Assembly (NCBI GenBank): GCA_017454485.1
Contig: JAFTCX010000089.1
Location: 1-37,627 of the forward strand
DNA: 37,627 nucleotides
Reading direction: 5' to 3'
Origin: Clostridia bacterium
GTDB lineage: Bacteria > Bacillota > Clostridia > Oscillospirales > Acutalibacteraceae
Part shown: positions 1 through 37,627 of the stretch, one piece after another
Position numbering within the stretch: the first letter of the stretch is position 1
How the letters are laid out: the number at the start of each line of letters is the position of its first letter
Translations under genes and position numbers: made by a program
Notes under the pieces: generated by a model
Told to the model about the DNA's origin: nothing
Database searches by the model: none
Seen by the model: the letters and a program-made list of their open reading frames with translations, nothing else

Positions 1-36
1 ATCCCGCATCGAAGAAGTTGAAAGGAGCTGTAGGAA

Positions 37-1065
37 ATGGAATTTGGAAAGCGCAAGGAAATGATCCTTGCTGCGATTGTGGAACAATACATCAAAACCG
101 GCGAACCGGTTGGCTCCAAGTTTCTGATGACGGCGCTGCCGCTCTCCGTTTCCTCGGCAACGATCCGCAACGAGATGAGCGAGCTTGCGGAGCTCGGCTA
201 TCTTGACCAGCCGCACACCTCCGCCGGTCGCATTCCTTCGCAAAAGGGTTACCGCTATTACATCGACCGGCTGATGAGCCGCAGTGAGCTGACCGACGAG
301 GAGCGCGAAACCGTGCGCAGCGAGCTGGAGCAATGCGCCGGGAACCCCGAAAAGCTGCTTGTCAAAGCAGGGGAGCTGCTTGCACGCTTTACGGGCTGCA
401 CTGCCATTGCGACCACACCCACCGATGAGGGCGCAACCGTCCGTCGGGTGGAGATCGTGCCCGTCGGCACGCGCATCGCAATGATCGTGCTGATGACCTC
501 CAGCGGCATCTTGAAAAACGGCGTGTGCCGCACCGATGTCCCGCTGACGGCGGACATGATCGAAAACTTCCACGCCATTGTGGACAGCACCTTCCTCGGC
601 CGCCCTGTGACGGACATCGGCACGGTGATGATCCAAACGCTGGTCGCCTCGCTCGGCGCAAACGCGCTGGCCATGAGCCCGCTGTTTGTGACGCTGGCTG
701 ACATCGCGGCGCAGGCGGTACAGGCGCAAATTCACCTGGAGGGCGCGCAGAATCTGCTGCATCACCGGGAATTTACCGACAACGTGTTCGACATGATGCA
801 GTTTTTGAACGAGGACGACAAGCTCGGCAGAGCGCTCGCCGCGGGAAAGTCCAATCCGCTTTCTGTGAGCATCGGCAGCGAGAACCTGTTCCGCCAGATG
901 GAGAACACCAGCATGATCGTCGGCCGTTACCGCATCCACGGACACAACGGCGGTGCGCTGGGCATTATCGGGCCCACGCGGCTCGATTATGCAAAGCTGA
1001 TTCCGCGCATTGAATATCTGACCGAGGTTGTGAGCAAAATGCTCACGGATACTTTTGAAGAATAG
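37..1065 (+). CDS. hrcA: Heat-inducible transcription repressor HrcA
   Basis: This 342-residue protein has the normal HrcA length. The N-terminal winged helix (residues about 1-75) includes the family signature around 'SSATIRNEMSELAELGYLDQPHTS', and a GAF-like dimerisation region follows. HrcA represses class I heat-shock operons by binding the CIRCE inverted repeat and is folded by GroEL. The ATG follows an AAGGAG site at 25-30. No CIRCE element lies in the 36 bases before the gene, so the operon promoter must be upstream of the window. It is the first visible gene of hrcA-grpE-dnaK-clpP-dnaJ and ends 10 bases before grpE. Confidence 0.97.
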   Translation: MEFGKRKEMILAAIVEQYIKTGEPVGSKFLMTALPLSVSSATIRNEMSELAELGYLDQPHTSAGRIPSQKGYRYYIDRLMSRSELTDEERETVRSELEQCAGNPEKLLVKAGELLARFTGCTAIATTPTDEGATVRRVEIVPVGTRIAMIVLMTSSGILKNGVCRTDVPLTADMIENFHAIVDSTFLGRPVTDIGTVMIQTLVASLGANALAMSPLFVTLADIAAQAVQAQIHLEGAQNLLHHREFTDNVFDMMQFLNEDDKLGRALAAGKSNPLSVSIGSENLFRQMENTSMIVGRYRIHGHNGGALGIIGPTRLDYAKLIPRIEYLTEVVSKMLTDTFEE

Positions 1066-1075
1066 GAGGCCAATC

Positions 1076-1603
1076 ATGGCAAAAGACGAACAAACGCCGC
1101 TGCAGGAACCGGCTGCAGAGCCGGAAACCGACGCCGCTGAAATCGAAGGCGCTGAAACAGCGGATCCGGTCGCTGCGCTGGAAGCGGAGCTTGCCGCGGC
1201 AAAGGAAGCGCACATTCGCACGCTTGCGGAATACGACAACTACCGCAAACGCTCGACCCGCGAAAAGGAAGCGACCTATGGCGACGCAAAAGCCGCCGCG
1301 CTGAAAGAGCTGCTGCCGGTGCTGGATAATTTCGACCGTGCGCTTGCCGCGCCGGACGCGGACGGCGAAACGCTGCGCAAGGGGCTGGAGATGATCTCCG
1401 GCAGCCTGCTGAACATTTTGGAAAAGCTCGGCGTGGAATCCTTCGGCGAAATCGGCGAAAGCTTTGACCCGAACATCCATAACGCTGTGATGCACATTGA
1501 GGACGAAAGCAAGGGCGAAAACGAGATCGCCGCTGTGTTCAGCAAAGGCTACCGCCTGGGTGAACGCATTTTGCGTCCCGCAATGGTGCAGGTGGCAAAT
1601 TAG
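1076..1603 (+). CDS. grpE: Nucleotide exchange factor GrpE
   Basis: GrpE releases ADP from DnaK. The 175-residue product has an acidic, disordered N-terminus, a long coiled coil (about residues 35-90, containing 'RTLAEYDNYRKRSTREKE') and the C-terminal beta domain with 'ESFDPNIHNAVMHIED' and 'GYRLGERILRPAMVQVAN', all typical of the family. I chose the ATG at 1076 over one seven codons upstream because AGGAGG (1064-1069) overlaps the hrcA stop codon and is correctly spaced for it. It lies between hrcA and dnaK in the usual Firmicutes order. Confidence 0.97.
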   Translation: MAKDEQTPLQEPAAEPETDAAEIEGAETADPVAALEAELAAAKEAHIRTLAEYDNYRKRSTREKEATYGDAKAAALKELLPVLDNFDRALAAPDADGETLRKGLEMISGSLLNILEKLGVESFGEIGESFDPNIHNAVMHIEDESKGENEIAAVFSKGYRLGERILRPAMVQVAN

Positions 1604-1632
1604 CTGTTAGCCGTTAGCTGTTAGCTGTTAGC
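1599..1632. repeat. Heptamer tandem repeat after grpE
   Basis: Five imperfect copies of a 7-base unit (TTAGCTG / TTAGCCG) run from the last codon of grpE into the grpE-dnaK spacer. Related heptamer arrays occur after dnaJ (5447-5481) and before the transporter at 9007 (8968-8995, in the opposite orientation). The spacing matches no known regulatory element I recognise. Confidence 0.8.
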
Positions 1633-1674
1633 GGTCAGTATAAAAAAGATTAACAAGATTTGGAGGATACAATT

Positions 1675-3561
<1,887 letters not shown>

Positions 3562-3582
3562 AACCGAAATTTCACTGACGGC

Positions 3583-3606
3583 GTGCGCCGCAAAACCACG
3601 GCGCAC
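3583..3606 (+). other. Hairpin in the dnaK-clpP spacer
   Basis: GTGCGCCG (3583-3590) pairs perfectly with CGGCGCAC (3599-3606) around an 8-base loop. No T-tract follows, so it is not a standard terminator. It sits between dnaK and the clpP ribosome site and may be an RNA-processing or stability element, which is inference only. Confidence 0.5.
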
Positions 3607-3630
3607 CCTGACACTACAGGAGGTATTACC

Positions 3631-4212
3631 ATGGCATTGGTTCCCTATGTCATCGAACAAACCAACCGCGGCGAACGCCAGTACGACATTTTTTCAAGAC
3701 TTCTCAACGACCGTATTGTTGTGCTCTCTGACGAAGTGAACGACGCAACGGCCAGCCTTGTGGTTGCGCAGCTGCTCTTCCTTGAAAGCCAGGACGCGGA
3801 AAAGGACATCAGCTTTTATATCAACTCCCCGGGCGGCTCCGTGAGCGCGGGTCTTGCGATCTATGACACGATGCAGTATATCAAGTGCGACGTTTCCACC
3901 ATCTGCATGGGCATGGCGGCGTCCATGGGCGCGTTTCTGCTTTCGTCCGGCGCAAAGGGCAAGCGTTTTGCGCTGCCGAACAGCGAAATCATGATTCACC
4001 AGCCCTCCGGCGGCGCCAAGGGTCAGGCAACCGAGATCGAGATCGTTGCCAAGCACATTTTGCGCACCAAGGAAAAGCTGAACAAAATCCTTGCCGAAAA
4101 CACCGGCAAGCCCATTGAACAGATTGCCGTTGACACTGACCGCGACAACTTTATGTCGGCAGAGGAAGCGCTGGAATACGGTCTGGTCGATAAGATTCTG
4201 TATAAGAGATAA
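3631..4212 (+). CDS. clpP: ATP-dependent Clp protease proteolytic subunit ClpP
   Basis: ClpP is the serine-peptidase barrel of the Clp proteases. The 193-residue product has full family length. It contains '[19 protein letters not shown]', the nucleophile Ser98 in 'GMAASMGA', and His123 in '[13 protein letters not shown]'. The C-terminal part '[18 protein letters not shown]' is typical. I chose the ATG at 3631 because AGGAGG lies seven bases before it. Its position is unusual: it sits inside the chaperone operon between dnaK and dnaJ, where it is normally near tig/clpX. This suggests co-induction of folding and degradation. No ClpX or ClpC gene is in the window. Confidence 0.97.
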
Positions 4213-4222
4213 AACAAAACCC

Positions 4223-4263
4223 AAAGGGAGGGCGGCCTCGGCGTCGCCCTTTCCGAGCTTTTT
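4223..4263 (+). terminator. Possible attenuator/terminator between clpP and dnaJ
   Basis: AAAGGG (4223-4228) can pair with CCCTTT (4247-4252), with GGGCG/CGCCC inside. Alternatively CTCGG (4237-4241) pairs with CCGAG (4253-4257) and is followed by CTTTTTG. The two stems are mutually exclusive and only the second has a T-run, so this could reduce readthrough into dnaJ. Confidence 0.35.
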
Positions 4264-4277
4264 GAATTGAGACGATT

Positions 4278-5447
4278 ATGGCGGAAAAAAGAGATTATTA
4301 TGAAGTGCTCGGCGTGAACAAAAACGCAACCGAGGACGAGATCAAAAAAGCCTACCGCAAGGTGGCAAAAAAATATCACCCCGACCTCAATCCCGGCGAC
4401 AAAACGGCCGAGGAAAAGTTCAAAGAGGCGAACGAGGCGTATGAGGTGCTGTCCGACAGCGAGAAGAAGGCGCGCTATGACCAGTATGGTCACGCCGGTG
4501 TGGACCCGAACTTCGGCGCCGGCGGCGGTGGCTTCGGCGGGTTCGGCGGCTTTGGCGACGCATTTGACCTCGGCGACATTTTCGGCAGCTTTTTCGGCGG
4601 CGGCTTCGGCGGCGGACAGCGGCAGAATCCCAACGCGCCGCGCAAGGGCTCCACGGTCACGGCGAACGTGACCATCTCCTTTGAAGAGGCGGCGAAGGGA
4701 TGCAAGAAAAAGGTGCGCATCAACCGTGTGGACACCTGCACAAAATGCGGCGGCACCGGCTGCGCAGAGGGCACCACGGCGGAAACCTGCACCACCTGCG
4801 GCGGACGCGGCACGGTCAACGCGCAGCAGCGCACGCCCTTTGGCGTGATGAGCACAACCAAGCAGTGCTCGGCCTGCGGCGGACGCGGTAAAATCATCAA
4901 AACCCCGTGCAGCAAATGCCGCGGCTCCGGCTTTGAGACCAAGAGCGAAACGGTGGAAATCGACATCCCCGCCGGCATCGACGATCGTCAGGCACTCAAC
5001 GTGCGCGGCGGCGGCAACAGGGGACTCAACGGCGGCCCGACGGGCGATTTGCGCGTAAACGTCAACGTGCGCCCGCACCCGTTTTTTGAGCGCGACGGCT
5101 TCGACGTCTGGTGCGATTTTACCGTCACGTTTGCGCAGGCCGCCCTCGGCGACACGCTGTACATTCCAACGCTCGACGGCAAGGTCAAATATGAGCTGCC
5201 GGCAGGCACCCAGCCGGGTGAAGTGTTCCGGTTCCGCGCGCGCGGCATCCAGCAGCTCGGCGGACGCGGACGCGGCGACCAGTTTGTGCGCATCATCGTG
5301 GATGTGCCGAAAAATCTGACCGCCAAACAGAAGGAGCTGCTCAAACAGTTCAACGACTCCCTCCCGAACAAGCCGAAGAACAACATTGACGACGGCAAAA
5401 CGGTCGGGGAGGAGAAAAAGGGATTTTTTGATAAGTTTAAGTTATAA
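4278..5447 (+). CDS. dnaJ: Co-chaperone DnaJ (Hsp40)
   Basis: A 389-residue class I Hsp40. The J domain carries HPD at residues 34-36. A Gly/Phe-rich linker follows, then a zinc-binding domain with four CxxCxGxG repeats ([32 protein letters not shown]), then the C-terminal substrate-binding beta domains. It stimulates DnaK ATPase activity and delivers clients. The ATG at 4278 has only a weak ribosome site (TTGAGA), unlike the other genes of the operon, so its yield may be lower. A heptamer repeat begins at its stop codon. Confidence 0.97.
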
Positions 5448-5481
5448 GTCGGTAGTCGGTAGTCTTTAGTCTTTAGTCTTG
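5447..5481. repeat. Heptamer tandem repeat after dnaJ
   Basis: Five consecutive 7-base units are visible: AGTCGGT twice, AGTCTTT twice, then AGTCTTG. The last unit provides the start of the -35 box of the antisense RNA promoter, so the repeat and promoter are fused. Confidence 0.85.
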
Positions 5482-5507
5482 ACAAAATCGGCTTTGCGGT
5501 TTATAAT
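5479..5507 (+). promoter_or_regulatory. Promoter of the antitoxin RNA
   Basis: Perfect consensus: TTGACA (5479-5484), 17-base spacer, TATAAT (5502-5507). Transcription should start near 5514. No plausible protein gene follows on this strand before a strong terminator, which fits a small RNA gene. Confidence 0.85.
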
Positions 5508-5513
5508 ATAAAT

Positions 5514-5601
5514 GCAAAGAGTGATCCGGTTTTACGGTTCGCCCTTAAGTGTTGAAAGAAATAATCGCCACTCTCAGGCTTTGGGGCGGTTATTTCTTTT
5601 T
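5514..5601 (+). ncRNA. Predicted antisense RNA antitoxin (type I TA)
   Basis: The interval runs from the predicted start of the promoter at 5479-5507 to the terminator at 5555-5601 and gives an RNA of about 88 nt. It is convergent with the holin-like toxin gene. It is complementary to that gene's last three codons, stop codon and 3' untranslated region. This is the geometry of Bacillus TxpA/RatA-type loci, where the antisense RNA pairs with the 3' end of the toxin mRNA and blocks or destabilises it. The boundaries are inferred from promoter and terminator sequences. Confidence 0.65.
5555..5601 (+). terminator. Terminator of the antitoxin RNA, shared with the toxin gene
   Basis: The 15-base arm 5555-5569 pairs with 5585-5599 (one G-T wobble), with a 15-base loop. 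TTTTTATTAT lies at the plus-strand exit. On the minus strand the same stem follows the toxin stop codon and is followed by TTTCTTTC-like sequence, so it may act in both directions, but better for the RNA. Confidence 0.8.
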
Positions 5602-5697
5602 ATTATGCGCATAGGTCAAAGCTTGCAAAACAAGCCCGACGATGCCGATGATCACCAGTGTAAATGTAAACAGTTCATCGTACGTCACATGCTGCAT
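5590..5697 (-). CDS. Small holin-like toxin (type I toxin-antitoxin)
   Basis: A 35-residue protein starting MQHVTYDELFTFTLVIIG. It has one hydrophobic helix (about residues 9-27) and ends in the basic tail HNKKK. This is the pattern of the 'putative holin-like toxin' family found in Firmicutes (YxELF...VIIGIVGLV...KKK), whose members are small membrane toxins controlled by antisense RNA. The ATG at 5697 has an excellent GGAGGG site (5711-5706) eight bases upstream. It has its own promoter (5838-5810) and a leader of about 105 nt with a possible ribosome-site switch. An in-frame extension to 5781 is rejected because it would run through that structured leader. Confidence 0.8.
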   Translation of the reverse strand: MQHVTYDELFTFTLVIIGIVGLVLQALTYAHNKKK

Positions 5698-5703
5698 AAA
5701 GGC

Positions 5704-5746
5704 ATCCCTCCTTCGAACAGGCGTCGGAGGGATCGGAAATCCCTCC
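5704..5746 (-). promoter_or_regulatory. Shine-Dalgarno sequestration switch in the toxin mRNA leader
   Basis: In the mRNA direction, the octamer GGAGGGAT occurs at 5746-5739. Its exact complement ATCCCTCC occurs at 5733-5726, and GGAGGGAT again at 5711-5704, where it is the true ribosome site. The central anti-SD can therefore pair either with the upstream decoy (site open) or with the real site (site closed). Processing or truncation of the 5' end would switch between the states. The pairing is visible; its use is inference. Confidence 0.6.
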
Positions 5747-5809
5747 GCAAAGAGGGCAAACCGTCCACCGTGATGGGTCACTCAATGGGTATCTTTCAAT
5801 ACCGCAACG

Positions 5810-5838
5810 ATCATACCAAAACCAACAGGGTTTGTCAA
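5810..5838 (-). promoter_or_regulatory. Promoter of the toxin gene
   Basis: On the minus strand, TTGACA (5838-5833), a 17-base spacer and TATGAT (5815-5810). The predicted start is near 5803, giving a toxin mRNA of about 240 nt with a long leader. Confidence 0.8.
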
Positions 5839-5870
5839 GTTTTAAGTTTGAAACAACGAAGCCGATGAAC

Positions 5871-5908
5871 GAAGAAAAACGCCCCGCCGTGGAGTTTCAC
5901 GGCGAGGC
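5871..5908 (-). terminator. Terminator of the ribbon-helix-helix gene
   Basis: On the minus strand GCCTCGCCGTG pairs with CACGGCGGGGC around a short loop and is followed by GTTTTTCTTC. It lies six bases after the stop codon of the RHH gene and separates it from the toxin promoter. Confidence 0.85.
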
Positions 5909-5913
5909 TACTG

Positions 5914-6066
5914 TTATTGTTGATTCTTTTGTTTTGCAAGATGTTCTTTCAGCACTTTGTTGATATATTGAGAAAAAGAGCGGTCATCCTGCTCGGCTAA
6001 AATGCGAAGCTGGGCGACAACATCTTCGTCCAGCGTGATGCTGACTTTTTCTTTGAGCGGTTTCAT
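5914..6066 (-). CDS. Ribbon-helix-helix (CopG/Arc-type) regulator
   Basis: A 50-residue protein beginning MKPLKEKVSITLDEDVVAQL and ending KEHLAKQKNQQ. The layout is that of a ribbon-helix-helix DNA-binding protein: a short beta strand (KVSITLD), a helix (EDVVAQLRILAEQDD), the turn 'RSFSQYINKVL', and a second helix. Such dimers bind palindromic operators and often repress neighbouring genes. I chose the start at 6066 because AAGGAAG is seven bases upstream; an ATG two codons earlier is too close to that site. It is divergent from the CHAP protein gene, with an inverted repeat in the shared region. It could be an orphan antitoxin, but no partner toxin is adjacent in the same operon. Confidence 0.8.
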   Translation of the reverse strand: MKPLKEKVSITLDEDVVAQLRILAEQDDRSFSQYINKVLKEHLAKQKNQQ

Positions 6067-6093
6067 GAGCATTCTTCCTTTTTTATTTAGAGT

Positions 6094-6121
6094 AGCATAT
6101 TTCCATCAAAAGTATTGACAA
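6094..6121 (-). promoter_or_regulatory. Probable promoter of the RHH gene
   Basis: Minus strand TTGTCA (6121-6116), 16-base spacer, TATGCT (6099-6094). Its -35 overlaps the plus-strand -35 of the CHAP gene, so the two divergent promoters share one box and should be co-regulated. Confidence 0.5.
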
Positions 6122-6143
6122 TTCCTACAAAGTAGGATAAAAT
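6115..6143 (+). promoter_or_regulatory. CHAP-gene promoter with a palindromic operator in the spacer
   Basis: TTGACA (6115-6120), 17-base spacer, TAAAAT (6138-6143). The spacer holds the perfect inverted repeat TCCTAC-AAA-GTAGGA (6123-6137), with further GTAG/CTAC half-sites at 6091-6095 and 6143-6149. This is an ideal place for repression by the divergently encoded RHH protein, which is inference. Confidence 0.75.
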
Positions 6144-6173
6144 ACTACTGAATAAATATAGGGAGGATGTACT

Positions 6174-8744
6174 ATGAAAAAGGCAAAACAAATCTTGTCC
6201 GTTTTATTGGCTGTGGTGATGGCGGTGTGCGCTGTGCCGGTGATGCAGGCGAGTGCGACTTCAAAAACCGTTAGCGAAGCGATGAGCTGGTGTGATTCTA
6301 AAGTAGGAAGCAAAGTAGGTACCGGCCAGTGCGTTGCACTGATTCAAGCGTATTACAGCTATCTCGGCGTTTCCGGCGGTGGCGGTAATGCTAAAGATTA
6401 TGCAACAAACACCCTTCCAAGCGGGTTTTCGCGTGTCAAAGGCGGCGTTCCTCAAACAGGCGATATTCTCGTTTACACCGGTGCTAAATACGGTCATGTT
6501 GCAATTTATGCAGGTGGCACGACGTCTTATCATCAAAATATGGCCGGGTTGTATGTAGAAAAGAAAACTAACTGGGAGTATAATAAAAGCTGGTACAGTA
6601 GTGCTGAAGGCGGAACAAAATCCTATTGGGGTTATATTCGTCCATATTTCAAGAATATTCCGGTCAGCGGTGATGCACCGACGATCATTTATACTTATAT
6701 AGGCCATTTAACAGATTCAACATTCCGTCCTTGCTGCGAAGTCGGAACAGATGTGCCGATTGATTATGTCAAAGTTGCTGTGGGTGGATATAGTGGCGAT
6801 TGGGTTTGGTATGATACCGTTAATAACGGTTCAAATACCTTCTTTAATGATATCCCTTACAGTGATCACCCGGCCGGAGAAAATTGTTTCTATTGTGATT
6901 TCTATGTGTATGGAACAAACGGAACTCGCTCTTCACAAAGAATCATGTATTATCGATCTGCAAGTTTCGATTGGAACATTGAAGCAAATATTACGGATGG
7001 TTCAACCTTTGATGCAACTGTGACTGATATAGTTGAAATTTCCGGTTGGGCTTATTGCGCCAACAGGTCAGACGCTTGGGTATACTGGAGTGTTGATGAT
7101 CAAGAAGCGTATGCCTGTGATAAGTATTCCCGTACCGATGTTTCGACCGCAAAAGGCTGTCGAGAGGATTGCGGTTTTACAGGGTATATACCCATCCGTT
7201 CTCTTTCAGAAGGTCGCCATAAGCTGAGCATTTGGTGCTCGAGTGAAACCGGCAGCGCCGATATGTCAGTGAGCTATTTCACAGTATATAAACCGTATTA
7301 TTCCCTTGACCTCAATGGTTGGCTCGACGGCGCGTTAAATGGCGGTTTAGCAAGTTACGGTACTGCTGATATTTACATCAACGGACAATTGGTTGCAGAT
7401 GATGTGACCGATTACTATCAGGGTCATGTAAAGGGAACGTCTTTTGAAATCAAAGATATTAAAGCAAGAACCGGTTATCAATACAACGGCGTTTATTCAG
7501 GAAGCATATCGGGAACCATAAACGGGAACGTGGAAACCGTTTTAAATTTCTCGTCAAGGGCAACGTCCATTTTCTTTGATGAAAACCATGATTCTATCAA
7601 TCCCAATTTGTTTGCAATCAACAATGGGGGAAAAACCGAAAACGGATTGACATACGCATACGATGGAAATACAGATGTTATAACTTTAAACGGAAGAATG
7701 ACTGAAAGTGTTGATTTGTTCGAATATCCGTTCTCAGCAACTGCCGGTGAAGTATATAAACTTACCGCAACGAAACTTTCCGGAAGCGTTTCGAATGCAT
7801 TTTTTGTCGTAGAGCTTTTAGAGAATGATGGAACAAGATTAAATTTTGACATTGCAAATTCATCAACACTTACCCAAACAATCAATGCAGCGCAAGCACA
7901 GAAAGTTAACCGCGTTCGCGTTTGGGTGTGGCATAATGGCAACGGCGTTTTTACGAATGCAAAATATAAAGTCAAACTTGAAAAAGTTTCTTCTGCCGGC
8001 ACTGTTGGAACCGAATATTCGCATACAGGTATTGTCAAATTGTACAATCATACTTATAACTGGCTTCCGACCACTGCAAGAGAAGGCTATGAGTTTGACG
8101 GTTGGTATACAGCTGCAAGCGGAGGAACGAAAATAACCACTACGTCAAAGTGTACAAGTGTAGGTCAACAAATACTGTATGCACATTGGAAAGCACATGT
8201 TTGGAATGCCGGAACGATTACAAAAGCTGCAACTTGTATCACAACCGGCACAAAACAGTTTACATGCACAAACTGTAATGCCACCAAAACCGAAACCGTC
8301 CCCATCAATACATCCAACCATGTGAACACGGAAGAGATTTCCGCAACGCTTTCCACCTGCACGGTTAAGGGCTACACCGCCGGTGTGTACTGCAACGACT
8401 GTAAAAAGTATGTCAGCGGCCATGCAGAGCAGCCGCTTGCACCCCATCAGACCACCCTCGTCAATGCAAAAGATGCGACTTATGACGCCGAAGGTTACAC
8501 CGGCGATACCTATTGCACAGTCTGCAAGCAAACGCTCACCAAAGGCGACGTGATTCCGAAGCTGACCAAGCCGGACGAACCGACGAATCCAACCAATCCC
8601 ACAAATCCGACACAGCCGACGAATCCGACGCAACCGCAGCCCTCCGGTTCCTGCCGTTATTGTGGCGGCACCCATACCGGCTTCCCCGGCGTGCTCATCG
8701 GCTTCTTCCACAGCATCCTCGCGCTGTTCGGACTGCGAAAATGA
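6174..8744 (+). CDS. Large secreted CHAP-domain cell-wall hydrolase/surface protein
   Basis: An 856-residue exported protein. It has a signal peptide (about 1-28, ending QASA), then a CHAP amidase/endopeptidase domain (about 33-160) with Cys53 in 'GTGQCVAL' and His108 in 'KYGHVAIY', the usual catalytic pair for peptidoglycan cleavage. The middle contains beta-rich repeats I cannot name. An InlB/Flg_new-type B-repeat ('EGYEFDGWYTAASGGTK...LYAHW') starts near residue 630. CxxC modules (CTNCNATK, CNDCKKY, CTVCKQT), a Pro/Thr/Asn linker and the tail CRYCGGTHTGFPG...GFFHSILALFG follow. This tail recurs on many Ruminococcaceae surface proteins and may be an attachment signal. The gene body is AT-rich until about 8.3 kb, where the CxxC and tail region becomes GC-richer, suggesting a mosaic. 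Confidence 0.85.
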   Translation: MKKAKQILSVLLAVVMAVCAVPVMQASATSKTVSEAMSWCDSKVGSKVGTGQCVALIQAYYSYLGVSGGGGNAKDYATNTLPSGFSRVKGGVPQTGDILVYTGAKYGHVAIYAGGTTSYHQNMAGLYVEKKTNWEYNKSWYSSAEGGTKSYWGYIRPYFKNIPVSGDAPTIIYTYIGHLTDSTFRPCCEVGTDVPIDYVKVAVGGYSGDWVWYDTVNNGSNTFFNDIPYSDHPAGENCFYCDFYVYGTNGTRSSQRIMYYRSASFDWNIEANITDGSTFDATVTDIVEISGWAYCANRSDAWVYWSVDDQEAYACDKYSRTDVSTAKGCREDCGFTGYIPIRSLSEGRHKLSIWCSSETGSADMSVSYFTVYKPYYSLDLNGWLDGALNGGLASYGTADIYINGQLVADDVTDYYQGHVKGTSFEIKDIKARTGYQYNGVYSGSISGTINGNVETVLNFSSRATSIFFDENHDSINPNLFAINNGGKTENGLTYAYDGNTDVITLNGRMTESVDLFEYPFSATAGEVYKLTATKLSGSVSNAFFVVELLENDGTRLNFDIANSSTLTQTINAAQAQKVNRVRVWVWHNGNGVFTNAKYKVKLEKVSSAGTVGTEYSHTGIVKLYNHTYNWLPTTAREGYEFDGWYTAASGGTKITTTSKCTSVGQQILYAHWKAHVWNAGTITKAATCITTGTKQFTCTNCNATKTETVPINTSNHVNTEEISATLSTCTVKGYTAGVYCNDCKKYVSGHAEQPLAPHQTTLVNAKDATYDAEGYTGDTYCTVCKQTLTKGDVIPKLTKPDEPTNPTNPTNPTQPTNPTQPQPSGSCRYCGGTHTGFPGVLIGFFHSILALFGLRK

Positions 8745-8838
8745 CCCCTTCCACCGGCATTCGCCGGTCAACACCTCATCCACCACACGCCTTGCGGCGT
8801 GCGGTCCCCCTTCCCCGTAGCACGGGGAAGGCTTTTTG
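8745..8838. repeat. REP-like cluster of three hairpins ending in a terminator
   Basis: Directly after the CHAP gene come ACCGGC-ATTC-GCCGGT (8753-8768), an ACACGCC/GGCGTG hairpin (about 8785-8803), and the terminator stem at 8809-8831. Wording such as CACCTCATCCACC followed by a gene-3' hairpin resembles dispersed intergenic repeats common in this family of bacteria. A genome-wide copy count would decide. Confidence 0.5.
8809..8838 (+). terminator. Terminator of the CHAP-protein gene
   Basis: CCTTCCCCGT (8809-8818) pairs perfectly with ACGGGGAAGG (8822-8831) and is followed by CTTTTTGC. Confidence 0.9.
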
Positions 8839-8856
8839 CTTTTAAAGTTTACATTT

Positions 8857-8888
8857 CCTTAATCCCTTAATCCCTTAGTCCCTTGTCT
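8857..8888. repeat. Octamer tandem repeat
   Basis: CCTTAATC occurs twice, then CCTTAGTC, then a decayed CCTTGTCT. It resembles the heptamer arrays near grpE and dnaJ (TTAGTC core) but with a unit of eight. Confidence 0.8.
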
Positions 8889-8935
8889 CCACTCTCAACT
8901 CAATCCCTGCCCGCCCTCTTTTTTCAAAAAACCGA

Positions 8936-8964
8936 TTGCCTTTTTCGCAGCCCTGCGCTATAAT
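8936..8964 (+). promoter_or_regulatory. Promoter of the GPH transporter gene
   Basis: TTGCCT (8936-8941), 17-base spacer, TATAAT (8959-8964). The transcript would begin inside the following heptamer repeat. Confidence 0.7.
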
Positions 8965-8967
8965 AAT

Positions 8968-8995
8968 GCTAACAGCTAACGACTGCCGACTGCAA
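8968..8995. repeat. Heptamer repeat in the transporter leader
   Basis: GCTAACA, GCTAACG, ACTGCCG, ACTGCAA in series. The first unit is the reverse complement of the TTAGC-type unit seen after grpE, so this is the same family in opposite orientation. Confidence 0.65.
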
Positions 8996-9006
8996 GGAGG
9001 CAACCT

Positions 9007-10533
9007 ATGAAAAACCCGATCAAATTCTTCTTCTCCCGAGAAGAGAGCGATACAAAGGTCGCGAACAACCGGCTGCTGTCTTATGCGGCCGGACTTGCGG
9101 GGCAAAACATGAACTACGGCTTTGTGTCGAACCGCCTGTTTGTGTTTTTGAATACCGTTTTGAAAATCGATTCGCGCAAAACCGGCTTTATCACCGGCTT
9201 TTCCACCCTGTGGGACGCGCTGAACGACCCGATCATCGGCACGCTTGTTGACACGCGTAAGTTCAAACCCGGCCGTAAGCTGCGCCCGTTTTTGCTGTAT
9301 TTGCCGCCGATCATCGGGGTGCTGACGGCGCTGATGTTCTTCGACTTCGGCTTTTCCGAAGGGCAGACCGTGGCGTTCATCATCGTTGTGTATCTGCTGT
9401 ATGATATCGTGTATTCCTATCAGGATGTTGCGCTGTGGGGGATGCTGCCGCTTTCCAGCGCAAGCTCCGATGAGCGCGGGCGTGTGTCGCAGTGGGCGAC
9501 GATCGGCGCCGGCGCAGGCTCCACGGTTGCCGGATTCTTTCCGCAAATTCGCCAAAGCATTGTCGATCTCGGCATCGCAAACGAAAAAACGGCCTATTTT
9601 ATCGGCGCGGTGGCGTTCGGCTTCGGCGGCATGCTTGTTTCCATGCTCGCCTACCGTATGCGTGAAAAGGTGACGTATGCGCAACCCGAGGAGAAAAACG
9701 GCGTTTTGAAAAATCTTGCCGCGTTGCGGCATAACCGCACGCTGATCATCATTTGCCTTGCGCGTTTTCTCGCGTGCTTTTCGCTGACGCTGCCGTGGGA
9801 GTATTTTTTTGAAACGCAGGGCATGACCTACCGCGTGTTCGGCACAGAGCTTTCCGGTGCTACGGTGCAGCTCATGTATTCCATCCTGCCTGGCATCCCC
9901 GGTGCGTTTGCGATGTTCTTTTCCGCAAAAATTGCGCAGAAGATCGGCGGGATGAAGCGCATCCTTGTGGTGGCGGAGGTGCTGTCCGTGAGCATCCGCG
10001 CGCTTTGCTTCTTGATCGGCAGCAACGAACGCTTTTTGCATTTCGGCACCCTTGTGCTCATCATGGCGCTTGTGTCGATCATCAATATCCCGACGAATAT
10101 GAAGGACATTGCGCACCGTGCGCTGATTTCGGACTCCATTGACGAGGTGGAGCTGAAAACCGGCGAACGCACCGAGGGCATCTCCTATTCGATGCAGAAC
10201 TTCGTCTCGAAGCTCACCGCTGCGGCTGCTAAGTTCATTCAGGGCTATCTGCTGCGCTGGCTCGGCTTCAACGAAAAGATCACCGACGCGGCCGGCCATG
10301 TGCTTGAGGGCACTGCGGCCATCCGCGCGCACGACGCGAGCACACGCTTTGTGCGTTTTCGCTGGCATCAGTTTATGCTCGGCCCGGCGATCGGCTCGGC
10401 GCTGTATCTGATCGTGATTTTGTTTTTGAAGGACGACCGCGCCCACACGAAGGAAGTGGAGCGTTTGCTGCGCGAAAAACGCGCACAGATGGAGGCGCAG
10501 GCAAGCGAAGCGCAACCGGTGGAGGTTGGATGA
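9007..10533 (+). CDS. GPH-family (MFS) sugar:cation symporter
   Basis: A 508-residue polytopic protein with about 12 membrane segments. 'FSTLWDALNDPIIGTLVDTRKFKPGRKLRPFLL' in the first cytoplasmic loop is the glycoside-pentoside-hexuronide:cation symporter signature (D-x-x-x-D-P-x-x-G...D). 'YSYQDVALWGMLPLSSASSDERGRVSQW' is also typical of the family. It probably imports an oligosaccharide or glycoside with Na+ or H+; the substrate cannot be read from sequence. AGGAGG lies directly upstream of the ATG. Its stop codon overlaps a possible start at 10530 of the next, AT-rich gene. Confidence 0.88.
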   Translation: MKNPIKFFFSREESDTKVANNRLLSYAAGLAGQNMNYGFVSNRLFVFLNTVLKIDSRKTGFITGFSTLWDALNDPIIGTLVDTRKFKPGRKLRPFLLYLPPIIGVLTALMFFDFGFSEGQTVAFIIVVYLLYDIVYSYQDVALWGMLPLSSASSDERGRVSQWATIGAGAGSTVAGFFPQIRQSIVDLGIANEKTAYFIGAVAFGFGGMLVSMLAYRMREKVTYAQPEEKNGVLKNLAALRHNRTLIIICLARFLACFSLTLPWEYFFETQGMTYRVFGTELSGATVQLMYSILPGIPGAFAMFFSAKIAQKIGGMKRILVVAEVLSVSIRALCFLIGSNERFLHFGTLVLIMALVSIINIPTNMKDIAHRALISDSIDEVELKTGERTEGISYSMQNFVSKLTAAAAKFIQGYLLRWLGFNEKITDAAGHVLEGTAAIRAHDASTRFVRFRWHQFMLGPAIGSALYLIVILFLKDDRAHTKEVERLLREKRAQMEAQASEAQPVEVG

Positions 10534-10565
10534 ACGTACTATATAGGCACAAGACAGGTGGATGT

Positions 10566-12464
10566 ATGAAAAAACTACGCTTTCAATGGATTAAGTATTA
10601 TGATGTTTTAGCAGTTGCTTTTTGTATTGCGGTATTTATGTTCTTTTTTATCAGAATTCGATATGGTGTGAACCGAGTGGATGAGAGCTTCTATTTAGCA
10701 ATTGCTCAAAGATTTGCCAAGGGTGATCGGCCCCTGGTGGATGAATGGCAATTGTCTCAGCTTTCACACTTGTTCTTGATCCCTTTTTACTGGGCTTTTA
10801 CTGCAATAACCGGGGGCATCACCGGCATCATTCTATTTATGCGGCAGATGTTTTTAGCTTTCAACCTTGGTTTTTATTGGATTCTTTATATGAAGCTAAG
10901 AGGTTATGGCATTTGGGGCTTTTTTGCTACTGCAGTTTTTAGTTGTTATGTTCCTTGGGCGATGTTTACGTTGAACTACTATTCAGTTTCGCCCCGGTTG
11001 TTATTGCTGTTATGCTTATTGCTTTTTTGGAGAAAGGGAGAACTTGGTAAAGGAAGACTTCTAATTGGGGGTGCCATTTTCTCGGTCATAGTACTGATAG
11101 AGCCACCATTTGCTGTTCTATATGTGCTTTTTAGTGCTTCTGTTTTTATTCTTGCGTTTTTAAAAAAAAGAAAGCTATGTAAAAAGACCGCTTATGATTT
11201 TTTCCTGAATTATAAAACATGGCTTTATATTACGTTGGCTATATTAGGCTGCGCTTTCATCTTTTTATCCTTTTTGAGCTGGAAGAGTGGGTTTAACAAC
11301 ATTATTGCGTCCATACCTGAGCTTCTAGCAGATTCGGAATATGATTTTTCAACAGGTGGAAATGTTAAATCTTTTCTAATTTCTAAGTTTTCTACAGTTG
11401 CTGATTATTTTGGTGGAGTGAATCTCGCTTTGTCGGTTTTGCTTTGTGTTATCACATTTTGGAGCACAAAAAAGCAAAAAAAAACAAATGGAAAGCTTTG
11501 GATTTTTCTGTTGTCCAATTTATTAGTGCTCTCATTCTGCCTGTTCCCGATTTATTCTCAGCTAAGATACAAGACCAATATTTTTGAACATTGGTATTAT
11601 TATGTGCTGACGCCGGTCCCTCTGTGTTCATTTGGTTTTATAAATTATTGTTTATGTGAAAAGAAAGATTCAAAACTGTTTATGATTTGGATTCTCAGTG
11701 TGGTTTCTTCGACCTTGATGGATTCATTTTCCGATGTGTGCTTTGGAGCTTGTTTGAGTATAGCTGCTGTACCGGGATTCCTTTGTTTTGGAACAATCGT
11801 AAATGAGTTTTTTGAACAAGAAAAGCTACAGAGAAACAAAAAAAGCAGAAAAGCTTATGCGCTGAAAACTTTGAAAGCCAAGAGAATTCTTTTGATTGCT
11901 TCATTGACGGCGTTTGCTGTGTTTATAGGCTGGGAAGGTGTGAATATTTACGCAGAAGGGACATTTCTACTGACGGAAGGTGAGACTGTGGCTGAAAACA
12001 ATATGGTGAAAATAGAACAAGGAGTATACGAGGGCATCTATACAACATCAACAATTGCAAAAGAATATAATGACTTGCTGGAAGATTTGGATGTGATTAA
12101 AGCGGAAAGCCGTGGACCTGTATATCTGGAAAATCCCTTTCCTCTGGCAGAGCTATATTTGGAGTTGCCGTCTTCTAACTGTTCATCATGGAATTCTGTG
12201 GGAACACGAGATCGACAAATTCGTTATTTTCAAATTCATCCGGAAAAGACACCAGATGTTATTTACTATGTGAAGCGTGATTTCTTCTTTGGACAGACTG
12301 CAACGGAAAAAGAAATGCAGCTGTTCGAAACATATGCAAAGCATCTTTGTGACGGAACAATAAAACGAGGGAAGAACGGCATTATCGTGAATGTTGAAAA
12401 ATGGAAAAATCCGGGTGATCCGGCTCTGATGAACTGGGTGCTGGAACATAAAAATGAGTTTTAG
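10566..12464 (+). CDS. Polytopic membrane protein, putative GT-C-type glycosyltransferase
   Basis: A 632-residue protein with roughly 11-13 hydrophobic segments between residues 12 and 470 and a soluble C-terminal region of about 160 residues. The first external loop carries acidic motifs (VDESFY at 38-43, VDEW at 58-61), as in GT-C enzymes that use polyprenyl-phosphate sugars. I do not recognise a specific family. It is AT-rich compared with its left neighbour and is followed after 11 bases by a GT2 enzyme of the kind that makes such lipid-linked sugars. An upstream ATG at 10530, overlapping the transporter stop, would add 12 residues and has a GGAGG site. I prefer 10566 because it starts MKKLRF right before the first helix. 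Confidence 0.6.
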   Translation: MKKLRFQWIKYYDVLAVAFCIAVFMFFFIRIRYGVNRVDESFYLAIAQRFAKGDRPLVDEWQLSQLSHLFLIPFYWAFTAITGGITGIILFMRQMFLAFNLGFYWILYMKLRGYGIWGFFATAVFSCYVPWAMFTLNYYSVSPRLLLLLCLLLFWRKGELGKGRLLIGGAIFSVIVLIEPPFAVLYVLFSASVFILAFLKKRKLCKKTAYDFFLNYKTWLYITLAILGCAFIFLSFLSWKSGFNNIIASIPELLADSEYDFSTGGNVKSFLISKFSTVADYFGGVNLALSVLLCVITFWSTKKQKKTNGKLWIFLLSNLLVLSFCLFPIYSQLRYKTNIFEHWYYYVLTPVPLCSFGFINYCLCEKKDSKLFMIWILSVVSSTLMDSFSDVCFGACLSIAAVPGFLCFGTIVNEFFEQEKLQRNKKSRKAYALKTLKAKRILLIASLTAFAVFIGWEGVNIYAEGTFLLTEGETVAENNMVKIEQGVYEGIYTTSTIAKEYNDLLEDLDVIKAESRGPVYLENPFPLAELYLELPSSNCSSWNSVGTRDRQIRYFQIHPEKTPDVIYYVKRDFFFGQTATEKEMQLFETYAKHLCDGTIKRGKNGIIVNVEKWKNPGDPALMNWVLEHKNEF

Positions 12465-12475
12465 GAGAGCAGGGA

Positions 12476-13231
12476 ATGGTTGTCTACTTTGTGATCCCTT
12501 GTTATTATGATGACGATGTTCTGCCATCGACAGGACCTGTCTTCCTATCAAAATTACATACACTTATAGATCAAAGTGTTATAGACGAAGACAGTCGAGT
12601 CATTTTTGTAAACGACGGTTCAACCGACAGAACCTGGGAGCAGATTGAACATTTGCATGAGGACGATCCGCATTGTATCGGTATTAATCTTTCACAAAAT
12701 GTTGGCGAGCAGGACGCAACGCTTGCAGGATTGTTTTATGCAAACGTGTATGCTGATTGCTGTATCACGATGGATAGCGATTTGCAGGATGATATTAATA
12801 TGGTTGATCAAATGATTCACCTCTTTGCACAAGGCAACGAGGTGGTATTTGGAGTTAGAAAATCTAGAAAAAAAGACGTACTTTTTGAGAAAGTTACGTC
12901 CAAACTGTTTTATATTGTGATGCGTATTGCGGAGCCTCGCAGCATTCCAAATCATTCTTCTTTTCGGTTAATGAGTAAACGCACGATTGAATGGCTGCGT
13001 GAATTTTCCGAAATATCATTTTTTTTACCTGTGTTAGTCGCTTCTTTTAACTTGCCGTATTCAATTGTATACTATGATCGTTTGCCGCGTGCTGCTGGGT
13101 TATCAGGATATAATTTCAAAAAAAGGCTGAAATTGGGCACAAACGCATTTCTTTCACATATAGCGTTGAGACAAGGGCATCCGCGCAAAAAAGCTGCGTC
13201 AAACGTGAAAATCCAGCAGATACTTGATTAA
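12476..13231 (+). CDS. GT2 glycosyltransferase, DPM1/GtrB-like
   Basis: A 251-residue GT-A fold enzyme. 'VIPCYYDDDVLP' starts the nucleotide-binding domain, 'FVNDGSTDRTW' binds UDP, and 'MDSDLQDD' (100-106) is the metal-binding DxD. 'SSFRLMSKRTIEWL' is typical of polyprenyl-phosphate glycosyltransferases. Family members usually end in two membrane helices and reach about 310 residues. Here the protein stops after the catalytic domain in a basic stretch. AGGAG lies eight bases before the ATG. Its likely product, a lipid-linked sugar, would feed the GT-C-like protein upstream. Its stop codon overlaps that of the convergent isomerase gene. Confidence 0.85.
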   Translation: MVVYFVIPCYYDDDVLPSTGPVFLSKLHTLIDQSVIDEDSRVIFVNDGSTDRTWEQIEHLHEDDPHCIGINLSQNVGEQDATLAGLFYANVYADCCITMDSDLQDDINMVDQMIHLFAQGNEVVFGVRKSRKKDVLFEKVTSKLFYIVMRIAEPRSIPNHSSFRLMSKRTIEWLREFSEISFFLPVLVASFNLPYSIVYYDRLPRAAGLSGYNFKKRLKLGTNAFLSHIALRQGHPRKKAASNVKIQQILD

Positions 13232-13626
13232 CAAACAGTTTTTAAATATTCTTCATAGTCAGTAATGATATCTGCTTTAGAGTAAGGTTGATCTGCTAAC
13301 ACTGTCAGAGCGCAGTCGGATGTAAAGGTATGTAGTTTTCGCCATGTCCGCTTGGGGATGAAAACGGCATCCATTGTTTTTTTTAAAGAAATGCTTGTTT
13401 GTGAATGTCCATCCATAAGATCAATTTGACAGCTGCCGGCGTTAAGAATCAATATTTCATTACTGTTCATGGTTGCATGGTTACCACGTACAGCATCATG
13501 TGGAACATGCTGAATAAAAAAGATGCGTTGAACAGAGAAACTGTCGTTATTCTCAAAAACAAAGAGTTCTCCTCTTGCATCACAAAAAGAATCAAAATGA
13601 AAAATCTGATTTTGTTTCAGTATCAT
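13228..13626 (-). CDS. FdtA/QdtA-like sugar 3,4-ketoisomerase (WxcM-like cupin)
   Basis: A 132-residue single-domain cupin. 'QRIFFIQHVPHDAVRGNHA' followed by 'ILILNAGSCQIDLMDG' matches the dTDP-4-keto-6-deoxyglucose 3,4-ketoisomerase family, which makes the 3-keto sugar for transamination to a 3-amino sugar. The usual active-site RGxHAH reads RGNHAT here, so the second His is Thr52. Activity or specificity may therefore differ. I chose the ATG at 13626 because AGGAG is five bases upstream; an in-frame start at 13728 would lie within the aminotransferase gene. It follows the DegT aminotransferase by 10 bases, the classic FdtA-FdtB pairing. The rml genes for the precursor are not in the window. 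Confidence 0.75.
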   Translation of the reverse strand: MILKQNQIFHFDSFCDARGELFVFENNDSFSVQRIFFIQHVPHDAVRGNHATMNSNEILILNAGSCQIDLMDGHSQTSISLKKTMDAVFIPKRTWRKLHTFTSDCALTVLADQPYSKADIITDYEEYLKTVC

Positions 13627-13636
13627 GATGTCTCCT

Positions 13637-14737
13637 TTATGAAAACTGATTGAGTGTTCGTATAATAAAATCTTGCTCATCTTCACGTAATCCGTAAAAG
13701 CTTGGGAGAGAAAGGACAGTTTCTGCAAGTTGCTCTGTAATAGGTAGTGCGCCGCGTTTGATCCTGAGGTTGCGGAGCGCAGAAGTCAGGTGCGGTGGAA
13801 TCGGATAATGGATCGCCGTTTCAATGCCGTTTTCCAGCAGATAAGCAATAAGGTCCTGGCGCCGATTGCAGCGAATGACAAACTGATGCCAAACATTTTC
13901 TGTGCCAAGATATACTTTCGGTAAATCTATCCATTCATTTCGAAGACCAGCGTAGTAACGCTTTGCAATATGATTTTTCTCTGCGGTGTCTTCTTTTAAA
14001 TATTGTAATCGGATACGCAAGAGGGCGGCTTGGAGTTCGTCCAATCTGGAATTAACACCTTGTATAATGTAATCGCCGCAGTTGTTTTCCTTCCCGTAAT
14101 TACGAAAGCAATATGCGTTCTCTGCAAGGCGCGGGTCGTTTGTGACAAGAGCTCCGCCATCTCCAAACGCTCCAAGATTTTTTGTTGGATAAAAAGAGAA
14201 ACAGCCAACATCACCGAACGTCCCGGCGGCTTGCCCTTGAAATTTTGCATCATGAGCCTGAGCGCAGTCCTCGATTAGTCGCAATCCATGCGTTCGGCAG
14301 AGGTTGACGATCTCATGCATTGGCGTCATCAGTCCATAAAGATGTGTTACAAGAACTGCCTTGGTGTGGGAAGTGATGCATGCAGCTATATTGCTTGCGT
14401 TAAGATTGTAGTGTGTCAGATCTGGCTCAGCAAACACCGGGCGAGCACCACAACGTGTGATTGCGAGAACGGTTGCGAAAAATGCATTTCCCTGGACAAT
14501 GACTTCATCGCTCGGACCGATATTCAGCAAATGCAGTGCAACCCATAGCGCATCACTGCCGTTGGCGAGAGAGATGCAGTATTTTGCATCGAGATATGCT
14601 GAAAATTCAGATTCAAATGCTGCAACTTCTGAACCAAGGATATAATTCCCCGAACGAAGAACATGCAACGCTTTCGTTTCATATTCTTCTTTATGCTTCT
14701 CATAAGCACGATCTAACCTGTTTGCCGGAATTTTCAA
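13637..14737 (-). CDS. DegT/DnrJ/EryC1-family sugar aminotransferase
   Basis: A 366-residue PLP enzyme. 'GSEVAAFESEFSAYLDAKYCISLANGSDAL' opens the fold, 'LIEDCAQAH' holds the PLP-contacting Asp, and Lys186 in 'SFYPTKNLGAFGDGG' is the Schiff-base lysine. 'GVNSRLDELQAALL' is typical. Paired with the FdtA-like isomerase it would be an FdtB/QdtB-type enzyme making a dTDP-3-amino-3,6-dideoxyhexose. The start is a TTG at 14737 with AGAGGTG five bases upstream. Only 34 bases without a terminator separate it from the flavodoxin gene, so it may be read from that operon's promoter although its composition is much AT-richer. Confidence 0.88.
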   Translation of the reverse strand: MKIPANRLDRAYEKHKEEYETKALHVLRSGNYILGSEVAAFESEFSAYLDAKYCISLANGSDALWVALHLLNIGPSDEVIVQGNAFFATVLAITRCGARPVFAEPDLTHYNLNASNIAACITSHTKAVLVTHLYGLMTPMHEIVNLCRTHGLRLIEDCAQAHDAKFQGQAAGTFGDVGCFSFYPTKNLGAFGDGGALVTNDPRLAENAYCFRNYGKENNCGDYIIQGVNSRLDELQAALLRIRLQYLKEDTAEKNHIAKRYYAGLRNEWIDLPKVYLGTENVWHQFVIRCNRRQDLIAYLLENGIETAIHYPIPPHLTSALRNLRIKRGALPITEQLAETVLSLPSFYGLREDEQDFIIRTLNQFS

Positions 14738-14771
14738 ACAAGCACCTCTCTTTCTGCAGCCACTGTCTTTT

Positions 14772-15260
14772 TTATTCTAATCTGCGCACATAATCCGCCA
14801 AGGGCGCCAGTGCGTTTTCGTCGAATTTATCCACGCCCTCTTCAATGCGGCGCAGCGTTTCCGCAATTTTCGGATCGCCGCTTTTTTTGATTTCGGCGCG
14901 CAGGGCTTTGCGCACCACGCCCATGGCGAGCTTGAGCATACCTGTCACGTTTTCCATGTGAAAATCGCCGGGGAGGAAGAAAAACGGAATTTCGCCAAGC
15001 GCCGCTTTTTCGCGCGTTTTGGCCTGATCCGCTTCGCTGTCCATCATGCCGACGCCGGCGACCGCGCAAAGGTCGAACGCTGTTTTTGCTTCGGCGAGAC
15101 CCTGAATCTCGTTGCCCATGATCCAGCCGAGATAGACGGTGTCACCGGTCACGCTGTCTTTGGCTTTGGAAAGCTCCACCGCGTCGCAGGAAAGCTCCTT
15201 TGCAAGCAGCTCGGCATAGCGCCTGGTCGTGCCGGCGTTGGAGCGGTAAACGATTGTCAT
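14772..15260 (-). CDS. Flavodoxin-like protein
   Basis: A 162-residue cytoplasmic protein. It begins MTIVYRSNAGTTRRYAELLA, which matches a flavodoxin FMN phosphate-binding loop (TxNxGTT-type), and continues with 'AVAGVGMMDSEADQ' in the isoalloxazine-loop position. The fold fits a flavodoxin domain protein of the kind often encoded with membrane proteins in Clostridia; its partner is unknown. The ATG at 15260 overlaps the stop of the upstream membrane-protein gene (ATGA) and has AGGAG seven bases upstream. Confidence 0.75.
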   Translation of the reverse strand: MTIVYRSNAGTTRRYAELLAKELSCDAVELSKAKDSVTGDTVYLGWIMGNEIQGLAEAKTAFDLCAVAGVGMMDSEADQAKTREKAALGEIPFFFLPGDFHMENVTGMLKLAMGVVRKALRAEIKKSGDPKIAETLRRIEEGVDKFDENALAPLADYVRRLE

Positions 15261-15847
15261 GCGTCTGCTCCTTCCTCGGTTTCCGAGCGCGCCGCGTTCC
15301 CCTGCAAAGGCAGGCGGCGGTTCGTTTTGACAGTGTAAAGCACGGTGATCGCCAGGGTGAGCACAAACAGCGCGATTCCGCCGAGGGGGTTCCACGGCTT
15401 TACGGCAAAGGTGCCGCTGGCTGCAACCGTCGGTGTGACAGCTTTGCTGAGCGCAAACGGAACGGCGGCGGTCAGTGCGCCAAGCACTGTCATGACGATC
15501 CAGCGCGTTTTTCCGGCGGCAAAAAACCATGTGCCGCGCCGTGTGACCTGTCGCAGAAAAGAGAACAGCACAATCGCATACACGAGCAGCAGCAGCGCAT
15601 CCGCGAGCAGCGGCAGCGCACCGAAAAAGATCAGCTTTGCGGAAATAATGCCGGCGCCGTGTGTGGTGGGGCGCAGCAGCAGATCGAGAAAGCCGCCGGG
15701 GTCAAGCTGAACATTGCCGTCGAGAAAAAGCATCGGCAGCAGGGTGAACAGCAGTAAAAATGAAACAACGGCCATGGCGATGAGCAGCAGGAGCGAGAGC
15801 ACCTTCAGTACACGCGCGGCGACGTCTTTTTTTTCTTTTTTTGCCAA
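15257..15847 (-). CDS. Four-helix membrane protein of unknown function
   Basis: A 196-residue protein with a Lys-rich N-terminus and four hydrophobic segments (about 14-40, 65-100, 110-140 and 150-172). I recognise no enzyme motif. It is translationally coupled to the flavodoxin gene downstream, which suggests that the two products work together, but no function can be assigned. A strong promoter lies 30 bases upstream of the start. Confidence 0.6.
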   Translation of the reverse strand: MAKKEKKDVAARVLKVLSLLLLIAMAVVSFLLLFTLLPMLFLDGNVQLDPGGFLDLLLRPTTHGAGIISAKLIFFGALPLLADALLLLVYAIVLFSFLRQVTRRGTWFFAAGKTRWIVMTVLGALTAAVPFALSKAVTPTVAASGTFAVKPWNPLGGIALFVLTLAITVLYTVKTNRRLPLQGNAARSETEEGADA

Positions 15848-15876
15848 GAGCGCACCTTCTTTCTTTTTTTCGCCTT

Positions 15877-15905
15877 ATTATAGCATTTACCCGCGCCGCG
15901 GTCAA
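15877..15905 (-). promoter_or_regulatory. Promoter of the membrane protein-flavodoxin operon
   Basis: Minus strand TTGACC (15905-15900), 17-base spacer, TATAAT (15882-15877). Confidence 0.8.
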
Positions 15906-15923
15906 GAAGTTTTTGCACTGTCC

Positions 15924-15952
15924 TTGACAAAGAATGAGCCTGTCGGTATAAT
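15924..15952 (+). promoter_or_regulatory. Promoter of the AI-2E-family gene
   Basis: TTGACA (15924-15929), 17-base spacer, TATAAT (15947-15952). It is back to back with the minus-strand promoter at 15877-15905. Confidence 0.85.
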
Positions 15953-15981
15953 TTAGACAATGAAAAAAGGAGGCGTTTTTC

Positions 15982-17160
15982 ATGGATAAAGTGAAACAGT
16001 GGCTCAAAACTCCCTGGGTCGGCTACGCCGCCGCCGCGTGTGTTGCAGTGGTGCTTTATGAAGTTTTGGAGCATTTTGATCAGGTCAAGGCAGCGTTCGG
16101 CAACGCATGGACCTTCCTTTCGCCGGTTGTAACCGGTTTGGTGGTCGCGTATCTGTTTGATCCCGTGGCACGGTTTTTTGAAAACAAAGTTTTGAAAAAG
16201 CTGAAAAAAGAGAGTGCCCGGCATCTTTGGGGCGTGGTTTTGACCGTCGTCTGCCTTGTGCTCATCCTTGTGCTGCTGCTTGTGGCGCTCATTCCGTCGC
16301 TGGCAAAGAGTGTGTCGACGCTGGTTTCCAACTGGAACAACTATACGGAAAAGCTGTCCTCGCTGCTGGAAAAGGCGGCCGCATTTGCGAGCGCACACAA
16401 CATCAACATCGATTTAAGCAGCATCCGGAGCTTTATGGAGAACTCCATGAGCAAGCTGCTCGTTGTTGTCAAGGACAACGCCAAAGGCATTTTGAACACA
16501 ATCGGCAACATCGGCTCCGGCATTTCCAACTTTGCAGTCGGCGTATTGTTCGGCTTTTGCTTCCTTGCGGCAAAGAAAACGCTGCTGGGAGCGCTGGCAA
16601 AGGTGCGCGGCGCGCTGTTCAAAAAAGAGCGGATTGAACGCTCGGACACCCTGTTTGCAAGCTGCCACCGCGTATTTATCCGTTATATCGGCTGCACTAT
16701 GCTTGACGCGCTGATTGTCGGCGTTGCGGCGCTGATCTTCCTGCTTGCCGCGCAGATGCCGTATGCACCGCTGATTGCGGTTGTGGTTGCGCTGACCAAC
16801 ATCATTCCCACCTTCGGCCCGATGATCGGCGCCGCCATCGGCATCTTCTTCCTCGTGCTGGAAAGTCCGTTCAAGGCGCTGCTGTTTTTCGTCTTCATCT
16901 GCATTTTGCAGGGGCTGGACGGCATGGTCATCAAACCGCGTCTGTTCAGCGGTTCGCTCGGCATTCCGGCGGTCTGGACCATGGTGCTCATCATCCTCGG
17001 CGGCAAGGTTGCCGGTATGCTCGGCATTCTGCTCGCCATCCCCGTGGGCGCGATTCTGGCCATCATCTATAACGAGACCATTGAGCCGCGGCTTGAAAAG
17101 CGCACGGCAAAAATCAATCAGACACCCCTTGCAGAAGAACCCGGAGGAAAAGACACATGA
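15982..17160 (+). CDS. AI-2E family membrane transporter
   Basis: A 392-residue member of the AI-2E (UPF0118/YdbI) family. An N-terminal helical pair (12-70) is followed by further helices, an amphipathic coiled region (105-165) and the conserved C-terminal membrane block containing 'ALTNIIPTFGPMIGAAIGIFFLVLESP', 'QGLDGMVIKPRLFSGSLGIPAVWTM' and 'LAIPVGAILAIIYNE'. Members include small-molecule exporters and Na+/H+ antiporters, so the name does not prove AI-2 export. AAGGAGG lies upstream of the ATG. It overlaps the next gene by four bases. Confidence 0.88.
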   Translation: MDKVKQWLKTPWVGYAAAACVAVVLYEVLEHFDQVKAAFGNAWTFLSPVVTGLVVAYLFDPVARFFENKVLKKLKKESARHLWGVVLTVVCLVLILVLLLVALIPSLAKSVSTLVSNWNNYTEKLSSLLEKAAAFASAHNINIDLSSIRSFMENSMSKLLVVVKDNAKGILNTIGNIGSGISNFAVGVLFGFCFLAAKKTLLGALAKVRGALFKKERIERSDTLFASCHRVFIRYIGCTMLDALIVGVAALIFLLAAQMPYAPLIAVVVALTNIIPTFGPMIGAAIGIFFLVLESPFKALLFFVFICILQGLDGMVIKPRLFSGSLGIPAVWTMVLIILGGKVAGMLGILLAIPVGAILAIIYNETIEPRLEKRTAKINQTPLAEEPGGKDT

Positions 17161-17987
17161 CACGCAAAGAAAAACTTTTAAAAGCACTTGATTTCAGCGG
17201 CAAGTCGCTGACAGCGCCCATGCGGCTGGTCGGCACCCGCTATTACACCGGCACATCGTTTTTCGCGTCCGCGCAGGGCATCACCAACGACGGCACCTAT
17301 TACTACTGCACAGGCACGATCGTGCCGCTGAAATTCAACGGGCTTTCCAAAATCGATATGCAGACCGGCGAAGTGGTGATGAAAAAAGAAAACTATCTGC
17401 CGCCGGAGCTGGCGCGGCAGGGATTTCATCATTACGGCGGCTGCACCTACTTTGAAAACAAGCTCTACGTCGCCATTGAGGACAAGGACAGCGCGCACCC
17501 GTGCATCGGCGTGTTCAGCGCCGAAACGCTGGAATTTACCGGACAGTATCAGATCCTTGGGCCGGAGATTCAGCCGAACGGCAACCTGCCCTGGTGTGCG
17601 GCGGACAAGGAAAACCGGCTGCTGTATACCGGCTATTTCAACCACTGCGATCACATCAACGTCTTTCACATCGACACGCTCGAATTCATCCGCCATATCC
17701 CCATCAGCCGCGTTGTGGAACACACGCAGGGCGCAGAGATGTGGAACGGGCTGATCTACATTTCCTGCCATGACACATGGCCGAAAAAGCACATCTTTTC
17801 CATTGATCCGGCCACGGGCGAGACGGAGCTCATCATGGAGCGCGACGCGGGTAAAAACCTTGTGGAATCCGAGGGCATCACGATCTGTCCGCAATCGGAC
17901 GGCTCGTTCTTCCACCAGCTCGATGTGATCTATCCCTTCACGCTGGCTATCCGCCGCTATACGGCGCCGCCGGGCGTTGAGGTGTAA
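17157..17987 (+). CDS. Beta-propeller-like protein of unknown function
   Basis: A 276-residue protein without signal peptide or membrane segments. It contains recurrent strand-turn units such as 'QGITNDGTYYYCTG', 'GGCTYFENKLYVAIED', 'VFSAETLEFTG', 'VFHIDTLEFIRHI' and 'IFSIDPATGETEL', which look like blades of a six- or seven-bladed propeller of the quinoprotein or glutaminyl-cyclotransferase type. No catalytic motif is evident. ATGA overlap with the AI-2E gene indicates translational coupling. A strong terminator follows 12 bases after the stop codon. Confidence 0.65.
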   Translation: MTRKEKLLKALDFSGKSLTAPMRLVGTRYYTGTSFFASAQGITNDGTYYYCTGTIVPLKFNGLSKIDMQTGEVVMKKENYLPPELARQGFHHYGGCTYFENKLYVAIEDKDSAHPCIGVFSAETLEFTGQYQILGPEIQPNGNLPWCAADKENRLLYTGYFNHCDHINVFHIDTLEFIRHIPISRVVEHTQGAEMWNGLIYISCHDTWPKKHIFSIDPATGETELIMERDAGKNLVESEGITICPQSDGSFFHQLDVIYPFTLAIRRYTAPPGVEV

Positions 17988-17999
17988 CAACAAAGAGCA

Positions 18000-18035
18000 A
18001 AGCGCGCACAGCGAAAGAGTTGTGCGCGCTTTTTT
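18000..18035 (+). terminator. Terminator after the beta-propeller gene
   Basis: AAGCGCGCACA (18000-18010) pairs perfectly with TGTGCGCGCTT (18021-18031), followed by TTTT. Confidence 0.92.
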
Positions 18036-18271
18036 GCCGCTGCGGTTTGTGCATGATTTCATCTGATATGCGCAAACCGCAGCGGCCCCTTTTCCGCGCA
18101 GCCGCAGGCGGCGCGGAAACCGGCGGGCGGGACAAACCGTGCGCAGCACGGTTTCCGCAGGCCGCGCAGCGCCCTGCGGCGCGGCAAAGCCGCGGGTCCC
18201 GCCCGCCGGTGTTTCACGGCGCGATCTCGCGCCGTGAAAATGACAGACTACCGTGATCACGGTAGTCTGTC
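18036..18271. other. Dense hairpin element with a cloverleaf fold between convergent genes
   Basis: In 236 bases I find a 19-bp stem with one mismatch (18036-18054/18068-18086) and a 9-bp stem (18091-18099/18111-18119). Next is a perfect 15-bp stem (18119-18133/18196-18210) that encloses three further perfect hairpins: 18134-18142/18146-18154, 18155-18161/18173-18179 and 18180-18185/18189-18194. Two more follow: a 13-bp stem (18212-18224/18227-18239) and a perfect 30-base palindrome (18242-18271). Nearly every base is paired. It may be a MITE-like composite, stacked terminators for two convergent genes, or a structured RNA. The last palindrome, with CGCTTTTATT after it, could also end transcription. 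Confidence 0.8.
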
Positions 18272-18291
18272 GCTTTTATTGGACGGAATAA

Positions 18292-18915
18292 TTATTTCAG
18301 CAGTGATTGCGCTTTGAAGAATTTGACCGCGCCGATCACGTTGAAGATCACGGCAACGAGCAAAATGATCGCCGTAAAGATCGCGTAAGACTCCACGGAG
18401 CAAGCGGGGTTGCTCTGACAGTATTCTGCAAGGATATTGGAATTGTTCACATTGCTGGCGGCGGTGAAGCCGAGCACGGCGAACACGGCGGCGCCCAGAC
18501 CGAGCACAGCGGAGGGCAGATGCAGCACCTGCGCCTTTTTGGAAAGCATGACGCCGTTCAGAATCAGCGCCGCAAGCAAAAGCGCATAGGCGAGCAGACC
18601 GTACAGCGCAAGCGGTTTGCAGGCGTCCGGCGCAAAGTAGTTGAAGGTGTCCATATTGCCGAAGACGCCGCCGGGCGTGGTGAGCTTTCCGGTCAGGCCG
18701 CAGAAGAATGCGTTCCAGCCGCTGACCTTGATTTCGATGCCGGGAATATCCGTGTTATAGATGCACAGCCAGGGCAGCAGCGCCACAACGCAAAGGATGA
18801 TGTAAACGATGAACGAAATGCGCGGAAACGGCGTCAGTTTTGTCATTGCCGCTGCGTGCGAGCGCAGCTTTTTGCTTTGGCCGGGCGCAGTGCCGGCAGA
18901 TTGATTTTTTGCCAT
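18292..18915 (-). CDS. Four-helix membrane protein of unknown function
   Basis: A 207-residue protein with a polar, basic N-terminus (1-32) and four membrane helices (about 33-52, 100-122, 130-152 and 178-200). The first extracytoplasmic loop of about 48 residues has two Cys (in 'AFFCGLTG' and 'APDACKPL'), and a second loop has Cys in 'AEYCQSNPACS', so disulphides are possible. I recognise no family. It starts 11 bases after the lipoprotein gene, with AGGAGG overlapping that gene's stop codon. Confidence 0.6.
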   Translation of the reverse strand: MAKNQSAGTAPGQSKKLRSHAAAMTKLTPFPRISFIVYIILCVVALLPWLCIYNTDIPGIEIKVSGWNAFFCGLTGKLTTPGGVFGNMDTFNYFAPDACKPLALYGLLAYALLLAALILNGVMLSKKAQVLHLPSAVLGLGAAVFAVLGFTAASNVNNSNILAEYCQSNPACSVESYAIFTAIILLVAVIFNVIGAVKFFKAQSLLK

Positions 18916-18926
18916 AAGAAAGCCTC

Positions 18927-19457
18927 CTATTTGATCACATAATATTGTAAGCCGCTTGCGTCTTCGATCAGATCGCAGGATGCAACTTCAAACGAAAGGA
19001 AGGAGATCACTTCGTTGCGGTCCGGATCGATTGTGCCGTCGTCACGGTACGCGTGGATGGTGATTTCGGTTTTTTCGGCGCTCTTGAGCTTGCCGGTCAG
19101 GTGGACCCAGGTTTTATCGCCGTTGTCGGCGCTCTGGTTGCGCGGCTCAGGAAGCGGTTCGGCGGATTCCAGCACAAAGCCGATGATTGTATCTCTGCCG
19201 CAGGTGCAGCCGTATTCCGCTGAGGATTTGCGCACGCCGCAGATGTAAGTTTGATCGTTCACATCGGTGAGCGCGTAAGTGAAGCAGTCAAACTCCAGTG
19301 TGCTGTCGAGGTACTGCTCCGGGTAATATTGCATATTGGTCATCAAAAGGAAAAACGTATCCTCCGTGAGTACATAATCCTTAGCTTTCCCTTTGCCGCA
19401 GCCGAAACAAGAAAAACACAGCAGAACCGCGAGCAGCAGTGACAAATTTTTTTTCAC
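18927..19457 (-). CDS. Lipoprotein of unknown function
   Basis: A 176-residue exported lipoprotein. The signal peptide is followed by a lipobox ending in Cys (LLLAVLLCFSCFGC, the Cys before GKGKAKDY). The mature part has two Cys in 'YGCTCGRD' and a beta-rich fold resembling OB-type domains ('THVTGKLKSAEKTEITIHAY'-like region). I chose a GTG start at 19457 because AGGAGG is seven bases upstream. An ATG two codons earlier is only one base from that site. It forms an operon with the membrane protein downstream, and the two may form a small envelope complex. Confidence 0.6.
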   Translation of the reverse strand: MKKNLSLLLAVLLCFSCFGCGKGKAKDYVLTEDTFFLLMTNMQYYPEQYLDSTLEFDCFTYALTDVNDQTYICGVRKSSAEYGCTCGRDTIIGFVLESAEPLPEPRNQSADNGDKTWVHLTGKLKSAEKTEITIHAYRDDGTIDPDRNEVISFLSFEVASCDLIEDASGLQYYVIK

Positions 19458-19490
19458 AGACATCCCTCCGTTCAGGTCAGATACTGTCTT

Positions 19491-19519
19491 ATTATAACGA
19501 TTTTTTTTCGCAAAATCAA
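19491..19519 (-). promoter_or_regulatory. Promoter of the lipoprotein-membrane protein pair
   Basis: Minus strand TTGATT (19519-19514), 17-base spacer, TATAAT (19496-19491). Confidence 0.75.
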
Positions 19520-19624
19520 CCTTTGCGTTCAAAGTTTTTTCATTCTGCGCGTTCCGCACGCATACCTGCGCCGGATTCGGCAACACTAAAGGTACACATG
19601 TTTGAATGAAACGGAGGAATTTCC

Positions 19625-21031
19625 ATGAAAAAACTGCTTGCTTTGTGCCTGTGTCTGCTGCTGGTGTGCGGCGTTTTTGCCGCCTGCAACGATAATGTGC
19701 ACAAAGAACTAACCGAAGACACAACCGATTCCACCGCCGCACCCGCAAAAACGGCAACGCTCACCGCTCTGCTTTCCACACCGTCGCAGGCGGCGCTCTG
19801 GGATGAAATTGCGCAGAGCTACCGGGAAAAGACCGGCGTGACGGTGCGGGTGACCACGGTCAGCGCCGACACCTATCCTGCAGCGCTGGCCAAGCAACTG
19901 CAAGGCGACAGCGCGCCCGCAATCTTTGAATGGACGGCGGATGTTGAGGACGACAGCCTGCGCGATCTTATGACTGACCTGAAGGGCACATCCTTTGCCT
20001 CGTTTTTGTCCGATCCTTCGCTGGCACTGCGCAGCGGCGACAAGGTGCAGGCGGTGCCGATCGACGTTTCCGTGTTCGGATTGCTTTACAACGGCGCGCT
20101 GTGCGAGCGCTATTTTGCGCTGAAAGACAAGGGCACGTCCTACAGCTCCATGGCGGAGATCAACAGCTTTGAAAAGCTGTCCGCGCTCGCAGAGGATATG
20201 CAAAAGCACAAAAAGGACCTCGGCATCGACGGCGCGTTTGCCGCCCCGGCTTATAGCGGCAAAGACGGTGTGCCTTGGCAGACAGAGCTTGCCAACGTCG
20301 CTGTTTATCGGGAAGCGCGCGGCAAGGACGGGGCGCTGGACGATTTGAAAGCGTTTTTGAAAGACACGTTCGATTTCACCTACAGTGACAATGTGCAAAA
20401 AGTGCTGGATCTCACCGGCAAGAACGCCGATGTGGACGCCAAAACGCTGAAAACGCGCACTTTGGCTGACGCGCGAGCCGCCTTCCGGCAAGGAAAAACC
20501 GTCTTTTTGCTGGACGGTACCGACGCGAATGAAGTCCTGTTTTCCGAAGGCAGCACGCTCAAGGCGCAGCAGGTCGGCCTGCTGCCGCTGTATCTCGGCA
20601 CAGACGGCGAAGAGACGCAGGGGCTTTCCGTGCGTGTGAACCGTGCGCTTGCCGTCAACGACAAGGCGGATGCCGATACCAGACAGGCCGCCGTGGACTT
20701 TTTGGAATGGCTGTTTTCATCGGAAGAGGGCAAACGTCTGGTCTCTGAACGCCTGCGCTTGCGTGCGCCGTTTTCCTCCTTCGCGGCCGAGGAGCGCTTG
20801 AACGAGCCGCTTTCCCGCACGGCGCTGGAAACGATTGGCAAAAACGACCGCGAAAGTGTGCCGGAGGTGCTGGATCGGCTGCTGCCGACCGAGGGGCTGG
20901 AGCGCGTGTCGGATTATTTACTGTCTTATCTGCGCGGAGAACGCGGCTGGGACGATCTGATGCGCGATGTGCGTGCACGCTGGAAGCAGATGTGGGAGGA
21001 CGGCACGGATCTGATTGGAAAAGAAGATTGA
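19625..21031 (+). CDS. Extracellular solute-binding lipoprotein (family 1), orphan
   Basis: A 468-residue lipoprotein with signal peptide and lipobox VFAAC (Cys21). The mature part shows the family-1 sugar-binding layout: 'ALWDEIAQSYREKTGVTVRVTTVS' at the start, 'LAKQLQGDSAPAIFEW', a hinge near 'QAVPIDVSVFGLLYN', and 'RQAAVDFLEWLFSSEEGKRLVSE' near the end. It should capture a carbohydrate or similar solute for an ABC importer, but no permease or ATPase genes of that type are adjacent. It may pair with a distant transporter. GGAGG is seven bases before the ATG. Confidence 0.78.
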   Translation: MKKLLALCLCLLLVCGVFAACNDNVHKELTEDTTDSTAAPAKTATLTALLSTPSQAALWDEIAQSYREKTGVTVRVTTVSADTYPAALAKQLQGDSAPAIFEWTADVEDDSLRDLMTDLKGTSFASFLSDPSLALRSGDKVQAVPIDVSVFGLLYNGALCERYFALKDKGTSYSSMAEINSFEKLSALAEDMQKHKKDLGIDGAFAAPAYSGKDGVPWQTELANVAVYREARGKDGALDDLKAFLKDTFDFTYSDNVQKVLDLTGKNADVDAKTLKTRTLADARAAFRQGKTVFLLDGTDANEVLFSEGSTLKAQQVGLLPLYLGTDGEETQGLSVRVNRALAVNDKADADTRQAAVDFLEWLFSSEEGKRLVSERLRLRAPFSSFAAEERLNEPLSRTALETIGKNDRESVPEVLDRLLPTEGLERVSDYLLSYLRGERGWDDLMRDVRARWKQMWEDGTDLIGKED

Positions 21032-21047
21032 CGAATGACAGGGGAGA

Positions 21048-21089
21048 AAAGCATCGGCTGCCGCGTGCGGTCGATGCTTTCAAGTTTTT
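21048..21089 (+). terminator. Terminator after the solute-binding protein gene
   Basis: AAAGCATCG (21048-21056) pairs with CGATGCTTT (21072-21080), then CAAGTTTTT. Confidence 0.8.
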
Positions 21090-21101
21090 ACAGCCGGGAA
21101 T

Positions 21102-21142
21102 TTGACAATTTCAACAAAGCGTGCTAAAATAATAAGTTGAAA
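21102..21142 (+). promoter_or_regulatory. Promoter of the zinc-transport operon with a flanking inverted repeat
   Basis: TTGACA (21102-21107), 17-base spacer, TAAAAT (21125-21130). An inverted repeat TTTCAAC (21109-21115) / GTTGAAA (21136-21142) brackets the -10 region and is a candidate operator, perhaps for a Zur-type metal repressor. It does not match the Bacillus Zur consensus closely. Confidence 0.7.
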
Positions 21143-21170
21143 CCATGAAACTCGGAAGGGAGGCGTCCGA

Positions 21171-21482
21171 ATGCGAAAAAGCAAACGAACTCTTGCGCTT
21201 TTGATGGTGCTGCTGCTTTTGTGCAGCACACTGCTCGGCTTTTGCGGTGCGTTTTTGCTGATGCGCTATCCGGGACACGCGTGCTGCGGACAGCATTGTC
21301 TGTTCTGCGGCGTGCTGAATGCTGTGGATGTGTTGCTGCATCACGGACCATTCGCAGTCATGGCTGCCGTGTTGATTGCCGTGCTTATGGCAGCGGTCAT
21401 CGGCCGTGCTGCGGCGCGTGTTCGGGTTAGCCGAACCGTTTTGCGCACCCCGATCACGCTGAAAACAAAAATCATCGCCTGA
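21171..21482 (+). CDS. Small Cys/His-rich membrane protein of the zinc operon
   Basis: A 103-residue protein with an N-terminal membrane helix (about 8-32), a Cys/His-rich segment reading HACCGQHCLFCGVLNAVDVL with a later HH, a second helix (about 62-80) and a basic tail. The HxCCGxxCxxC cluster looks suited to binding Zn2+ outside the membrane. Short proteins of this type precede zinc ABC transporter genes in other Clostridia, and here it is the first gene after the zinc-operon promoter. The function is inferred from motif and context. It could alternatively be a sensor or a metallochaperone for ZnuA. Confidence 0.6.
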   Translation: MRKSKRTLALLMVLLLLCSTLLGFCGAFLLMRYPGHACCGQHCLFCGVLNAVDVLLHHGPFAVMAAVLIAVLMAAVIGRAAARVRVSRTVLRTPITLKTKIIA

Positions 21483-21536
21483 GTTGTCCTTTTTGTCTGA
21501 ATCTTTGATCTCAACAAAAAAAGGAGTGCTCATTCT

Positions 21537-22511
21537 ATGAAAAAAGTATTATGCCTTGTGCTGTCATTGCTGCTTTGCTTTGGCCTGTTTGCCGCCTGCG
21601 GCAGCACGGAAAACGATTCTGAAACTACGTCTGCCGCGCCGAATTCGTCGGACGGTCTGCATGTGGTCTGTTCCATCTTCCCGCAATATGACGTCTGCCG
21701 CGCCTTGATGGGCGACAAGGGGACGCTTTCGATTTTGCTCGATTCCAAATCGGACCTGCACAATTACAGCCCGACCACGGCGGACATCCTTGAGATTTCG
21801 GACAGCGATCTGTTCATCTACATCGGCGGCGAATCCGACACCTGGGCGGACAATGTACTTTCCACCGCAGCAAACAAAAACCTGCAGACACTCAAACTGC
21901 TTGACCTTGTGAACGCAGTGGAAGAAGAACTGCTGCCCGGCATGGAAGCTGAAGAGGAAGAAGAAGGCGAGGAGGAAGGCCCCGAATACGACGAGCATGT
22001 GTGGACCTCGCTGAAAAACATGATCGCCATCACCGGCGCAATCCGCGACAAGCTCTGTGAACTCGACAGCGAAAACGCGTCTGTGTATACGGCGAATGCT
22101 GAAGCCTATATCGAAAAGCTTACGGCGCTGGAAGCGCGTTATGCCGAAACGATCGGCAGCGCGAAAACAAAGGTGCTGGTGTTTGCCGACCGCTATCCGT
22201 TCCGTTATCTTGCGGATGATTATGATCTGACCTGCTACGGCGCGTTTGCCGGCTGTTCGGCGGAGAGCGAAGCGAGCTTTGAGACGATGATGAAGCTGGT
22301 GAGCGCCGTGAAGGAGCACGGGCTTCGCTATGTTTTGAAGATCGAGGGCAGCGACGGCAAGATCGCCGAGACCGTGGCAGCAGAAAGCGGCGCCGAGATC
22401 CGTACACTGAATTCCTGCCAGTCCGTTTCCGCCGAAGACGTCGAAAACGGTGCAACGTATCTTTCGCTGATGGAAGGGAATTTGGCCGTGCTGCAGGAGG
22501 TGCTGAACTGA
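21537..22511 (+). CDS. znuA: Zinc/manganese ABC transporter substrate-binding lipoprotein
   Basis: A 324-residue cluster A-I (ZnuA/TroA) lipoprotein with lipobox FAAC (Cys21). It has His75 in 'DLHNYSPTTADI' (the first metal His) and His154 in 'YDEHVWTSLKNM' (the second). Between them is an acidic loop of Glu residues (about 138-150) where ZnuA proteins usually have a His-rich loop. The third ligand position reads 'DRYPFRYLADDYDL', with Arg in place of the usual His. It delivers Zn2+ (or Mn2+) to ZnuBC encoded directly downstream. The stop codon overlaps the start of znuC. Confidence 0.88.
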   Translation: MKKVLCLVLSLLLCFGLFAACGSTENDSETTSAAPNSSDGLHVVCSIFPQYDVCRALMGDKGTLSILLDSKSDLHNYSPTTADILEISDSDLFIYIGGESDTWADNVLSTAANKNLQTLKLLDLVNAVEEELLPGMEAEEEEEGEEEGPEYDEHVWTSLKNMIAITGAIRDKLCELDSENASVYTANAEAYIEKLTALEARYAETIGSAKTKVLVFADRYPFRYLADDYDLTCYGAFAGCSAESEASFETMMKLVSAVKEHGLRYVLKIEGSDGKIAETVAAESGAEIRTLNSCQSVSAEDVENGATYLSLMEGNLAVLQEVLN

Positions 22512-23224
22512 TGGAGCTGCTGAAATTCGAAGATGTTTCTGTCGGCTATGAGGGAAAACCCGTGGCCGAGCATCTGAACTTTACCGTCAGTGAGGGCGAT
22601 TATTTGTGCATCGTCGGCGAAAACGGCGCCGGCAAAAGCACGCTGATGAAAACGCTGTTGTCGCTGAAAACGCCGCTGAGCGGAAAAATCAGCTTTCAAA
22701 ACGGCCTTGCTCATAACGAGATCGGTTATTTGCCGCAGCAGACGGACATTCAGCGCGATTTCCCGGCAACGGTGAAGGAGGTCGTGCTCTCCGGCTGTCT
22801 CAACCGCAGCGGTCTGCGCCCGTTTTATACAAAGCAGCAAAAGGAAACTGCCGAAAAATGGATGGAAACGCTGGAGATCACGGCGCTGAAAAAGCGCTCC
22901 TATCGTGCGCTGTCCGGCGGTCAGCAGCAGCGTGTGCTGCTTGCGCGTGCGCTTTGCGCAACAGAAAAGCTGATCGTGCTCGATGAGCCGGTCGCAGGGC
23001 TGGATCCGATCGTCACGGCTGATATGTATCATCTGATCAAAAAGATCAACGACGACGGCATCACGGTCGTTATGGTGTCGCACGATCTTTCCGCGGCGCT
23101 GAGCTACGCCACCCACATTTTGCAAATTCAAAACGGAAGCTGCTTCTTCGGCACGGTTTCGAATTACAGAACCTCCGAGATCGGCAAAATTTTCCTTGAG
23201 AAAGCGGGTGAGAGCGATGCTTGA
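22511..23224 (+). CDS. znuC: Zinc ABC transporter ATP-binding protein
   Basis: A 237-residue ABC ATPase with Walker A 'GENGAGKST', Q-loop 'IGYLPQQTD', signature 'LSGGQQQR', Walker B 'LIVLDEP' and H-loop 'VSHD'. It powers the ZnuB permease. Translation is coupled at both ends: the ATG overlaps the znuA stop and the 3' end overlaps znuB by eight bases. Confidence 0.92.
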   Translation: MELLKFEDVSVGYEGKPVAEHLNFTVSEGDYLCIVGENGAGKSTLMKTLLSLKTPLSGKISFQNGLAHNEIGYLPQQTDIQRDFPATVKEVVLSGCLNRSGLRPFYTKQQKETAEKWMETLEITALKKRSYRALSGGQQQRVLLARALCATEKLIVLDEPVAGLDPIVTADMYHLIKKINDDGITVVMVSHDLSAALSYATHILQIQNGSCFFGTVSNYRTSEIGKIFLEKAGESDA

Positions 23225-24107
23225 ACAACTGCTGTCCAATATGCGGCTTGACCTTTCGGTGGACTTTTTTGCGATGCTGCAGCAGTACTTAAAAATGGAT
23301 TTCACCATCAACGCGCTGATCGTCGGCCCGCTTGTGGCGCTGTGCGCGGCGCTGCTGGGTGTGACGCTGGTGCTCAAACGCTATTCCATGATCGGCGACG
23401 GCCTTTCGCATGTGACGTTCGGCACCATGACGGTGGCAACCACGCTTTCGCTTGCGCCGATGTATGTTTCTTTGCCTGTGACAACGCTGGTCGCCATCTG
23501 GCTGCTGCGCGGCGGAAAGCAAAAGCTGAAGGGCGATTCCGCAATCGCAATTCTTTCAGTGTCCTTCCTTTCGCTGGGCTATGTCGTCATGAACATCTTT
23601 CCGCCAAAAGGCGGCAATGTCAGCGGCGACGTCTGCAGCATCCTGTTCGGTTCCACGTCGATCATCACGCTGTCGCGCGGCGACGTGCATCTTTGCGTGG
23701 CGCTTGCGGTCGTTGTGATCCTCGTTTACCTGCTGTTTTATAAAAAGATTTTTGCGGTGACGTTTGACGAGGAATTCGCCCGCGCAACGGGCACGAAGGT
23801 CTCCGTTTACAACCTGCTTCTGGCGGTGATCACGGCGGTCGTCATCGTGCTGGCGGTGCGTCTGGTCGGTGCGCTGCTGATTACAGCGCTGGTCGTTTTT
23901 CCGGCGCAGTGCGCCATGCGGTTGTTCAAGAGCTTCCGCGCGGTCATCATCGGCGCGGCGGTGATCTCGGTCTGCTGCGCAGTGGTCGGCCTTCTGGTTG
24001 CAATCGTCTATTCCACGCCGGTCGGCTGCACGATCGTTGCGGCAGACCTGGTCGCTTTCTTTGTTTGTGTACTCATTGATTTAGTGAAAGGTGGCAGAAA
24101 AAAATGA
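23217..24107 (+). CDS. znuB: Zinc ABC transporter permease
   Basis: A 296-residue ABC-3 family permease with about eight helices. 'ALLGVTLVLKRYSMIGDGLSHVTFG' is the family signature near the N-terminus, and 'LVGALLITALVVFPAQCAMRL' is the conserved later segment. I chose the ATG at 23217, inside the end of znuC with GGTGAG upstream, because earlier in-frame codons would only add a basic stretch encoded within znuC. Its stop overlaps the next lipoprotein gene (ATGA). Confidence 0.9.
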   Translation: MLEQLLSNMRLDLSVDFFAMLQQYLKMDFTINALIVGPLVALCAALLGVTLVLKRYSMIGDGLSHVTFGTMTVATTLSLAPMYVSLPVTTLVAIWLLRGGKQKLKGDSAIAILSVSFLSLGYVVMNIFPPKGGNVSGDVCSILFGSTSIITLSRGDVHLCVALAVVVILVYLLFYKKIFAVTFDEEFARATGTKVSVYNLLLAVITAVVIVLAVRLVGALLITALVVFPAQCAMRLFKSFRAVIIGAAVISVCCAVVGLLVAIVYSTPVGCTIVAADLVAFFVCVLIDLVKGGRKK

Positions 24108-24694
24108 AAAAAGCCCTTGCAATTCTGTTGAGCGTTTTGCTCGCACTTGCGCTTTGCGCCTGCGGCAGCAGCGAAACCAACGATACAACCCCCGCTTCCA
24201 CCGAGGCGCTTGACACGGTCAACGATACAGCGAACGCCGGCACGACCCTTTCCACACCCGCAAGCACCGCGGCGAACGGCACAACGCTTTCCACCTTGCC
24301 CGTGACGCAGGACAAAGCCGCCGAAGCCGCCATTGCCGCGCAGCTTGACCAATACAGCGTGGATATTGACCTCAACGGTCTGAACAATAATATGACCACG
24401 GCGCAGATGCAATCCATCATGCAGGATGTTAAGCCCTATCTCGGCAAAACCATCCGCGTGAACGGACTTTATGAAAAAACCCATTACGATCAGACCGGGC
24501 TCGATTACAACTGGGTCATCGGCTATGACGACACCGGCTGCTGCGCCGCCTGGAGCATGGAGATAGCGGGCGATTCTGTGCCGACCGATCTTGCGCCGGA
24601 CACGACGATCTCCCTTGTCGGCACCATCGGCACCTATGAGGAGCTGGGCGAAACCTACACGGTGATCAATGTGGAGCATTTCGCACAGGCATAA
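24104..24694 (+). CDS. Accessory lipoprotein of the zinc operon (TGCC motif)
   Basis: A 196-residue lipoprotein. The signal peptide ends in ALCAC (lipid Cys20), a Thr/Ala/Ser-rich linker covers about 25-70, and a C-terminal domain contains 'VKPYLGKTIRVNGLYEKTHY', 'IGYDDTGCCAAWSMEI' and 'LVGTIGTYEELGETYTVINV'. The OB-like 'GKTIxVxG...CC' pattern resembles the C-terminal domain of zinc-related DUF1980/YcgQ-type proteins. The stop-start overlap with znuB makes it part of the zinc operon. A zinc-binding or delivery role is inferred, not shown. Confidence 0.65.
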   Translation: MKKALAILLSVLLALALCACGSSETNDTTPASTEALDTVNDTANAGTTLSTPASTAANGTTLSTLPVTQDKAAEAAIAAQLDQYSVDIDLNGLNNNMTTAQMQSIMQDVKPYLGKTIRVNGLYEKTHYDQTGLDYNWVIGYDDTGCCAAWSMEIAGDSVPTDLAPDTTISLVGTIGTYEELGETYTVINVEHFAQA

Positions 24695-24731
24695 TTATTG
24701 AACATCGCGCTATCCCAAAGGAGGACATCGT

Positions 24732-25289
24732 ATGAAATCGCTGAACACCATTCAGACGATGGCAAAAGTTGCAAAGATCGTCAGCAACGTCATCTTTATC
24801 TGTGCAATCGTCGGGCTTTGCCTGTTTGTCGGCGGCGCTGTCGGCTTCGCGGTTGGGTTTGATGGCTTCAAACTCGGCGGCGTGCAGGTGAACGGCCTTG
24901 TTTCGGCGCAGGACGGCCTGTCCCGGGGCGCGATGATCGCCGGGCTTGTAAAGGGTATTCTGTACTGCATCGGCGCAATCGTGATTGCAAGGTTCAGCCT
25001 GCGTTATTTTCAAAACGAGCTGGAGACCGGAACGCCTTTCACAGAGGACGGCGCAAAGGAGCTGCAGCGGCTCGGCATTTTGACCGCCGTGTTTTCGGTT
25101 GCCGCGCAGATCGTGCTGGCCATCGTTTACACCGTTTTGGAAAAGCTGTATCCGGGCGAAGCGTTTGCGCAGATCGATCTCGGTGTTGCGCTCACGGTCG
25201 GCCTTGCCATGATCGTCATCAGCCAGATCTGTAAATACGGGACGCAGTTGAACGGCACAGCCGAAGACGCCGTATCGGACAACGGCTGA
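24732..25289 (+). CDS. Membrane protein, DUF2975-like
   Basis: A 185-residue protein with four membrane segments (about 14-42, 72-95, 112-135 and 148-170). It has a conserved-looking middle 'ARFSLRYFQNELETGTPFTEDGAKELQRLGI' and a final 'VISQICKYGTQLNG'. This matches the layout I know for DUF2975 proteins, which have no known function. AGGAGG lies before the ATG. It is 37 bases after the zinc lipoprotein gene and may or may not belong to that operon. Its 3' end is followed closely by the TipAS gene. Confidence 0.6.
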   Translation: MKSLNTIQTMAKVAKIVSNVIFICAIVGLCLFVGGAVGFAVGFDGFKLGGVQVNGLVSAQDGLSRGAMIAGLVKGILYCIGAIVIARFSLRYFQNELETGTPFTEDGAKELQRLGILTAVFSVAAQIVLAIVYTVLEKLYPGEAFAQIDLGVALTVGLAMIVISQICKYGTQLNGTAEDAVSDNG

Positions 25290-25306
25290 TGGAAAGAGGG
25301 AAACAG

Positions 25307-25690
25307 ATGCAGGACAGACAAAACGAGCGCTTTGCCGCAGCAAAGGAACGCTGGGGCAGCACGGACGCCTTTCGGGAATTTGAAACGAGAGAAGCCGGAC
25401 AAAGCTTGCAGCAGACGCAGGCAGCGGGCGACGGTCTGATGCGGCTGCTTTCCGTGTTCGGCACTTTGCAGAACCGGTCGGTCTCCGACCCGGCAGTGCA
25501 GCAGCAGGTGAAAGCGCTGCAAAGCTACATCACCGCGCATTTTTACACCTGCACCGATGAAATTCTCGCCGGGCTCGGAACGCTTTACGGAAGTGACGAA
25601 GCGTTTTCCGAAAACATTGACCGCAGCGGCGGCGCCGGAACGGCGGCTTTTGCCGCACGCGCCATCGCGCACTACTGCAAAACAAAATAA
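25307..25690 (+). CDS. Free-standing TipAS-domain protein
   Basis: A 127-residue helical protein. 'AAAKERWGSTDAFREFETREAG', 'VQQQVKALQSYITAHFYTCTDEILAGLGTLYGSDEAFSENIDRSGGAGTAAFAARAIAHYC' and its overall length match the TipA C-terminal antibiotic-recognition domain. That domain in full regulators follows a MerR DNA-binding domain. Here the DNA-binding half is absent, so it may bind a drug or peptide alone or act with another protein. I chose the ATG at 25307 because AGAGGG precedes it; an ATG at 25289 overlaps the previous stop but has no ribosome site. Confidence 0.75.
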   Translation: MQDRQNERFAAAKERWGSTDAFREFETREAGQSLQQTQAAGDGLMRLLSVFGTLQNRSVSDPAVQQQVKALQSYITAHFYTCTDEILAGLGTLYGSDEAFSENIDRSGGAGTAAFAARAIAHYCKTK

Positions 25691-25695
25691 AAACA

Positions 25696-25735
25696 CACCG
25701 CCATGGAGCTGCGTTTCCATGGCGGTGCGCCTTTT
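25696..25735. terminator. Bidirectional terminator between convergent genes
   Basis: CACCGCCATGGA (25696-25707) pairs perfectly with TCCATGGCGGTG (25716-25727). CTTTT follows on the plus strand, and the minus-strand exit is TGTGTTTTTATTTTG, so it serves both the TipAS gene and the GH78-like gene. Confidence 0.9.
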
Positions 25736-25745
25736 GCGGTGAGGT

Positions 25746-28115
25746 TTATTCGTTGCTGGCGGTAAAATGCAGCGCCTGCGGTTCTCCTGCGCGGATTGAA
25801 AAGACCAGCGCACCCGGTTCGGCACGCAGGAAGGTCAGGCCCTTTGCGCCGGTGAAGCCGCCGTTTTCAAAAATCACGCTCCCGTTGCAGCGGACCGTCT
25901 GTCCGTCTTTGTAGGGCAGATAAAGCTGCGCGGCGGCGTCCTGCGGCACATGCACGTCGAGCGTCAGCGCCGCGTCGGTTTTTGCTGCGGAAAGGCGGAT
26001 ATAGCCCTTCACGGTGGGCACGGTGCAGTCGATTTGCGCGCAAAGGTCGGTTTGCGGCTGCAAAATCAGGGAATCCCAGCCCGCTGCGGTCGGGCGGATG
26101 CCGGCAAAATATTTGCTCATGATGACCAGCGGACCGCCGGACCAGGCGTGATTGCTGGTGCCGCCGCGCTTGAGCCAAAGCTCCCACAGCGTGGAGTAAT
26201 CCTCTTTGATCATCGCGCCGTAGCGGCGCAGCATCCGTTCCTTGGCCAGCGCCGGACGTCCCATTTGACACAGCGCCTCCAGCACATAGTATTCCATATA
26301 CGGGCTGGAGTTTTTGGTTTTTGTCAGCACAGAGGCAATCACATCGTACTGCGCGGGCGAAGCAAGCCCGGCAAGCACCGCCAGCGCGTTGGCGCGGTCA
26401 TCGGGCATGACGGCGCCTTTTCCTTGAAAGCCGTTTTTTGTCCAAAGCGCGGCATAGCCCTCTTTGAGCGTTTCCATGCGTGCGGGAAGATCGCCGCTGT
26501 CTTTGTTCAGCACCTGCGCCATGTTGCGGATGCAGGAAAGCGCAAAATAATACCACGCGTTTTCCATGGCGGTCTCGTCGGCGAACAGGCCCCAGTCCAT
26601 CCAATCCCAGGAGCCGCCGCGGTGTTCTACAAGCCCGTTTTCGCCGAGCGTCCAAAGGTGGACATAGTCCACCGCCGCGTCATAAACACTTTCCAAAAAC
26701 GCCCGATCCCCCGTGTACAGGTAATACGTCCAAAAGCCGCAGATGCCGGCGAGCTGCTGCACGGGCAGCTCAAAGTAATCGCCGCTGCAGGGGACCACGG
26801 TTTGGAGAATTTTGGTTTCGGGGTCAATGTGGCCGAGCATACAGGCCACGCCCTTTTGATAAAGCAGCAGCGCGTTCGCGTCCAGCGCATACATCGACAT
26901 CGCCATCTCGTTGGTGACGTCGCCCCACCACTGGGCGCGTTCCCGGTCGGGGCAGTCCATAAAGTTGTCGCGCATGGTGACATATAGCGTGCGCAGCGAT
27001 TTTTGCCAAAGCGTGTCCAGCGCTTCGTTTTCGCAGGAAAAGCTGCCGGAAAAGGCGGTGTCATAGCCGGTCTGACGATATTTGAGTTCCAGCACCGTGA
27101 CGCCCGCAGGGATCACATAGGAGATGTGTTCGCCGTTGAACCAGCCGAGCGCTTCAAATTCCTGTATGCCGTCTTTGGTGATATAAGCGTCTCTGACCGC
27201 GCCGAGGTAAGTGTTTTCCGTGGTGATGGAAATCATTTTTCCGGCCGGCGCGTCAATTTTGAGATAGGGCGTGCACTGCGCGTTGTACGGCAGATCGAGC
27301 GTGATCTTTGTGCGCGACCGGAAGGTGCACCCGATATATTCGGCCGCGTTTTCATAGTCGCGCAGACCGAAGTCTTTGAGCAGGGGAATGCCGCGCGGAT
27401 AAAGCGTTCCCCACGGCGCACAGCCGCCTTTGCCGTTTTCGGTCGCGTATTCCCAGCCGCTGTCGTCAAAATCGGCGGCGCACCAGTCGCCGAAGTCCTT
27501 TTGCGCGTTGTAATAGATGTTGGATTCCGGCAGCCTGTAATTTGGCTGCTTTGTGCGCGGATCGTTCTCATAAGCCGGATGGCGGCAAACGCGCCAGGTG
27601 CTGTCGGAAACGATCGGGCCCGCCTCAAACAAAAAGCCCGCTTTGCCGCTGTCTGTGGAGGAAAAGCTCGTGTCCTTGCCCCAGTACCAGACGAGGGCGC
27701 AAATGACGTTTTTTCCGCGTTTGAGAAACGGAGAGATCACCACGGTGTCGTAATAGCTGCCGTCGTTTGTCGGGCCGCGTTTTGCGCCGCCTTCAAAGAC
27801 AACGGATTTTCCGTTGACGGTCAGCCAGTATTTTGAATCGGCGGAAATGAAAGCGGAAAGGCTTTCCGGCACAGTTTCCAGCTCCACCGTTTTGCGAAAG
27901 CACATCCACACGTTTTCTTCGCTGCCGTCGGACGCATCCCAAAGGAACTGCGCCGTCCAGTCGGTTTTCGGCGCGGTGTCAATGCGCGTATACGGCGCCG
28001 GCGTTTCGGGAATTTCATAATTGTTTTGAAAGGATTGTTGTTCCATTTGATTACACCCACAAATTAAAATCATTGTAACAGCCGCAAGCAAGGCGGCTAA
28101 TATGCGCTTTTTCAT
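25746..28115 (-). CDS. Secreted GH78-like alpha-L-rhamnosidase lipoprotein
   Basis: A 789-residue exported protein with signal peptide and lipobox near ILICGC. Beta-sandwich domains cover about 50-360. An (alpha/alpha)6 barrel starts near 365, where 'DNFMDCPDRERAQWWGDVTNEM' matches the GH78 motif DCPxR(D)ER..W.GD. 'WSGGPLVIMSKYFAGIRPTAAGWD' and the C-terminal beta domain complete the family layout. GH78 enzymes release L-rhamnose from plant glycosides or pectin. The catalytic acid normally follows the DCP..R.ER motif; I did not assign it. It is translationally coupled (ATGA) to the preceding unknown gene, and the pair probably handles one glycan. Confidence 0.8.
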   Translation of the reverse strand: MKKRILAALLAAVTMILICGCNQMEQQSFQNNYEIPETPAPYTRIDTAPKTDWTAQFLWDASDGSEENVWMCFRKTVELETVPESLSAFISADSKYWLTVNGKSVVFEGGAKRGPTNDGSYYDTVVISPFLKRGKNVICALVWYWGKDTSFSSTDSGKAGFLFEAGPIVSDSTWRVCRHPAYENDPRTKQPNYRLPESNIYYNAQKDFGDWCAADFDDSGWEYATENGKGGCAPWGTLYPRGIPLLKDFGLRDYENAAEYIGCTFRSRTKITLDLPYNAQCTPYLKIDAPAGKMISITTENTYLGAVRDAYITKDGIQEFEALGWFNGEHISYVIPAGVTVLELKYRQTGYDTAFSGSFSCENEALDTLWQKSLRTLYVTMRDNFMDCPDRERAQWWGDVTNEMAMSMYALDANALLLYQKGVACMLGHIDPETKILQTVVPCSGDYFELPVQQLAGICGFWTYYLYTGDRAFLESVYDAAVDYVHLWTLGENGLVEHRGGSWDWMDWGLFADETAMENAWYYFALSCIRNMAQVLNKDSGDLPARMETLKEGYAALWTKNGFQGKGAVMPDDRANALAVLAGLASPAQYDVIASVLTKTKNSSPYMEYYVLEALCQMGRPALAKERMLRRYGAMIKEDYSTLWELWLKRGGTSNHAWSGGPLVIMSKYFAGIRPTAAGWDSLILQPQTDLCAQIDCTVPTVKGYIRLSAAKTDAALTLDVHVPQDAAAQLYLPYKDGQTVRCNGSVIFENGGFTGAKGLTFLRAEPGALVFSIRAGEPQALHFTASNE

Positions 28116-29635
28116 AAATCGCCATCCCTTTTCGGCGTCAAAGCGAGGGCGTTGCCCCGAATGGTCAGGACGTTGTCCTTCAGCGCCGCGCAGCCGTTCG
28201 TTTTCAGCGCATACCGTGTGCCCTTATAGCGGTAAAAAACCGTGTCGCCGTGCGCTTCGATTTCGGCTTTTTTGTCCATCAGATCATAGGTCATTTCGGA
28301 AATCCCGGTCGTTTTCACGCCTTCTTCCGTGAAAACAACGGCTTTGTCGTTCCAGGTGATCTTCACGTCCGTTTCCGAGAGCGCTTCAAAGGAGAATGCA
28401 CCGCCGTGTTCGTCCAGCGTCAAACCGATGTTTTCGCGCTCCTTTTCCGCCCAGACGACGGTATCGACCAGCGGCAGATTTTCATACAGCGCAAAAAAGG
28501 AATCGCACGTTTGCTGCAAATAGTGCTCCGGCACATTTTCATCAAAGAGATAAAACGCCCGCAGAAACACGCGCTCTTTGTCGCGGAACAGATTGGCGAC
28601 ATAGTTTTTGCACTGGTAATAGACGGACTGCAGATCCTCGGTGTCCCAGTTCTTCAGTCCGGCGGTGACGGTCGGCGGCGTTGCAGAGAATCGCTGCCGA
28701 AAGCGCAAGGCGGTTTCGCTCATTTTTTCAAAACACACGTCGCCTCGCTTTTGCAGCGCTTCGATCTGCCGGCGCAAAGGCGAAAGGATGTCGCTGCTGC
28801 CGAAGCTGTTTTCCTGCCCGAGCTGCGCATAGCCGAAGTTCAGCACCTCGTCTCCGAAAAAGTAATCCAGCATCGCGTTTTCAAGTGTGGCGCTTTCCCC
28901 GGCAAACCAGACCGGCTCCAGCGTCCAGAAGATCACGTTTTTGTCTGCGGTTTCCTTTGCAATGAACTTTTTGCCGTCGTAGTTGTGGATGGGGCTCGGC
29001 CCGAGCAGACGGAACACCGGCACATCCAGCGTTTGCGCTTTGGTCTGCGCCGGGGTGAAGATGTTGTTTCTTGAAGGGTAGTAGGCGCCGTTGAAATAGC
29101 CGCCGACAAGGGAATAGGCGTCAGTGTTCGTCTGATCGCGGCAGATGCAAAGGCATTTGACGCCGTAGTGCTCCGCCAAGCGGCAGGCCGTGTGCGTGTC
29201 GATCAGCCACGAGCCGACAATGTCGGGGTATTTGCCGAAAACCTCCTTGTATTTTTCCATCGCTTTGTCAATGAGCACGTCGCGCTGCTGCGGCAGATAT
29301 GCCATGGAAAAGCCCGGCTTGATGTGCCAGTCCCATTTCCAGCCCTGTTCGCTTTCATACGGCATTCCGCAGGCTGTGGTGAGCGGCTCCACGATCTCAT
29401 ACCAAAGGCCGGTCTCTGTGTTTTCGTCGGTCTGCATTTTGAAAAGCGAGGTGAACCGCTCGTCGCACAGCGCGTCATATTGCAGCAAAAACGTGTGCGG
29501 CACCTGCATTTTTTGCAGCAGCTCCAACTGGGCTTTTGTTGTTTGAAAAAGAATTTGATCTACTTCGTCGTCACGCGGTTCGCACTGGCGGACAATATTC
29601 ATGACGTTGACGGATTTCATTGGCTCGGAATACAT
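28112..29635 (-). CDS. Large unrecognised protein, possible polysaccharide deacetylase/glycosidase fold
   Basis: A 507-residue protein without signal peptide. The N-terminal 300 residues look like an (alpha/beta) barrel: 'TFLLQYDALCDERF', 'TGLWYEIVEPLTTACG', 'WDWHIKPGFSMAYL', 'GKYPDIVGSWLIDTHTACRLAEHYGVK', 'VIFWTLEPVWFAGESA'. These resemble strand ends of the glycoside hydrolase/deacetylase superfamily, but I cannot place it. A helical segment and a C-terminal beta domain (about 400-507) follow. I chose the ATG at 29635 because AGGAG is seven bases upstream. The operon with the GH78-like lipoprotein suggests carbohydrate catabolism. Confidence 0.6.
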   Translation of the reverse strand: MYSEPMKSVNVMNIVRQCEPRDDEVDQILFQTTKAQLELLQKMQVPHTFLLQYDALCDERFTSLFKMQTDENTETGLWYEIVEPLTTACGMPYESEQGWKWDWHIKPGFSMAYLPQQRDVLIDKAMEKYKEVFGKYPDIVGSWLIDTHTACRLAEHYGVKCLCICRDQTNTDAYSLVGGYFNGAYYPSRNNIFTPAQTKAQTLDVPVFRLLGPSPIHNYDGKKFIAKETADKNVIFWTLEPVWFAGESATLENAMLDYFFGDEVLNFGYAQLGQENSFGSSDILSPLRRQIEALQKRGDVCFEKMSETALRFRQRFSATPPTVTAGLKNWDTEDLQSVYYQCKNYVANLFRDKERVFLRAFYLFDENVPEHYLQQTCDSFFALYENLPLVDTVVWAEKERENIGLTLDEHGGAFSFEALSETDVKITWNDKAVVFTEEGVKTTGISEMTYDLMDKKAEIEAHGDTVFYRYKGTRYALKTNGCAALKDNVLTIRGNALALTPKRDGDL

Positions 29636-29672
29636 GGGGGCTCTCCTTTGCAAAAGACGTTTTGTTTTTATC

Positions 29673-29701
29673 AATGTACCATATTTTTCCGATCTTTGCA
29701 A
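29673..29701 (-). promoter_or_regulatory. Promoter of the GH78 operon
   Basis: Minus strand TTGCAA (29701-29696), 17-base spacer, TACATT (29678-29673). Weaker than the other promoters in the window. Confidence 0.5.
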
Positions 29702-29751
29702 TATAAGGGAGAAATTTATTCATCCTCTTGCTGTCTGTTCGTTTTTCTGTA

Positions 29752-29780
29752 TTGAATCTCCTGCGCGCTTGTGCTAAAAT
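29752..29780 (+). promoter_or_regulatory. Promoter of the aminotransferase gene
   Basis: TTGAAT (29752-29757), 17-base spacer, TAAAAT (29775-29780). Confidence 0.65.
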
Positions 29781-29832
29781 AGGAAAAACGGTATGGAACG
29801 GCTGAACCGCTGTTGAAGAAAGGAGCATTGTT

Positions 29833-31011
29833 ATGCCGAATTTAAGCGAACGGGTGGGAACCTTCACCGATTCCGTGATCCGCAGGATGACCCGCATCAG
29901 CAACGCCTGCGGCGCGATCAATCTTTCGCAGGGCTTTCCCGATTTTGATCCGCCAAAGCCGCTGCTGGACGCGCTTGCCAAAGCGGCCTATGCCGGGCCG
30001 CACCAGTATTCCATCACCTTCGGCGCGCAAAATTTCCGCGCGGCGCTTGCGCAGAAGATTTCCAAAACGCTGGACAGAGCCATTGACCCGGAAACGGAGC
30101 TTTGCGTGACCTGCGGCAGCACCGAAGCGATGATGACCGCCATGATGACGGTCGTCAACCCCGGCGACAAGGTGCTGGTGTTTTCGCCCTTTTATGAAAA
30201 CTACGGCGCCGACGCCATCCTTTCCGGCGCAGAGCCGATCTATATTCCGCTGGTGCCGCCGACCTATGATTTCGATTTACACCTGATCGAAGCGGGCTTC
30301 CGGGAGGGCGCGAAAGCCATCGTGATCTGCAACCCCTCCAACCCCTGCGGCAAGGTGTTCACACGTGCGGAGCTGACCGCGATTGCCGCGCTGGCGATCC
30401 AATATGACGCGTTTGTCATCACCGACGAGGTGTATGAGCACATGGTCTACGCGCCGCATACGCATACGGCAATGGCGTCGCTGCCCGGAATGTTTGAGCG
30501 CACGCTCACCTGCAATTCGCTTTCCAAAACGTATTCGGTCACCGGCTGGCGGCTGGGCTATGTCTGCGGTCCCGCATGGGTGATCGACGGGGCGCGCAAG
30601 GTGCATGATTTTTTGACCGTCGGCGCCGCTGCGCCGCTGCAGGAGGCCGCCGTTGCGGGGTTGACGCTGCCGGAAAGCTACTATGACGAGCTGCGGCAGC
30701 TCTACACGCAAAAACGCAATCTTTTCTGCGAAGGCCTTGACCGCATCGGCCTTGTGCACAACGTTCCGCAGGGCACCTATTTTGTGATGATCGATATTCA
30801 GCCGTTTCTCGATCTGCCGCAGTTTCAGGGCTATAGCGATCTGCAGTTTTGCGAATGGATGATCAAAAACATCGGCGTTGCCGCCGTGCCCGGTTCCAGC
30901 TTTTTCCGCGAACCGGTCAATCATCTGATCCGTCTGCACTTTGCGCGTCAGCAAGGCACACTGGAAGAAGCGCTGCGGCGGTTGGAAAAAATGGCGGCGC
31001 TGCTTGCGTAA
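29833..31011 (+). CDS. Class I/II PLP aminotransferase
   Basis: A 392-residue fold-type I aminotransferase of the aspartate/kynurenine/methionine group. 'NLSQGFPDFDPP' is the substrate-loop start, 'GSTEAMMTAMMTVVNPGDKV' binds PLP phosphate, 'NPSNPCGKVF' and 'ITDEVYEHMVY' hold the ring contacts, and 'SLSKTYSVTGWRLGY' carries the Schiff-base Lys. 'HLIRLHFA' holds the carboxylate-binding Arg. The exact amino donor cannot be read. It lies 82 bases upstream of luxS, so a role in methionine recycling is possible but unproven. AAAGGAG precedes the ATG. Confidence 0.9.
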   Translation: MPNLSERVGTFTDSVIRRMTRISNACGAINLSQGFPDFDPPKPLLDALAKAAYAGPHQYSITFGAQNFRAALAQKISKTLDRAIDPETELCVTCGSTEAMMTAMMTVVNPGDKVLVFSPFYENYGADAILSGAEPIYIPLVPPTYDFDLHLIEAGFREGAKAIVICNPSNPCGKVFTRAELTAIAALAIQYDAFVITDEVYEHMVYAPHTHTAMASLPGMFERTLTCNSLSKTYSVTGWRLGYVCGPAWVIDGARKVHDFLTVGAAAPLQEAAVAGLTLPESYYDELRQLYTQKRNLFCEGLDRIGLVHNVPQGTYFVMIDIQPFLDLPQFQGYSDLQFCEWMIKNIGVAAVPGSSFFREPVNHLIRLHFARQQGTLEEALRRLEKMAALLA

Positions 31012-31027
31012 AAAAGAATGCGCACGG

Positions 31028-31056
31028 TTGACTTCCACCGCCGATTGCGCTACAAT
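31028..31056 (+). promoter_or_regulatory. Promoter of luxS
   Basis: TTGACT (31028-31033), 17-base spacer, TACAAT (31051-31056). Confidence 0.75.
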
Positions 31057-31093
31057 CATCCGGACAAAACACAACTGACAAAGGAGCACAGAT

Positions 31094-31618
31094 ATGGAAC
31101 TGATTCAAAGCTTTACCGTTGACCATACCCGCATCGTTCCCGGCATCTTCACAAGCCGGGTGGACCGCCTCGGCGAAGAAGCGGTTACAACCTACGACAT
31201 CCGTCTGAAACGCCCGAACAGAGAGCCGGTGCTCGACGTTGCGGCCATGCATTCGCTGGAGCACATCATCGCCACCTTCCTGCGCAACGATCCCGACTGG
31301 AAAAACGAGGTCATCTACTGGGGGCCGATGGGCTGTTTGACGGGCTTTTACCTCATCCTCAAGGGCGAGCGCGCACCGCAGGCGATTTATGAACTGCTGC
31401 TGCGCAGCTTCAAGGCTGTGGAAAAAGCGGCTGAGGTGCCCGGCGCAACGGCGGTCAACTGCGGCTATTACCGGATGCACAATCTGGATATGGCAAAATG
31501 GTATGCGCGGGAATTCGTCGCTTATCTGGAGGAAAACGCCGAAAACAGCGGGATCTTCACTTATCCGCAAACCGAACGTCTTGTAACGGACGAGGGGCAG
31601 CATTTCTTTGATTCCTGA
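31094..31618 (+). CDS. luxS: S-ribosylhomocysteine lyase LuxS
   Basis: A 174-residue LuxS. It cleaves S-ribosylhomocysteine to homocysteine and DPD, the precursor of autoinducer-2, in the activated methyl cycle. The metal ligands are the two His of HSLEH (53 and 57) and Cys123 in 'NCGYYRMHNLDMAKW'. The catalytic Cys is Cys81 in 'GPMGCLTGFY'. Length is slightly above the usual 155-170. The own promoter and an AAGGAG site precede the ATG. No pfs (nucleosidase) gene is in the window. Confidence 0.95.
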   Translation: MELIQSFTVDHTRIVPGIFTSRVDRLGEEAVTTYDIRLKRPNREPVLDVAAMHSLEHIIATFLRNDPDWKNEVIYWGPMGCLTGFYLILKGERAPQAIYELLLRSFKAVEKAAEVPGATAVNCGYYRMHNLDMAKWYAREFVAYLEENAENSGIFTYPQTERLVTDEGQHFFDS

Positions 31619-31633
31619 CGCACACAGGCTCTT

Positions 31634-31707
31634 GGTACCCACTGATTCACTTGGATATGCAAACCTTGGCGGTAAATCTTCACGCACCGAGTGAATCAGC
31701 GGGCACC
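31634..31707. repeat. MITE-like or hairpin element with 21-bp inverted ends
   Basis: The left arm 31634-31654 (GGTACCCACTGATTCACTTG...) pairs with the right arm 31687-31707 at 18 of 21 positions; the three differences are all G-T compatible. The loop is 32 bases. The left arm recurs near 35157-35175 (17 of 19 identical), and its core CACTGATTCAC recurs at 37300-37310. It sits just after the luxS stop codon and could also act as a 3'-end hairpin, although no T-tract follows. Confidence 0.65.
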
Positions 31708-31724
31708 TATAAATCAAAAAAAGA

Positions 31725-31773
31725 TTAGCAATTGCTAACGTTTTCTTGCTTTTTCACGGATTTGTGGTATAAT
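31725..31773 (+). promoter_or_regulatory. SDR promoter with an upstream palindrome
   Basis: TTGCTT (31746-31751), 16-base spacer, TATAAT (31768-31773). The perfect 14-base palindrome TTAGCAATTGCTAA (31725-31738) lies just before the -35 and is a plausible operator or activator site. Confidence 0.6.
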
Positions 31774-31821
31774 AGAAGCGTTCAGAGCTCTGAGCAAATC
31801 TAACAGACAGGAGTTTTATCC

Positions 31822-32595
31822 ATGAAGAATTACTTTGATCTCAAAGGCCGGGTCGCCATTGTGACCGGTTGTTCCACAGGTCTCGGCGTGCAGATGGCAA
31901 AGGCGCTTGCCAATCAGGGCGCTGCCATCGTTGCCGTTGCGCGCCGCCAGAATATGATTGACGACGTGGCTGCCGCCATTCATGCGGAATACGGCGTGGA
32001 CACGCTCGCCGTGCGCTGTGACATCACCAGCACCGAGCAGGTGGAAGCCATGGTGGATGCCGTGCTTGCAAAGTTCGGCCGCATCGACATCCTTGTCAAC
32101 AACGCCGGCACCGGTGCCGTTGCCCCGGCAGAGGACATCACCGATGAGCAGTTCGGCAACGAGATGAACATCGACCTGTTCGGTTCCTTCCGTGTGGCGC
32201 GTGCCGTTGCAAAAAAAGCCATGATCCCGGCAAAGTACGGCCGTGTGATCAACATCGCCTCCATGTACGGCCTTGTGGGCAACAAGATCGCCGGTTCGGC
32301 GCCGTATCATGCGGCGAAGGGCGGCGTGGTCAATCTGACCAGAGCGCTTGCCGCGGAATGGGGCAAATATAACATCACCGTCAATGCGATCTGCCCGGGC
32401 TATTTCTATACCGACCTGACCCGCGACACGCTCAACAGCGATTTCTTCCAGCAGAACGCCAGAACCATGATTCCCGAAGAACGCTACGGCGAAGAGGGCG
32501 AGCTTGATTCTGCGGCGCTGTTCTTTGCGTCGCCGGCTTCGTCCTATGTCACGGGCGTCAACCTGCCTGTGGACGGCGGCTATACCTGCATGTGA
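31822..32595 (+). CDS. Short-chain dehydrogenase/reductase, gluconate 5-dehydrogenase-like
   Basis: A 257-residue classical SDR. 'VTGCSTGLG' is the nucleotide-binding TGxxxGxG, 'NNAGTGAVAP' the NNAG motif, Ser in 'INIASMYGLVG', and 'YHAAKGG' holds the catalytic Tyr and Lys. 'DGGYTCM' ends the protein, as in the gluconate 5-dehydrogenase or 3-ketoacyl-reductase-like group. The likely substrate is a sugar acid or polyol, but this is an analogy. CAGGAG precedes the ATG. The gene is monocistronic, with a terminator about 70 bases downstream. Confidence 0.85.
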   Translation: MKNYFDLKGRVAIVTGCSTGLGVQMAKALANQGAAIVAVARRQNMIDDVAAAIHAEYGVDTLAVRCDITSTEQVEAMVDAVLAKFGRIDILVNNAGTGAVAPAEDITDEQFGNEMNIDLFGSFRVARAVAKKAMIPAKYGRVINIASMYGLVGNKIAGSAPYHAAKGGVVNLTRALAAEWGKYNITVNAICPGYFYTDLTRDTLNSDFFQQNARTMIPEERYGEEGELDSAALFFASPASSYVTGVNLPVDGGYTCM

Positions 32596-32662
32596 TCCGT
32601 TTTTGAAGGCCGAACGCATCTGCAGGGGACTGCAGCATCCGTCAAAACAAAACCTGAATATG

Positions 32663-32712
32663 AAGCGCCCGGCTGCAGGAACGCTCCTGTATGGGCGCTT
32701 TTCTTCTTTTTT
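32663..32712 (+). terminator. Terminator after the SDR gene
   Basis: AAGCGCCC (32663-32670) pairs with GGGCGCTT (32693-32700), with an inner CAGGA/TCCTG stem, followed by TTCTTCTTTTTT. Confidence 0.85.
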
Positions 32713-32845
32713 CGGATTCGAGGTGTTGGTGTACGTTGCTGTGTCGTTTTTGCGAATTTTTGCACTCGCTTGCAAAAAAAATTTTTATAAAACCGCTTTT
32801 CTTTCCGTAAAAAATATGCTACACTGAAAGCGCTGAATTGCCTCA

Positions 32846-32976
32846 GCACCGATCCATCCGAGCCTGCAAAGCTAAGCGCAATGCGTATGCGCTGCAGGCC
32901 GCAGCCGAAAATTCACAGAGCAGGTTTTCCCGCTCTCCGGCTGAAGGGTCTGTTCGGAAACGAACCGGCCTTCCGT
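32846..32976 (+). promoter_or_regulatory. Probable Moco/Tuco riboswitch upstream of tupA
   Basis: This 130-base leader has stacked helices. GCCTGC (32862-32867) pairs with GCAGGC (32894-32899) and contains AGCGCA/TGCGCT (32875-32880/32888-32893). CAGCCG (32902-32907) pairs with CGGCTG (32938-32943). GTTCG-GAAA-CGAAC (32952-32965) is a GNRA-capped hairpin. The phrases TCCGAGCC, GGCTGAAGG and GGAAACGAACCGGCC recall the molybdenum/tungsten cofactor RNA motif, which controls Moco, Tuco and Mo/W-transport genes. The gene just downstream is a tungstate-binding protein, which supports the call. A covariance-model search with the Rfam Moco motif would decide. Confidence 0.65.
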
Positions 32977-32998
32977 GTTTGAAAAGGAGTTTTGGATC

Positions 32999-33871
32999 AT
33001 GAAAAAACTTTTGGCAATCCTTCTGGCAGCACTGCTCGTCCTCTCCCTTGCGGCGTGCGGCGGCAACAATGCGCCCGACCCGTCGGCCGCACCTTCTCAA
33101 AGCGACGCGGCAAGCGAGGTCACAAACCCGACCATCCGTCTGTCCACCACAACCAGCGTCAACGATTCCGGCCTGCTGCCGTATCTGCTGCCGGTGTTTG
33201 AAAGCGAGACCGGCTACAAGGTGGAGGTGCAGTCCGCAGGCACCGGCGCGGCGATTCAAAAGGCCATTGACGGCAACGCCGATCTGATCCTTGTGCACGC
33301 CAAGGCGTCCGAAGAGGAGTTCATCAACGGCGGCTACGGCGTGGAGCGCCTGCCCTTCATGTATAACTTCTTCGTCATCGTCGGCCCGAAGGACGATCCG
33401 GCAGGCATCGCCGACTGTGAAGACGCGGCCGCTGCCTTTGCGAAAATTCGCGAGAGCGAAAGCAAGTTCATTTCTCGCGGCGACGAGAGCGGCACCCACA
33501 AGGCCGAGCTGAAGATCTGGGGCGAAGCAGCACCCGACGCGGCGAACGACAGTTGGTATATCAGCGCTGGCCAGGGCATGGGCGCCTGCCTGACGATGGC
33601 AAGTGAGCAGCAGGCCTACTGCCTGACCGATAAGGCGACCTTCCTTTCCATGGAAAAGGATCTGAACCTCGGTCTGCTGCTGGAAAAGGGCGACGATATG
33701 AAGAACACCTATTCGTTGATCGCGGTCAATCCCGAAAAGATCGACGGGCTGAATGTGGAAGGCGCAAAGGCGCTGATCGACTGGATGCTTTCCGATGAAG
33801 CGAGCGAAATGATCGCAAAATACGGGCAGGAACAGTACGGCGTTTCGCTGTTTTCTTTGCTTGAGAAATAA
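32999..33871 (+). CDS. tupA: Tungstate ABC transporter substrate-binding lipoprotein
   Basis: A 290-residue lipoprotein with lipobox LAAC (Cys20). 'RLSTTTSVNDSGLLPYLLPVFESETGYKVEVQSAGTGAA' is the TupA signature; the TTTS (50-53) and the Ser and Gly that follow bind the oxyanion. 'FISRGDESGTHKAELKIW' and 'GQGMGACLTMASEQQAYCLTDKATFL' are also family motifs. It captures tungstate for tungsten-dependent oxidoreductases. I chose the ATG at 32999 because AAGGAG precedes it; an ATG at 32975 would lie at the edge of the riboswitch-like leader. It is followed by tupB after five bases. Confidence 0.9.
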   Translation: MKKLLAILLAALLVLSLAACGGNNAPDPSAAPSQSDAASEVTNPTIRLSTTTSVNDSGLLPYLLPVFESETGYKVEVQSAGTGAAIQKAIDGNADLILVHAKASEEEFINGGYGVERLPFMYNFFVIVGPKDDPAGIADCEDAAAAFAKIRESESKFISRGDESGTHKAELKIWGEAAPDAANDSWYISAGQGMGACLTMASEQQAYCLTDKATFLSMEKDLNLGLLLEKGDDMKNTYSLIAVNPEKIDGLNVEGAKALIDWMLSDEASEMIAKYGQEQYGVSLFSLLEK

Positions 33872-33876
33872 GCGGG

Positions 33877-34563
33877 ATGGACGCGTTCCGGCAGGCGATG
33901 CACCTGCTTTTTACGCTGGACGATGAACTGCTGCAAATTCTCGGTGTGACGATGCGGATGTCCTTTTTCAGCACAACGATCTCGTGTCTGATCGGGCTTC
34001 CGCTCGGCACACTGCTCGGAACCCACAGCTTTCGCGGAAAAGCGTTTTTGAAAAAACTGCTGCATACGCTCATGGGCTTGCCGCCGGTGGTGGCAGGCCT
34101 GCTTGTATATACACTGTTTACCCATTACGGGCCGTTCGGTTCGCTGCATCTGCTGTTTACGGTGCGCGTGATGGTGATTGCGCAGTGTCTGCTGATCACT
34201 CCGGTGGTTACCGGCCTTTGCGCGTCCTATATGGAGCAGTCCGCCGCCGGCATATTGGAAACCGCGCGGGGCATGGGGCTGCCGGCCGGACGAGTGCTGC
34301 TGCTTTGCCTGTCGGAAAGCCGCACCTCTCTGCTTTCCGTGGTGCTGAGCGCCTTCGGACGTTCCATTGCGGAGGTCGGCGCGGTGAGCATCGTCGGCGG
34401 CAACATCCAATGGAAAACGCGCGTGATGACCACGGCGATCATGCTGGAGACCAACAAAGGCAATTTCAGCTTTGCGCTGGCGCTCGGCTGCATTCTGCTG
34501 CTGATCGCGTTTGCTGTCAACATCGCCGCGTCGTGGATTGTGAAGGAGGTGCGCTATGATTGA
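33877..34563 (+). CDS. tupB: Tungstate ABC transporter permease
   Basis: A 228-residue permease with five to six helices. 'MRMSFFSTTISCLIGLPLGTLLG' and 'MGLPPVVAGLLVYTLFTHYGPFG' are typical of TupB, and 'ETARGMGLPAGRVLLLCLSESRTSLLSVVLSAFGRSIAEVGAVSIVGGNI' contains the EAA-type coupling loop and following helix. The start codon at 33877 has a weak ribosome site (GCGGG) and follows tupA by five bases, suggesting coupled translation. It overlaps tupC by eight bases. Confidence 0.9.
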   Translation: MDAFRQAMHLLFTLDDELLQILGVTMRMSFFSTTISCLIGLPLGTLLGTHSFRGKAFLKKLLHTLMGLPPVVAGLLVYTLFTHYGPFGSLHLLFTVRVMVIAQCLLITPVVTGLCASYMEQSAAGILETARGMGLPAGRVLLLCLSESRTSLLSVVLSAFGRSIAEVGAVSIVGGNIQWKTRVMTTAIMLETNKGNFSFALALGCILLLIAFAVNIAASWIVKEVRYD

Positions 34564-35167
34564 ATTGACGAACCTCAAAAAACAATACGGCGCGCGCACG
34601 GTGCTGGATGTGCCGTCTCTTTCCGTGAAAGCAGGCGCGTGTGTGGCGCTTATCGGTGCAAACGGCAGCGGAAAAACCACGCTTTTGCGCATCCTCGCCG
34701 GACAACTGAAGCCGACGGACGGCACCTTTTCCGCACCGCAGCCGGTGCTGTATCTGCCGCAGCGCAGCTATGCGTTTCGCGGCACCGTGCTGCAAAATGT
34801 TTTGATCGGCACAAAGAACAAAAGGGAAGAAGCGCTTTCTCTGCTGGAACGCATGGAGCTGACGCCGCTGCTGCAAAAGAGTGCGCGCTCACTTTCCGGC
34901 GGAGAGCTGCAGCGGCTGGCGTTTTGCCGCCTGATGCTGCGCGAGAGTGCGCTGCTGCTGTTGGATGAGCCGACAAGTGCATGTGACGCGCACGCGGCAG
35001 AGCTGCTGCTGCGGGAGTTGCAGCGCTTCCGTGCGGCGCAGAACTGCTCCGTTTTGCTGAGTACCCACAGCAGCGCCGTTGCCGCGCAGGTTGCCGACCG
35101 GTGTGTGCAGCTGGAAAACGGCAGGATCTCGGCAGACGGAACACCGCAGCAGTTTTGTACCCGTTGA
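34556..35167 (+). CDS. tupC: Tungstate ABC transporter ATP-binding protein
   Basis: A 203-residue ABC ATPase with Walker A 'GANGSGKTT', Q-loop 'VLYLPQRSY', signature 'LSGGELQR', Walker B 'LLLLDEPTSACD' and the H-loop at 'LLSTHSSAV'. It energises TupB. AAGGAGG lies inside the end of tupB. The stop codon is embedded in a dispersed repeat (35157-35175), so the repeat forms the last codons. Confidence 0.9.
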   Translation: MIELTNLKKQYGARTVLDVPSLSVKAGACVALIGANGSGKTTLLRILAGQLKPTDGTFSAPQPVLYLPQRSYAFRGTVLQNVLIGTKNKREEALSLLERMELTPLLQKSARSLSGGELQRLAFCRLMLRESALLLLDEPTSACDAHAAELLLRELQRFRAAQNCSVLLSTHSSAVAAQVADRCVQLENGRISADGTPQQFCTR

Positions 35168-35185
35168 TTCACTTGCATAGAATCA
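35157..35185. repeat. Copy of the GTACCC..TGATTCACTTG repeat at the tupC 3' end
   Basis: GTACCCGTTGATTCACTTG (35157-35175) matches 31635-31653 at 17 of 19 bases. An overlapping inverted repeat TTGATTC (35164-35170)/GAATCAA (35179-35185) can form a hairpin. It marks the left edge of the AT-rich Nmad3 cassette. Confidence 0.7.
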
Positions 35186-35217
35186 AAAAGGAGGCAAATG
35201 CGCAAAAAAAGATTCGC

Positions 35218-35246
35218 TTGCTTTTATTCTTGTTTCGATGTATAGT
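35218..35246 (+). promoter_or_regulatory. Promoter of the Nmad3 cassette
   Basis: TTGCTT (35218-35223), 17-base spacer, TATAGT (35241-35246). The start would be near 35253, leaving a leader of about 70 nt. Confidence 0.55.
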
Positions 35247-35323
35247 TATCCTGTCAGAAAAAACAAACAGAAAGAAGCAAACGAAATCATAAGAAGCCCA
35301 AGCTTCGTTAGGAGCAATCAAAC

Positions 35324-36130
35324 ATGAAAATCATTCTTTCCAGAAAAGGCTTTGATTCAGCAAACGGCGGTATACCCAGTCCGATCATGCCCAACGGAAC
35401 CCTTTTGTCAATGCCAATTCCATCCGATGACAATGTGTGCTATGACGACTTGCTTTATGATGAAATGACTTATTCTGAAATATTAGGCCAGCTTGCTCCT
35501 CGCAAAAGGTTCAGTCAATGTCATGTTGACCCTGATATAAGAGAAAACTGTAGAAAAGAAAGAATACAACAATGGATCCCAGCTTTTGGACAAATAGGAT
35601 CTGCACAAGGTGTTTTGAATTATGCAAATGTCGAAATCGGTGATATTTTTCTTTTCTTCGGCTGGTTTCGAAAAACAGAGTTTTACAACGGACAGTTTCG
35701 TTTTATACGCAAAAACAATGGAGACTTTTATGAGCATTCTGATTTGCACATCATATATGGATATATGCAGATAGGTGAAATTATCACTGACAAAGATCAA
35801 ATTGCAAAATTTACATGGCATCCGCATTCTGGAAATACCCGTTTAGAAAACAAATCAAATACTTTGTACCTGCCCTCGGAAACATTGTCCATTATCCCAG
35901 GCTTTCCCGGTTATGGTACTCTTAATTATCGCACAGATCGTGTGTTAACTATGAAGGGACAGAATCGTGCAACATGGAACACGTTGCCCTTTCTTTTGCC
36001 TGAACATATTTATGGGGAAAGGAAAAATGCTGCCAAGGGAAAAGGGCTATATTACAATGGAATTTGGCAAGAATTGGTGATCTACGAATCAGAAGGACTT
36101 TTAGACTGGGTCAAAAGCATTATTGAGTAA
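35324..36130 (+). CDS. Nmad3-family putative nucleotide modification protein
   Basis: A 268-residue protein beginning MKIILSRKGFDSANGGIPSP. The opening, with 'GTLLSMPIPSDD', 'CHVDPDIR', 'FGQIGSAQGVLNYANVEIGDIFLFFGWFR' and 'WHPHSGN', matches what I know of the nucleotide-modification-associated domain 3 (Nmad3) family. That family was predicted from comparative genomics of base-modification systems; its biochemical role is not established as far as I know. AGGAG is nine bases upstream of the ATG. The gene is AT-rich and starts a three-gene cassette with a Phd/YefM-like protein and a glycosylase-like protein. A repeat of the family at 31634 lies at the left edge. Confidence 0.72.
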   Translation: MKIILSRKGFDSANGGIPSPIMPNGTLLSMPIPSDDNVCYDDLLYDEMTYSEILGQLAPRKRFSQCHVDPDIRENCRKERIQQWIPAFGQIGSAQGVLNYANVEIGDIFLFFGWFRKTEFYNGQFRFIRKNNGDFYEHSDLHIIYGYMQIGEIITDKDQIAKFTWHPHSGNTRLENKSNTLYLPSETLSIIPGFPGYGTLNYRTDRVLTMKGQNRATWNTLPFLLPEHIYGERKNAAKGKGLYYNGIWQELVIYESEGLLDWVKSIIE

Positions 36131-36164
36131 TCCAATAGCCAATCTGTAAAGAAGGTACATTAAG

Positions 36165-36413
36165 ATGATTGATGAAAAAACGATCTTCTCTATGGCACAG
36201 GCAAACCAAGATTTTTCGCAGATTGCTCACGCAGCAGATCAGACCGGCAAATCTATCATTGTTGAAAATGATCAGCCGAAGTATTTGGTTCTAAGTGCAG
36301 AATCCTACAGCTGCGTTCTTGAGTTGACTGAAGATGAAATCATCGATATTGTGGCAAAACGAGTTTTATATCGATATCTACCGGCATTCAAGGCGTTGGC
36401 AAACCAAGAATAA
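36165..36413 (+). CDS. Phd/YefM-like antitoxin or DNA-binding protein
   Basis: An 82-residue protein. 'ANQDFSQIAHAADQTGKSIIVENDQPKYLVLSAESY' is the Phd/YefM DNA-binding fold signature (N-terminal helix, 'I.VENDQPKYLVLS..SY'). Such proteins normally neutralise a Doc or RelE-type toxin and autoregulate. No Doc or RelE gene is adjacent; the neighbours are the Nmad3 protein 34 bases upstream and a glycosylase-like protein 23 bases downstream. It may therefore regulate the cassette or neutralise one of its products. The ribosome site is weak (AAGGT). Confidence 0.75.
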   Translation: MIDEKTIFSMAQANQDFSQIAHAADQTGKSIIVENDQPKYLVLSAESYSCVLELTEDEIIDIVAKRVLYRYLPAFKALANQE

Positions 36414-36436
36414 TGTTTAAGTAAAGGAATAATAAA

Positions 36437-37216
36437 ATGGATCTGAAAAGCATTTATGAGAAGAGTTACAACTTTCTCGTTAGCGAGTCAAAAGACTTCG
36501 TGTCAAAAGAGCAAATTGATGTGTTCATTTCAACGCCGGATAGTTCAGAGTGTCGCGACCTTCATTCGGCATATATCCTTCTGCTTGGCATTCTTCAAGA
36601 CTTTAATATGTATCCAAATGTTATTCAATTTGAAAAGCGAAAAGCGCAAATTCTTCGGATTCTGCACGACGGCGATTTGAAGTATATTTCTTCACTTGAT
36701 GTTGCCGCTCTACTGGCTGAGTTTAAAAACGAGTTTGGCTTTCAAAATGACACATTGTGGCGGAAATACTGTAAGAGCATCATCACAGGTGCACGCTTTA
36801 TGTCTCTTTTTATAGATGACAATGATTTCAATCGTACATTTGACGCTTTCGATAAAAGCGATATGACCCGCGAAGCTTTTGCTTTGTTCCTTTCAAAGAA
36901 GATTTACAATATGGGCTTTGCCGTTGCATGCAACTGGTTGAAAGAGTTAGGTTACTATAAATATGCAAAGCCGGATACGCACATAAAAGATGTGTGTTCG
37001 GCTTTGAACCTGATACAAAACAATGATGATATTTCATGCTTTGAGGCAATTATAAAAGTGGCAAATGCTGCCGAGGTTGACGCATATATAGTTGATAAGG
37101 TTTGGTGGCTGATTTGTTCGGGAAACTTCTATCGTTACAAAATCGTTTTGCCACATCCGAAACAAAGGAAAGAACGGTTTTTAATGTTATGTTCCAAAGA
37201 TGCAGCCAAAGAATAA
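36437..37216 (+). CDS. HhH-GPD DNA glycosylase-like protein
   Basis: A 259-residue, mostly helical protein. The region about 149-205 reads 'LSKKIYNMGFAVACNWLKEL' then 'YAKPDTHIKDVCSAL'. It resembles a helix-hairpin-helix followed by the catalytic-Asp loop (P/VDTHV-type) of HhH-GPD base-excision enzymes, and 'VDAYIVDKVWWLICSGNFY' fits the next helix. The hairpin lacks the Lys of bifunctional glycosylases, and no FeS Cys cluster follows, so if active it would be monofunctional. I am not certain of the family; a purely structural helical protein is the alternative. AAGGA is eight bases before the ATG, and a terminator follows. Confidence 0.55.
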   Translation: MDLKSIYEKSYNFLVSESKDFVSKEQIDVFISTPDSSECRDLHSAYILLLGILQDFNMYPNVIQFEKRKAQILRILHDGDLKYISSLDVAALLAEFKNEFGFQNDTLWRKYCKSIITGARFMSLFIDDNDFNRTFDAFDKSDMTREAFALFLSKKIYNMGFAVACNWLKELGYYKYAKPDTHIKDVCSALNLIQNNDDISCFEAIIKVANAAEVDAYIVDKVWWLICSGNFYRYKIVLPHPKQRKERFLMLCSKDAAKE

Positions 37217-37239
37217 CGTGAACTTCCCTCACGCAAAAA

Positions 37240-37270
37240 CTCCGCCGGATTTCTCCGACGGAGCTTTTTT
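37240..37270 (+). terminator. Terminator of the Nmad3 cassette
   Basis: CTCCGCCGGA (37240-37249) pairs with TCCGACGGAG (37254-37263) with one mismatch, followed by CTTTTTT. Confidence 0.88.
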
Positions 37271-37417
37271 AGATGAACAAATTGATGGTGATGTCCTTCC
37301 ACTGATTCACCCTTCGCTTCGGGTCGCGGGCGCGAAAATACGCTTCCGCGTCCGATTTTGTGAGGGTAAATCCGGCAAAACGGACATATCGTCGGGTGTC
37401 GCTTAACGCGTTGTCCC

Positions 37418-37627
37418 TCAGTTCTTGATCGCAGCCTGGGCAGCAGCCAGACGGGCGATGGGCACGCGGAACGGGGAGCAGGAGACGTAGTCGAGGCCGA
37501 TCTCGTGGCAGAATTCCACGCTGGTCGGGTCGCCGCCGTGCTCGCCGCAGATGCCGCAGTGCATCGTCGGGCGGACAGCCTTGCCGAGTTCGACAGCCAT
37601 CTTCATCAGCTTGCCGACGCCGACCTG
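37418..37627 (-). CDS. ppdK: Pyruvate phosphate dikinase, C-terminal fragment
   Basis: The gene enters from beyond the right edge of the window and only the last 69 codons are visible. '[20 protein letters not shown]' and '[24 protein letters not shown]' are the C-terminal signature of pyruvate phosphate dikinase, including the active-site Cys in CGICGEHGG. The enzyme interconverts pyruvate, ATP and phosphate with PEP, AMP and PPi in glycolysis or gluconeogenesis of anaerobes. It is convergent with the Nmad3 cassette. Confidence 0.93.

Follow-up and report, generated by a model that had tools for sequence, protein, structure and literature searches.

Anti-phage defence by base excision has been described for Brig1 and Brig3, which bear a uracil-glycosylase fold and whose activity leaves abasic sites, according to excerpts of the two reports (PMC11078745, PMC13160076). 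In an excerpt of the second, a preprint, Brig3 is joined by the ASCH-like protein BapA, which removes glucose so that Brig3 can act; against T4 in its wild-type, glucosylated form both proteins are needed (PMC13160076). For nucleotide modification associated domains, the excerpted DefensePredictor paper carries NMAD among the abbreviations of the legend to its tested-systems figure, and its text counts one such domain among those not yet validated (PMC13092281). Within open-licence PMC papers, partly judged by title, we found no report on HhH-GPD or other helix–hairpin–helix DNA glycosylases in phage defence; a search of open-licence PMC papers for Nmad3 by name likewise returned no relevant report. 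The Nmad names themselves reportedly go back to Iyer et al. in 2013.

The locus described here lies in a stretch of 37,627 nucleotides (the window) from a clostridial assembly of 90 contigs and 87% completeness. Three plus-strand open reading frames, separated by gaps of 34 and 23 bp, encode an Nmad3 protein, a Phd/YefM-like protein and a third protein, P3 (Table 1). The first-pass annotation had described them as an AT-rich, co-directional cassette with a shared promoter and terminator, and this observation is partly confirmed. Direction and composition hold, as the GC content is 0.38–0.44 over the block versus 0.53–0.60 just to its left (1-kb windows). Two further stretches of the window are equally AT-rich. 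The common promoter was not found: where 5.1 promoter-like sites were expected the promoter scan gave 7, and the first ATG has none 5′ of it. As to the proposed gene identities, Nmad3 exceeds its profile cut-off and P3 is assigned to the HhH-GPD fold by its predicted structure, whereas the Phd/YefM and Ogg-HhH profiles score below theirs. The transporter operon on the left matches the TupA and TupB models below cut-off. Scans of the block with PADLOC gave no match for any of the three proteins. NCBIfam left Nmad3 and P3 unmatched and returned a single stray match (E 0.05) for the Phd/YefM-like protein; PHROGs gave nothing under E 0.04 apart from phrog_2194 for the latter.

Table 1. The three-gene block and its surroundings (positions in the window)
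Feature	Position	Strand	Basis or remark
tup-like (tungstate-type) ABC transporter operon: binding protein, permease, ATPase	32975..35167	+	left flank
33-bp left boundary motif	35175..35207	+	recurs elsewhere in the genus beside other cargo and tnpV
Nmad3 gene (268 aa, PF18754)	35324..36130	+	Pfam profile score
Phd/YefM-like antitoxin gene (82 aa), toxin gene absent beside it	36165..36413	+	sub-cut-off Pfam match, PHROG 2194
P3, predicted monofunctional HhH-GPD DNA glycosylase (259 aa)	36437..37216	+	predicted structure
Repeat of about 205 bp: terminator-like hairpin and short coding-like stretch	37218..37422	-	genus comparison
3′ end, convergent, of what we take to be ppdK (pyruvate phosphate dikinase)	37418..37627	-	open reading frame; full-length homologue in L061

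The identity of P3 emerges from its structure rather than from profile databases. The predicted model shows the HhH-GPD fold, in agreement with the first reading of this protein, while the best Pfam match (PF22175) reaches 14.6 of the required 27 bits and an Ogg-HhH match stays below threshold with an E value of 0.025. When a sequence profile of P3 is used, N-glycosylases rank first (E 0.021)—a weak pointer to the same fold—and the relatives from L095, L110, L005 and L133 match no glycosylase profile at E 0.05. The best structural match of the model is the archaeal-type 8-oxoguanine glycosylase MjOgg (3knt/3fhf), with which P3 shares the overall fold, the helix–hairpin–helix and an aspartate behind the hairpin. 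This residue, D180, is conserved in all 14 aligned P3 sequences and aligns to the MjOgg aspartate that we take to be catalytic. The two proteins differ in that structural alignments give 16–19% identity, in a conserved C-terminal VDKxxWLxxSG motif that belongs to the P3 family, and in the Schiff-base lysine of Ogg, whose column holds Ala, Pro or Val in 14 of 14 P3 sequences and Ala in P3 itself. Since the lysine of the bifunctional (AP lyase) members is absent throughout, P3 would be of the monofunctional type at most. P3 is hence predicted to be a monofunctional HhH-GPD DNA glycosylase with a putative function in base excision. Its family is undescribed, with no Pfam model over cut-off and no NCBIfam or PADLOC match in the scans run.

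P3 is rare. Among 200 genomes of the bacterium's family it was found in its own genome only, and among 295 genomes of the order in two, its own included; 50,697 phage records held none. One plasmid record (L005) carries it, and in the viral collection a scan with P3 alone returned nothing, while a profile scan found one locus (L133). Together with 21 loci from the genome scan—two of them partial matches (L114, L115) and several ending early at contig ends—this gives 23 P3 loci. In five of these, restriction-type genes adjoin P3. L095 holds the nearest relative, with 61% identity; some 540 bp upstream of it stands a PvuRts1I-like/SRA gene, which PADLOC names a methyl-directed restriction enzyme. 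In L096, the genes ahead of P3 encode an McrB-like AAA_5 protein that bears an EVE domain, McrC and a GIY-YIG protein (UzuA in PADLOC), and those behind it a WYL regulator and an ADP-ribosylglycohydrolase. Upstream neighbours are an HsdR-like gene and a KAP NTPase in L097, an SNF2 helicase with a type IIG Eco57I-type enzyme in L108 and a ResIII-Eco57I protein in L112. In L108 and L112, P3 is broken into pieces. Five further loci bear a macro-domain gene downstream of P3, which was checked with Pfam in L098 and L109 and judged from sequence in L099, L106 and L107, and on plasmid L005 a UDG-superfamily gene stands divergent from P3. The other 12 loci, read by eye with few neighbours scanned, showed no restriction, macro or UDG gene. 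An apparent HipA/HipB-type pair is seen in L104 and L105. The company of restriction-type genes, a raw count of 5 in 23 set against no background rate, is suggestive.

The first gene of the block is a clear member of the Nmad3 family, with 185.6 bits for PF18754 against a cut-off of 27. Its fold is less certain: the model weakly suggests a PUA-like (EVE/ASCH-like) beta fold. By sequence, there is no EVE/ASCH Pfam match, hhalign against the EVE stretch of L096 gives a probability of 0.1%, comparison with one Nmad2 protein reveals no link, and solved structures give no match. A fold search in viral models found nothing under E 0.08, with ASCH/EVE names among the weak matches. Nmad3 is absent from the 50,697 phage records and matches two plasmid records. 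Some relatives lie near methyltransferases, Nmad2 or restriction genes; in viral contigs they are found near ParB-methyltransferases (L124, L131) and near Nmad2 and DUF1643 (L122). Across the 24 other loci examined, Nmad3 never occurs with P3, and Nmad2 adjoins it in three (L122, L132, L177).

For the second gene, the Pfam Phd/YefM model scores 17.9 bits, under its cut-off of 29.8, and PHROG 2194 matches with E 2.2e-14. Relatives are present in 41 of the 295 genomes of the order, own genome included, and a scan of the viral collection found nothing. Among the 19 best loci, in 15 of which the ORF caller picked the Phd reading frame itself, 11 have beside the relative what we take, from its Fic motif, to be a Doc-like gene, in one case a short fragment. 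The protein resembles in sequence proteins encoded next to Doc-like genes, a likeness to the Phd antitoxin of Phd–Doc, but this locus differs in lacking such a gene: among the cassette reading frames, read by eye, there is no Doc-like one and no adjacent cognate toxin gene as expected of a type II toxin–antitoxin pair. An antitoxin-like protein without a recognised toxin, as first annotated, is therefore what the cassette holds, and the toxin–antitoxin-like system proposed from it is a weak reading, as the relatives pair with Doc-like genes and none is present here.

The small gaps and common orientation give the three genes an operon-like layout, yet they do not form a conserved three-gene system. 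A six-frame profile search covered flanks of up to about 10 kb, several shortened by contig ends. The 23 P3 loci yielded no Nmad3 and no Phd/YefM-like protein, the 23 Nmad3 loci no P3 and no Phd/YefM-like protein, and L177, one more Nmad3 locus, likewise lacked both. On these absences, the recurrent association that had been expected of a functional trio is rejected. The genus-mate G601 has Nmad3 and the DNA 5′ of it at the same site, on a stretch 97% identical to that of the window; only 57 bp separate this stretch from the terminator and ppdK that the window also has, and neither a Phd gene nor P3 is present. As Nmad3 stands there alone, the genes appear to have been acquired separately. Of the 31 nucleotide differences between the two Nmad3 genes, 2 fall within the first 530; this uneven distribution, together with a dN of 0.017 and a dS of 0.132, points to purifying selection and a mosaic history. 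The layout in the window thus looks like chance stacking. The defence role proposed for the cassette is plausible for the genes singly—given the restriction genes beside some P3 relatives and the neighbours of Nmad3 relatives—but not for the trio, and the original interpretation is supported in part.

What the genus comparison supports instead is a variable turnover site between the tup-like operon and ppdK. Of the 33 other genus genomes searched, 19 were read 3′ of ppdK; the remaining ones lacked a match to ppdK, broke off at this place with the contig, or were left unread (among them G582 with its stretch L172). Reading frames of at least 70 codons within 2.5 kb of ppdK were compared by blastp (E 1e-3) between these 19 genomes and the window, with several contigs ending early and G579 contributing 171 bases and no reading frame. 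Nmad3 is common to the window and G601, one gene to G591 and G592 (63%), one short reading frame to G574 and G576 (88%) and another, within the terminator repeat, to the window, G599 and G601, and a weak short match links G588 and G589; no further reading frame was common between genomes in this comparison. Pfam gave names to three occupants: G603 carries Mrr_cat, G597 a GmrSD_N gene truncated where the contig ends, and G589 HNH_2. The PADLOC scan covered the reading frames selected for it except four (in L049, L050, L058 and L060). Several genomes are AT-rich across the whole region, so that a low GC content marks cargo in some genomes only.

The hairpin and T-run of the proposed single terminator are present at about 37234–37270 (−14.6 kcal/mol, z −2.88; among 200 shuffles, 3 fold equally well), but the terminator scan, with 3 sites against 2.8 expected, does not include them, and other places in the genus bear almost the same sequence in the absence of the three genes. 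The whole repeat of about 205 bp is found at ppdK and at other places of genus genomes, around other cargo. On the left side, the core of the 33-bp motif has a second copy in its own genome, and tnpV (PF14198) stands beside the motif (L049), abutting it in contig 6 of G601, where a HipA-like gene (sub-threshold Pfam match) exemplifies other cargo combined with both motif and repeat. The flanking repeat pair on which transfer as a unit had been based, TGATTCAC at 35165–35172 and 37303–37310, does exist. However, it is not specific, as TGATTCACY occurs six times in the window versus 0.44 expected, and the corresponding places in G601 do not read TGATTCAC. This rules the pair out as a transfer boundary, and it is turnover at a variable site that is supported in place of transfer as a unit.

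Taken together, we give about an even chance to the following explanation: a turnover site with separately stacked AT-rich anti-phage-type genes, among them P3 as an HhH-GPD glycosylase directed against foreign DNA. The probable action of P3 is to remove a base from modified DNA of foreign origin, so that abasic sites are left behind. In such a process, it would flip out and excise a modified or foreign base of the invading DNA, and the resulting abasic sites would block replication, for which the mechanism of Brig1 and Brig3 is the precedent. Substrate, activity and defence role are what we infer here, from a fold, a hairpin and an aspartate assigned by prediction and alignment. Nmad3, as an independent gene whose fold might be EVE/ASCH-like, may read or process modified bases, and the Phd/YefM-like protein may be a stray antitoxin without its Doc toxin that regulates the locus or merely rides along.

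Rather unlikely, but the first alternative to be weighed, is that P3 is an accessory repair glycosylase, with oxidised or alkylated bases as conceivable substrates, which travels on mobile DNA with neighbours that are merely island-mates. The closest matches of P3 in both structure and sequence, archaeal and bacterial 8-oxoguanine glycosylases, speak for such a role, as do the 12 of 23 loci where reading by eye showed no restriction, macro or UDG gene nearby. Against it stand the very patchy distribution of P3, the Ogg lysine that has no equivalent in it, and the restriction-type genes beside five relatives, in two cases of the modification-dependent type. A role in making rather than attacking modified DNA, with Nmad3 and P3 producing a modified base in host or mobile-element DNA and P3 acting as base-exchange enzyme, would fit the Nmad3 relatives in viral contigs near ParB-methyltransferases, Nmad2 and DUF1643; we consider it very unlikely, as the Pfam and NCBIfam scans recognised no synthesis enzyme in the cassette and P3 occurs in a single locus of the viral collection and in no phage record.

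Two further readings couple P3 to one of its neighbours. An ASCH/EVE-like Nmad3 might strip or expose a modification so that P3 can excise the base, in the manner of BapA—ASCH-like and, in the excerpted preprint, required with Brig3 against glucosylated T4 (PMC13160076)—and Brig3. The operon-like layout with small gaps and, weakly, the Nmad3 model are in line with this pairing, but Nmad3 and P3 are together in 0 of 23 other loci in either direction, Nmad3 occurs alone at the same site in G601, and its recurring neighbour is Nmad2. Because the two do not recur together, the pairing is disfavoured and held to be improbable. The wider claim, that a second base-excision immunity evolved independently, with an HhH-GPD glycosylase acting on hypermodified phage bases with the help of such an Nmad3, is about as improbable. 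That the Phd/YefM-like protein and P3 form a toxin–antitoxin-like module with a glycosylase in place of Doc seems highly unlikely: P3 does begin 23 bp past the Phd gene, where the Doc-like gene starts in many relatives, but the antitoxin is found in 0 of 23 other P3 loci, and we know of no precedent for a Phd-controlled glycosylase toxin of the HhH-GPD fold.

The preferred reading is therefore of an ordinary-looking stack of separately acquired genes, in which P3 is a candidate counterpart, with an HhH-GPD fold, to the Brig glycosylases. As far as the excerpts of the Brig reports go, the likeness comprises the predicted monofunctional base excision, with restriction genes adjoining some P3 relatives, an ASCH-like partner as compared with the weak ASCH/EVE-like candidate Nmad3 beside P3 here, and an ADP-ribosylglycohydrolase gene near Brig1 and Brig3 as well as near P3 in L096. 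The differences are the uracil-glycosylase fold of Brig as opposed to HhH-GPD in P3, an activity that for P3 is predicted only, and, in comparison with Brig3 and BapA, an Nmad3 and a P3 that do not recur together.

For the genus, the comparison reveals a compact chromosomal site with turnover of anti-phage-type genes. The weakly predicted fold of Nmad3 provides a testable structural link of an Nmad family to readers of modified bases. P3 represents an undescribed family, some members of which adjoin enzymes attacking modified DNA, and is a testable candidate defence enzyme. If P3 excises phage bases, a substrate-specific glycosylase for modified DNA could serve as a tool, and immunity by base excision would have originated twice, in folds unrelated to each other.

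Between the Nmad3 gene of the cassette and the second copy compared (L048), 29 of the 31 differences fall in the last third, and because of this clustering the alignment suggests a recombination point within the gene. Upstream of Nmad3, at the boundary motif, a strong ribosome-binding site precedes an ORF of 15 codons. This ORF is also open in G601—a genus-mate carrying Nmad3 alone at this site—and is possibly a leader, or the leftover start of another gene.

In genus genomes, differing cargo is bracketed by parts of a ~340-base repeat that comprises a short ORF, which we take to resemble a truncated tnpV start, a coding-like tail, and a terminator. On contig 6 of G601 (L049), the two boundary motifs that enclose the cassette also flank a HipA-like gene (Pfam match below threshold).

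Coordinates of the features discussed
Feature	Window	L049
Nmad3 part compared with L048	35324-36127	
15-codon ORF	35198-35245	
~340-base repeat	37218-37422	8654-8995
HipA-like gene		9027-10166
ppdK end matched by second copy	37224-37627	
AT-rich stretch (~0.36-0.45 GC)	5500-8500	
AT-rich stretch (~0.36-0.45 GC)	10500-14500	
Inverted pair	31643-31698	

A second ppdK end of ~94% identity is found in the same assembly on G000:C43 (L061), a contig that terminates after an 87-base exact overlap with the window; the arrangement resembles a branch point in the assembly where strains are mixed. Elsewhere, the window holds two further AT-rich stretches and an inverted pair of TGATTCACT, its copies ~40 bases apart.

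P3 homologues of Bacilli-type MAGs (L098, L099, L106, L107, and L109) share a common block with a macro-domain gene—four of these five loci also have an XRE-like regulator, and some have resolvase-like genes—which might constitute a separate mobile element. Nmad3 is immediately adjoined by Nmad2 in three loci (L122, L132, and L177), and the two genes are a recurrent pair.
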